From NCBI RefSeq assembly GCF_000003815.2, contig NC_049983.1:25973003-26037002 (forward strand): a stretch of 64,000 bases of DNA. Direction: 5' to 3'. The notes under the pieces are model-generated. The model saw only the letters and a list, made by a program, of their open reading frames with translations, was not told the origin of the DNA and made no database searches. Source of the stretch: Branchiostoma floridae. Its lineage: Eukaryota > Chordata > Leptocardii > Amphioxiformes > Branchiostomatidae. Shown piece by piece: positions 1-64,000 of this stretch; within the stretch, counting starts at the first letter, position 1; each line of letters opens with the position of its first letter. The position numbers and the translations under genes were made by a program.

Positions 1-380
1 CCTTTGGTCTCTGTTAGTTTGTATGGTTGGAGAAGAGAAGAAAGTCCTGAGCACTCCAAGTTGAACTGACCATTTTGTTGACTGCAGTGTAGACACATCT
101 TGATCCTTCACCAAGACATCTGTTTACAGAGTTAAACATCCTTACACTTAGAAAGCAAATCTGGACATTAAGGTGATTACCAATAAGGAGCTAAGGAATA
201 AAGAATCCTAAGCACTACAAGATGGAGGAACAACAGGCATCCCTCAAACATCTGCCTGGAGATTGAAATGTTCTTGCTCTAGCTCCTTTGGTCTATGTAT
301 GTTTGGACTCCAAATTGGAGGAGAACAGAAACTGGGAAAGCAACTCCTGAGCACTCCAAGATGGATGCCAGCAGGCCCTG
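1..380. repeat. degenerate tandem repeat, ~150 bp unit
   Basis: Three related blocks carry CCTTTGGTCT near their start and a CTGAGCACTCCAAG or CTAAGCACTACAAG box (about 47, 208 and 347). No gene is seen in this part. Confidence 0.45.
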
Positions 381-1842
381 CTCACAGGGCCAGACTTCCA
401 CATGCTGCAGGGTTTATCAAACACCCATCAGCCACCAGGCGGCCCTCTCAAGCTGCCCATTCCTTGAGAACTACCACACCTACAACATCACGTCTTGAAG
501 ATCCGTGTGCACTGCAGGTGCTTTCAAGTGTGCGATACAAACTCACACGCACATTCCCTATATGGTCATCTGTACAGTAACATAATCTGGCAAATTCTAG
601 TGTTGAACATTGTCAGAGAGACGTTTTGCGTCTAAAATGACTTGTAAAACTTTGCACAAGTTTCCTAACAAAGAACAGATGAAGAAGAGCCAACAACAGG
701 GACTTTTATCTGCACATATTAAAAACACTTGGACCTGTAAATGGCAAAGACTCTGGCCATCAGCAATGTTCTAGACTGTGTAGGTGCTGGTGAAATCCGA
801 GACATACAGAATGAGAGAAAAGCAAATAAAGAACCACTGGGGACACAATAAAACAAGTTTGACTAGCATATTGCATAGCAATTTGAGCTATGATGTCTTC
901 TTTCAGTATGATCTGTCATTTCTTTGGGTATTCCAAAAGCTTTAATTTTCAGTTGGCATCTTAAGAAATCTGAATACAGTACAAGATATCAGTCAGACTG
1001 TAAGGTTATAAATCAAGTCCCACAGACTGTATTCAGGCCACAGCCACACAATACAGCTCTGTATGAGCCACAACTCAATCCCATCCCTGGTCTTCCCCCA
1101 GTGTCACCCCTGACCCTACCAACACAACATTAGGGTACAGTCAGTGATGACAAATCCTGGACTGCTGGCAATAGTGCAAGAACAGGACAGGACTCCAAAT
1201 TCATTTTTGGCGGGGGTTTTTGGATTTTTTTTTTCAATTTTGGGGTGCACAACAAACAATTAAGTAGAATGCCAGGAAAAACTTCTAATTGCAATTTCAA
1301 GCTCTGAAAAATTACATGAGACCCAAATTGTACAGCTGACTTCAAAATTTCAAACAAGGCAGATTTTATCATTTTTTTCTGACACTTAATTTCCTGTATA
1401 GATCTACCAGCATACATGACATCTTAATGTACATAACCTTGCACAAATACAAATACCAGTGCACACAGCTCCAATTTTGAATACACAAAAGTACATGTCC
1501 CCAGTATACCCTACCCAGCAGGACTGTGTTTTCCTGTGTGTTGACTATTTCCTATCGTATTCCACAATAAATCCACCTCCTGATTCACCAGATATGGCCC
1601 TGAGGAACAGAGTGGCAGGGCCAGGTCTGAAACCCACAACATCTGTCCAACATCAAGGGGGCAAAATTCCTGGAAACTGCGGGAACGCCGAGGGGTTAGG
1701 CAAAGTCGGAGCTTAGCTTCGGTTCTCGTCCCCTCACGAGGTCTAGCCAGTTCAAACGGACCGTGCCGGAGTTCAAAGTCACGCGACCTCCGGAACGTGC
1801 CGGTGTTGGCGGACACGGCCGAGGAATCCAGTTCTCACGCAC
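381..1842. other. non-coding stretch, presumed ADAMTS intron
   Basis: No convincing exon or repeat was found. A CpG-rich patch of about 150 bp lies at 1680-1840, just left of the candidate exon at 1843-1951. Confidence 0.4.
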
Positions 1843-1951
1843 CCAAGAACTTCCTCAGGGCCGTCTTAAGGTCTCTGCCAGCAACTTCAGCATGTTGAAG
1901 ATCAACTGTGAGGTTCCTGTGTGTCTCCGTGGAGGAGACAGGACCCCAGCT
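1843..1951 (-). CDS. unidentified candidate exon
   Basis: A good acceptor (CCACCTCTGCAG) and a possible donor (TTGG|GTGCGT) bracket 109 nt with one open frame. It begins SWGPVSSTETHRNL and ends KTALRKFL. Without the donor it would end two codons later at TGA as a C-terminal exon. I do not recognise the peptide and it does not join in phase to ADAMTS exon 3. It lies in a CpG-rich stretch next to a MITE inserted at 1968. It could belong to an overlapping minus-strand gene or be chance. Confidence 0.3.
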
Positions 1952-1967
1952 CTGCAGAGGTGGCAGC

Positions 1968-2397
1968 TAGGGGTGGGTACCGGTACAGAAATTAAGGTTC
2001 AAGTGGTACAGTCCAGGTCTGGACCTAAACCTGGACCTGATTGAAAACTTGTCAATGGGTGACCCCAAAAACAATGCTACAAAGAAATCTATTGGGCAAA
2101 GAATCAGACTTCTTAGTTCTACTGGGGTTTAAAAATTCTATTTTCATGTTGCCGTTGAAAGTTACAAAGTTTGACTGTAGAATCACTAGAAACTTGGTAA
2201 AACTTACTATCAACTCTCCTCTACTTCGCTCTTTTATCTTTTCTTGGACCAGTAACAGTGTAAGCCCCAAAACACCTCAACACCAGCCAATATAATCTGT
2301 TCATTTTGGAATCTGTCCAACATCCAGTCTACTGATTTTTTTTCAGGTCTGGTTTTTCTGGACCGGTCCAACGAGGAAAACTGGTTTTGTACCCCTA
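1968..2397. mobile_element. hAT-like MITE, 430 bp
   Basis: The ends are TAGGGGTGGGTACC and a matching inverted end GTACCCCTA. The element is flanked by an 8-bp target duplication with one mismatch (GTGGCAGC at 960-967 reading into 1960-1967, GTGGCAAC at 2398-2405). An 8-bp duplication is typical of hAT elements. A second partial copy of the same family lies at about 17501-17690. No transposase is encoded. Confidence 0.65.
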
Positions 2398-2405
2398 GTG
2401 GCAAC

Positions 2406-5400
2406 CAGGCAGTCTAGACCCACAAGTGAGCAGGTACTTCTGGGAACTGGACAAACAGAAATCAGAACCACTTGTGCCGAATGTTTGGTGTTTCCCCAGG
2501 AATGTTTTGGTCAGCCCAGTAAAAAAAACAGGGAATTCCTGTATTTCCATTGGACTTAGCAGGCTTTCCTACTGCCACTACTACAGGGTGCAGGTCTCTG
2601 TACATAGGGGATGATCATTCATTAGGGGAGGGAGGAACAACACATGGAAGTTCTCCCTACCTACATGTGAGGGATGAACCTTGATTAAACAGGTAGGGTG
2701 AAATTTCTCCTCTTAGTCATTGTGAAGACTTTTCAGTTTTTATGTAAGAGCTAGAAACGAATTCCTTTTCTTATTGTTCTTTACCTATGCCTACTTCTAT
2801 CTCGATTGTACAATCCCTCAACCTTGCATCTCTCTTGAAAGTTAATAAATCAAGCAGTCATCAACTTCCAAATTGATTTACGAGCTTCTTCAGACAATCA
2901 TTCTGACACTGACTTATACAGAGGAGTTAGGAGTCAACATTAAAGTTTCCACAAGTGTGTCCAAGTCCGTGCTGTGACCAGGTGTGGCCCCTTACTAAGT
3001 TACTGTAGACAAACCAATAATACCACTGAAACTAACAAATAACCTTTCCAAGAAACCCTCGCACTAACACTGTAACAGTCAGGTATAGCAAACTTGATTT
3101 CCGCCACAACCATAACAGTACGGTGATTAGACATGCCATTGGTGGTGGAACTCCTGTCAGCATAACACAACACACAACACAGCCTGACACACACAGGCCA
3201 GGCAAGCTCAACAACCTGTTTCACACACCTCTTTGGTCAGGACTTCTGACAAGACAGCCACATATCACATATATCATGTCGAAAATAAACTTTATCTAAC
3301 CTCTCTCAGTCATGACTTCTACTGCACTTTAGATATCTAGAAGAGAATTGTACTGAACTTGAAAGAAAAAAATTCTCTGCCCGTAGGGGAGGGGGGTATC
3401 CACAAATGAAGAACCTTGGTCCTAATTCAAGGGCGTAATCTCTTCACACTAATCACAGTAAACTGACTTTCTAAAGAGATATCATTTCCTCAAGTCAAAG
3501 ATCAGGACATAATTTTTCCCCAAGATTTCTATTCTACTCCAAACGTCTCAAGTTTTCAGCCGTCCAGCCAAACATTATTAGTTATTAGTACAAATGTATT
3601 TGGGCAATCAATTACATCTTAATAGGTTCTACACAAAGGTGTTTCCACTTTGTTCAATAAAACAGAAGGAATGGAGGATGAATCTGACTCCAGGGGCAGG
3701 CCACCTCTCCCCCCCTGCACAATGGTGGCATCCGGACGGCGCCCGGTCTTTTGTACGCTAGCGTTGACCGTGTCCCAGAGTTCTGGTCTGCCGTTGTTGA
3801 GCTTCCTTAGCGGCGCTGTCTGTCCAACTGACAAATGACACCAATTTGGAGCCAAAAGCAGCTGGAAGACACTGGCAGGGTGGGAGGGGATAGCCTCCTT
3901 ACCAGGCTTACAAGTTGGGCTGTTTTAGTGCTTACATGACGTAGATATGTCATTTCTGATTGTGTATCACTTCTCTAATTGTGCACGTTTTCTTTAGAGC
4001 TGACAATGAAGCTGTGTAAATAGAACGTGTGTCAGATAATTTTAACTGACTTACAATCAAAACACACAAAACTAGGGAAGCTGCCTGGGACCCAATATTA
4101 AATCATTTCTACAGTAGAATGAGACGTACATGTATGCTGCTAAACCACATACATACAAACATACAGGCCCTTCCAAAAACAAAAAATAACCTTCTTAATG
4201 AAGGTAAAAAGTCCATTTTGAAACATGTAAGTCTGCTAAGGTGGCAAGGGAGGGGGCAGCTATGACAAACCCATCAAAACTTCAAAAGGGGTCTAGTTAT
4301 AGGTGCGAACATACCAGCACAACAAAAACAACAAGAAACAGTAGCCCCATTGAGGCCGAACCTCCTTCCAGAATGTAAAAAGCAGACAGACAGCCCAGCT
4401 GAGGAGCCTGGCAGCGAGGCTATCTAGGGGGGCAGCTGACTGAGGAGTCTGCTAGCGAGGCTATGTATGGGGGCAGCTGGTTCATGTTGTCTTGCCCGGA
4501 AACAGAGGTCGCTCCTAACCCAGGATATCCAGTTCTGCTGCCACCAGGCTCATATAGGCAGCCCTTTCACAGGGTGTTGTATTTACTAAGGGGGGTGATT
4601 ATTTATATAAGCTAATCAGGACCCTGTAACAGTAAGGGGGAAACAACTAGGCTCTGTGTTCTGGAGACCCCAGGTAAGTGCAAGATTATACTTACAGATA
4701 AGACAGAACACACTGACTTGGAGGGGATATGATGATACAAAGAAATAGAGAGGCATCGCATCTAGTTTAATGGCCTTACTAATTCAATTACTTGGTTCCT
4801 GGACAAAAGAGAACATAGCAACCCTCCCTGTTGTTAGTTCGGACATAGTACATGAAAGCCATTTACAATTCAATTGCTCCTCAAGTGCTTTCCACGATTT
4901 CTCCACAAAAAAAGGAAAAATTAAGCAACAAAAAAAAACTTGTTTCAAAAGATTTCTTTCTTATAAAGACATCAACCTTGAATGTTGTAATATTTTCTTC
5001 CATGTCTGAAAAGTAACTGCACTTCTCAAAACTCTCAACTCTTCTCACGCCTTACATTTCCATAAACCTAGAACTGCCCATTAAAATCTAGGGACAACCT
5101 CAAAATCAAATACTCGTAAATTTTCCCTATCACTAGCTAAAAAGTTAACTGTTCCAACTTCCACCCTAATCAATTTCATTAGCATCATTTTACTAACCAG
5201 CAACAAGCTGAAAACCCTGTTGTTGTGTTTATAAACAACAACTTGACACCCCTCCACTACAATGGAACAACCCAGTGTATCAATCACTTACAAAACAATC
5301 AACATGTGTATGTGTAAAGTTACTAGTATGTGACATAATCCAAAACTTTATCCCTGCTATCCAACCAAGCAGAAAATATTCTAAACTTGTAACCCAAGCC

Positions 5401-5497
5401 CCGTTCACACAGGGGTGAGGGCCCTGGAGTGGCATAATTTGCTGTATTGTCAGAAATAATTGAATAAACAATACAAAGGCATAAGCCATACACCTAC
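2406..5497. other. presumed ADAMTS intron 3
   Basis: This is mostly AT-rich and has no recognised gene apart from the candidate exon at 3705-3827. A short imperfect tandem duplication (GAGGAGYCTGSYAGCGAGGC-type, about 50 bp unit) lies at 4396-4480. Confidence 0.4.
3705..3827 (-). CDS. possible ADAMTS9/20-like exon 4 (uncertain)
   Basis: A TTTGTCAG acceptor at 3828 opens a phase-1 frame that continues exon 3 (G plus TT) and stays open for about 60 codons. It includes the segment VGQTAPLRKLNNGRPELWD and the basic run KTGRRPD. ADAMTS9/20 have a poorly conserved linker here, before the furin site, so similarity cannot confirm it. The donor is unclear; AGAG|GTGGCC at 3705 is the best candidate. 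It could equally be non-coding GC-rich intron. Confidence 0.3.
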
Positions 5498-5654
5498 CCT
5501 GTAGTCCACATGGGGATCCTCCACTGTTGTGTAGTTTGACATGGTCTCTTCTGTATACAACATGAGGTTTGCTGTGCCCACTGTCATCGTCATGATCGCG
5601 GTTGTTTAGGGGTTCAATAAAATATTCCGAGCTTTGGGTCCTGAATGCTCCTAG
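5498..5654 (-). CDS. ADAMTS9/20-like: ADAMTS9/20-like exon 3, prodomain end
   Basis: The acceptor CCCATACAG joins in phase 0 to exon 2. The exon encodes LGAFRTQSSEYFIEPLNN and continues through a KPHVVYRRD stretch to PCGLQ. The EYFIEPL and HVVYRR motifs are shared with ADAMTS9/20. The donor CAGG|GTAGGT leaves phase 1. Confidence 0.87.
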
Positions 5655-7638
5655 CTGTATGGGGGGAGAGACAAAACAAGAAATCTTTTTAAAAAAGCTG
5701 TGCCTTGCCGCGTATTTTATGTTATTTTGGTAAGATAGACTAGATTCTACGCTTAAAAATCCCGAGTTCCACATGTCGCCCCCTCCCCCCTCATTATCAT
5801 AATTTATGTCAGATGAATTATTGGCACATTAAACAGGTTTTGTAAAACTTTTTGACCCACAATGAATATGCATTATTTTTTATTACAAACTAAGTTCCTT
5901 CTGATGCAATTTGTGATATATATTTATATAAACATTGTGAGTTAAAGCGTAGATTTATTACGCTGGACCACATACAGTAACATGCGTCTAGAAGAGCGTT
6001 TTAATACTCGCCTGGAATGTACTGTTGTCTAACTAAGCCATGAAACTCGGCAAGGAAAGAAGGGCCTTTGGAAGGGGCTTTGGAAGGGCTGGGTTAAAAG
6101 GTCCGTCCATTGATCCATGGAAAAAAGCTGGCGTAAAGCCTTGCCTGGCGGCAAGGCAAAAAGTGTGAAAAGTTTGGCGGCTTGCCCAGTGCGGACAGGG
6201 GAATCCCAGAGGGGGGCGGTGCTAGGATGATATCTGCTGGGGATATTGGCGCTGGGCTTCCTACTTACGGCTATTAAATATTCATTCCCTGTCATTTGAC
6301 ACCCTCCAGTCTAGGGGGACCGAGATTTGGGGAGCGTTCAGTAGTTTTATGCAAATACAAACAAACGCGACGTTTTTGTGGCCGCCTGTCCGGAAGAAGA
6401 TGACATATGAGATATGGTTGGGTCGGTAGAATTTGAAAGGAGATATTTCGGGCAGGGGTCCTAACTTTTGTAAACTAGAAACTCGTAGCACAAATCGTCA
6501 ACTGAGCTGAACCGGGGCTGACATGACACCCAGAGGTCGGATTTAGGTCTCCCCAAACCGTTTCGGCCTGAGTATTTACAAATACTTGAATGTAAGTCAT
6601 CCTCCTTCTGTGCAGGCCGCGGTTAGTAGTTTTTAGTCGCGAAGCCGCAAACCTCACCCCGGGGCAAACCTGGGCAGTATCGCCTTACTGGGGCTATCCT
6701 GGGCCCATCACATGGTGTGTCCGGCCCCCCTGCAAGGCCATGGGCCACGGGATATATTAGAAACACCCTGACCTGGGCACTCACATCCAAACATACACAA
6801 ACCGCACACACTCTTTCTTCAACAAACTCTGCCATATACCGGGGCAGACTGAGGTCAGGCGAACTGGCTGCCAACATTTCACATTCTTATTATAACGGTG
6901 CTCTGTCTCCGGGACAATCGGGAAATTACGAATGCTGTTGGTGCAGAGAAGTTGTAAATAAAACCGAGACAAAGCAAAAGTATTGAGTGTATAAAACAAG
7001 CGGAGAGAAAACTTACGAGTCCTGAACAGACACTGACAGCTACGGAAGACTCCGGGTGGGAATTGACGCGTCCTGTGTAGTAACAGTGCTGAAGGTGGGT
7101 ATCGTTTTCTGGGTCATACTCAGGACTTCCCAAGTGGTACACGGAAAAAGTCGGCGCGAGAAAGCCGGCATCCGCTGTGAGGTTGAGGTGGAACTTTTCC
7201 CCGAAAGCTTGCAGTGTGTACGCTGTCCTATCCGGGCCCGAGGTACTCCAACCGCCCGACACAGCGTCGGCACTCCGCTTCCTAAAATGGTGCGTGTGGG
7301 GGTACGGGTCGCCATTGTCGTCCACTCGGGCCGGCACCACGATCTCATACCTGCTCAGGCCCCGCAACAAGTCCTCTGTAGAAGACAGGGAGAGAGAGAC
7401 ACACGGGTAAATGCAGCGCAGCTGTGGACTGCCACGTACCGACCAGACCGGCTAGCGGTCCCGGGGAAAGCTCCCACAGGCAGGCCGCGGCACGGAGGGG
7501 GAAGGCTCGGCAAAGGGAGCGAGGGAGACCCAGAGAAAAGTAGGGTGGCCTACCTCGGTCGTGGTTCTGTGTTCGTAGCCCTAGCGCTGGCTTGAGGAGT
7601 TCACAACACAGGACTAAAGCAACGAACAGAGACCACAT
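5498..7638 (-). CDS. ADAMTS9/20-like: ADAMTS9/20-like metalloprotease, 5' part (exons 1-3)
   Basis: Exons in order are 7554-7638, 7017-7375 and 5498-5654, with GT/AG junctions and matching phases (1, 0, then 1 out). Exon 1 starts at ATG 7638 and encodes a hydrophobic signal peptide beginning MWSLFVALVLCCELL, so the product is secreted. Exons 2-3 encode a reprolysin-type prodomain. By memory, the closest family is the GON-ADAMTS group (ADAMTS9, ADAMTS20, C. elegans GON-1). Shared marks are YEIVVPARVDDNGDP, the run FHLNLTADAGFLAP, a HCYYTGRVN segment, a CSGL/LGAF junction, EYFIEPL, and KPHVVYRR. These proteases cleave extracellular-matrix proteoglycans; the prodomain keeps the enzyme latent. 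The furin site, HExxH catalytic domain, thrombospondin repeats and GON domain are not seen. They should lie to the left, in or beyond the first 5 kb. ADAMTS family membership is near certain; the exact subgroup is likely. Confidence 0.88.
5655..7016. other. ADAMTS intron 2
   Basis: The intron separates exons 2 and 3. Several minus-strand open frames between 6029 and 6877 have no recognisable homology and no support from splice signals. Confidence 0.5.
7017..7375 (-). CDS. ADAMTS9/20-like: ADAMTS9/20-like exon 2, prodomain
   Basis: The acceptor CTTCTACAG and the donor GGACTC|GTAAGT flank 359 nt that stay open in the required phase. The encoded segment begins EDLLRGLSRYEIVVPARV and ends SSVAVSVCSGL. 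It contains the folded prodomain core, including the Cys of HCYY that is conserved in this family. The opposite strand is also open for 179 codons, but that is a GC-rich shadow. Confidence 0.88.
7554..7638 (-). CDS. ADAMTS9/20-like: ADAMTS9/20-like exon 1, signal peptide
   Basis: This exon holds 28 codons plus one base. A 15-residue hydrophobic core follows MW and ends near PALGLRTQ, a plausible signal-peptidase region. The donor at 7553/7552 reads CGAG|GTAGGC and leaves phase 1, matching exon 2. An in-frame extension exists upstream, but the hydrophobic core sits directly behind this ATG, which is why I chose it. Confidence 0.8.
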
Positions 7639-8266
7639 GGTCACCCTGCACAACACTGCATGCACTTTGCAGGTCCCCCTCAACAGCAAGCCGGTCCAAG
7701 AGATGGCAAGGCTCCAAAAATTTACTTGATCTTTTGCAGCACTCTTCTCCTTCCACCGGCGGATCAAACCAAAAGGTCCGCCCTCGTGCCCCGGGAACGG
7801 CTCAAATCTCCGTACAATCCCAGTCGTGTCGTGCACTGATTTCGTTCGGAAACAATCTCCAACTCGGCATCGTTGCAAACTTTTTTTTAGATCAAATTCG
7901 TTAATTTTATCGATCAGATGGATGTATGGTACAAAGCTATAAATTTTGTCTGGATATTTTCAGGACATTTGGTAATGAGGCTTATAATAGTCAACCTCAC
8001 AGCTGTTCGGGTCGGCTGAAAATAGATCATCGGATTTCATCGCCCTTTCATCTCTCGTCGATATGAAGTATTTTTATCTCGTCCTGCTGCGAAGTTCAAG
8101 TGTAGGAGTGTCTCGTGAAACGAAACGAAGACCAGAGCCTACTTTTGAAACGTTAGGTTTTCACATGAACTCTTGAACCCAGCCCCATCTCTCGCCACCA
8201 ACTTTACACGTCATTCATTATCGTAATAGCGCCGCTAGCCACGCCTCCTGTAGTAAACGCGCTTTC

Positions 8267-8343
8267 ATTGGCCAGTTTTTACAAATTAGCATATGGTCCT
8301 TCGCTATTGGCCACGCCTTCAAAGCTGGACGCCCTGTGATTGG
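8267..8343 (-). promoter_or_regulatory. triple CCAAT-box promoter module
   Basis: Three ATTGG motifs (8267-8271, 8306-8310, 8339-8343) give three CCAAT boxes in the same orientation as the ADAMTS gene, 33-39 bp apart. GCCACGCC boxes, which resemble KLF/Sp sites, lie beside two of them, and the area is CpG-rich. CCAAT arrays with roughly 30-bp spacing are typical NF-Y promoter modules. The module lies about 630 bp upstream of the ADAMTS start codon, so it may drive that gene or a divergent transcript. Confidence 0.5.
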
Positions 8344-8749
8344 TCCGTCCCACGCGGGCTGATGAAGAGGCGCGACATGGCGGGAATTCCGCACATTGTC
8401 CGGGCAACAACATTGAGTCAAGTGCGGAAATGACAGCACTGGGAATATCGCTGTAAATATCATGCACAAAAACGCTTCTATAATTGAAAGAACAGACAAG
8501 AAAATGTCCCCCCGGTTCGACCTTGTTTTGTCTGTAGGACGTTTCCCAGAGGAAAGGCATTTAGATCGCCGCGTCGCGTCGCTTTTCCGGCCCTGTCCGG
8601 CAAAAGTGACATATTTACAAACAGATGCGACAAACGAAAACAAACGGGGACGCAAAGAAGATCCGACCAGGTCTTCCGATGGCTTTACCGCAGCTCAGCA
8701 AGCAAAATACAGAAGGCAAAGCTGTCAGTGTGATCAGTTGTAAATTCGC

Positions 8750-9649
8750 GAGTTTATCAAGATTACGGAAATCATTATCGTCGTGTTATAGATAGATGGT
8801 TTATTGCGCAACAATTGCATCAGTGATAATGTATGGCAAAGTATAGATAACAGAAGTTGCAATCTAGTACTACTAGTACATATATACGTTATATTACAAC
8901 AATTTCAGTTATCACAATACTAGTGGACTATAGGGCAAGTGATAGGATCCCGTGACCATCTAGTTTTTGTACAAAGTGCAAATTCGGGTAATCATAAAAG
9001 TCTGGTTTTCTTTCTTTTCTTCTTTTTGTTCCTTTTATTAGCCAGTGTAAATCTCACTTTTATAGATACTAGTAAAACAGATAAATGCACCAAGCAGGTA
9101 CCCAAGCGCCTGGATATGATTTTGAAAACAGTCAGACGTTTCAAGTAAACGAATGAAAATCTTCCCGTCATGATCATCTATCTCTATGCACATATCATGA
9201 CTATTTCATGTGTCGGAAATCCATGGAATTACTGTCTGATTTTGCCGAATTTCCCCATACGTCTTCCTCCCATGAGAGAAATGTTATATCAATATGACGA
9301 TTATTATCCTCCGAAACGTCAGTGCGGAAATGAAATCATAACGATATCTCATTCCAACCTGTTCACTGAGGAACAATAGGGGATTACCCTCTGCCGGCGA
9401 CCCCTTTGAAGTGTTGGTGATTGACAGCAGTTGAGCACGACCGTGAGGTGTTGCCTGGTCCCAGTGGGGATGAGTCATGACTCCGGCGGGACCAATGTGC
9501 AATCAGATACAGATATATTATACAAGCAGATATGTGAGGATTTTCGTTTCATTTACCTGTTAGATATGGGGCCCCGGCTGCAATGGAGTGGTACCAATAC
9601 TACCTTTTCAGTGGCTTGTACGCTTTTTTTGCTGTTTTGTGATTTCAAT

Positions 9650-9704
<55 letters not shown>

Positions 9705-11760
9705 GTGTGTGTGTGTGTGTGTGCGTGCGTGTGTGTGCGTGCGTGTGTGTTTATGTGTGTGTCTATGCGTGTGTGTTTGCGTGAGAGAAAGAGCAAACGT
9801 GAGAGAGAGATGAACAAGGAAGACGTTTCGCTGATTTAAACTTGTCTCCTGAAGTAGATCGCAGGAAGTTACAAAAATTTCATTATGCTGTTCATGGAGA
9901 GATTTGTGTATACCTAAAATGACGCAAAGTACGAAATAAGGAGTCAGCTTAAAACTCAATTTGCATCTCCCTGCCCCGGAACTTCGCCGTCAAAATCTGA
10001 TCAAATGTCAGACAAGAGTGAACTTTTATCTACTGCAGTTGACACCATGTACTTATATGTCGGAACCACAGGTTGGAACAGGTGGCTTGTAGCGGTCCCA
10101 TGGGATACTGGCAAGGGGAGGCAAAGATAGAAGTTGACGTTTACAGCGTAAGGTGGACGGCAATATGGTGCAATATTGGTTTTGTATCGGACAAGGTCGG
10201 AGATCAATATCGGAAGGAGCATTTTACGGTGGGAAGAATTAAATTTTAGGTTATTAAATGATGACGATAGCGATAGATACCCAGAAAGATTTTATTTGTA
10301 TTGAACGGGAGGCTTAGGTTCAAACTGATAGATGTCCACCGACCTAGTGATTTTGGGAGGTAACAGTCAGTGTCAGCACAAGCAGAATTTTGTACCACTT
10401 GGCTAGAATTTTTCAGATTTTAAACTGCAGTCATATTCGTCTAACGTTTGTTGTGCGACTTTCAGGAAGGTCTGGTCTTTATGAATTTGACATGTGAAAC
10501 GTGTCGCGATTTAGAAAGTATTTTGGAAATTGAGACAAGTTACGCCAACGTATAAAGTCTCAAACAATTACAGACAAGCAAAGCATATAACAAGGGTAAT
10601 GGAGAGTACAACCGGGCCAAGCTGGTAGGATAGAAGTTAAGTTATTCAAATCTTTTTGTTTCTTTTATGAATGATTGAACATACTGTAGAAGATAGCTTC
10701 TTGTTCAATACCTGAAAGTAATAAATGACTGTAAGAGACAGTTATAACGTTACGTTTTAGGATATGTGTTAAAATTTTCCCACAGTGGATGTTTGCGCTG
10801 CTCCAATCCCACTTGTAGTTCTTATTGGTACGGTTCATTTGCGGTCCTAATGACACTGGTCATCACCGCAGCAAACAAGGCCTAAATCCGGTAAAGATCC
10901 CACCCGGAGCCGGGGGGTTCTAAGCTTATGAATAGGTTGGCTAATCAGGGTTATTTTGTTTGCCTTTTGTGGGTTTTCTACGTTTCAACCAGATCAACTA
11001 CGCCGGAGAATGTTTTGCCATTGGAGTTTAGCCCGACCATGGAGTAATATTTGCCGCACCGGTACGGTTTCGGAAAGAAATGCTACCTTTCCCGGGTTAA
11101 CGTTGGCGCTCTTGTCCGATTATTGATTTTATTCCAACATATGTTTGCTCTTCTACTATCCATAACTCCCAAGAAATGCCTAAAGAAGGCTAGTTTCAAC
11201 GTCTCCCTACTGGCGAAAAGCTAATTTTCGTCTCCTAATCGGAGTCCTATAATAAAACGATTGGCCGTTGCCTCGAACCCGAGTTGTTGCACATTCTTGT
11301 CTTCGATAATCTTTCTAATATTCATCAAGATAATATGTGTTTAAATTGTTGCTTTATATATGCTTTTTTCTTCTTGCCAAGTTATAAAAGGTTCGCATAT
11401 GGTATAGACCGGCCGGCGATATGGCGACAACCGTTCAAAAAGGCAATGACCGTTCAGAACATGACACTTTCAACCCGGGGCCCGGCCGGGCTGTTTGTGG
11501 AAACGAAAAATAGACATGTAAACGTTAACATATACACAGATAATGCCAACGACTATCCTTTTTACGTCTTGTGTAGTTTGGTGTCTTTTATGATCATCCT
11601 TGTCATTCCCGAAAGCTGCCCGGCTTGGAAATGTGACGTCGGCTTTGTAATATTGCACCCGACAAAAGCGTCAAAGGTAGACAGCAAGATAGACGTACTA
11701 AATATTGCGAAGAAAAGACTTAACCAGATTCTTGCATCTGCTTGGAGATCAGGGGTGTGA
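8750..11760. other. intergenic region between ADAMTS and PUS7L
   Basis: No recognised gene. It includes a GT microsatellite and several unsupported open frames. The longest is 158 codons on the plus strand at 11284-11760, with no recognisable similarity. Confidence 0.45.
9651..9780 (+). repeat. (GT)n microsatellite with GC interruptions
   Basis: About 130 bp of GT dinucleotides run through here. The left half is nearly pure; the right half is interrupted by GTGCGTGC and GTGTTTAT variants. The open frames on both strands here are repeat artefacts. Confidence 0.95.
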
Positions 11761-11762
11761 TT

Positions 11763-13193
11763 AATCTCCAAGCAGATCCTACGGTGCCAAAAGATAGTTT
11801 CAAGCCTTCCAAGGAGCTAGCCGGCCCAAGGGAGCCAACGGGCACCGAAGGCGCTGACTCCTTTGGCTTGCTATACACCTATACACTTGCTATATCTATT
11901 GGCACCGGGATTCTGCTTGGAGATGAGGGGTGTCATCACCGTCTGCTGGTCAGCAGTTTTGCGGCTCATTTATTGACCAAACAGCGCGTGGAGCAATTAA
12001 CAATTAACGCGCCGTACATAATGGGTTAGCGACCTCAGGGCATGGGGTAAACCTCAGGACGCCTTTCATTCTCTATGGGCTATTAGTACCTAGTAAATAC
12101 CGCACATCCTTTACAGGTATAATTTACCTCCAGACTGATGACCCGATCCCCGTTGTGTTTCTAACCGCACATCCCTCATCTAACCCTCGGTTCCACAACC
12201 AAATAAAATCACCAAGCAAAAGTTGGGGTGAGAAAATAAGCCAGCATTTACTACGGAGGATAATAGCCTGAGTACCATCCTGATAGTAGTTCGCTCTGAC
12301 GTTTATTGTACACTATATACATGTACAGTCGCTTCTTGCTCAAAGTTTTATCATACACTACATACAGTCGCTTCTCACTCTGACTTTTATCATACACTAT
12401 GTACAATTACTTCTTTGCCATTCAGGGTAGCAGAAGCGAACATATATAGGAAGGAACTATTACCCGGGTGGTACCTAGGCTAATGGAGGATGGTAAAGTA
12501 TACCCAGGCTAGAAAATAAGAAACTCATGAAGAAGTGGAAACGCGTTCCGTCGGGAAACCACCTGTACAGTAGGCTGGTGCAAAGTCCGGCCTGGCCACA
12601 GTTTGTGTGATCGGCGCGCTCTTATCTCCCGGGTTAGTCACACACTTCTGCAGATGGACGTCTAACAGGGCACATATTGACTCGGTACATAGAACACCTG
12701 TGATACAGGTGTGCGCTCAGGTATCCCCGGCTGCCGCACTGCAACATCTCACCTGTGATACAGGTGTGCGCTCAGGTATCCCCGGCTGCCGCACTGCAAC
12801 ATCTCACCTGTAGGACAGATGGAACAGGTAAAAGGTAAAGCAAGGAGCTTTCATCAGACCGACAAAGCTCCTTGGGTAAAGGTATAAGTAGTCCCATGAT
12901 TCTCCCATGATAGTTGATGAAGATTAGACGTCAAGAAAATGCCAACTAGCGTTGGAAGTCCCATTGCTTTTTGAGACAGCGGGTCGGTTTCGGAAGGCGA
13001 AGCCCAACACTCTAATATCCAGGCAGATCTAAAATTCACCAGTGTTATAAGATAGTAGCAAAGCTGGCTAAGGAGTACTGCTAGCCAAAAGGGAGTCATC
13101 AGCTTCGGGAGCCAAACACACTCCTAAGCTGGCTTCACTCCTCTGCCAGCTTTTGATACTATCTTATGCTAGTGTAGGGTCTGCTTGGAGATT
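11763..13193. mobile_element. 1.4-kb element with AATCTCCAAGCAGA inverted ends
   Basis: The left end (AATCTCCAAGCAGATCC, 11763) and the right end (GGTCTGCTTGGAGATT, ending 13193) are inverted repeats. Similarity continues inward through a GATAGT-TCAA block. Another copy of the left end starts at 28333. Further TCTGCTTGGAGAT ends at 11739 and 11911 suggest nested or abutting copies. There is no coding capacity. It contains a hairpin at 12842-12876 (AAGGAGCTTT/AAAGCTCCTT) and the 63-bp tandem repeat. Confidence 0.55.
12690..12815. repeat. ~63-bp tandem repeat, two units
   Basis: Two near-identical units contain CACCTGTGATACAGGTGTGC and a GGTATCCCCGGCTGCCGCAC block. Degenerate relatives lie at 13870-14000, to the right of the SINE and its inserted element. 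The array may therefore have been split by insertions. Confidence 0.8.
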
Positions 13194-13313
13194 ACAACTC
13201 TCTTCTTCGACCGACTTTTAACTTCCCAGCCGAATTCATTTCTACACCTGGATGGAGTGAGGAAAGTCGTGTAGAGTGCTTTTCCAAAGGGCACACGATC
13301 AGTGGCATGTCAG

Positions 13314-13798
13314 CATGCCCGTAGCCAGGATTTTGGTTGGGGGGGGGGGGGGGGGGGGGGTTCTTTTTAGTACTTGTGGGACCATCGAGCGCCGCAGGCA
13401 TGAGCTGCCTAGGGGGGTCCGGGGGCATGCTCCCCCGGAAAAATTGAAATCTTGACCCTCTGAAACGCCATTTTCTGCTGGCGAAGTTTGATGAAATTTC
13501 TATTAAAACACACAAGGCTTTTGGCATAAGTCTTTGAGGCCGATTCCCCCGGCACCATGTCTGACACCAAAGTCGTGAGGCGTCGCAATGGAGGTCCGGG
13601 GAAATTTTCATATCTGGACCCTCTGAAAAGCCATTTCCTTCACTTGCTGGGGCAAATTTTGCTGACTTACTAAGATTGAATGAAATGCCTTTGAAAATAA
13701 ATATTGGACATGAAAAAGTGGACCTTCGAGTGGGAAAAAGTGGACCCTTGAGCGCGTGGGGGGGGTTCTTCCGACCCCCCCCCCCGGCTACGGGCATG
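13314..13798. mobile_element. 485-bp MITE inserted in the SINE
   Basis: A perfect 13-bp inverted repeat (CATGCCCGTAGCC at 13314-13326, complement at 13786-13798) is flanked by a perfect TGTCAG duplication (13308-13313, 13799-13804). Poly-G and poly-C tracts lie just inside the ends. A 201-codon minus-strand frame over it is not a gene. Superfamily is not assigned. Confidence 0.75.
13339..13360 (+). repeat. poly-G tract (22 G)
   Basis: This homopolymer lies inside the MITE's left end. A C-rich tract mirrors it at 13774-13785, so the ends can pair as a G/C-rich stem. Confidence 0.9.
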
Positions 13799-14734
13799 TG
13801 TCAGTGAATTCGAACCCAGGACCTCTGGGTTCTGGGCCAAACACCCTAACCATTATTGGTAATGCGATGCCACGTGACAGGTGTCTGCTCAGATAACCCT
13901 GCAGTTGCAGCACTGCAACGTCTCACCTGTATGACAGGTGTAGGTTCATCTATCCCCTTGGCAGCCACGTCTCAGTTGTGCAACTCACCTGTATAACTGC
14001 AGTTAGGGTCTTCTCAGAAACAGTGTTACTGCAATGGTTTGCTTTGGTTCATTCATAGTTCAAACCAAGATTAAAACATTTCTGCAGGTTACATTTGTAA
14101 TTATTTATTCATACTATAACTACGATGTTTCCCCTACATTGTATTTCGTGTGCCATACTAGTAATTAAATCTTTTCATTCATTCATTCATGTTTTTGTCC
14201 TTCCACAATACCACAAAAGACCATTTAAGCTTTGCAAGTATTCGTCTGTTTTGGTAATTAATGAGTCTGTCTAGAAAACAGGTTTAATTTCATCCACTGT
14301 CTATGAAAATTAGCCTTTTTTTCTACCTGTGTTTTTTTCTAAGCATCATTATGATCTAAAAGAGTTTTTTTTACAAAGCAAAAACAAAGAGACAAAAAAC
14401 TCCCAGAACGCTAACAAAATAAATCAAATGTACTGGAAAATTTACAATTACAGACCAATTGGTCAAATTGTAATTATCTGGTGTTGAAGCCAAACATAAA
14501 CACAGGTAATGACAGATTTAGTGGATTGTGTGGCAGGGTGCTGCGTACCACCCAGTAGTCACTTATTACTGGACTCAAAGCAGGCTTGGTTTGAGTTTAC
14601 CTGTGTACCTGATGCATCACATGTTTCAATGTCATTTTAATGTCTTAAGCTGCTTTTTTCTTGTGTTTTCATAGCATGTCTCACACAAATTGTCCAACAC
14701 TCTTGTGAGAAGGCTGTTAGGGAATTAGGTGTAT

Positions 14735-15390
14735 GTGTAGAACGGACTGAGCCCAGATATACCTGTGTATTCTGATCCTGCCTCCCCCTATTTGTAAAAT
14801 GGACTGATCCCAGGTGTACCTGTGTGCATCCCCTTGTGTAAAATACACCTTTCTCACGCGGCGGCCATGATAGATCGAAGAAGAGGTCAATGAGGCAAAC
14901 AGACAAAACTTATTTCTAAAATCAGGTCCCATTTAGTTTTCCCCCAAACCACACAAATTTTCATGATATAAGATAGAATAATAAATATTACAAGAAGTGT
15001 TATGCACCGAAAGATGTAGCAATTTAGAGTAGTGTAGACTGACCCCATAGTCCCTTAAGAGATGCAAAATAAAAACATAATAATGCAAATTTTTAACGAA
15101 TTTGCAGTCATTCACTTATTGGTCGATTTCCTAATTGGCAGGCTACCATTGGTCGAACTGCTAATTATGATGGACAGCCTTTTGTTTGCCACATTGAACT
15201 CGTTTTAGATCTATCATGGCCGCCGCGTGAGAAAGGTGTATAGACTGACCCCATGTGCTGAGTGTACCTGCTTCCCCCATGTGTAAAATGGACTGAGTCC
15301 AGGTGTACCTGTATTCTGATCCTGTGTCCCCCCATGTGTAAAGTGGACTGCTCCCTGGTGTACCTGTGTACCTGATGTTTGTAGAGTAAA
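14735..15390 (+). repeat. ~48-bp tandem array split by the TA MITE
   Basis: Units share a GTGTAAAATGGACTGAT core followed by CCAGGTGTACCTGTGT. About two units lie left of the MITE and three or four right of it, in the same orientation. Confidence 0.65.
14846..15238. mobile_element. 393-bp MITE, TA target, Tc1/mariner-like
   Basis: A perfect 31-bp inverted repeat (14846-14876 and 15208-15238, outer end CACCTTTCTCACGCGG) is flanked by TA on both sides. The arms continue imperfectly for about 30 bp more. A TA duplication is typical of Tc1/mariner-type transposition. It interrupts a direct tandem array whose units (GGACTGATCCCAGGTGTACC-like) flank it at 14735-14843 and 15241-15385. Confidence 0.75.
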
Positions 15391-16109
15391 GAAGAGACAA
15401 TCAGCCGTGTTGACCCAGCAGAGGAGCTCAGGTGTCCTGTTGACACGTGCCTCTGTCAGCTGGGGTAACCAGGGGCAACCAAGCTCCCACTACAGGTATG
15501 CATAAACTATTGCCTTGCAGACATAATTTCATTTCATTTATTCATTTCCACACAAGCTACACCATTTCATTTCATCAGTTCACATTTTGTATCAAATTTT
15601 AGCTGGGTGTAGACTTGATAAAACGTTTACTCTTAACAAGCCTTAACAAATTTATGCATAGTTAAGAAAAAAACACAAGTCTCAATTCAATTGGCACTTT
15701 TCAGTTGTTGCCTCCTGTCTAATTTTGGTTGAAAAGTTTGGGAAACAAATACATTATCTTTAAGCTGTTGGTAACATTTTTTGAAGTAGATGAAAAATAA
15801 CTGACAATTTGATGCACAGTATGCCACTCTCCATAAAACTCTACTTTTCATTTCAGCTTCCTACAGCTGTTGTTCCTTTCATTTCCTATTTCATTTGAAA
15901 AGTCTGAGAGACAATCACCAATTTTGTAGTGTTCTTAAAGTGAACGATAAATTACAGAATTTAAGAAAAATTTGCTCCTCAATCTGCCTCAGTCTCTGCA
16001 TGCAACTTTTCAGTTCATTTGAAACTCCTAAAGTCATTGCACCTGAGTTCTCCCACTGTAAAGGTTTAGTAGCTCCAATCATCTTAGTCCTCTCTACAAT
16101 TTTTTCCAG

Positions 16110-16115
16110 TTTATT
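16110..16115 (-). terminator. candidate PUS7L polyadenylation signal
   Basis: TTTATT on the plus strand gives AATAAA on the minus strand, about 230 nt downstream of the PUS7L stop. It was chosen by position only. Confidence 0.35.
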
Positions 16116-16346
16116 TCAAACATTAGTTGTAAGATCCAAGTTTTTGCACTGTAAAAGTTCAGCAGCACCAATCATTTTGGTGCCAAAACTTCGGCCAGCA
16201 TGGCCACAGTTCAAAGCTGCAGCTACGGAAGTTTGTGTTCACCTGATCCTCAGCTGCACCACATGAGGCTGGTCTGTTGTGTTTAACCCTCACTAATGGG
16301 TTCTGTCCCCCACATCCTGGGGACTCCGACCCGCTGACATGCTATA

Positions 16347-16862
16347 TCATGTGTTCATTACCTCCCGCAGAAACATGGTGGCGTAGCAGGAGGGGTCCAG
16401 CGCAAACCGCGTCCGCACGTGAAAGCTGTCACCGTGGGAACTGCCGTCGTCCGTGCCTCGAGTCTCCTGCGACACAGCGCCGTTCGCCGTTGAACCCTCC
16501 CCCCGCCGCGTGTCACATCTCTCGACACCTCCACCGGATGTCTGAGAGAGACTTTCACCTCTTAAGGACTTTCCCTCTGTAGCAGCAGATCTTAAGTCGT
16601 CTTGAAGATCGGCATCTCTCAGCAGCTCCCATGCCAAGTCCTTTGGCCGGGCGGTCACGTGGCGGTAGTCCCCGGGGATGTTCAGTTTCAGCGCTCGCAT
16701 CCGGAAGCTGCTCCTCTCCATCCCGTCCTCCTGCAGTGCCCGTGCGTACTCCTCGCCCACACGGTTGCTAGGATACTGGATGCTGTTGCCCAGCAACGGG
16801 AGGACGACGTCGTGGATGGAGTAGTTGCCTTGATCCACGTCTGTCTGGGTCAGAGTTTTTAC
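16347..16862 (-). CDS. PUS7L: PUS7L exon 7, C terminus
   Basis: The acceptor CCCACCAG leads in phase 0 to VKTLTQTDVDQGNYSIHDVV. LKLNIPGDYR and the C-terminal FALDPSCYATMFLREVMNT-stop follow. A low-complexity Gly/Thr/Ser insert separates the last two blocks. The TGA is at 16347-16349. Confidence 0.93.
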   Translation of the reverse strand, partial: VKTLTQTDVDQGNYSIHDVVLPLLGNSIQYPSNRVGEEYARALQEDGMERSSFRMRALKLNIPGDYRHVTARPKDLAWELLRDADLQDDLRSAATEGKSLRGESLSQTSGGGVERCDTRRGEGSTANGAVSQETRGTDDGSSHGDSFHVRTRFALDPSCYATMFLREVMNT

Positions 16863-19800
16863 CTGGTGGGGAAAAAGCAAGATAAGGAGTATCATTGATA
16901 TAATAAAAACATTTTCATTTAGAATTCTTTGTTAATTTATTTATCAAACGTCATAAAATAATGAAAAATGTTACAAAGGTGATTCACACAAAATGAAGAA
17001 TTCTTTTTTTTTTAATGTTTGAACTGCTGCGAATATAATTGACATACATGTAGGTGAGTGCAGGGCCAGTCTTACCCTTTTCTTTACTCCATAACAGAAA
17101 AAGTAGGTAAAGGGGGCATCTTCAGAAATAGACACCAAAATGCAAAAAAGCACAGTAACAAAGTAAATCTTACAAAAGTTCCCAAGTCAGTACTGTAGTA
17201 CATAAGCACCTCTTGAGAAGGGGCCAGACAAACTTAAGACATGTTGACTCTCCAGGAGAGTTTGTGGTTTTGCGGAGGATGTGTAAACAGGTGCAGGACA
17301 GTCCCCAGGTGTTTTCTGTCCAGGTGAGGCCGTGCCATCCCCACCTTTGTCTGCGGGAAGGAACCCTTCAGCCAGGTGATTCTCACGACTATCATGTCAG
17401 GTACAGGTACAGGGACAACTTCTTAGAACAGGAAAGCCCCTCCGACAACAGGAGCTAGGGCCACTCAAACGCAATACATTCTTGGCTCTTGTATGTAAGG
17501 TAGGGGTACCAGTACAGAAAATCCATCTACAGGTCTGGTTCAAGTCCAGAGGATCGGGACCAGGTCTGTAAGTGAACCTGGACCTAATTGTCTCAGGAAA
17601 GTTGTGACTGGGCGATTCTAAAAACTGTGGTCCATTTTGCTACAAGCAACTCTGTTTTGTGCAGTATGGACCACTTACTTCATATAAACAATGCTAAGTT
17701 GTCCTTCCAACAACTACTGACTTCAGAAATCTACAATACAGATGAGATGTTAAGGCTGCGTTCCTGTTATTTTGTGTGTACATTGTGCATATGACAACCT
17801 CTGGAAGAAACAATTAATTTGTGAGCCTGGAAGAAACATTTAATTTGTGAGCCAATTATGGCCTGAAGTGAGCCAACTTCAGACAGTGGTGAAAGCTGTG
17901 GACATCCAGCAAAGTCGGCGTGTAAACTGTACTGATAGCTACTGTCAAGTGATGAGTCCTGCATGGTATAAGGTAGATAGGGCCAGGCCAAATCATTTCT
18001 TTGGTTATGGCTCTTTGTGGCAAATGTTGACCCATACATGATGGCACATTGGCACACAAAATGTCTTTTTTTTTTTGCACAATTTTGACAGAGTAGTCTA
18101 CACATACTCTGTGGAAGTCCTTCCACCGTCAGGGAAAGTTGTGTAAAGTGCCTTTCACAAGGGCACAACGTCGGGGGCATGCAGAACATTGAACCAGGAA
18201 CCTCTTGATTCTGAGCCCAACAATCCACCACGTATGCCACAATGACGCCACTCTGGTTATTGGACATTTATAAGTAAAATTTTAGCATCACTATATTAAG
18301 ATGACAAGATGAAAAGAAAACAAGGTGAAAATGGAGAGCTGGGAGGAAACTAAAACCTATCTTCACTCCCTGAAACTGTGAATCCCACTCTGACTTTTCA
18401 GTTCATCTTTTCAAGCTGACACTAAGAAAATAACAATGATGTGCCTTACCTTAAATAAACAGAAATACTTGAAAGAAACATTTTTTTGTTACTTTGATTC
18501 AAATCAGACTGATCTGAGATTCTGAATCTAAAACCCCCTTTTCCATTGTTGCTTTTGTTTAGTTTACGATAAAAACATCTAAACAAACAATTGCTTTTGT
18601 TCAGCCCGCACTATAAGTACTTGATCCTGTTGTTAGTTACTTCCAAGGAGGTCAATGTAATCTGTTACCACCCAGTGTGAAAAGGCTTACATGTAGGCAA
18701 TAACAGGTCAATCATTTGTTTTAGATAAACACTCAACTCACAATTTTACAATGTAGCAACAGCCCTTGTGTTTTCTTTCACTATCTATCAAAGAAAGCTG
18801 AATCTCACATTTCCAATTCATTTGAGAAAAAAAAAATCCACTTAAAAGTTTGCCAGTTAGAAGCCTCTGCAGTAGATTTGGTATTGCTTTAAGCAGAGGA
18901 TAACCACCTTGCGTGAGGCTTAGGGTTAGGTATGTGGGGTACAGGTGCGATAATTATTACTATGTAATATAACCAGCCACTGGTGCTGGCATATACCTAG
19001 GAAACTGGTGTGTGATATGCCGAATGGTGGCCTACAGTTTGATCAATATACTATATAGAAAAGGTTTTATAAACTCTTATTAGTACATGTAGTCTTAAGT
19101 AGAGTGATCAGCCTGGATTAGAAAAGTCACTGGGTCATACCAAAGATGATAACTGGCACATACAAGTACTGCTTTCTGTGCTTACTGTAGCAGTAAACTC
19201 TACTACCTTGCTGCAGTGCACCGTGTGGCCCAAGGGCTGTGTAGCAAAAGGGAGATGGGCACTGCCCCAATTCACCAAAAGAATGTTGGTGCAAGATGTT
19301 CTTGAGACTTTACCTTAAACAAAGTTTGTGTTTTTTGTACCTTTTCTCAAGACATTTGTACCGGCCATTCTTGAGACTTTACTTTCCCATTTTTTTACAC
19401 CTTTTCTCAAGATGTCGGTACGAGACTGTTCTTAAGACTTTACCTTCCTGTTCCCCGCGTCCGTCTCCAGCACCAAGTCCCCCTCCACCGCCCGCCGGCC
19501 GTATGTGCGGATCCTGTGGGACACCATGCGGTTCCACACCAAACTGCAGTAGCTGTGCACGAAGAGCGCCCGCATGGCGTGAGGCACGTTCAGGAACGCC
19601 TTGGTGCAACCCTCAAGGTCGTTCCCATGGCGATGCAGCGCCTTCAGCAGCAGGCACTCCCGCGTCTTGTGAGCAGGCATCCGCGACAGCGTGCCTGGAA
19701 ACAAAGGGATATGATTTCAGTCCAGTTTTAGCCAATTGGAAAGCTAGTCTAAAATTGTTGTGCCAGCGGATGTGCTACTTGCCTCACTTGGTTATAGGCC

Positions 19801-22800
19801 TATCTTCATACTTCTGTATCTTGATTTAATCATTTCTACCATTTCTAATTGTGTCTTCTTTTTTATCAGTCTCTATTGGACATAAGTTATGAATATGTCG
19901 GCCTTAAAAAGGTGACCTTCACAACGAAGACCTGCTTCACCATACCATCCACTGTAGTGGAAAAGCTTAACAAATAAAATATACATGATAAATAAATGGA
20001 GAAATATTCTAATATTAGTCTTGACCTAAAGGACGAATCATACATGTAGGCATATCGTAAAAAGGTAGAAAGTGGATATACCTTGTAAAGGTAAGAAAAA
20101 TTATTCTCTTTGACACTGAATACGGTTGAACAAGCATTACAGTATATCAAACCCTGAGGACTACAGCCCGTTTCAGTCGCATGCAAGACGAGTTAGCGAC
20201 AACAGGTTGGATTAGAGCCCTAAACCTCCTGGTCTAAAGGCAGGCTTGCTAGCTGCCGTAACGTGCACACTGTAACACCAGTACCTGGGATGTCTATAGG
20301 CTAGCTGTTGTACCGTGCACACTGTAACCCCCGTACCTGGGATGTCTATAGGCTAGCTGCTGTACCGTGCACACTGTAACCCCCGTACCTGGGATGTCTA
20401 TAGGCTAGCTGCCGTACCGTGCACACTGTAACCCCCGTACCTGGGATGTCTATAGGCTAGCTGCTGTACCGTGCACACTGTAACCCCCGTACCTGGGATG
20501 TCTATAGGCTAGCTGCTGTACCGTGCACACTGTAACCCCCGTACCTGGGATGTCTATAGGCTAGCTGCTGTACCGTGCACACTGTAACCCCCGTACCTGG
20601 GATGTCTATAGGCTAGCTGCCGTACCGTGCACACTGTAACCCCGTACCTGGGATGTCTCCGGTCCGCATGTAGTACGCCTTTGCCGCGTTGACAGGGTCG
20701 TCAGCGGGGTCGGGGTGCAGCAGACATCGGACAGCCGCGCTCTGAACGGTAAACAAACAGCGAGAGGGAGAGATTCATTTTTGTCTCTGACGTGCCTCAA
20801 ACCGGGCGAGACATTCCGACAAGATTCCTGACAAGGTTCTTAGGCACAAGGAGGAGTTGTTCTTGGCTTAATCCCCCTGCCCAGTCACGATGCCTTAAGA
20901 TGGCTGAGAAAGTCGGAAGTAACCCCAGCTGAAGTGTGTGATTAGTCTTTAAGAAACAACCGTTTCTTTAAGACATAAGGGCATGTCTCCGCCCATGTCT
21001 TTATAAAGTACACCTGCTCCTTTCGCCACACAAAAGAGGTGATTTCTTACAACTTAGTGTTTCCTTCCGGTTGTTACAGTTCTAAGCTGTGGCGCTGCGC
21101 TGTAAAAACACGGAGTTAGTTTGACATGCATTACCCGAGGACCCCCAACTTCTATGTACTTAAGACCACTGCCTTGTGATTCCTCAGTTTAGTCTTAAAG
21201 AAATAATCCTTAAGAAGTAAGACTCATCTCCCTCATCACCTTACAGTATTCTATGATTACTTTCTGCTTCCTATTAAAAAAACGGACATATAAATGAACA
21301 GCAAACTTCAGTACTTCTGTTTTTCATTCGACTAAGTCCAAAACCGGTGCTGCAACAATGTACAACGATTTGGCCAGGCTTGCCTATGTTCAATCTATCG
21401 AGGGTCTCACGCATACAATTAATATTGTTATAATTAAAGATAATTATAAGTAATCACCTTAAGCTTACTGAAGTCTATAGTGTCTGTCCCATCATAAAAA
21501 GCTGGGACTTATGAACAGCTTGCAACGTGGCCAACACTTCTACTTGTTACAGTGTAAAAGTAAAACCTGTGTTTTAACGATGTACAAGGATTTGGCCAGG
21601 CATCCCTACCTTTTATTTACTTAAGGCAACAACAATACAGTTCATTGGTTTCCAACAGTTTGCAAAGTTAAACCAAAGAAGAAAATAATTTTCTTGAAGG
21701 GTCCGCAGACATCAAAGAATTCAAACTTCATGGTGGGCAGCCAGTCAGAAAAATCAGGAAATTTTAAATGTTCCTGAAGGACTGTCTTCAGCTTGAAATC
21801 TTATTCCAATCCACTGTTTGGAAGCCCACTGTCCGTTAAGCTTACAAAAAATAGATTTTCGATAATTTAGTGATATGAAGTTCACATTTTTGGACAGACG
21901 GGGTGGAACTTTTTTCCATGTAAACGAGCAAATTTCCATCCCATGATGGAGGGAGGGGCCATGGAGCCAGCTCTCACCAACCAGTCTCCAACACTTTGTA
22001 AAAAGCACAGTCTTAAAACTGTAAGATTTCTCTGAACCTTCTTATAGTAGTAGGACGCTCCGAACACATCACTCACCATGTCTCCCTTGAGCAGAGCTCG
22101 CCCAACATGGGGGGCGAAGGATTTTTTTCACCCCAACAAGCAAGTTTCTGTCCCATGATGGGTCCTAGAGCCAGCCCTCACTAGTGACCAACACTTTGTA
22201 AACAGTACAGTCTTAAAACTGCAAGATTTCTCTGAACTCATCACTCACCATATCCCCCTTGAGTAGAGCTCGCCCAACATGGGGGGCGAAGGACTTGCTG
22301 TCTGCGGACCCAAACCTCTGCAGACCAAAGTAGTTGATGAAGCCTGTCTCCTGTAAAACACATGCAGATGGGGTGTTAAATGGTGTATTGATTTATCAAT
22401 TACTGTAAATGCATTTAAGTTTTCGGGGATTTAATTTCGTGGTAGTGGGAAAAAGGACTTATTGCGGTGGATTTAAGTTCGCGGTAACACCATAGACTGC
22501 AGTCTAGAAAAATGTTCGCGGTGGTTTTAAGTTCGCGGTGAAGTGGTCACCGCGAAAACCGCACATTAATCCACCAGGAACATTTCTGCATTTACAGTAG
22601 ATAGCATTGCACTTCAATGATAAAAACCTCAGCCATACATTGTACATACCCGCACAGTCTTTCACCTTAGAAAAAAAGCACTAGCGCAGGCTCTAGGACA
22701 TTATACAGTCAGTTTGTATGTGAATTGCTACAGTAACTATACAGTATTCATTTTACAAAGAACGAATGAATGGTTTTATAAGAAAATGAAGAATTCTTTT

Positions 22801-25800
22801 CTATATATTTTGCGCTTTTCTTGAGCATTTCAGTGGCCAGGTGTTTTGTCAGGTGAGGAGGTCTTTTCTCAGAAATTTTTCCCCTTTTTCCTGGACCTGT
22901 CCCAACATGTATACCAGACAGACTAATGTATCTTAACTAAGGTTTGAAATCAATTCTGCCTGCCTGGCTGTCATGGCTGGCTGTGGCCTTTATTTCATCC
23001 TGCCCAAATCAGCCTGTCCAATGGATTACAGGAACAAGCCACAACACTCAGCACCTCTGAGGTTTAATGTTTGATGGGGAAGGGCACAGGACTGGGGATA
23101 CGGCTTCACGGCTGCTTTTCCTTTGTTTTACTGGCAATGACAACTGGTCTGGAAACTGGCTTTCTTATGGTCAAACAACACACTGAACAAATTATCTCCT
23201 CTAGAATGCAGAGTTATTACAAACTTTCAGTTTTAAAGTATACAAATCCTTATATGACTGAGCTTTTTTTTAATAGCTACTTGACTTAAAGCATCATGTT
23301 TCACTCCAGGTGATGATGACCTTCACCTGCAGTTTTATTGCAGGAGGAGCAACATCAAGATGAGCATGCCCTGCTGACTATCAAGTCTTTCTCTCCCTGT
23401 CTTCCATGATATTTTTTTTGTACACCCACTTTCCAGGCAATGCAAGTCTGACCACCTTGTATTTTACTTGCCATCAATTGCAGCTGAAGTGCATGTGTGA
23501 CCCCTACCAGGCAAAATAAAACAGACTATAGACAGGACATTTGATGTGTGAGTGAGTGAGTGAGTGAGTGAGTGAGTGAGTGAGTGAGTGAGTGAGTGTG
23601 TGATTGAGTGAGTTAATGAGTGAGTGTGTGAGGGTGCAAGTCAGAATGAGTGAGTGCATCAGTCAGTGAATGACAGTGAGTGAGCGAGTGAGAGAGCTTG
23701 CACTGAAGGAAGTAAAGATATAACATGTAATGGAAAAGTGAGCATCAAACAAGCCTGCACAGGCTACATGTACTTCTGCTTGGTCGACACACATTCTTCC
23801 AATCTCACCTTAGACTTTACAAGCTTGTAAACTCGGCCGACCAAATCCAAAGACGGTCTAAGATTTCTAAGTCATCTCCACTCCCCGCTGAGAAACTACT
23901 TATCCCCGAATTAAAACAAATATCCTGGTGGACTTCAGATATTTCTGGCACACTTTCAAGCAGCAGTGGGAACAATACGGGCCCTGTTCACACATCCCGG
24001 GAGGGGGGGGGGGCAGAGTGGTTATTTCTCTGGTTGTCAAGGAGCGTCTTACAAGACAACTTAACACACCAAAGGTCACCTGACAGGTGGGGCAGCTACT
24101 GACAGCAGGATTCTTAAAGATCTGCAGGACGACTTCCTTAGTGAGGAAATTGTTGATTAGTGCGATGTCTTCAGGGGGAAGAGAAGAGAAAAGACATGGA
24201 GACAATGCTGTCTCCAGGACCCGGCCCTCCATCCCGGGATGGAAATTTACTTGCTGGGACAGACAAAAATTCCACCCCGTCCATCCAAAGATCTGAATGT
24301 CACGACATCAGGTTGATGTTTTCGTTTAGTGAATGAATGAAGACCTTCACATTTTTGCTGCACTGGGCTAAGTACAGGCCACGACAAGACATGTTGGAGA
24401 AATATAGTTACAGATACAAAATAAAACTATTATTATTTACATAACTTCAATTTCTCCTCGCTTTTCAGCGTTGGTTTTTGTTGGTGTGAAATGACAGATA
24501 TGACGACATGGGCTCCCAAACAGCAAGTGGGATGGAAAACAATTTTAAGCTGGAGACAGCGCTGCATGGAAGTCCCTCAGGTGAGATCTACTGAGATAGA
24601 GGAGTTGATGTCAGTGTCTGAAGATGTGTTAGTCTGGAAGACATGTGGAGTTGACCAGGGCTCTAGCCAGCGTCCGTTTTTCCGTCAATTGACGGAAATT
24701 TGCTGCGTGTGATGGAAAATTTTAAAACCAATCCGTCAACTTTGACGGACAAAAATCTGATAAAAGCTCCTTGGTGGAAGCTACAGGCTTCTTGGGGATG
24801 CCGTCCACGGCCGTAAAAGCCACACACTGCTTGTTTTGCTATTGTTATGATTGTTGATAATGTGTGTCAGTGCCCTTTCGCATACGATAATCTCATTAAA
24901 ACCCGTTTTTCAAGGTCTCAGTTCAGTCTCTCTAACTCCTGGAATAGTGTTTTCGCGACAATGGGAATTGGCTGACGGAAAAAATTGCCGACCTGGCTAG
25001 AGCCCTGGAGTTGACTGACAGTGAGAGTTCCCTGAGGTCTTAACTATGTCCTTAGTGGGGAAGTTGTTGAGTTTCAAGACAAGTTTATGGGGTAAAGAGG
25101 TCAGGAAGGTGGTTTCCATCCTTCAGGTGTGACAGAAACATTTTAGCACCTTGAGAAGTCATTTCACTAACAGTAGGAGGTCTTCACAATCTTATTCACC
25201 ACTAATAGAATAGAAATTCCTGATTTCTAAAAGTCCTGGCAGTGAGGTAAGGGGATGTGGCTATATCCTTTGCAAGCCCCTATTCCTTGATGCTAATCTG
25301 TAATGCCACCAGCGGCCACAAACGCCAGGGTTTAATTCCAGATTTTCCTATCTCTGTGGGGCCTCATCAGGATGTCTTTCTTTGTTGAGCATGTACTCTG
25401 TGTTTTATCTATAGGACAATGTTTGTTTGCGAGCAAAAAATAATAATCTGCTGCATGACGAAAATAAAGAATTCTCCCGCCAGTTTTAATTTGCGAGCAC
25501 TGTAGGTCACACGAGCACCGCAATATAATCTGCACCGTGGGTGTCCCACAATACTCTAAAGACAACCGTTGTCCACAACGATAGACAATAACAGTCGCAC
25601 AACTACATAAGTGTTGTCTGTCTAAAGCGGCCCTCAGAATAGAAACTTCTGATTTGTAAAAGTCTTGCTGGCGAAGTAAGGGGGTGTGGCAGCCAGACAC
25701 TTCAAACAACCTCAAATGGCTTAAATATGCAGTGTACATGGGGCAACGACCTTGTGTGGCGCTCTGGATAGATTGTTTCTGCATTTATGAATTTAAGAAA

Positions 25801-28800
25801 TGCAGCGAGTCCTAATTATTTACCAGATATGTGGAGTTAGTCAGCTGGTTTGAAGATCAAGGTCATACCTAGTTTGCGGTGTTAAGGCAAACCAGTGTGG
25901 CAGTCCCCACAAGTTCTGGCATTGGCATCTTAACAACTCTCCAGACAGTGGGAGGTCCTTGTAAGTATGGGATGAGTGACTTCCTTATGGATTTCTAAGA
26001 CATGTTCATAAGAACTGGGGATCCCTTGGCCAAAACAGAAGTGTTGATATCAGCAACTAAAGACGTCTTGGCTGCAACAGGTGCGACTCTGCCGACAGAA
26101 GACGTCCCCTGATGGTCTTGAGAACCTGACAAGGTGCCAAGGAGGTTACCCCGAGCATGTCTTGAAGGGAAGTCTAAGACAATCCCTGAGGAGCCGAGGT
26201 GGGAGTGTGAACATGTAGGTATGACAGAGGTGAGCTCCGTGTATGTAGGTGGTCATGGCAATGTTCATAAATGGTTTCCAGGGAACAAAATTGATGATTA
26301 ACAGGAATTATGTTTGACAAGGAAGAGATCTTGTAAGGCCATGGGATCTACAGAGAATTCATTTTCTTGGCTCTTCAAAATTTTGATTTGAAAGTTCAGC
26401 AAGAATGAAAGTTCAGCCAGAGGACAACATGAAATCAGAGGATAGGGAAGAAGACTTGAATCTGACATTCATCCCTGATTCAACAACCATCTGCATTTCC
26501 ATCAGACTCTATCTATATAAAGGCTGGTTTTCGTTTGGATATATGTTTGCATTTTGTCTTGTTTTAGCAACAGTTTCACATGTATTTAGGTGGTCATGGC
26601 AATGTTCTAAAATGTTCTCTTACAAAATTGATAATTCCAATTTTGTGTTATAAATTTAAAAGACAAACAAGCTTTAAGATTCATGCAAAATATACAAAAA
26701 TGATACATAAAAATCTATAATTCATAGCAGGCTCTATGGGCCTTTTTTGTTGCTTTTTTTACACTTTCGCTGGTCATTTCTTATTTGTATTGTGTCATTT
26801 GTGCAGTGGTGTTGTGAGATTAACTCACTGACTATTGTACTTTGCCATAAGGCCACACCGATTTAATTTCTTGGTTCACGGATTCGCTCGCTCCTATTTT
26901 TTGGAAAAAAAAAAAAAAAAAAAAAATGACCACTCAGCAAATTTTCACCATTAATGAAACCATTCACCAACTTTCTGGTGTAGCAAATTGGCCTTTATAT
27001 TATAAGCTCCTTAAAATGTGGGTACAGGTGCTGTTACTGTACAAAAATAGTGTTTTTGTACTTTTTTCAAGCTGAAAACTTTTTTCTTTATGTTTTGGAT
27101 TAGCTGTTACCTTTACCACAACCATTTTACAATTTTTATTTTTATTTCGCCCTCTCGCTCCATATTTTTTATGAAAAAATCCGTGAACCAAGAAATTAAA
27201 TTGGTGTGGCCTAAGGCAAAAGAAAGAAAGAAAGAGGCAGTTCCACATGCTTCTGGTGTACATGTGCTACAGCACAAAAGCCATCTGTCTAAGTCATATT
27301 TTCATCACAGTAGTTTAATTATTTTCAAGATGAAATCTGCCCTTTAACCATCAACTGATACCCAATATCATCAGTCAATGTCTTTATGCTATCTCCAGAG
27401 AACAAAGGGAATAGATCTGTTTGGCCTATGCCGTTTAGGCTGAGAGAGACATCAGTGGTTCTATCTATGCATGCAGACACTGTAACAACTGTGTACAAGT
27501 GAACACCTTTATAAATGGACCACCTGCCCATAAGGCATTTCAGCCACTTTTGACGGTCCTTTAGATGATTTTTCTCCATTGATACAAGCATTAAGAACCC
27601 TGTCTAAAGTGACCACCCGTGGCTGTCCACATAGACCACATTTCATCACTCCCGAGTGGTCCTCTTGTACACGTTTAAATGAATTGTCAAAACACAAGGT
27701 ATGGCCACAAGTCACACTTTTCTTGTATGAGGGTCTACAGGAGGGTTTTGACAATGCTTTCAAATTCAGAAGAACACTCCACATATTATGTAAAAATGAA
27801 TGAAACCAATTACGCAAACTTTGATCTTCTTGCTATGAATTACGTGAACAGGGCGTTTTTTCCATTGAACTACAGGGAAGCAAACAGGCTGCTCATGTGT
27901 GATAAGCAATCGGAAAACAGCATGCATGCCCTCTTATATTAGAGGCAAGTACGTTCATATGACGACACAGAGACAACATTTTTCTGGTGTTACCTCAAAC
28001 CCCAGCTGAATCACACACAACATTACCTATTCATAGCCATATCCCCACCAGAACAGGTGGCTGTATTACTGTTTAATACTTCCAACAGTGGGACTAACAC
28101 CCTCCCACCTCACTATCCCAGGTGTAACATTACTGCTGACCTGAGCCCTCATTACACAAACAAGGGGACTCCCCCGGGACCTGACTCAGAACATCTCACT
28201 CCCAGGACACCTACATGTACATGTACCACTCCTATAGAATAATAATAAAAAAGGGTCGAACATCAGACTGAGGACAAAGCATGACACGTTTTCCTTAGCA
28301 ATGCAGCTTGGCTACAGCGTGCATATTTTGTAATCTCCAAGCAGATCTTGCATGGCATAAAACAGTGTCATAAGCTGGAGGAAGGAGTTAAGCCGGCAGA
28401 GAAGTAAATTAAAAATTTTGGGGGGCCAAACACACTGGGTCACCTCTACTCTTCTTGATAAGACTTGTTGGGTTGCCCCCTAATGGACTTTAAATGCTAC
28501 GAGGCTATCTACCTTTTAGTGGGAATATCAGGATTCTATTGTAATTGTTAAGTTTTTTATGACACATTTTATGATAAAACAGTAACTTTGCATCTCACTC
28601 TGGGCAATAGTACTGGAGAATCATGATACAAAAAAGGTTACAACACAGCAAACAGATTATTTCACACATTAAAGGTTAGTAGGAATATAATGATCTTATT
28701 ATAATCGTAATCGTGAAGTTTTTATGAGTCATGTTTTATGATAACGTAGAGCATTTCTCACCCTGGAGCACTATCCCTATAAGACAATCATTATAAAACC

Positions 28801-31800
28801 CAGCAAAGGGATTATTATCTAATGTTTTAGGAACGTTATGCTTTTATCGTGATCAAGGCTTTACGATGCCTGTTTTACGATATAGCAATAAAAGAGGATG
28901 AAATGTCTGCTATAACTTTTGTCTGATCGAAATAATTGGCGATGACATGCAGCATTTCATTACTAACGTTCTATTTCCTTACTAGGGAACCATATACACA
29001 CTTACGTGCACTGATTTACCTGTCCTTCTTGAGTAACTATAACATTCACGGTGGGCAAAGTACGTGGTTACAACTGTTACACACCCAACTGGAAAGGCTA
29101 TCCTAAAAAATAAGATGACCTTCTAGGAAGGACGTAACCACCTGTCTGAGCTTATAGAATACCAACTGCTAGGCCAGGATTGAACCCACATCCTTATGAT
29201 ACAGCAGCACAGCTGCCGACCACAACACCAGTCTGTCTGCCACCTATATTACGGAATAATTCTATACACATCCACCCATCCTGAACCAAAAACTTTTTGA
29301 TACAGCAGTACACTGTTGCTGACCACAAGATGTAATATGTACCTGTACCCACATCCACCCACCCAGAACAGTACATGTATGATGTAATCCAGCATGACTT
29401 GTGTGTCAGACAGTGGATTTCCCAGAGGTGCTCTCCATATGATTGTTCAAAGTGATGCTATTTCCCAGGTGGGGTCTGGTATTACATCAACATACACCAG
29501 GTCAGACAGATCATATCAGGGGTGCTTTATGATTGTTTATCATGTACCAGTGCACGAAATACTGTTTTCAGCCAGGTTGCACAGGCGGCAAGCTGAGTCA
29601 AGGTTTCAGGTTGCCCCACTTTAGTTATTACTTTCTTAAAATCAGCTACTTATGTCCATTATCTTTTCTTCCTGTTACATATAACTTGTACTTATGGTTT
29701 ATCTAATACCAAGGAGGTTAAAAAGGACCTCCTTGCTAATACCAGGGTTCTCCCCAGAGAGTGGAATAAGGGAGGCCCTCCACTATACTCTCAGCCAGCT
29801 CCACTATACTATTTTTCAAATTTAGTGTGTTTCTTCCCTATTTTCTTTGTTAGTTTTGCTAAGATTAATGACAATTCACAGATTTTTGTACCAAGTGGCA
29901 TCACTTTTCCAGTCAGCATTGTCTGCAAAAACTTGTGAATGAGCAATGATCAAAACAATAGTCGTTTTGCCACTTCACAACAAAGGAATAACAACAGTAT
30001 ATTATACTTGTAGTATTTGACACCCTCTGTCATTGCAAAATGAACCCATTTTCATGAAAGTGCAGCGCGTTGGTGCGGGTTATTTTTGCCAGCCCCTCCA
30101 CTATACTAAAAAATTCTGGGGAGAACCCTGCTAATACCAAGAAATAAACATAAAAAAAAGCTTATAATGCACATACGTGTAGGCCTTTATCATCATCGTT
30201 TTCATAATTGGCCGAGAAACATTTAGTTAAATAAAGTGAACAAAATGCTTTGCCAGAACTTGCAAGTGCATATGGGGGTGGTCCCTTAGGTTAGGGAACA
30301 AGTACAATTTGTATCATTATGCGTCCATCCTACATATTGTGGCCTACCATAAAAGGTAATGTAATTTGGCCAGATTTCTTTAAGAGTTAAACACAGACAA
30401 AGGAACAGTAGTGTCTTGTCTCTAATGCTTTGGTTCTCTGTCAAATGTTTTCTTATTCATCAAGATATTGCAATTATAAGTCCAAACTTTACAAGGTTTA
30501 CAAGGTTATGTCTGATGTCATGTCCCTGTTGTTGGTGACGTTATCACAGTAACACTATCAGGACTTCAGATCTGACTCAACATTTGTACAAGGTCGTCCA
30601 GCCTGTGTCTAATTCAAGGTCATGGTGAATTTGCGGCCCTGCCTTTGATAAGGGGGTCAAAGGTTAGTCCTAAAGCTCCATGATAAAAAGGATTTCAGGT
30701 AGTAGTCTGAGGTTATAGCAACTTTTGTCTGGTTCATGTTTGTTTAAAAGAATAATACATTTCACGGTTTCTGTTGTACCAGCTGTTACCTTACAGACTA
30801 CCAATATTTCTCAAACTTGGATTTCACAACTTTTAATACGTGACCACCTTGATACAACTCAGACAACTAGTAGGATATTTCCTGATCATTACAATATTCT
30901 GCATGGCATCTGTATCAGCGCCCCCTGCCTCCTGGAACTGAACTGCACCCAATCATGAGACTGAAGCTGCTTCAGATCACAAAGTCAAAAAATGCGTTTT
31001 AATTTCAATTCTAAAGAGGAGAAAACTGATTTAGAAAGGTTGCTGACTTCAGCACATTTCTGGAGACAATTTTACAAGAATTTCTCAGATGCTAACACGA
31101 GATAAGACTACAAATTGGGTAGGATCTGTGCATGGTTGGTCACAAAGTTTGGACAAGGAAGTTTATGTAATTATTGATGTGTATTTGATTTCCTGATAAC
31201 TCTGGAACACCTGGCCAGCTGGGATAATACGGAGGAATATGATACCAGATGTATCTGATACGTGTATCATTCCTGCAATTCTGCAAGGCAACATCCAACA
31301 ACTGTTAAAACAGGCAAAGCAGGTATCCAGCAATGAGATGAAGCATGTATTTAGGATTACTATAGCTTTTTTGATAGCTGAAGGCCCATGTAATTTGGCT
31401 ATACGCTTACTAAATATTGGAAAAAATTGTGATTTCCTGTTACCTGACTGAACAAAGCCTTTGAGAGTGGGGGGTGACCACTGGCAGGGGATTCTCCTGT
31501 GGATATTTGCAAACCACCAACTGGTGAAATGCATTTCCCAGTTGAATAAATAAATGACATGAAATGAAATGAAAATGGATGTAAAATTTTCAATCTGATG
31601 TCTGAGTGCTAAAAATCTGTACAATCTTTGCTCTGTTTCTCATACACAGGACCAAAAGTGAAGTGTGCCTGCAAAGAAAACTTACATCTGCAAGTACATG
31701 TACATCAATTAATACATGTATATCAAGCATAAGTGCCTTCTGTTGCAGGTGTATATGCACAGATGGCTGAAGAAACCGATTTCTGCAACATTTTTTTTTT

Positions 31801-34800
31801 CAAGTTTAAAGCAATGTGTTAATCTTTGCCTTTGAGATAATCAGCAATGACCACAAAGAAAAATCAACTTTTCTTTTGAGTCAAGGAGGGAAAATAACAT
31901 GTCTTAGGCATATTTCACCATCTATTTCACACTTAAGGCCATTTGTGACAAGGTGACCAGCTGTTGTGTCATGTGATCCTTGCTTCGGTGCCCTTAACAT
32001 CGCAGGAGTTCTGCCTCCTTCACTTCTCAGGTGTGGATTTCTTAAGTTTTGTTTATGGTTTCCTTGTCCTTGGGAACTGGAGAACTCCCAAGAACCCCAA
32101 ACATTCCTTTCTGCATCTTAAGGAATTAAGGAATGAGTCATCCACTTTGAGAAACTGACGCATGGGCGACAAATTCAACTTCAAGAATAGCTATTTTATT
32201 TTCCAAAAAGACTCACACAGAGAGACAAATGAATATTAACACACTGTTGGATTTTCTTTATAAATGATACTTAAAATGCAAAATTCATGCCATTGGGTAG
32301 AATGTTACAACAGTGTTCTTTACCTACTGGAGTAAGTTCAATTCTCCTTGGAAAAACAAATCAGATAAATATATCATAACCTGAAAACTGAAAACTTTAT
32401 CAAGAATTTTCAAAGTACCTTCACACTGTCCATGGCAGCCCCCACCACAGCCTCCAGCTGCCTCCTGTCCCTGGTATCCCCCTGGCAGAGCCTCACATCC
32501 CTCAGCAGCACCTTGAAGACGTTCCCTGCCAGGTTACCAAGGTGCAGAGGCTGCTGACGGAGGAGGAACTTCTCCATCTGTACATCCCTCAGGCTGGGGT
32601 GGGCAGAGGCAGAGCGGAGGCTGGGGGGACAGGGCGCTGTCAGTCAATCGATCAACCAACCAACTAATCAACCAATCAATCAATCAATCAATAAATGAGG
32701 AGGAACTTCTTCATCTGTACATCCCTTGCAAAATGTTATTTTACAACAATTAAGATGTACATGTATATCAAAATCACCCTTCAGCATAATATATCAGCTT
32801 CTGCATCTGTTTCTGTGTATCAGATATAACCTCCCTTTGGAGTAACACATCAGCTTCTGTATCTGTACCTGTATACAGCAGCTGGTTATAAATGTACGAC
32901 ACTGAATACATTAGCATATCTAACTATAATCATTGTTTAAAGCTATATGATGAGGATGATCCAACTCTGAGTTCCACTCTACAATAGTTTTAGGAGAAAA
33001 CATCATTTTTGGAATTTCTCAATTCTAGCTCAATAACTCTGGCACTTGAAGGCTTGTCTATTTCTTGTCCTTATCTGACCTGGTATTGGAAATTTGATAG
33101 TCCGTACAACTGACATGCATGTGTGTGAAACAACCCTCTGGTGACAGACTGTTCTTTTTCAGGCATCAAACAAAGGTTAGATTTTAATAGGGTGTCATGA
33201 CCTTGAAAATGTCAGTGACAATGTTCTTTTTCTGCTGTCTGTAGGGCAGAGAGGGGTCAGAATCATGGAGATTGTGATTGACAGCTGTGTGGGACAACAA
33301 ACTGAAATAGTTCTTTTCAGATGTTAGAAGATCTGTCGAAAGATTTTGTTTTCCTTCCTGTCCTAACTTCCTTCTGTCGGTGGATCCAAGAAGCATGATG
33401 GGCCATGATATATAGGCATGATGATTGACAGCTGAGTGGGACAACCAACTGATGACAGACTGTTGTATTTTGTCCTTGTCTGACCTTCCCTCAGGCTACT
33501 GTTCAAACTACAAACTACATGACCTTCGCAGGTCTGTCAACAGTTAATTCGATCAGTAGAGCCAAAAAGCATGAACTGTGACAGACAACTGTAAGACTGA
33601 GCATGATTGACAGGAATGTTTGACAACAAACTGCTGACATATTGGTCTTTTTTTCCTCTTTCTCACAGACTCCTTTTCCTGACCATGAAAAAAGCCTGTC
33701 AACTACCTTTCTAGTAAGCATGAAGTGTAACACAGAACAAAGTGTACATGGACAGGGCTGTTTGACAATATGGCAGCGACAACACTTTGCTCTTTTTTCT
33801 CTCTTTTGCACAGAAACATTTTCCTGACCATGAAAAAGTCTGTCAAGAAGAACAGCCAAAAAGCATGTAGTGTGATGCTGACAACAGTATGACTGAGAAT
33901 GATGGACAGCAGTGTTGGATACCAAACTGGTGACAGACTGTTGTATTTTTCTTCATTATCTCATAATAGACTCCTTTTCCTGACCATCAAAAAAGTCTGT
34001 CAACTCCTTCTTCCACCTGTGAGTAGAGCCAAAAAGTATGCAGTATGACTGGCAATGATGGACGAGAGTGTTGAATAACAAACTGGTGACAGACTGTTGT
34101 ATTTTTCACAGACATCTCTTTCTCACAGACATATTTTCCTGACGATGAAAAGGTCTGTCAACTATTTCTTTCTTCAGTAAGGCCAAGAGTCCACAGCATG
34201 CTGAGTACATGGACAGGGCTTTTGGACAAGACTTTGCTCCTTTTTGTTCCTCTTTCACACAGCCTCCTTTTCCTGACCATGAAAGAGTCTGTCAACTATT
34301 TCTTCTGTCAGTACATATAGTGCCAACAAGCCTGAAGTGTGACATACCACAGTATGCTGAAACATGGACAGAACTGTTGGACAACAAGGCAGTGAGTTTT
34401 TTTTTTTTTTTTGCTCTTTCACATGAAATCCTTTTCCTGACCTTGAAAAGGGTTCGTCAACTATTTCTTTCTCCTTTCTAATTTCTGTCACTGAAGTCAA
34501 AAAGCATAAAGGGCCAGAGAACATCATTGACACTGATGCCTGTCCCACTCATTGTTTGGTAGCCCATGTTGTTGACTTTGATTGTTAAATGTCTTATCTT
34601 AAGCTTACTTAAAATATGTTTTCATAACATGAAAGTTGTGAAGTTCAGATTTTTTTGACAGATGGTGAACTCTTTGTCCGTCTCAAACTTCCGTCCTGTG
34701 ATAGAAGGACAGACGTCAGTTGTAATGTCTATCTGTCAGGGTTGTGTTCATATAATACTGTAAATGTATTTAAGTTCACGGGGATTTAATTTCGCGGTAG

Positions 34801-37800
34801 CGGGAAAAAGGACTTTTTGCGGTGGTATTAAATTCGCGGTATCTAGCATCATGTTCTGCATATTTAAGTAGTCTCTTACTGCCATGGAAAAATGTTCGCG
34901 GTAGTTTTAAGTTCGCGGTGAAACGGCAACGGCAAAAACCGCGAACATAAAAGTTTAAACCGAGTGACTTGAAGGTCTGTCAACAACTTCCCTTTCCTCC
35001 CCAGCTTCCTTCAGAATCTGTCAGTGGCACCAAGAAGCATGAAGGACAGCTCAGGAGTCGGCGATGATGGAAGGGCGTGGTGGTTGCCGGGGCAACCATG
35101 CTTCTATGGAACCATGGTGACAGGTTCTGCATATACAGCACTCTCACTACTCACTCAATAAACTCAATATACTAGGAGATACTAGTATATCCCTCAATAT
35201 ATTCATTCAGCTGTAAATTAACTCCTAATTGAATCTCTCAATAAATCAATCTTGACCAATAGACAGTGACCTCAATACGACAGTAATCACCCCAGGTGCA
35301 GCCATGGGACTGTAGGTTTTGAACCACTCACACCGGGAAGGACCCCTACTCTTTTTCGATAAGCGTTGTGGGAACGTGCTCGAGGTGTAGCTCTCCTCAC
35401 ACCCAAAATCTCCATTTAACATCCCATCTGAGGGACAATTGAGAAAATAAGTTTGAAACTTTAATGTTTAAGAAACCTAAAAAGCGTATTTGATAAGGCT
35501 CCCTTATCAAGGTGAAAGAAACCCTATTGGTTTCAGGGATTCCCTCTTGACCAAAAAAAGGACCAGAGGAAGCTGAGGTCGGGGGTAGTTTGTCCAGGAA
35601 TGTCATTGCTTCATTTCTGAGGAATCTTAATGAGAAGATGATCCACCTCCCTCCCACTCATCGTGGACATACCTGGGGTTCCTGAGATTCCTACAGTCTA
35701 CCTTTACAGGTAAAACGGAAACCTTGAGCCTCAGCTTGAGTTGTCTCAAGAGGATTATACACAAAGAAGACTCTCTCATACACACTGGGGATCAGTGTGA
35801 TTTGGCCCAAATTGCCCAAACACCAAGCTAGCTAGGTTCTTGGTTACCTCAGCTAGGGCCAGGCTAGGATTATGGTAACTCCCTGGTTGTTGGGACAAGT
35901 TGGTCTGATAAACATTGATCCTTGAAAACCACCTAAGCAATAAAAAACGGACTCAGGGCTGTAGTGTAGAACTTCAATTTTCAAAAAACAATTTTTTTTG
36001 CAATTTTCTACTTTAAATAAGAGGAAAACTATTCCATTCCGAAATTCATAGGGCAAAAATTTGATGTAGTGACCACTGGCTCAATACTTTTGCACGGTTA
36101 GCAAGCGAAACTATTGAGCCAGCGGTCACTGAGGAGGACGGTACTACTGACTAAATTCTTGCCCTTCACCTTTTCATTACCTCATCCTTCAGAAATGTTC
36201 AGCTTATTTAGAAATTCCTGTCATGGCAAATAAAATATACAGTGGACTACTATTGCATCACTACTGTAAACACTATAGTCATCACCTTCCTTTGTAAGCA
36301 ACTTGTCATCAAACCTAAGCAACTCTTAAAGTCACATGCATTTGAAGGCATTTCAATCCGTACAGTAACAAATTCTTCAGTGTCCATAGAATGAACTGGG
36401 AGAACAATCAATGCTAGTACATTTAACTTTTAAAAAAATGGTTGAAAATGTCAAAGTCATTAACTCGTAAGGATCGTATGCAAATGTCACTGTAAATGCC
36501 ATTATAGTGATGCTGAAGAAGAGTGACGGATGTCATTCGAAACGTCCAGAAGTAAATCTCAAAATTTTATCCAGTAGTAGAGATTGACTTGTCTTTAAAT
36601 ATTGTCAAATACCTGAATGTCTAACCTTCATAAACATATTAAGTCACTTGTATTACAGTTACTGGCCTTTGTTGATAGCAGACTGCCCTCCCATGTTGAT
36701 ACTTGAGTCCTAATAACACTTCCAATTTCCAAATAACCTTCTTCATAAGCTAGCTCCAGAGGTCAAGTTTTTTTCTGACCTTGGCAATTCCTGCTTGTAC
36801 TCTTCAAGTCACTACAATTAAGAAGTCTGGTTTTCTTAAAGACAAAAATTGGCTCTTGATGTTGATACTTTCTGTCCCAACAACACCTCTAAATAACCTT
36901 CTACATAACCTAACTCCAGAGGTCAAGTTCTTTTCTGACCTTGGCAATTCTTAAAGTCACAATAATTAAGAAGTCTGGCTTTCTTAAAGACCAGATTGGC
37001 TCTTAATGTTGATAGTTTCTGTCCCAACAACACCCCGCCCGACCTTGTGTGGAACCTTACACCACAGGTCTGGTACCTGACATTTCTGCACAAGTGCAGA
37101 ACAACAAACTTTACCCTGCCAGGGTCAACAACGTCTTACCAGGTTTCCTTTGGGTCTTAAGTTAAGATTAGCTGTAAGTAAACAGTTGGGTGAGTCCACT
37201 ACTCTCACTTTTGCAGCCAGGGGCTGAATTGCAAGGAGAGAATAAAATAGGCAGGGCTAAATTCTTCTTCTTTTTCTTCTTAGTGTTTAGGTGGCCACCA
37301 TCATCTTGCTGATGTTTCTGCCACACTTACAAGGTCTGGAGCAGCTGACATTAGGCGCTTACTCGGGTGACCTCAATACGACAGTAATTGCCCCAGGTGC
37401 AGCCATAGGACTGTACAAGAGGGTTTTAACCACTAAGACCCCTACTCCTTTCAATAGCACGGTGGGTTGTTTAACATGTTGGAGGTGTGGCTCTCCTCAA
37501 ACACGGGACTTCGTAGAAGTAAAGCAGGTGTTTCTCACTTGTCAGGTGTGATGCCCTGGTCGCCATGGCCTGCCAGCAATATTCCTTTTTTATCTGAGAA
37601 CCAACACTTTACATTGAAGAGGCCTACAGTGCTGGTAGGCTACCGGTACAAACTTAAGGTAAAAGTGACCCAGGTGTTTCTCACCTGTCAGGTGTGACGC
37701 CACTGGCCGCCATGGCCTGCCAGCAATATTCCTTTTTTATCTGGGGACCAACACATTACATTGGGGAGGGCAACAGGGGAGGGAGTTGTTTTCCGGAGCT

Positions 37801-40213
37801 GCGCAGAAAGTGCCCGGTGCCTACCCTTAGCCTGTTTCTTTTAGATAATTTTTTTCCCTGGGCAAATTTCGATCACAAAGGTCTATATTTCTGCAAGAGT
37901 GACTGAAGCATGTATATTTTTAAAATCTTGCCAAAAATTGTGACCTTTGGCATGCTTTGACCTATGAGTGACCTTCATATTCATGACTGGCACATGGACT
38001 GATCCATTAGGGGAGGGGGTGCAATCCTGACATCATGACAATCATCTGGCTGTAGTTCGTTAAAATGCCGGAGTTGAACTCGGGCTTTTTGAACCAAAAC
38101 AAACCTAACAAATCCAGCTTTGCAGTGGGGGTAAAGACTTGAGGTTTGAAATGTAGGTAAATTTGTTTTTAAGTGATTGTTTGGCATGGCTTAACCATGT
38201 AGGGAATGGGCAATTCGATTTAGCAGCCCCTCCCCTGAAGTACTGGTAGGCTACAGGTAAAACAGGTGTTTCTCACCTGTCAGGTGTGACTCCCCTGGCC
38301 GCCATGGCCTGCCAAGTGACGGCACGCTTGTCCTTCACACCTGCGTAGCTGAAGTCGGAGGGGTGAGCAGAAACACACCTGGCGAGCCGCTGGATCACAT
38401 CAAGGGTCTCCAGGTTCCTCTTACACAGGGTGAAACCTGCAAGGTTGGATAAGGCACATTATTAACACAAACATTTCATGTAACTACTGTAGGTATGTAA
38501 CATCTGCAGAGGCACAGGTACAGGCAATGGCTACAGAGGTTTAGGTACAGGCCTGGGCCTGAACAACTTGACAAAGTAAACTGTGGTTTTCACTGAGGAC
38601 TGAGACAGAAATAAACAGTGAACAGAATGTTATTAAGCTGAGGCTTCAGGTATCTTTTGCAGAGAACCTGTGCTTTCTAAAGAATCTTGAAACAAGATGC
38701 TGCTGATTTCAGTGCTCATTTAAATGTTTTCATCAATCCTTTTCCAGTGCTAAAATTTTCATATTTGTCGTACATGTAGGAATCACATGCTTTTAGTAAC
38801 AGAATAAGACAGGATGTTTGAAGTTCCTTTTGGCATAAAATTCGAAAATCATATCCAGTTCCTTGAGTGACTGCTATTTGGCATATCCCTTTACTAGCTT
38901 ATCAAAAGACCTCCCGTACCTCTAGGAAAGAACTAGATTTTTCTCTCACCTGTATAGAACGTCACAGGTGTATCACCATCTCGACCCTTCCTCTTCCTCC
39001 CCTTATCCCTGAAACGTACAACAATGAAACTCCCCTCCCCCTCCTCTGCAAATGTCTTGGTCTCAAGGAAGGACCCATAATGCCTTGCCACAGCCCTGTG
39101 TAGCTCAGTCCTCCGCTCCTTGGAGCCACACTCCGGGAACCTGAACACCTCCGTGGAGTCTCTCTTGTTCACAAACCTCATAAAATTATCTACAACTCTT
39201 CTGTCTAGTAAGGAACAAAACACCCCGTAGGTGTCGTCCGGTACTACATAGAACTGGCAGTCTGTGGATGTAGTTTTTAGGTGTGGATATCTCGACTTTA
39301 TCTCTTGATGCAGGATCGACCGTTCAACCTTCGAGTCAAACCTACCCAACGATAGTTGCAAACTTGAGTCTTTACTGAGCTGCCCTCCTTTTTCAGACTT
39401 CAACACTTGGTTGGAGAAGTTCTTCAGCTGGTCAAGTCTGTCTTCTCCTAGAATTCTCTCCATTTCAGACGTTCCGGTTTCTTTAATTTCTGTCCTTCCT
39501 ACATTGTCTCCTTCCTGGCTATCTTGGTGGCTTTTCTCCATCCCACCTTCTATAGGAGTCAGACAGGTTTCTTCTGACTGCTGACTACGGCTACTGTCAT
39601 CCTGTTTGTGTCCACTGCACAGGGCTTGCACACCTGCCCCATCTTTGAGCACACTTCCTGTACTCTTCACTCCATCTGAATCCTCCTGTATCAAAATTTT
39701 TTCTTCAATTTTTGAATTTCCTGTCAGCTTTTCCTGATGTTCGTCAGTACGAGTACTGATTTGTTCAGAAACATGGCTTGTTTCTGACATCACATCTTCC
39801 TCATCAACTGTTCCAGAATCATCCTTCATCAACAACTTCTCTTTACCTTTTGCTTTCTTCTCTATATGGTCAGCACCTCTACCTGATGATGTACCAACCT
39901 CGTCTTTATCAGAGCTGAGACCTTGTGAAGTTGTTTCTGTGATTGCATGTTCTCCCTTCCGATCCAACACTGATGTTTTCTCTCTACGGAATTTTGCGGG
40001 ATCCCACCCCTCAGGAATCTCCTCCGGAGGACAGACCAGATTCCCGTCATTGTCGATCTCAATGACCTTGAAGTCTTCCGGGAAGACTTTGATGTTCCCG
40101 CGGAACGGCAGGTGAGAGGAGAGATGACAGGTGATGCCACACTCCCCGTGGAGCCTGTGTTCCTCTGCACTGCTGAAGTCCTGGTCATCTGTACTGGGCT
40201 CTGTGTCCTCCAT
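16347..40213 (-). CDS. PUS7L: PUS7L, pseudouridylate synthase 7-like (complete, 7 exons)
   Basis: Exons are 38950-40213, 38277-38436, 32419-32620, 22249-22350, 20648-20741, 19444-19694 and 16347-16862. All have GT/AG junctions with compatible phases; the sum is 2589 nt, 862 residues plus TGA. This family isomerises uridine to pseudouridine in RNA, including tRNA and mRNA. Evidence: FSYAGVKDKRAVTWQ in exon 2 is the TruD/PUS7 motif with the catalytic Asp. FINYFGLQRFG in exon 4 is the next TruD motif. The TruD core continues with LFVHSYCSLVWNRMVSHRI, HDVVLPLLGNSIQYP, LKLNIPGDYR and the C-terminal CYATMFLREVM. IKVFPEDFKVIEIDNDGNLV at the N terminus and the KLNIPG block match PUS7L better than PUS7. 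Human PUS7L, from memory, is about 700 residues; the excess is an acidic, Ser/Thr/Glu-rich insert in exon 1. Four of its donors are duplicated in their introns. Confidence 0.93.
17501..17690 (+). mobile_element. partial copy of the TAGGGGT hAT-like MITE
   Basis: Begins TAGGGGTACCAGTACAGAAA and shares the ACCTGGACCTAATTG block with the element at 1968-2397. The right end is missing or diverged. Confidence 0.5.
18105..18255 (-). mobile_element. tRNA-derived SINE fragment
   Basis: On the minus strand, a tRNA-like head (GTGGCATACGTGG) is followed by the B-box-like GGTTCAATGTTC and the GAAAGGCACTTTACACAACT body block. It lies in PUS7L intron 6. A 166-codon frame across it is spurious. Confidence 0.6.
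19297..19443 (-). repeat. donor-derived tandem repeat after PUS7L exon 6
   Basis: There are about 65-bp units. The sequence AAGGTAAAGTCTTAAGAAC at the real splice site recurs as AAAGTAAAGTCTCAAGAA (about 19369-19386) and AAGGTAAAGTCTCAAGAAC (about 19299-19316). Each unit also has a TTGAGAAAAGGT block. Confidence 0.75.
19444..19694 (-). CDS. PUS7L: PUS7L exon 6, TruD core
   Basis: Encodes TLSRMPAHKTRECLLLKALH, then FLNVPHAMRALFVHSYCSLV and a WNRMVSHRI segment, the most conserved PUS7-family helix. It enters in phase 1 and leaves in phase 0 at AAG|GTAAAG. Confidence 0.93.
20248..20657 (-). repeat. 52-bp minisatellite built on PUS7L exon 5 donor
   Basis: GTACCTGGGATGTC (plus strand) starts at 20281, 20333, 20385, 20437, 20489, 20541, 20593 and 20644. 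The last is the real exon-intron boundary. Each unit repeats ten exon bases (GACATCCCAG) plus the GTAC donor, giving seven decoy donors. Units are nearly identical, so the expansion is recent. Reading from the real donor into the first unit meets an in-frame TAG. Confidence 0.9.
20648..20741 (-). CDS. PUS7L: PUS7L exon 5
   Basis: Encodes SAAVRCLLHPDPADDPVNAA followed by KAYYMRTGDIP, matching the DDPVNxAKxYF block of PUS7L. The donor CATCCCAG|GTAC is the repeated core of the 52-bp minisatellite that follows. Confidence 0.9.
22077..22248 (-). repeat. 172-bp tandem duplication of PUS7L exon 4 end
   Basis: The last 46 nt of exon 4, its donor and adjoining intron are repeated at 22077-22122 and 21965-22076 with a few changes. 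The decoy keeps ATG|GTGAGTGATG. Confidence 0.8.
22249..22350 (-). CDS. PUS7L: PUS7L exon 4, NYFGxQRFG motif
   Basis: This 102-nt phase 0-0 exon begins ETGFINYFGLQRFGSADS. NYFGxQRFG is a TruD-family signature in the active-site region. The last 46 nt and donor are duplicated 172 bp downstream (22077-22122). Confidence 0.92.
22401..22599. mobile_element. 199-bp MITE, TACTGTAAATGCA ends
   Basis: The left end is TACTGTAAATGCA and the right end its exact complement TGCATTTACAGTA. The interior has repeated TTTAAGTTCGCGGT blocks. A second copy lies at 34756-34960. Both are in PUS7L introns. Confidence 0.7.
23549..23690 (+). repeat. (GAGT)n microsatellite
   Basis: About 50 bp of pure GAGT repeats from 23549 decay into imperfect repeats to about 23690, within PUS7L intron 3. 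Confidence 0.95.
24656..25007. mobile_element. 352-bp hAT MITE with 8-bp target duplication
   Basis: The inverted ends CAGGGCTCTAGCCAG and CTGGCTAGAGCCCTG are flanked by a perfect GAGTTGAC duplication (24648-24655, 25008-25015). An 8-bp duplication and CAGGG ends are classic hAT marks. No transposase. Confidence 0.85.
26851..27211. mobile_element. 361-bp MITE, PIF/Harbinger-like
   Basis: Long inverted ends begin GGCCACACCGATTTAATTTC on the left, with the matching complement on the right, for about 40 bp. TAA flanks both sides (26848-26850, 27212-27214). A 3-bp TWA duplication fits PIF/Harbinger. An A22 run lies inside at 26905-26926. Confidence 0.75.
28333..28500. mobile_element. fragment of the AATCTCC element with SINE-like body
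   Basis: Starts AATCTCCAAGCAGATC like the element at 11763. A degenerate CTCTACTCTTCTTGATAAG block follows that also occurs at 35346 and 37440. The right end is not found. Confidence 0.45.
29743..30130. mobile_element. 388-bp hAT-like MITE
   Basis: The ends CAGGGTTCTCCCCAGA and TCTGGGGAGAACCCTG are perfect inverted repeats. CTAATAC occurs on both outer sides; the duplication reads as 7-9 bp depending on the boundary chosen, which fits hAT. Confidence 0.8.
32419..32620 (-). CDS. PUS7L: PUS7L exon 3
   Basis: Encodes a stretch starting SLRSASAHPSLRDVQMEKF and containing LHLGNLAGNVFKVLLRD, the LGxLxGNxF block of this family. The acceptor is CCCCCCAG and the donor is AAG|GTACTT. A fragment matching its 32560-32595 interior recurs in the upstream intron at 32696-32730. 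Confidence 0.88.
32640..32695 (+). repeat. (AATC)n-like simple repeat
   Basis: CAATCAATCAATCAAT runs lie between PUS7L exon 3 and the copied exon-3 fragment at 32696-32730. Confidence 0.85.
33120..35090 (+). repeat. degenerate ~150-200 bp satellite in PUS7L intron 2
   Basis: Eight or so units share GACAGACTGTTGTATTTT, CTCCTTTTCCTGACCATGAA, GTCTGTCAACTATTTCTT and AAAAAGCATGAAGTGTGAC. Starts lie near 33140, 33450, 33630, 33790, 33930, 34090, 34230 and 34400. A last diverged unit sits at 34975-35080 after a MITE insertion. Many short open frames here are repeat artefacts. Confidence 0.7.
34756..34960. mobile_element. second copy of the TACTGTAAATG MITE
   Basis: The left end is TACTGTAAATGTATTTAAG, with an interior of TTAATTTCGCGGTAGCGGG like the copy at 22401. 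The right inverted end is diverged. It interrupts the satellite array. Confidence 0.65.
35275..35420 (-). mobile_element. SINE body fragment
   Basis: Shares GACCTCAATACGACAGTAAT and CCCTACTCTTTTTCGATAAG with 37365-37510. It resembles the reverse of the GTTAAAGAACCCC region of the SINE at 58750. Confidence 0.45.
36690..37035 (+). repeat. ~170-bp tandem duplication
   Basis: Units share CCAGAGGTCAAGTT, TTCTGACCTTGGCAATTC, AATTAAGAAGTCTGG and TTTCTGTCCCAACAACACC. Two full units and a degraded third are present. Confidence 0.75.
37290..37520 (-). mobile_element. SINE body fragment
   Basis: This is the same family as 35275-35420, with an added left part GGTGGCCACCATCATCTTGC. It lies just left of the copied exon-2 ends. 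Confidence 0.45.
37537..37725 (-). repeat. two copies of the PUS7L exon 2 end and donor
   Basis: CAGGTGTTTCTCACYTGTCA followed by GGTGTGA and GGCCTGCCAGCAATATTCC occurs at about 37526-37580 and 37671-37730. It matches the exon 2 end at 38265-38320. The decoy donors GACAG|GTGAGA (37685) and GACAA|GTGAGA (37537) are kept. Confidence 0.8.
38277..38436 (-). CDS. PUS7L: PUS7L exon 2, catalytic motif
   Basis: Begins GFTLCKRNLETLDVIQRLAR and carries AGVKDKRAVT with the catalytic Asp of the TruD family. It ends in phase 2 at GACAG|GTGAGA. About 45 nt of its 3' end plus the donor are copied twice in the intron (37537-37580 and 37685-37725). Confidence 0.92.
38950..40213 (-). CDS. PUS7L: PUS7L exon 1
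   Basis: The ATG at 40213 (MEDTEPSTDDQDF) precedes the conserved N-terminal block within 40 codons. Residues of about 95-290 form a low-complexity acidic region that looks disordered. A conserved block then reads YPHLKTTSTDCQFYVVPDD, MRFVNKRDS and RFRDKGRKRKGRDGD, the last possibly nuclear-targeting. The exon ends TFYT in phase 1 at CAG|GTGAGA. Confidence 0.9.
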
Positions 40214-43200
40214 GTTGGGTTCTCGTACTTTGGAGAGTCATACAGAATAAAGGTGGATGGATTTGGGAGCACTGCAAAACAGAGAAGGAATATCCAAAAC
40301 CGTAAATTCCAGTTCAATGTATTGTGTTTGGCCTTTTCAAACACTTTAAAAGGTTAGTTGTTAGTACATGCTTACATGAGTCACATAGATCTTGTCTGGC
40401 TCCAAACTCATTATGCTTATTTAACAGCTAATTACACCAGTTGACCAGTCTAGATCATTTTCTCAGATCTAAAACTAGTTCTATAAGAGGTTACCCAGTA
40501 TTTTGTTCGAAGATTAACTGAAGATTTGGAGTAGATTTGCTGGCATTAATATTTGTGTTTTTTCACAACTGGAGTCTTCTGTTCTGATAGTTAAACCCGG
40601 TAGAGAAATGTTTTAATAAACTTCTTCAACACTTGTCTGTTTATATACTTTTCAGTTGATATGCATCATGTATAAGCGATTTTAGATGTCTCCACTTGCC
40701 ATGTACCACTGATTCTGTAGTAATTTGGTTTGCAATTCTGTTGTTTTTAAACTAACAAAAACCAAATGAAGCTCTTATCAAAGCCTAGCTACATCGTGAT
40801 TTTATCTGGGAATGGCTGGGTTGACTGAACACGACAGAAACACAAACATAGGCCCAGTCAGCTGGAGCCGTTCATAATAGGGTAGAACAAACTAACTATT
40901 ATAACAGTCTGTGCTGCAGGACAACTGAGATACATATAGGTATATAAGTAGTAGTACATGTGATATTCAAAACACGGGCTTATGTTTACAGAATACTTTT
41001 CAAGCTTATGGAAGAACAAAACACAATTTTATGAGCATACATGTAGGCCATATTTACATAAACAAAAAGACACAAACTTGAGTGAAAAGTTGCATTTTCC
41101 ACTGCAAATATATATTTCTTAAGAAGATGAGCAGTATTCAAAAGACTTTTTCTACCATACACCGTACTGAAAATCATTGAGGTGTGTCAAAGCAAACTAT
41201 GTAATGATAACAAGACTAAAACACAATTTCACACCAAAACAAAGCTGCACCAACATTACATCACACTCATGACTCCAGACTTCCGTTAGTTCCTGTGTTT
41301 ACTATTCAATGCAAACCAAAAAGTGGACGAGACAATTAAGTAAACCCACAAGAAAGTCAACTTTGGGTTATAACATTACATACATGTACGCTCATTATGA
41401 TTAATTGTCTTAGTCTGTTAGGGTTTACCCAGCCATTGACCTATCTTATATATAGATGTAACATTATTTATTTCAAAGCCCCATTTAAAACTGCCTAGTA
41501 AGGATGCTCCAACAGTACTTGGTGACAACGAGTTTGAAATAGGATATATTTGGAGGTTTGACTAACACCAAAATACTTACTGCAGTACCTGAATGAATAG
41601 AAAGATGTCCCTATTGACCCAAGTGCTACCATTTTCTTTCTTTACAGTTTGAAGTGAACAAACTTAATTGGCCAGAAATAGCATTGGATTTAGACTTTTT
41701 TTTTTGCTTTATTCTTCTCTAAGAAGCCTACGGAAGTGGTCAAAAGAGCAGATTAAAGCTAAAAAGGCTGGGGCCCAGGCTAGGCCAACACGTCTTTAAT
41801 AAATATGTTGAGCATGGAGTTTAGAAACCACCAGAGGAATGTCATGTGGATAGATTGGCATTTCCTAGACATCAAGGTAAGAACGTTACTTCATTTAGGG
41901 AGGTAAAGTCAGTGGCAGGAGAGGGATGAGCTCTGCCTCCCAAGACCAAGCCCTGGTACGGTATCTGTCTTTTTAGAGGAATGCCACAAAGCACTAAGGA
42001 TTTTGTAATGAAACTCACACACCCCCACCCCCTAAAACTCTTTCTCATCATCATCATCATCATGGGTACCCCCAGATGACCCTGCGAGGGGCAAAGTAGG
42101 GGGGGGAGTTGAGGTCCCGGGTTAGGGCGGGCAACCCTCCTGCCTGGCAAAGAAGCTCTCAATGGTGGGAGCATAAACTACCGCGCCAGGCAGGGAATTC
42201 CACTCCGGAATTGTTCTGGGAAAATATGAGTACTTGTATGAGTCTGTTCGTGCAAAGATTGGTTTGTACTTGTGTTGATGGCTACCCTGACTTCGCCCTT
42301 GGGTCAGAATCAGTGGACATTAAGGTCTACCAGGGCTTACTTTGGTTGCAGTGTTGTACATAGTGTTATCTAACAAAATCTACCTGTGTTAGAGTCGCTG
42401 TGGCTAACTGTAGAACTATAGAAATCGGTATAAAACCTACCAGTTATTCATGGATCCGCCATTAGGCTTAAAATTCACAGCTAGTAGCTTTGCTAACAAA
42501 CCTTGAAGTTGAACAAATTATTAACAAAAGAATGACAACTGTAACTCATATTGATGACAGTTGTTGTTGTTGTCCTTGTATAAGTCTATTATGTCGCTAG
42601 CATGGTCTCTTGGTTTTTAGATCCATATCACATGGGCTAGAAATAGAATGAAAACATACCGCCCGCGCCCCCCCTCCCCAAACAACATAATTAATCAGAA
42701 CAGCACGTTTTGCATGTAAATTCTGAAACCTTCGCAATAACCAACTACAGTCTCACTATTGCTTCACTATTGGTATTAGTTTCACATCGGAAATTAACGA
42801 CACGCTCAAGAAAGACGTAAATAATCAACAGGAACCAACCTTTTCAAAAGTTTTCGTCTGTCTTGAACTATGACCCCAGGGCTGTACCACTCAGTGTAAG
42901 GGGAAGTTAAGGCCACATGTCTCCCGTTCATTTGTTGCTGTGAGCTGCCACCTAGCGATTACAATTAGTAACGCAATAAAGCAAGGCCATGACAACTTCT
43001 GCCCATGGCAAATGGTGCCGATTTCATGCGTCTTATTCCCTGTGCTAAAGTTAAGGACTTTGTAACTGAATGAATGTACTTTAATCGTACGAGGTACGAG
43101 GCCATCTTGTCATAGAATGCTACTTTGGCAAAAAAAAAAATCATAAGCGTTGAGATCAAAGGGCTTTAATAAATTTTAGTGTTGGAGTACATGTCCCTTT

Positions 43201-43987
43201 TTAAGATAAATGCTTGATAATGCAAAGTACATCCTTGCCAAGATATTGTACACTTTGTATTCCTCGGTTGTGCCAACAATTGCTACTTAATAAACGGTTT
43301 GAAACAAGAAATTGGTGTGCTTGACATATGACATCTTCATTGATACAACAAAGTATAGTGACTTTCGTTAGATCTATCTACTACAACTAAACATACAATC
43401 AAACAAGTGTACAGAATTGAATTACCTACATACAACGTCCGTTACGTGTAAAATAGGCAACATGGCGAGTCTAACCAAGGACGCTATAGGTCTAACGTAT
43501 CAATTACACTATTGGTTCTGAGGTTCAAACGGTCTTTGATATATTTACATATATTTGTACACAGTAAGGGTTATCTCCTTCCAGAATATCGTTGAAGTTA
43601 ACTTTTGAACGCTTTATATCAGTTACACCATCTATAATCTTATTTGAAGAAAAAAAGAGCATTCCACACACTTCTACATCTACATCTAAATGGTACTGGG
43701 CGATGCCCCTCGCGGGACTTTGTGCCCAGGGGAGTGAGGTTGCCCTAGCAAACCGGTGGTGGTGAGACAAAATGGTGGAGTGAAAACACAAGTTCATTCG
43801 ACAAACAAAAACAAAAAGTGCTGTGCTGTACATGATATATTGCTAGGGCATGATTGGGTCTTACAGCTGGGCAGAGCTTCATGAAAAGGTCCCTTCTAAT
43901 AATTCTATACGTTTTATTACAGCCAAATTCTTTTCATAACTTTCAATTATCTCATAAGTTCATCAGTTTTGTACCAACTGTTCCACG
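40214..43987. other. intergenic region between gene A and PUS7L
   Basis: AT-rich and without recognised genes. It should contain the PUS7L promoter and gene A 3' sequence. A CAT trinucleotide run lies at 42043-42063. A GC-rich block at 42060-42360 with CAGGCAGGGAATTCCACTCC looks like a dispersed repeat of unknown class. Confidence 0.45.
43913..43918 (-). terminator. candidate gene A polyadenylation signal
   Basis: AATAAA on the minus strand lies 70 nt past the gene A stop. The matching position in gene B reads ATGAAA, so the signal is not conserved there. Confidence 0.5.
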
Positions 43988-45693
43988 TTATGTGGGCAGC
44001 ATTATTTCCGCCGCTTCCGGGTTCACCTCCTCCAGGACGGCGCTGAAGACATCACGTGCGTCTCCTCCTTTTGTACCCACTGTGTCCAGCAGTGCGCGTG
44101 CGCGTTCCTGGCTCGTAGACTTCGTCCTGATGATGTCACTTTCCTCTGTGCTGATGACGTCACGTGCCTGCAGGTGGTCCAGGAGCGGTTCCACGTGGCT
44201 TAGAGCCCGCACCAGCTCAGGGCGATGTCTGGTCAGTTGATCCTCCCTGTCTTGTGGCTCATCGGTCCGCTGGGTGGACATCATCGACGACATCAACAAG
44301 TCTGCTGCACGGGGCTCAACCTCCCTCAGGACTGACTGGAACACCTCAAGCGTGTCTTCTCCCTTCGTCCCCACGGTGTCCAGCAGCGCGCGTGCACGAT
44401 CCTGGGGCGTGTTGTTGGCCCTGATGACGTCACATTCCTCTATGGTGAGGATGTCACGTGCCAGCAGGTGGTCCAGGATTGGCTCCACGTGCCTCAGGGC
44501 CTGGACCAGCTCTGAGCGGTACCTGGTGAGCGGATCCTCCTCCTCTCTACACAGCAGGTCACTGACCTGTTCCGTGAACCCGAGGATGGGATGATGGACA
44601 GTACTGCTCTCTGTTGTTGCCTTGCTGATCTCCGCCTTGCTGTAGGAGTAGAATTCCTCCCTGTGTTCCTTCAGTGCACGAGCGCTGAGCACATTCTCTA
44701 CAGTACCTGTTCCTGGGCTGCACTCAAAGAGCACATCAGCGATGATGTTCTCCAGCTGCTGCAGCATCTTCCCACACTGCACCTTGTCACCCTGCGCACT
44801 CCGGACACAAATGTTGACTGCACGGCCGTCCGGAGAGAGTTTGATCAGACCTTCCACATCCCTGTCCGCACATTTGACACCATCTCTCCACAGCAGCGGG
44901 GGATTCTCCAGCTCCCTCATCAGGCGGGTCTGCACTCGGGGGAAGAACCCGGAGGAGAACATGTCGGTTGAGTCGGCACACTGGACTTGCTTCCCAAAGT
45001 AGACCACCTTTGGCTCTTGTGTGAGTTGCCACTTGTCAGACGGCATGGCTTGTGTCAGCAGCCCTGGGAAGATGAACTCTCGTCCGTTATTGGAGTGGCA
45101 GAGTTGGAACTCTTGCAGCAAGTCGATCACGAGATCCACGTCAGCAACGTCTTGGAAGACGCGCTGAATTTCTTCCCTGGTGACGTAGTCCCGACTTGTC
45201 CTGAGTCGGTGGGGAATGGGGAAGTTGTCCGGGGCCATGATTGGGCCGAAGACATCTGTGCCGAGCCAGTTGGGCTTCAGGACAAGGATAGGGTCAGAGG
45301 TGGCCGGGGTGATGAACAGAACCTGGGTTAGAAACAGACCACAACTGTACAGTCATACCGTTACTACACGGCATTGCCGTGCTAATATTGTTTAAATGGT
45401 TGGATACAGATTTTATACATTTATACAGGGAAGCTGTAGTTTCTCAAAATTGAGTTTAAAGAGGTCTGACTACTCTTCAGTAGATTAAGTAAGTATCGTA
45501 CCTCTCCTAAGTGGTGCAAGAACCTTGTGGATTTGTCTAAGAACTCCTCAGACAGATGCCTGTCAATTGCTTTCACTTCACTCACGTAGTCAGGCCACAT
45601 CATAACGGGGCATCTAGGGCTGATTTTACTCTTACACCACTGAGGCAGGCACTCCATGATCTTCGCGCACAGCTGGGGCATGTCGCGTTGATT
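43988..45693 (-). CDS. gene A COR domain and tandem CARDs
   Basis: Exon 45502-45693 (MPQLCAKIMECLPQWC) and the first half of 43988-45322 (ILVLKPNWLGTDVFGPIMAP, FIFPGLLTQAMPSDKW) form the COR domain. CARD1 (about 44288-44530) and CARD2 (about 44000-44236) each have the xxxDRARALLDTVGTKG-type core and a VExLLDHLxARDI-like helix. The two CARDs are close to each other, so they arose by internal duplication. Confidence 0.88.
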
Positions 45694-48600
45694 CTGTGGA
45701 ATTGGGATCAAAGTGAAACACGTTGGATTGTGTCATGGAATCATATATGGCCGATGCTAAAGTTATATTGCAGACAGTGCTATCAGCTATCTTACTTTCT
45801 GCAAAAGAACAAATCTTAATTAAGTAATCGTATCTAGGATTCTCATGTAGAAGATCTGCACGATAACATCGTATGCAGAAGAAGCCCAACTATTTGATTG
45901 GCATTCACATGTAGCGTGTGTGGCAACATAAGCGTGCACAACTCACTTGCAGCAAGGACTCTCTCATCCTGACCAGAAGACTCTTGAGTTTGTCCATCTC
46001 AGGTGTCCGAGTCTGCCTACAGTCCATTAGGATCACTTCATCCGCGATACGGAGGTGGTCTCTGAAATCTTCTTTCATCGCCTGAACTACACGTCCAGCT
46101 CGGCGTTGCCCTGGTTTTTGTACGGATGATGTTTTTATAGTGAATGATTAAAAAAAAATCAAATATCATAAAGGGGGCGAATCATGATAGCTAAAGGATG
46201 CATGATACAACAGACACACCACACCCCATCGTCAACGTCATCACATACCATATCTTAATCTTAGTTTGGTTAGGATCGTCACCTGTGGTAAGCTCAACTT
46301 GGTCCGCATGGCTGGCCACCAAGATGACGTCAGGCTTCCGGTTCGGGTTGCAGGACTTGATGAAACACAACCACCAGTGGACCTGTGGTGACAAGCATTT
46401 TAAAAGCTATAATAGAATTTTTCATTAAAAATATTTTTGTTATGTATGATCTCTTGCTTAAGCCTCTAAAGAAAAGACAGTTGACAAGTATCCTAGCTAC
46501 AGATGATCCCAGCCATCAATGTGCTGCACTCAGTAACAAAATTATGTTGTAATTGACAGATTACCACTTAACAAGTTGGTGGGTAAGATGTTTGATAACG
46601 ACGGATAAATAAACAGACACAACGTAGGTAGGGTTTGTTATGTACATCCATAAAGCCATCAGATACAGGTCAATAGATGATAATGAAAGCCATTTTTGAT
46701 TACCTGTCTTTCTTGGGTCTCACTGTCGTCCATGATGTTGTACAGCACAATGAAGACGGTGTTCTCTGCATCCATGAACATACTGTGGGTCACCGCGTAC
46801 TCCGACTGCCCAGCAAAGTCCCACACGCTGACCTCCCCCACCCCTGGAATATGGAACGTTCCAATTTCCACCCCTGGGGTCGGGTTGTGAGGTTCTTCCA
46901 CTGACCTTCGGGAGAGTCTTTGGATCAGTGCAGACAGCAGGCCCTGATTTGTATAAAAAGTGTCGTTAATTTTAGTCGTTATAACTTTCCAACAACTTTA
47001 CATCTAGAGTTACACGGCTCCGTACCTTCGTCAAACGATTTCAGCCTTTACGACTAATGTTTTATGAGTGTTTCTCATTAATTGTACAAAATATGGTCTT
47101 CATGTGAATGTTAATATACTTCAGATGAATTAGAGTTTTTTTTCTGACGTACCTTCGTTAGACTTGTTTTCAGTGTGGACTTCCCAGTTTCCTCCTTCCC
47201 TCCTATGAACACCTTAAACCTGTTGACCTTCACTCCGCCAGACTTCTGCATCAACTCGTGGTAGGACTTCTCTTGCTTCAGCTGTTTGTCAAGATTCTGA
47301 GACAACAAATATTTGTTTATGAAAAACATGGCTTTTTGGTACCTCTACAAATAATACTGTCAATTTTATGATAACTACAGGTTGAATTGTGGTCAAGAAA
47401 AATAGTTGATTGACAATCGTTAGCATTTAGTGTGTTATTTACCTTTAAGAAACGCCAGGTCTCCTGACCATATGCCCGATCTAGCGGAGTCTTCCCACCC
47501 TATATTAATAATAATAATAATAATAATAATGGTTTATTTGACAGAAGCATTTCGCAGCCTTTCGGCTGAATTGTACACTCCTTTCACATGGAAGTCGAAG
47601 ACATTGAGTAAAAAACGGACTTTTAGAAGTACAATCAATTTACACTGGTAAACCACTATACCTGGAATTTACAGCCTTAAGATTATTTAACGTTTACAAA
47701 GTATTAATTACTATTGACATGATTTACAGCAATAAGATAACCACAGCCTTCTAAATGCTTCCTAATCTTGAACACTCCAACTGGACACATGGGAGATCTC
47801 TGTTACCGAGCAGAACCTTATTTCATGGTTAGCAAACACAACTCAAAACAAAGCCAAAGAGAAAACAGTAGCCAGAAACTTCTTCTAGAGCTGAAACTAA
47901 AATTCCGCCTTGTTTTCTAATGTAAATGTAAGCCAGATTGGATACAAATTCTGTATCCTCTTCATGTAGCCTGAATGTGTCCATGCAAAAACAAGTATAC
48001 AATGCCAATTATAAAATAAACACATTTTTCCATCCACGTCCGCTCAGCACGAATCAGCGCGAAACAAGTATGTATGACCTTATTTCTGGCTGTAACTTCC
48101 GCTCCGGAGCGGATAAGGAGTTCAGAAGTCCCGAAGTCGCCTTTGTGGGAAGCCCAATGCATGGGCGTGTTCTGGTCCTGTACAGGAAAAGGGTCAGGAT
48201 CAGAACTGGTGGGATAGTTGTGGGTAATAGCATGGGATGCCGCTTTGAAGACAGGTGAAGTTGTACCTAACTTACTACCGTTACTTTAGTGATTTCAATC
48301 CTCCATTTGTCACGATATTTATCTTAAATGGTTTATGTACGTGTTAGCTGCAGAACCAAAACGAAGCAGGAGTCAAGCAAGCGACAATCTTATCCGTTTT
48401 CATGCTTGTGGAACGTGCCATGGCTCAACTATAACTTGGCTGCTGATATTCTAAGTTAGGCTTAAAGGGACTGGTTAGGTGACTGGCCATCCGTCATCAT
48501 CATAAATTTTATACCCACACAGTTGTCACCTAAAACAAGGTCTATTACCTGATCTCTTGCTGTGACGTCAGCACCAAACCGAATGAGAAGCTCACAAGTC

Positions 48601-50935
48601 CCGGTGTGGCCCTCGGCAGCAGCCTCGTGCAAGGGCGTGGACTGGCGCTGTACAGGAAGGAGGTCAGAGTCAGTAGTGGTGGGTTCATCGCAGGTCATGA
48701 AGACAGCAATGATTCATCAGAAATTTGGGCAATGAACTTGGATGAGGGACAAGGTCATCAGCAAGACATTTTGTACAACAGAGTACGAAAACAAAATAGC
48801 GAGTAGTGTAAATCTTTTATTACAAACAGCATAACTGTGTATTATCCAAGATTACCTAACCAGGATCACATGGCCGACATGCATGTGAAATAAAATGTGA
48901 ATTACCCGATCTCTCGCCATCACGTCCGCACCGGAACGAATCAGAAGCTCGCAGGTCCCGGTGTGGCCCCGGTAAGCAGCCTCATGCAGGGGAGTGGACT
49001 GGACCTGTGCAGGGAGAAAGTTGGGGTCACTAGTCTTTGTTCGTCTTTGCTCATTGATATATTACGAGTTTGGTCTGGAATAAAAGATAAAAATGAACGA
49101 AACAGAAAAACCATTGGTTGATCATCCTACTGAAGCCCAGCTAAGGCCATCAAATAAATTTAAATTCCCCACTGATATTTGTGGGCTGCATTGACTGGTT
49201 GAACAAAGTAAAATGCAGAATCCGAATAGAAATTGAGTTCAGTTAACCTTAGTTGCTGTTATTTACTACAATTCATGCAGACTTTAATTTTCATGTGTTA
49301 CCTCATCACCTACGGCGTTCACGTCAGCACCATACCGAATCAGAAGCTCACATGTTCCGGCGTGTCCCCCAGTAGCAGCCCGGTGCAGGGTTGTGGGCTG
49401 GTCCTGCACAATGAAGAAAGTACATATAGACAATAGCTTTGTTGCAATCACTTCACTTTCATCTTCCCAAGGCTTCCCAATCAATATAATCAAGGTATAA
49501 CTTCATAACGCTTTTGCTGACTGAAATATCAGTGAACACAAACAGATAGGCAAACACAAAATAAGTGTGCTTTACCTGATGTTTCGCCATCACCTCGGCA
49601 CCAGAGCGAATCAGAAGCTCACACGTCCCGGTGTGGCCCCGGGCAGCAGCCAGATGCAAGGGTGTGGACTGTTCCTGTAGAAAGGGGTCGGAGACTTGAA
49701 AATGTTGAGAAAATCTATCCAGACAGCAGTGTTTCAAAATATAATTTTGTGCTAGTTCTACTTGAAATTTATCTTACTGCAGTTATGATAGTATATAATC
49801 TATCTTCCTGGATGCCTGGTGAATCAAGGACTTTCATGTGAAAGAAACTTATTTCTTTTGCATGTAGTGTATCATAATACCTGCTCTAGAACATTCCAGG
49901 ATTACTTGTACTTCTGAAGGAGAGTTGTATGTCAGGAGGGAATGTTTAGGGGAACTAAAAATGACAGATGGAGCGAGCGTTGTGACAGGGACACCGTGAC
50001 GTGAGGAACACTGTTTGGTTATAGGTCACTTACATAGTCCTTAGCCTCGAGATCTACGCCATGTCGGATCAGTAACTCCACCACCTCAGTCTGTCCGTGC
50101 TTGCTGGCCACATGCAGGGATGTCAGGTCTTCCTAGATAGGGACGCAATCGTGCAATAGTCGGTTACAACTTGTCTACACAGTGCGGTATCATCGAACTG
50201 ACTATGAAAAACGGATGTATCGACGGGGTGGGGGAAATTATCAAGTACTCATCATCATGTGGGTGCCAACCCAACCTACGACCGAACACCACTTCCCTCG
50301 TAAATGGAATTGCGACTTCCTACCGGTGTGGGCCCAGGGAAAAATCCGCCCAAGCATCACTGACCATTTGTTTCTCAATAATTTGACCAACGATTTCCTA
50401 CTACACGGTCAACTTATTAATCATGGAAATAAGTTCTGATCATTCATGCAAATGAAGTCCTCATTCGCATGGGCATCCGCCCGGAGTGAACGTTGTGAGA
50501 AAGATACCGTGAGCGCTTGTTACTTACCCTGTCTCTCACCTCCAGGTCAGCGCCATTCTGTATCAGGAGCTCTGCCACCTTCGTGTGCCCGTGTCTACTG
50601 GCAACATGTAGGGATGTCTGGTCACGCTGGATAGAGCAATAATTGGGGGCATTCAAGAACGTTAGCAATATGTAACATGGCAAGGTGGCAAAGTGATCTT
50701 GCGGATAGGGTTTTTGATCTATATTTTAGAATGATTCCGAATTGCTAACATTCATCAATTAGTGTTAACTTTATTATGAGTACCCCCGTAACTGCTGTTG
50801 AATCAAAGATCCTCACCCATCCCCAGTCTCTCTTTACTTTGACATCCACCCCAGCCTCCAGCCCCCTCAGCACAGTCTGCACGTCACCCTCCTGCACGGC
50901 CGTGAAGAACGAGGCCAGGTCCATCTCATCACAAC
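43988..50935 (-). CDS. gene A: ankyrin-Roc-COR-CARD-CARD protein (complete)
   Basis: Exons are 50817-50935 (ATG 50924), 50528-50626, 50034-50132, 49576-49674, 49302-49403, 48906-49004, 48549-48647, 48079-48177, 47443-47499, 47153-47296, 46704-46943, 46283-46382, 45947-46110, 45502-45693 and 43988-45322. The total is 3036 nt, 1011 residues plus TAA, with every junction in frame. Domain order: seven ankyrin repeats (about 37-268), Roc GTPase (about 300-480), COR (about 500-800), CARD1 (about 832-912) and CARD2 (about 930-1008). Roc-COR proteins (LRRK2, DAPK1, MFHAS1) are GTP-dependent dimerising switches, and DAPK1 also pairs ankyrin repeats with Roc-COR and a death domain. CARDs recruit caspases or adaptors. 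A cytosolic innate-immune or apoptosis role is inferred from this layout. I know no named orthologue. Confidence 0.9.
45947..47499 (-). CDS. gene A Roc GTPase exons
   Basis: A 19-codon cap exon (47443-47499) leads into the GTPase. The Walker A motif GGKEETGKST is in 47153-47296 (Gly at about residue 320). The switch II motif WDFAGQSEY is in 46704-46943, with MFMDAENTVFIVLYN after it. The base-recognition motif SHAD is in 46283-46382, followed by exon 45947-46110. All key GTPase motifs are intact, so nucleotide binding is likely. Confidence 0.9.
47503..47530 (+). repeat. (AAT)n microsatellite
   Basis: About nine AAT units lie in the intron just upstream of the gene A cap exon. Confidence 0.9.
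48079..50626 (-). CDS. gene A ankyrin array, seven one-repeat exons
   Basis: Six exons are exactly 99 nt and one (49302-49403) is 102 nt, all phase 0-0, each encoding one repeat. The first two are of the LHVASRHGHTKVAELLIQNG type. The other five follow a TPLHxAAxxGHTGTCELLIR pattern. Symmetric exons allow repeats to be gained or lost without a frameshift. The array probably binds a ligand or holds the protein inactive, as ankyrin repeats do elsewhere. Confidence 0.9.
50817..50935 (-). CDS. gene A first coding exon
   Basis: Encodes MDLASFFTAVQEGDVQTVLR, then GLEAGVDVKVKRDWGW, an ankyrin-like capping helix pair. The acceptor at 50936 is in phase 1 like the matching exon of gene B (62373-62500). 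This suggests an upstream exon once existed or exists as 5' UTR. I chose ATG 50924 because no upstream coding exon was found. Confidence 0.8.
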
Positions 50936-51217
50936 CTGCTGGTATTTCACAACAGCGTAGTTACTCATCACCAGGCTCCTTTAAATCTGGTTGTCGAAAA
51001 TACTATTAATTTTACCAAAGTGATGAACATTTCACATATCACAAACCTAGTCTTACACAATTGCAACCTCAGTAGGTAAAGTTGTACTTAACTTTAGTGG
51101 CAATTTGATTACCTAATTTAGCCAATTCTTATTTCTCATAAACTAAGTTTTCTCGTGAAGAGTACTATATGACGTCTTACACACAGCTATTAGCAGAGTT
51201 CCGGCGGGAAAACAGCC

Positions 51218-51226
51218 CTTTATATA
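51218..51226 (-). promoter_or_regulatory. candidate TATA box for gene A
   Basis: The minus strand reads TATATAAAG, a near-perfect TATA element, about 290 nt upstream of the gene A first coding exon. No other promoter element was identified. Confidence 0.35.
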
Positions 51227-53157
51227 AGCGTGAAGAGGATTTGATTTCCAACAAGAGGAGTTTCTACGTATACGACGCAGATTTAACTCTATTGGAGAAT
51301 GGGAAAATCATTAACGTAGATACCGCGATCATTGAAGGCTGGCTGCGATACCCTCAGCAGTGACCAAAGTGCGATGTCCATTTTTGTCCGGCGTGTTGTT
51401 TGCAGTGTCCACAAGCTACCCAAGCGAATAGTTTCCGGGTTAAGGGTAACTGACCTTAACGTACAATTAACCGTTTGAAGGTCAAAAAAACACTTCGGGG
51501 GTGCAAAAGAGTGTAAAGAGTTCTCTCTTTAAATGCATATTATTTTCTTTTCAGAATTTGTACAAGTAATTACAATTAAGTCCTTCAAGCAAGGAAGTTA
51601 AAAGGAAGTTATTTCTTCGCACGTCTTTAGACACCTAAACGTCCACTTCACCTCCATACGTCTACACAACACCGGGACTCAGCTTCAATATAAACACAGG
51701 AAGCGTAGCTTTAAACTCTTTTATAAAGTTCACAGAGAAAAATTACCGGGATAACCCGATATTTCTTTGCCAAACTTTGCAAAATAACCTTGGCCTTTTT
51801 TCTTTTTGATACCTTTCTGATACAGTTGATGAGTTGTAGAATGCTCATACTTACGTTTTCAGTGAACCAAACAACTGTTACTGAGATCCCCGGTGTTGGT
51901 CGTGTCCGGCAACTTGGATTAAATCACTGGCAAAGCCAACATTTAAACGTGGTGCATCATCAGGGAATGTTGCAAACAGACTTTGACACGTCATATGATT
52001 TGTGTTTGTCGCGCCACACACAACATTACGTCATCTAGTTCAGGGGTAGAAAACCTTTGGAACCATCACGAGATTTGGTGCCGAGACCTCAAACGACCTT
52101 CAACTGCAATAGTTTTACGCTTCGTGCTTAAAATACTTTGAAAGTATGAATTACCTAATTTTTCCACGCGTGGAAACTGCATTTCAGTAGAAAATATTCT
52201 ATATGAGCAGACAATTGGACTACCATGCAGGTGGCTACCTATAGTTTTACAATTGAACGCGTTACGATAATGCTACACAATGCTGTGTATACATGCAAAC
52301 GTGGCTATATATGCATATATGTATGCAAATTACAAACACTCTAAATTCTTTTCACCAACGTATGATTTTTATTCCTACATATATCAACACATGGGGCATA
52401 TAGCCATATAGCTACAAACAGGTGCAGCCGCCACCCAACTTTGACCCCTTATCACTGGTTTGTGTTGGCTGTCCGCGCGGGACAGGCGTCATCTAGTCTG
52501 ACACTGGAACAATGGGACTCACTCAGGGATTTTAATTGTCTGACCTCGGAGCAATAACTTGGACCGCCGAGCGTCTGATAACTTTGCGTTAAAAGTTACA
52601 AAGAGTCACCATGCGTTTTTCAGAGAGCCTACAACTAGCATTCATCGGCTGTGTATGATGTAAAGTATGTGGATTATTGGTTTGTTGACTACCAGAACGC
52701 TATTACCTAGGGAAAGCTGAGCATTTTTATGTGCATATGCATGTGATATTATGTTTGGCCGATTTCCGTGAAAATTAAAAAACATAATACTTACGAAAAC
52801 TTTATAGAAATCAATGAAATTGTTATTAATACATGGGGCAAATAATTACAACCATCTGCAGCAGGCTGGAACTTTAGAACCCTGATCACCAGAGTAGCGT
52901 CTCAGGGGATATACGTAATCTAGTTTGGCGGTAATTTTAAAGCAACTTTGGAACCATTGGAACCAGCATTAGGTAGATGGCTTAACTTCGGGTGAATTCA
53001 AATTTAATATAATTGACTTAAGTTTGCTCCCCTTGCGTATTGTCCACTAGTGTGTATGGGGGAGAGAAAAGAAAAAAAATATGAAGAAACAGGTTCACAA
53101 ATGTATGAAAATTTTATCAATGTATGGCATTAATAAAAAACAACAAAATGCGCTTAA
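51227..53157. other. intergenic region between genes A and B
   Basis: No recognised gene. No sequence resembling the coiled-coil exon of gene B is present here, so gene A lacks that part. Confidence 0.5.
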
Positions 53158-53679
53158 TTGGGGCATTCCACTCCAGAAGGGGGTGGAGTTTTCCAATAGA
53201 TAATGTGTCAATGAATACATAATCAGCCGAATTTTGTGGAATTCACATTGCGCGATGTGTATTTTGTAAAACAATATGACACCCACTAAACTCACGCAGA
53301 CCCTACCCATGCATTCCCTATACGCATAGACACTTTGTTTATCGTGCGTATTTTCGGAATAAATGAGGAGCACACCGAGAAGGCAAATTGGTCACAAGAT
53401 AGCAAAGAACACATGACAAGACTAGATTTCTTAGCGATCCTGAAATTAGTTTTGTAACCTTACCTAAAGGTTTTGCATTGTATTTAACCATAGGATTAAT
53501 TCAATTAGAGGGTACTTGGGGAGTTTAGTAGAAGACTGGATGCTTTTGAGCAACTGGGTACTTTATCGTATAATGTGAAGTAGTATGCATTTATTACTTT
53601 CTAAAATTAATATCTATCGGAAAATAACGATGATGATGATGATGGAAAATAACACTCCCGTGTGGAGTGGAATGCTCCT
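53158..53679. mobile_element. 522-bp MITE with TTAA target
   Basis: The ends GGGGCATTCCACTCC and GGAGTGGAATGCTCC are inverted repeats flanked by TTAA (53154-53157, 53680-53683). TTAA targeting fits piggyBac or Kolobok groups. It overlaps part of an unsupported minus-strand frame. Confidence 0.7.
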
Positions 53680-54533
53680 TTAAGTGTCGACTTTGATCCC
53701 TTACCATCAGATTTGCCTTCGTCGTCAGCGCGAAAGTCACATTAACTAGCCTGGTGGTAAAATAAGAATCTCTGGGACGAGTCTTCATCATGAGAGTTGA
53801 GACAATGAAAATGTGAAAAGATAATCGATGTATGAACTCTGGTACTAAAATGATGACGACCACGAACAGCAACGCACACAAACTTGAATTCGCAAACCTC
53901 GTTGTAACATTTACATTTACCCATGTTACATCTTTTGATATCGGCTGGTGGTTAGGCGTGATAAGTACATTCCTGGTCACACTTCTCCTCACTACTTCAA
54001 TTTTCCAGATTATTTATGAATGGGTGACTGCAGTAGGCAGCATTCGTAGTATATCTGCGTAACGTCACATTGGTAGTGGAGATACCATGTTAAAATTTAT
54101 TTCAGAAAATTCGCTTATATGCATACTTTGGCAGCCTAGTTGTCCTTTGGACAAAGTGATCAATGCAAAAATGTGTTTACAAGAATTTAAGCCATAATGA
54201 CTTGCTTGTCGCGTATCATGTACCCCAATTCTTATTTTGATTTTGAAAATATTTCATTGGGGATATAAAATGTGTCTTTTCTATTTTTCCACACCGTTTA
54301 TGGTTGTTCTTGTATTCGTACGTGGTAGGCATATGCATTTACTACACAATGCGACACTGTTAGAAATCTAAATCCAAGAAAAACGGTCTTTCCTGTTCTT
54401 TACCTTCAATCTTATTTGGGGAGAAGCAAACGAACATTCCACACATTTTCAGAACAAAGTCCTTTTTATACGTTTCATCACAGCCAAACTTTCAATCATT
54501 CAAGTTCATCAGTTTTGTACCAGCTGTTCCACG

Positions 54534-56337
54534 TTACGTGGACAGCATCATTTCCGCCGCTTCCGGGTTCACCTCTTCCAGGACGGCGCTGAAGACATCA
54601 CGTGCGTCTCCTCCTTTTGTACCCACGGTGTCCAGCAGTGCGCGTGCGCGTTCCTGGCTCGTAGACCTCGTCCTGATGATGTCACTTTCCTCTGTGCTGA
54701 TGACGTCACGTGCCTGCAGGTGGTCCAGGAGCGGTTCCACATGGCTTAGAGACCGCACCAGCTCAGGGCGATGTCTGGTCAGCTGGTCCTCTATGCCCTG
54801 TGGCTCATCGGTCCGCTGGGTGGACATCATCGACGACATCAACAAGTCTGCTGCTCGGGGCTCAACCTCCCTCAGGACTGACTGGAACACCTGAAGTGCG
54901 TCTTCCCCCTTCGTCCCCACCGTGTCCAGCAGCGCGCGTGCGCGATCCTGGGGCGTGCCGTTGGCCCTGATGACGTCACATTCCTCTATGGTGAGGATGC
55001 CACATGTCTGCAGGTGGTCCAGGATTGGCTCCACGTGCCTCAGGGTCTGGACCAGCTCTGGGCGATTCCTGGTGAGCAGATCCTCTTCCTCTCTGCACAG
55101 CAGGTCACTGACCTGTTCCGTGAACCCGAGGGTGGGATGGGGGGTTGTACCGCCCTCTGCTGCTGCCTTGCTGATCTCCTCTTTTCCATAGGAGTAGAAT
55201 TCCTCCCTATGTTCCTTCAGTGCACGAGCGGTGAGCACATTCTCTACTGTTCCTGTTCCTGGGCTGCAGTCATAGAGCACATCAGCGATGATGATCTCCA
55301 GCTGCTGCAGCATCTTGCCACACTGCACCTTGTCACCCTGCGCACTTCGGACACAGATGTTGACTGCACGACTGTCCGGAGAGAGTTTGATCAGACCTTC
55401 CACATTCATGTCCGCACACTTGGCACCATCTCTCCACAGCAGCGGGTGATTCTCCAGCTCCCTCATCAGGCGGGTCTGCACTCGGGGGAAGAACCCGGAG
55501 GAGAACATGTCGGTTGAGTCGGCACACTGGACTTGCTTCCCAAAGTAGACCACCTTCGGCTCTTGTGTGAGTTGCCACTTGTCAGACGGCATGGTTTGTG
55601 TCAGCAGCCCTGGGAAGATAAACTCCAATCCATTATAGGTGTGGCAGAGCTGGAACTCTTGCAGCAGGGTGATTAGGAGATCTATGTCAGCAACGTCTTG
55701 GAAGACGCGCTGGATCTCCGCCCTGGTGACGTAGCCTTCGCTTGTTCTCGCCAGGCGGGGAATAGGGAAGTTGACTGGTGCCATCATTGGACCGATGACG
55801 TCTGTGCAGAACCAATTAGGCTTCAGAACAATGATGGGATCAGAAGAAGTCGGACAGTTGAAGATTATCTGCAAAAGAAAGTTGGCACAATGTACGGGCG
55901 TTTACTTTACGGCTCCTCAACATTACAATTAAACACAAAATAAAATCCATTCAATGTTTTCGAAAAGTAGGTCGGAGCAAACTGGACAAGTAAATGATAT
56001 ATCGCAAAATGATTTGAGCAGTTAAATACTAGTCTTGTTGGACATAAAACCCTTAGCTTTTTGGGCATACAAAGCTTCTTCAGTTTCAAGACACCAGGAT
56101 CAGCATCTTATCATTCAGTAGCTTCACACAAAGATGGCAGCCTACCTCCCCCTGATGGTCCAAAAGTATTGTAAACTTCCGCAGGAATTCCTCATCCACA
56201 AGTGGGTCGATCTCTTTGACTGCTTCCACGTAGCCTGGCCACCTCAGTACAGGGCACTTCGGGCTGCACTTTTTCTTACACCAGCTGGGTAGCTGCTTGA
56301 TAATTTCGGCGCACAGTTTGGGCATCTGTCGCTGATG
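54534..56337 (-). CDS. gene B COR domain and tandem CARDs
   Basis: Exon 56146-56337 (MPKLCAEIIKQLPSWC) and the terminal exon 54534-55868 match gene A. The terminal exon has the same length (1335 nt). CARD1 lies at about 54834-55076 and CARD2 at about 54546-54782. From the COR segment MPSDKWQLTQEPKVVYFGKQ onward the two proteins are almost the same. Confidence 0.88.
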
Positions 56338-59300
56338 CTGTGTAAATTGTACGTAGAAAGACACCATTTGTAAATCCTTAGCTGTCAAAAATGCCCTGCA
56401 TCAGATCTGTCTCTGGTGCTTTACAAGTTGTAAATGGCAATCCGTGGTTATTGGTCAATAATTCAAAATTTAGCAAATGAATTGGCATTCATTACCCAGA
56501 TCTGCTGTTATCAACACGCACTCTTACCTCTGACATGGCCATCTTCATCTTCGCCAACAGTTTTTTGAGCCGGTCCATCTCAGGTGTACGGGTCTCTCTG
56601 CAGTTCATCAAGAAGACTTCGTCTGAGATGCGGAGGTGATCTTTGAACTCTAACGTCATCAGTTGCAGAAGATGAGCAGCTTGGCGCAGTCCTGAACGTT
56701 ATCATTAGCACGAAACATACAATGAGGATATTAATGTAGTTAATTTGCACATTATATCTACATGAGTTGTATTATTAGTTTCATTTCTGCCATGGCAAGA
56801 CCATTGTATCATTTCCCCATTTACCGTTGGTTATTGTGCAGCCTGATCCATTTGTAAAGAACTATTTACTCTGAAAAATAAATTGTACAGAGACTCATAT
56901 CGTGTTTACCTCTGTCTCGTGACACTTTGTCTGCATGGCTGGCCACTAAGATGACGTCAGGCTGCCGGTTCGGGTTGCAGGACTTGATGAAACACAGCCA
57001 CCAGTGGACCTGGGGGATGCATTTGTACCGAGGCCCATGTAAAAGTAACAGAATATGAAAAATTGAATTAACGTTGATAAAAAAAAATTACCTGTAGTTT
57101 TTGGGTCTCACTGTCGTCCATGATGTTGTACAGCACGATGAAGACGGTGTTCTCTGCATCCATGAACATGCTGTGGGTCACCGCATACTCCGCCTGCCCA
57201 GCGAAGTCCCACAGGCTGACCTCCCCCACCCCTGGAATATGGAACGTCCCAACATCCACCCCTGGGGTGGGGTGGTGAGGCTCCTCCTGTGATGACGGCT
57301 TACTCAGTCCTTGGAGTAGTGCAGCCACGAGGCCCTGTTGGACAATATTTATTCGATTTTGAAATCCTTGCTGTTGAGTATTTTAGGCTTCTTTTATGAC
57401 ATGCTTTGTGTCTAAGGAATGTTGTATTTTGATATTTGTGTATATCTTTAAGGTATCTCGGTTGGCTAAATTGGCATTTTGACCTTCCACTGTTTTCTTA
57501 TTAATGAATTAAGAAAGAATGGAGCCATAACGAATGTTGATAGATGGGGATTAGAGAATTCTAAATCTGATTTTTTTGGGGCCGAATTGATGACGTCATC
57601 ATTTTTATTACCTCTGATATTATTTTTTTCTATGACAAAATACAGCACTTTGGTACATACCACTGTAATGAAACTTCGTTTTTCGTTGCATAATGATGGA
57701 AGCTACAAACGTAGTGTTGCGCAAATTGATATCTACTAATGATCTGTAGTAATTAGAAAATATTTGTTTTCATCTAATTAAAAAAATTTAATTCTTAATA
57801 ACTACAGATCGTTAGTAGATATCATTCTTTCTTAATTCATTAATAAGAAAACAGTGGAAGGTCAAAATGCCAATTTAGCCAACCGAGAAACCTTAAAAAA
57901 CGACATTGTTATGATTTCAGAATCAAGCGAGGCTTTTACTCACCCTTTGAAGACTTTCCTTAAACGTAGACTTCCCAGTTTCCGCCATCCCAAACACGAA
58001 CACCTTACACCTGTTGACTTTTACTCCGCCGGACTTCTGCAGCAACTCATGGTACGTCTTCTCTTGCATCGCGTCCTCGATTCCAGAAGGGATAGGAATG
58101 TTAATTTTTTTTGTCAATGTTTGAGAGTTGCAGGCAATCAGGCAATTAGTCGTCAGTATGATTGTTACTGTATTTATTAAGATTTCCTTTAGCTAAAGGC
58201 TAATTTTGCAAGGATCAGAATACGAAACACGCAATACACATACAGACATACAGGATTAAAGGTTACATAGAAATTATAAACTAAAAAAACACGTAAAAAC
58301 GATTAACCTGACAAAAAATTGTTTGTTTTAGGATTTGGTAGTCTGAAACTGCATGATTGTTAGGCAAGGAAAACATTGCCCACCTTCAGGATACGCTTAA
58401 TCCGCATCTTGAATATTCCAGCTTGGTCCAATGGAGTCTTTCCATCCTGTACAGAGACATCAGAGACAGTGTAGATTTAAAAAAAAATGATGTTACCTAT
58501 AGTTGTATGCTTCGATTCATTCATAATATCTCTGCCTACGCCCATGTTAAGATACTGTGTAATCGGTTTTGAGCTAGAGGCCACAGTGGTTTTTAGCTAG
58601 AGGAACAATTGGATGGTAGAAGGAAACAATTGATTTGGACGCCTTCCAGCTGTGTTTAGAGTTTAGAATATCCTATATGCATTGATATGAGGGCAATTGT
58701 TAAATTAAGCAATTATATGTATTAATGACGTCATAGATGATCTTTGTGTGGGATCGCGTGGCGCAGCGGCAGCATTTGTGCTTCGTGACCGAGAGGTTGC
58801 GGGTTCGAATCCGTCTGCGTGTCACCGATCTTGAGCCCTTGGGAAAGGCACTTTATACGGCTTTCCTCACTATACTCAGGTGAAAATGAGTACCTAGCTT
58901 CGGCTAGGGCCGTCCCTCGGATAGGACGTTAAATGGAGGTCCCGTGTATGGGGAGAGTCACACCCCATGAACGTTAAAGAACCCCCACACGTGCGATGGT
59001 GCGGTGGGAGATGGAGCAGAACCCTTCTGTCTGGAGTTGGTGATTCACTTCAAATCACCCGGATGGAGGCCTGGCGAACCTCCATTACGTATTGATCAGC
59101 CACACGGTGATTTACATCAGCGAAAGGGTATGCCATCCCGCCGCGCCGTGTGTAAGCATGTGCGAACATGCACAGGGCTAGCCCTTGGTAATAGCCCCTG
59201 GCTAGTTGGGCAACCCTGGTTGTTTGCTAACAGCTGAACAAATAAATGAATAAATAAATGAAATAAATAGATGACATGTATCAATGTCCTATTGTGTAAT

Positions 59301-62300
59301 TGGCAAAATTTCTTCGTGCTCGTCGACGCGTCATTTCTTTGTTGAGTTATCGTAAACAGTTGTTTAAATATATGCTGCATTATGAAATGTTAAGAAACTG
59401 TCCCAAACACATGCTGCTCAGCTTTGTATCAAGGGTTGGTAAGGGACACGGCACGGGGTATTCCAGGTAATAAGATACGCCAAAAAGCAAACTACTTAAG
59501 CAACTGGATATGGTTTTGGAAACATCCGTTGTTTTTCGTCAGTGATACTGGAAAAATCTTGTTGGAGAGGGTTTTTATATCCTAGCTGTGAATTGATTGT
59601 GATTGAAAAAATGATAGGTGGAACTTGAACAGACACCAAATATGCCAAAGGGGAAGTGATCATCTCTGCAAAAATGGCAAAACAGATTAAAAATAAATGG
59701 TGAGAAATTTCATAGTTATGACATGTGTAAGTTTACCAATGATGAACATCACCATGCATGAATCTGTGAAATCTCTAAATATTTCATAGAGGTATGAGGT
59801 CACTAAAATCTAGTAGTGACATAAGATTGAATACCTGTAGTCAATGTAATGATATTATCATAACCTTACATCATTGCAATCTGTTTGGTTTATTTTAATT
59901 GCATTACCTTATCCCTTGCCATCACGTCTGCCCCATGGCGAATAAGAAGCTCAACAGTCCCGGGGTGGCCCTGAATAGCAGCCAAATGCAGGGGTGTGGC
60001 CAGGTGCTGTGCAGGAAGGTCAGGGTCAGCAGTGGCGGATTCAACACGGACAGCAGTCATAACATGGATAATAAGCAGTTTTATATGGTCCTGAAATGTC
60101 TAGAGTTTATAGCGTGATCAATTCACGCGTGACTTTGTACTATTAACTTAGATTTGTTTCATATAATATACTGGACATTTACGTGTTTGTCAGGATCTCT
60201 GTAAGCAGCAGCCATCAGCATTGGCTTCCTTATCACACCATCGCACTTTTAGATACAAATATATGTTGAATGCATGTATTTGATATAATATGATATCAGT
60301 ATCAAGTTACATCTATGTAATCTGCAATGTCTATTTGAAAAGAGTGTGTATCACCTTATCCGTGGCAGTCACGACTGCTCCATGGCGAATCAAAAGCTCA
60401 CAAGTCCTGGCATGGCCCCCGTAAGCAGCTCGATGTAGGGGTGTTGACAGGTACTGTACAGGGAGAAAGGGTAGCGTCACTGAGTAGCAATTGGTCCTTT
60501 TAGGCAATTGATTTGAAAAAGCGACAAACATGGATTACAGACAAACATTAACCACTGGACAACCTAGCTATCATATAGCGTATTTTTCATGTATGTCCTG
60601 GAACTCCAAGAAGCGCATGCATTATTGGAAGGGCTAACCTGATCAGTCGTACCCTGGCCTAGGGGCACGTACGGGCTAAACTAACCGGTTAAGAAAATCT
60701 AAACTCCCAATAGAACTTTGTTCAGTTAACATTATTAATTGTGATTGTATACTACCGCAAGTTCGCAACATACATGTGTATTCATGTCATATATCACCTT
60801 AAGGTATGGGCCTTGGTCTATTTTGAGTAAATAGACTTTCCTTTCGAGTAAAGTGGTAAGCTTAGAAATTGTAAATGCGATAAGATATTGATTGTGCATA
60901 GTTGTAAACTCAAGCGACTAGCTTTCTTGTAAATAGTCCCGAGGGACATAGAACTTACAACTGTCTCAAAACGGCGCGCGCTTAGCTACGGCTGTCAGTC
61001 AGAAAATTTGAAGTTATCTTTATACATTTTTTGTATATTGACTAATCGAAATCAAGCATCTGGGGACCATCGTTACAAAAATTCCGGTTATAGCTTTTGA
61101 GATTTATGGAGGGAGGACCTGTTCGGGTTGGATATTTACTAAAATGTCAAACCGGGTCCGTTCTATTCTGAAATCAAAATTATGACAAGACTTCGCGCGG
61201 ATTTAGGGGTCATTTGTATTACGCTTTCGAAATCAGTGACAAGTCGTCTACTTGGCACCGTAACTAGAAGGTTTAGTGTTTCTTACGCAATGAATTTCCT
61301 GTTGGTTTAACGTTTGAAATCTACAACACTTGATTTCGGGTCGTTTTTGGGATAGGAAAACGACATACGATCGGTTCAAAAACCTATATGAGGAGGAAAG
61401 GAGGCTGAAATTTTGTGAAGCTGTAATTATGAAGATGCGCGGCTATTTGCCACAGCGGCAAGCTTTCCTGTAAAGAGGTGTCGACGCCCAGGGTCATGGA
61501 CTAATTTCTTTCGCGGAAGGAAAAGGCAACTGCATGCATAGAACTCTCGGTAAGGCGTATAGGAGTGCATTGCAAGATTGTTCTGTTATAGGAGTTGAAT
61601 TTATGTATGAAAGAAGCACAACGTCAACATCAGCGTGAACTATTTTTTTTTCCTTTTTAGATATGGATATTTTCACGATAATTTATAACGAAAACGTCTT
61701 ATAAGGTCCGAAGCAAAGTATATTGCATTTGTCATTTTCTTGCACTGCGCCCTACTGGTGAAGTACCATGTGGCAAAGGGAAAAGAAAAGGTGCTATTCA
61801 TGTTGTGCCAAATGAGTTAAACCCACATATGTATGGACGATTTTTCATGTGTTTCAAAGAGTAGACAACGGGTCTCATGAATGAAAATTATGGACAAACT
61901 GCAATGCCTTTAACAAATACCTTCTCCAGAACATTGTTATAGTTGTCTCAATGGGATCTATACGTCTGAAGGGAATATTAGTGAGAGAGTGTCGTGACAG
62001 AAATTGTCCAGGTGCTCTACTAACCTCGTCCCTCGCCTCGACTACAGAGCCATGTTTGATCAGGAGCTCTGCCACCGAATGCTGTCCGTACCTGCTGGCA
62101 ACATGCAGGGATGTCTGACTGACCTGGATAGAGAAACGGGGGAATAACCGGTTAAAATATGACTGTACAGAGAAAGGTATCATCGTCACAGTGCAATCAT
62201 CATTATCATCATGCCAGGGTATCGTTACCTTTGTGAAAGAAACCCTATCTCGACTATGTTGACCGACTCCAATTTTTCCACAGATGATGATTTCTGAAGT

Positions 62301-64000
62301 CATGCATTTAAAAGGACACATAAACTGTGACTACAATCATGTAATGCCGCAACGCAACATCGGTCTCCTTACCTTTTCTCCCCAATCTCGCTTGACCATG
62401 AGCATGACGTCCATCCCAGCCTCCAGCCCTTTCCTCACAGTCTGCACATCACCTTCCTCTACAGCCTTGTAGAACGTGTCCACGGCCATTACCACAGAAT
62501 CTGTAACACAGAAAGGACAAATATGATGATTGATTAAAATTTTACGAACTCTCGAAGAAAATGATCATAATGCATGCACATAGTAAAATTGTGAGCAAGT
62601 TTCATTTACTTTTTGAAACCCATACTTGTGTGTTGATTCCTACGCACCTGCCTGGTTTACGTTGCGAATTGCTTGGCCCTCGAGCTCTAGTCCAGTCTTT
62701 GTTTCCCCCTTCTCTGGGCCTTCCTTCTTCTCACAGTCACCTTCCTCACCTTTACCCTCCACTGGTTGTTTGGCAGACAGCAGTTCCTCTATTTGAGCAG
62801 CCATGCTCTTGTTAACCTCCTGCAGCTGCTGGATTTCTGATTCATTTGTCTGGAGGATTTTCTGAGCTCCCTTCTTCTCCTCTTCCAGTCTGGTTATGCC
62901 CTTTCTTAGACTTTGCACCATGGCTTCTGTCTGTTGTCTGGCAGTGTTTATCTGTTCTTCCATTCTATTGATTATCTCTTCCTTGTTCCTGATGGTCTCT
63001 TGTAGCCGACGGATTTCCATCCTCTGTTCTGACAGAAATTTCTGTGACGTCTCATCCTTCTCTCTTAGTCCTTGTATCTCTTCACGAAGTCTGGGAATAT
63101 CTGTCAGCTGACTGATAAGTTTTGTGTTCTCAGCTGTCAGTTCGCCAATTTCAACATCGCTGCTCTTTTTGGTCTCCAGCATCTGCTTGATTTCTTGATT
63201 CTGTTTTTGGAGGGTTCTCTGAGACATCTTGTCCTTTTCTTCTAGGGTGCTAATCGTCTTTTGCAGACTGCTACACATGACCTCTGCCTCGTCCTTGGCT
63301 TTCTGCATCTCTTCTCGCATTGTTGTCTGTTCCAAGACGATTTTCTCTGCTTTCTCCATTTCCTGTGTCAGCGTTGTCACTGCCTTCTTCAGGGTTTTAC
63401 TTTCCTGTCTTTCTGTCTGTAGCTCTCCCCGTGTAACCTGAAGCCGACCTTCCATCTGTTGCTGTGACTTCTTTCTACCTGTCTGCAGGACTGTTTGTAC
63501 TTCTCTGGCTGTAAAGTTCATTGCTGTGACGTCATCAGTGCTTTCTGTGCAAGACTGGTTTCCTCCACGGACAATGGCCAGGTCAAGACCTCTTACGCAG
63601 AAGTGGTCCACTCGTCTACTGGGAGCTGGCAGGGCCAGAATGTTGTCAATGGAAGTGGTACGGTCCAGTCCTGTTTATAACAGGAATAAAGTGAATACTA
63701 TATTACCAATGTAGCAAATTGAATCATCAAGTCATAAATGTCAACTGAAAGCAGGTAAGTTAGTTATGAGAGCAACTATATGTTGTAGTCTCACCTCGTC
63801 CTAGTCTGTTTCGAACTCGCACATAGTCTTCGTGCTTCACCTGAAGTCTCACGATCAACTGTGCACCCTTGACCTTTCTCTGCAGTTCGTCCGAGATGAG
63901 GATGTGTGAGAGTTGCTGAGACAGGCTGCCCTCCCCCACCCTGTAGTGGTTGTGGTAGAATCTGTCCACATCAGTCTGGCGGAGAAATGTCAGGAGGAAG
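54534..64000 (-). CDS. gene B: coiled coil-ankyrin-Roc-COR-CARD-CARD protein (5' end outside window)
   Basis: Exons are 63795-64000 (runs off the edge), 62648-63670, 62373-62500, 62025-62123, 60355-60453, 59908-60006, 58384-58446, 57944-58075, 57092-57334, 56910-57009, 56528-56691, 56146-56337 and 54534-55868. All junctions keep phase, giving 1293 residues in the window plus TAA. Domain order: an unrecognised N-terminal part, a long coiled coil, three ankyrin repeats, Roc (Walker A GMAETGKST, switch DFAGQAEY, SHAD), COR and two CARDs. It is the tandem paralogue of gene A with fewer ankyrin exons. The coiled-coil part could be a separate upstream gene, but the phase-1 junctions 63670/63795 and 62500/62648 fit one transcript. 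A signalling GTPase with a CARD output is the inferred role. Confidence 0.85.
56528..58446 (-). CDS. gene B Roc GTPase exons
   Basis: Cap exon 58384-58446 (DGKTPLDQAG) leads into 57944-58075 with Walker A GMAETGKST, then 57092-57334 with LWDFAGQAEYAVTHSMFMDA, 56910-57009 with SHADKV, and 56528-56691. The acceptor of 57944-58075 (ATCGAG) is the weakest junction in the model. Confidence 0.85.
57452..57892. mobile_element. 441-bp foldback MITE with TTAA target in gene B intron
   Basis: Inverted arms of about 70 bp (57452-57521 and 57823-57892; outer end GGTATCTCGGTTGGC) are flanked by TTAA (57448-57451, 57893-57896). A second inner inverted pair (57728-57751 with 57800-57823) extends the hairpin. 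It sits between two Roc exons of gene B. Confidence 0.8.
58750..59270 (+). mobile_element. full-length tRNA-derived SINE
   Basis: The head has an A box TGGCGCAGCGGCAG (58759-58772) and a perfect B box GGTTCGAATCC (58802-58812). The body follows (GGGAAAGGCACTTTATACGG, then GTTAAAGAACCCCCACAC), and the tail is ATAAATGA-type simple repeats (about 59238-59270). It is not a functional tRNA, since the 3' side does not pair with the 5' end. It lies in a gene B intron. Confidence 0.8.
59908..62500 (-). CDS. gene B linker and three ankyrin exons
   Basis: Exon 62373-62500 (AVDTFYKAVEEGDVQTVRKG) matches the gene A first exon. Ankyrin exons 62025-62123, 60355-60453 and 59908-60006 are each 99 nt, phase 0-0. 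The first is of the LHVASRYGQHSVAELLIKHG type; the others are of the GTCELLIR type. Confidence 0.87.
60454..62024. other. gene B intron between ankyrin exons 1 and 2
   Basis: A 1.6-kb intron with no recognised exon. A missing set of ankyrin exons relative to gene A would be expected about here, but none is seen, not even as a pseudo-exon. Confidence 0.5.
62648..63670 (-). CDS. gene B coiled-coil exon
   Basis: This single 1023-nt exon is phase 1-1. It starts GLDRTTSIDNILALPAPSRR and then encodes about 250 residues of heptad-rich, Glu/Lys/Gln-rich coiled coil. The coiled coil ends in an acidic Lys/Glu/Gly segment and NVNQA. A long parallel coiled coil would promote dimerisation, which Roc-COR proteins also undergo. 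The plus strand shows several shadow frames. Confidence 0.8.
63795..64000 (-). CDS. gene B N-terminal exon, unrecognised domain (partial)
   Basis: Open to the window edge. Reads FLLTFLRQTDVDRFYHNHYR, then SQQLSHILISDELQRKVKGA and QLIVRLQVKHEDYVRVRNRL. It looks like a compact helical, possibly death-fold-like domain, but I do not recognise the family. The donor CGAG|GTGAGA is in phase 1. Confidence 0.6.

Follow-up and report, generated by a model that had tools for sequence, protein, structure and literature searches.

The 64,000-nt window of Branchiostoma floridae DNA analysed here (the whole stretch) raises the question of what kind of protein arises when ankyrin repeats, a Roc-COR GTPase core and two CARDs are encoded in a row, as they are in two of its genes, the neighbours A and B. 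The best explanation, to which we give a probability of roughly 0.55 for both genes jointly, is that both belong to an animal ROCO family that has expanded, gene A encoding a cytosolic protein with the order ankyrin-Roc-COR-CARD-CARD; this reading includes the long N-terminus of gene B and the CARD-assembly mechanism proposed below.

Gene A was rebuilt from 15 exons on the minus strand (50924..43988), giving 1011 aa with the sole stop at the end. Exon 1 (50817..50924) supplies the start ATG and the N-terminal ankyrin cap, exons 2-8 (48079..50626), all in phase 0, encode one ankyrin repeat each and thus seven in total (six exons measure 99 nt, one 102 nt), and exon 9 (47443..47499) encodes the C-terminal ankyrin half-repeat. 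The Roc GTPase, assigned by its Pfam match, an alignment with LRRK2 Roc and its motifs, occupies exons 10-12 (46283..47296); exons 13-14 (45502..46110) hold the end of Roc, a linker and the start of COR, and exon 15 (43988..45322) contains the remaining COR-A, COR-B, CARD1 (~44288-44533), CARD2 (~44003-44236) and the stop, past which an AATAAA matches the consensus only (43913..43918, minus strand). Because an AG acceptor lies 11 nt ahead of the gene A ATG, and likewise in the relative L033 and in gene B, an extra exon upstream of gene A is possible.

The core of gene B, also on the minus strand, was rebuilt from 11 exons (62489..54534) and encodes 880 aa as a minimum length. Its ankyrin cap exon (62373..62500) has an internal ATG at 62489 and is followed by three ankyrin-repeat exons (62025-62123, 60355-60453 and 59908-60006; each 99 nt, phase 0), a C-terminal half-repeat placed by exon search and model (58384..58446), the Roc exons (57944-58075, 57092-57334 and 56910-57009) and two exons covering the end of Roc and the start of COR (56528-56691 and 56146-56337). 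The last exon (54534..55868) carries the end of COR-A, COR-B, CARD1 (~54834-55082), CARD2 (~54549-54782) and the stop, with a further AATAAA, again a consensus match only, at 54096-54101. All 24 introns of the two genes are GT-AG, the exon search itself having required AG and GT, and the two genes agree in phase at each of the seven exon pairs that match, the first of which is the closing ankyrin half-repeat. COR, CARD and CARD join inside a single 444-codon exon; with COR-B and both CARDs on one exon, the COR-CARD fusion is therefore independent of splicing. The proposal of the earlier note that four modules are joined in frame in both genes is thus borne out by the rebuilt models. No third gene copy was found within the 64-kb window, no RNA family reached its gathering threshold at positions 40000-64000, and a search for tRNA genes found none.

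The order ankyrin, Roc, COR, CARD, CARD, also claimed earlier, is recovered in both genes by Pfam and the exon models, with cut-offs of 27 bits for Roc, 35.3 for COR-A, 27 for COR-B, 23.9 for CARD and 22.6 for Death. Ankyrin repeats score 182 bits over seven stretches in gene A and 80.6 bits over three in gene B, and Roc exceeds its cut-off in both (44.8 and 36.3 bits), the gene B match starting past the P-loop, which was assigned by motif. The GTPase motifs are intact, as had been stated: the P-loop reads GKEETGKS in gene A and GMAETGKS in gene B, DFAG and SHAD occur in both, and the three gene A sites align with their LRRK2 counterparts. The CARDs are certain (125.4 bits in gene A and 132.1 in gene B, two stretches each), and those in the C-terminal region of gene A, where a CARD had been predicted, pass the cut-off singly at 71.1 and 66.3 bits. 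The profile check suggested by the earlier note thus found Ank, Roc and CARD, whereas COR-A (29.2 bits in gene A, 23.0 in gene B) and COR-B (24.4 and 24.6 bits) stayed beneath their cut-offs, albeit in the expected place and order behind Roc in both genes. Sequence matches of the Roc-COR region are to LRRK2 and bacterial Roco proteins, including bacterial Roco COR, and those of the CARDs to cIAP1, NOD1, APAF1, caspase-9 and NLRC4. In structure prediction, the other check suggested, both CARD stretches are predicted as helical bundles (pLDDT mostly 70-88), for which Foldseek returned the APAF1, NOD1 and CARD8 CARDs at a target TM of ~0.7-0.85, none at E <= 0.001; a two-sequence fold of the last exon gave pLDDT largely below 50 across most of COR and so speaks neither for COR nor against it. 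Pfam at E <= 0.01 found neither a kinase nor a NACHT domain in the gene A and B models, nor was a kinase found in the N-terminal pieces of gene B; both genes lack a C-terminal Death domain and end in CARD-CARD.

The start of gene B probably lies beyond the window, upstream of its edge at 64000. On the minus strand ahead of the ankyrin cap lie a coiled-coil exon (62648..63670; donor CAG|GTGCGT, with phase 1 at either boundary) and the in-window part of an exon for a 135-aa domain (63795..64000), which runs on to 64235 in L009. Hydrophobic residues recur in the coiled-coil exon with a period of 3.48, and none of 2000 mononucleotide shuffles left its frame open. Further ahead is a Death domain (Pfam 55.7 bits), and the Death-domain, 135-aa-domain and coiled-coil exons join gene B in frame to give 15 exons and 1460 aa. 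Splice signals and phase suggest that the coiled-coil exon (62648) is spliced to the ankyrin cap exon (62500). Most likely, gene B also carries at its N-terminus a module drawn from a second repeated family, made up of a Death domain, the TRADD-N-like domain and a coiled coil.

It is also possible that gene B begins at the internal ATG at 62489 and that the three upstream exons form a separate, shortened gene ended by a TAG after 62648. The frame does meet a TAG within 10 nt of the putative donor, and L033 and gene A have a matching ATG; the donor CAG|GTGCGT, the pyrimidine-rich acceptor and phase 1 on both sides nevertheless argue for a real junction, and the candidate intron is just 147 nt long and holds neither AATAAA nor ATTAAA. 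The distribution of the N-terminal module points both ways. The module occurs elsewhere apart from the ROCO-CARD family, and it is missing from the window upstream of gene A, from the upstream 2.6 kb of L033 and, as far as fetched, from upstream of L033, L034 (partly masked) and L035, as a separate gene would predict. Nine matches at >=60% identity include gene B, the only one that adjoins the COR-CARD family; since the other module copies lie apart from that family and L033, L034 and L035 have no module upstream as far as fetched, the joint proposed for gene B was seen nowhere else. On the other side, two module relatives (L030 and L031) continue in a single frame into a further domain, NHL repeats forming a beta-propeller. 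The long model of gene B is the preferred one.

The 135-aa domain is conserved among the module copies and is TRADD-N-like by eye and context only. Its sequence (GSV...FYHNHYRVGEGSLSQQL...EDY), which we take to resemble TRADD-N by eye, was compared with Pfam, which holds TRADD-N models: gene B's copy matched 0 Pfam families, four members together gave only DUF7018 (E 0.096, in one of the four), and the PDB returned no meaningful match, so profile searches give no support to a TRADD-N identity. The fold of the 68-residue in-window part is one long helix of low confidence and is uninformative. As for the company the module keeps, three (L030, L031, L032) of the eight paralogs at >=60% identity were fetched; NHL repeats occur in two of these three, and GT4-conflict (214 bits) stands beside the third, L032.

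Genes A and B belong to a large family in their own genome. Matching Roc exons number 58, with COR following in 55 of them; a CARD comes after Roc-COR in 24 of the 55 loci, and both CARDs appear in one match in five. The doubled CARD, put forward as the output, is a minority state (5/55). Matches to the last exon number 95, of which five contain internal stops, and COR-A has 84 genome matches at E <= 0.001, gene A and gene B not among them. In nine close relatives (L010-L018), whose last exon is 66-71% identical to that of gene A, COR-A is likewise under the cut-off in eight (27.7-34.7 bits) and passes in one (C12:16193895, 35.6 bits). Ankyrin number, C-terminal ends and CARD count vary among relatives, and nine relatives that lack a CARD have instead, at the end of the COR exon, another kind of tail that is acidic or repetitive. 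Of the eight COR-A loci L001-L008, five were covered (all except L002, L005 and L006); these represent another ROCO type, with CARD absent by eye in the long frame.

The two genes are under purifying selection (dN/dS = 0.126/0.403 = 0.31 over 738 codons). The two loci have 21 DNA blocks in common; every one overlaps gene A exons and is 59-100% exonic, the introns having diverged while the exons remain alike. The description of the genes as a tandem pair does not hold in its simple form. Gene conversion between A and B was at first suggested by uneven synonymous change, which affects 0.68 of sites in exons 13 and 14 plus the opening 55 codons of exon 15, and 0.16 of sites in exons 11 and 12 plus the rest of exon 15; these exon groups were defined with the data already in view. 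Over those opening 55 codons of the last exon, gene B is near a copy on C6 (pS 0.15) and gene A is the odd one out (0.44-0.55); over codons 55-330 (330 lying near the end of L033), A, B and the C6 copy are roughly equidistant, except that A and B are closer to each other at codons 110-165 (0.026) and 275-330 (0.096). The Roc exon of gene A is up to 88% identical to copies at C5:23.6-24.0 Mb and 82% identical to gene B. Tandem duplication followed by gene conversion between A and B is too simple given the distances of the C6 and C5 copies; segments look to have been exchanged between family copies.

DAPK1 has the order kinase-ankyrin-Roc-COR-Death, and the parallel drawn with it in the earlier note holds as layout: ankyrin repeats precede Roc-COR and a death-fold domain is C-terminal. 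Genes A and B differ in having no kinase and in ending with CARDs where DAPK1 has Death, and the long gene B model places a Death domain at the N-terminus instead. NLRs (CARD-NACHT-LRR) share the layout of repeat domain, nucleotide switch and CARD output; here, Roc-COR stands for NACHT and ankyrin for LRR, and the CARDs are C-terminal. Comparisons beyond the own genome covered the literature and the PDB. The ankyrin-Roc-COR-CARD-CARD order, for which the earlier note knew of no named gene, is real, yet L033 and L034, situated at or ahead of two further twin-CARD exons, have ankyrin, Roc and COR exons too, and CARD on ROCO proteins has already been reported from Trichoplax, so that genes A and B vary that theme. 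ROCO proteins with CARD or death domains were reported there (PMC4104024; repeated in PMC11378527), combining a Roc-COR core and a CARD in one protein, with many copies in this single invertebrate. The partners named in the text seen of PMC4104024 are TPR, LRR, AAA, MBT, SH3, TIR and Ras-like domains, and its ROCO passages and Fig. 1 legend do not mention ankyrin or a Roc-COR-CARD-CARD order. Searches of open PMC text listed no paper with ankyrin-Roc-COR-CARD genes of amphioxus in its title or the start of its abstract, and PMC6321704 and PMC9573974 contributed nothing decisive. Caiap, a CARD-ankyrin inflammasome adaptor found from fish to marsupials whose CARD promotes self-oligomerisation, likewise pairs CARD with ankyrin repeats but, in the layout given there, has an N-terminal CARD, 16 ankyrin repeats and no Roc-COR (PMC5662874). 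TRADD-N conflict proteins, described in Branchiostoma and others with beta-propellers and GT4 as named partners, recall the relatives of the gene B module, which have a beta-propeller or lie beside GT4-conflict; they differ in a DED front, a WD40 propeller and GT4 ahead of TRADD-N, against a Death domain, an NHL propeller and GT4 after the module on the gene B side, and sections 10 and 11 of that text do not mention a Roc-COR fusion (PMC8195603). Brown algal LRR-ROCO genes, termed candidate immune receptors, are similarly a ROCO family that has expanded and whose exons hold one repeat each, with LRR in place of ankyrin and a simple LRR-Roc-COR layout (PMC11378527).

On this basis, we propose that the ankyrin repeats would bind a ligand or hold the protein shut, that Roc-COR would dimerise under a GTP switch, and that the paired CARDs, once together, might seed a CARD assembly to which a caspase, kinase or adaptor with a CARD of its own is drawn. 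The long gene B protein could, through its Death domain and coiled coil, dock and multimerise at its other end as well. Sensing, switching by GTP, assembly of the CARDs and a role in immunity or cell death are all inferred. The suggestion of an NLR-like sensor using Roc-COR for NACHT fits the expansion, the one-repeat exons, the variable C-termini and the mosaicism. More tentatively, these genes may form an NLR-like class of ROCO receptors with a constant Roc-COR switch, gain and loss of single-exon ankyrin repeats, segment exchange and exchangeable ends, the latter being 0, 1 or 2 CARDs and, in gene B, the Death-TRADD-N-like-coiled-coil module; gene B would then signal through both Death and CARD from a single GTPase. 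If the sensor reading is true, an animal would be able to build many candidate danger sensors on LRRK2/DAPK1-type Roc-COR, replacing the NACHT of NLRs, and a natural Roc-COR wired to CARDs would let GTP-gated dimerisation be followed through the assembly of the CARDs. Should the long form of gene B prove correct, two repeated death-fold families would meet within a single gene and illustrate concretely one way in which immune architectures may originate.

That the proteins are instead constitutive regulators of cell death or the cytoskeleton, like DAPK1, appears doubtful: the shared ankyrin-Roc-COR-death-fold order and the purifying selection would suit such a role, whereas the models contain no kinase at E <= 0.01, and the dozens of copies, clusters, shifting ends and mosaic segments resemble a defence family more than a regulator present in single copy. 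CARDs acting as decoys or caps that restrain caspases or adaptors are improbable, since twin CARDs on a GTPase dimeriser are better suited to assembly than to capping, even with ICEBERG-type CARD-only regulators among the weak CARD matches. Pseudogenes or an assembly artefact, which a large repeated family with internal stops in 5/95 last-exon matches might bring to mind, can be set aside with near certainty, as the frames stay open over 1011 and 880 codons, dN/dS is 0.31 and the introns have diverged while the A and B exons are alike.

Genes A and B, neighbours on the minus strand, each encode ankyrin, Roc, COR and two CARD modules joined in frame, as the earlier note had claimed. The gene A model (50924-43988) comprises 15 exons and 1011 residues with its sole stop at the end, and the open core of gene B (62489-54534) comprises 11 exons and 880 residues; all introns of both are GT-AG, as the exon search required. 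In both genes a full ankyrin repeat corresponds to a single phase-0 exon of 99 nt (102 nt in one case), with seven full repeats in gene A, three in gene B and half-repeats at either end of each array. Because COR-B and both CARDs occupy one 444-codon exon (43991-45322 in gene A and 54537-55868 in gene B, minus strand), the COR-CARD fusion can be read straight from the DNA.

In Pfam searches of the whole models, Ank was found in both, Roc scored 44.8 bits in gene A and 36.3 bits in gene B (cut-off 27), and CARD scored 125.4 and 132.1 bits (cut-off 23.9) over two stretches in each. COR-A (29.2 and 23.0 bits; cut-off 35.3) and COR-B (24.4 and 24.6 bits; cut-off 27) lay at the expected positions with scores under their cut-offs. 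When the Roc-COR region of gene A was compared with the PDB, LRRK2 matched across Roc and into the first part of COR, a bacterial Roco protein across COR. The CARDs matched those of cIAP1, NOD1, APAF1, caspase-9 and NLRC4 in sequence, and in the predicted fold of the last exon both form helical bundles (block pLDDT mostly 70-88), the COR part having failed. CARD structures accounted for nearly all of 50 rows (of 118) in a Foldseek search with this fold, none of these at E ≤ 0.001. CARD1 and CARD2 within one gene are identical at 52 of 85 residues, and between the genes 75 of 86 (CARD1) and 81 of 85 (CARD2) residues are identical; as each CARD is closer to its counterpart in the other gene than to its neighbour, the sequences suggest that the doubling predates the A/B split at the last exon.

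While the observation of such a pair was right, its scale had been understated. Searching the species' own assembly (513,431,437 bases in 431 contigs; all match counts are lower bounds) gave at least 84 matches to COR-A, at least 95 to the last exon of gene A and at least 58 to its Roc exon. With Roc and COR paired by place and strand (COR match at most 10 kb downstream), 55 of the 58 Roc exons had a COR partner among the matches listed. Likewise among these, 24 of the 55 loci carried at least one CARD match (14 in the same match, 10 more within 3.5 kb), and both CARDs fell in one match at five, namely A, B and three on contig C6. The gene A last-exon query found no CARD at the remaining 31. 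In nine such loci (L010-L018) ankyrin and Roc exons lie upstream and the COR exon closes with another kind of tail, either acidic or repetitive; their last exon is 66-71% identical to that of gene A, and COR-A exceeded its cut-off in one (35.6 bits) and fell below it in eight (27.7-34.7 bits). Repeated GQLQLE-like units or NTIINPG-like stretches were seen in these tails. The order of ankyrin, Roc and COR exons known from A and B recurs at L033 and L034, which lie at or before two further exons with twin CARDs, and at L035, which precedes an exon with one CARD. On contig C3 (about 31.9-33.3 Mb), 14 clustered COR-A matches, whose open frames span about 490-715 residues, perhaps represent a different ROCO type, and on C13 (about 20.640-20.666 Mb) seven CARD matches without COR in the last-exon query form a CARD-gene cluster related to CARD1.

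A plain tandem duplication of A and B is ruled out, as the nearest partner changes along the genes. For the gene A Roc exon, identity reaches 88% with copies at C5:23.6-24.0 Mb but is 82% with gene B, and the nearest relative of its last exon among the matches listed is gene B (86%), followed by C6:749598 (83%). Within the last exon, pS over codons 0-55 is 0.55 for A-B, 0.44 for A-C6 and 0.15 for B-C6, and over codons 110-165 it is 0.026, 0.16 and 0.19, respectively. The pattern resembles segment exchange between family copies, its detail being uncertain with three sequences and saturated sites. All 21 DNA blocks common to both loci overlap gene A exons, each being 59-100% exonic. In an alignment of 738 codons that starts at exon 9, dN is 0.126 and dS 0.403, therefore indicating purifying selection on at least one copy; both copies are open.

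Gene B probably continues past the window edge into a front module consisting of a Death domain, a conserved 135-residue domain and a coiled coil. The coiled-coil exon (62648-63670, minus strand; hydrophobic period 3.48, no open frame in any of 2000 shuffles) ends CAG|GTGCGT, and a pyrimidine-rich acceptor of equal phase at 62500 precedes the ankyrin cap exon. In the same orientation, the 135-residue domain lies in an exon at 63795-64235, partly in the adjoining stretch L009, where the exon of the Death domain also lies (64660-64917; 55.7 bits with Pfam Death). The resulting long model has 15 exons and 1460 residues without internal stop; its weakest part is a 7-nt start exon, an alternative start being the ATG at residue 12 in the Death-domain exon. 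The 135-residue domain gave no TRADD-N profile match. Its exon has at least 22 genome matches, at least nine of them (gene B counted) at 60% identity or more, and none of the other eight at that level lies near a COR-CARD query match among the matches listed. One of the eight (C18:16195820, 65%) sits on the same strand as, and some 10 kb downstream of, a COR-A match belonging to a different ROCO copy (G000:C18:16185013-16195820), the reverse of the order in gene B. Three of the eight relatives were fetched: two (L030, L031) continue without a change of frame into the repeats of an NHL beta-propeller (78.8 and 107.5 bits), and the third (L032, G000:C18:16354700-16358600) has a GT4-conflict glycosyltransferase frame (214.4 bits) on its own strand, some 330 bp beyond it. 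Beta-propellers and GT4 are named as partners of cephalochordate TRADD-N proteins in PMC8195603; the propeller described there is, however, WD40 and GT4 precedes TRADD-N, whereas here we find NHL, and GT4 after the module. The fetched relatives thus have, or may have, the module in front of other domains, in keeping with a role as front end in gene B. Among the matches listed it accompanies this ROCO family in gene B only; no part of it was found upstream of gene A within the window, nor was it seen at L033, L034 or L035 as far as the fetched sequence reaches. On balance we lean towards the joint to the gene B core being real (a probability of about 0.6).

CARDs form homotypic assemblies. PMC4104024 describes ROCO proteins as likely to function as dimers, with Roc as a nucleotide-dependent switch, and RIG-I and MDA5 offer a precedent for twin CARDs (PMC4565553). 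A putative sensor role is reasonable: the ankyrin repeats would receive the input, Roc-COR would pair two molecules, and the four CARDs of the pair could nucleate an assembly to which a CARD caspase, kinase or adaptor is drawn. In gene B, the coiled coil and Death domain might further provide docking sites for Death-domain adaptors and raise the order of the assembly. In Trichoplax, ROCO proteins are reported to carry CARD or death domains (PMC4104024, PMC11378527). New combinations of NACHT, TIR, DD, DED and CARD are described in amphioxus (PMC2575513, in whose text a whole-word search found no Roc, COR or ankyrin), TIR proteins carrying ROCO domains in Aplysia (PMC9334734), and an expanded LRR-ROCO family with each repeat in its own exon in brown algae (PMC11378527). 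The ankyrin-Roc-COR-CARD-CARD genes are a variant within the ROCO and domain-shuffling types already described, and no separate kind.

Introns of gene B contain a 75-nt inverted repeat (57447-57521 and 57823-57897; 99% complementary, 301 nt between the arms), which looks like a small terminal-inverted-repeat element, and at about 58742-59260 a stretch with a tRNA-gene-like beginning (GTGGCGCAGCGGCAG...GGTTCGAATCC), by eye a SINE, on which ARAGORN and Rfam made no call. Elsewhere on the minus strand, TruD (16347-16931; 34.2 bits) and PUS7L N-terminal and R3H matches (38933-40237; 74.5 and 45.3 bits) perhaps belong to one long PUS7L gene adjoining gene A, and a Reprolysin (ADAM-type) propeptide exon lies at 6879-7451 (71.9 bits).
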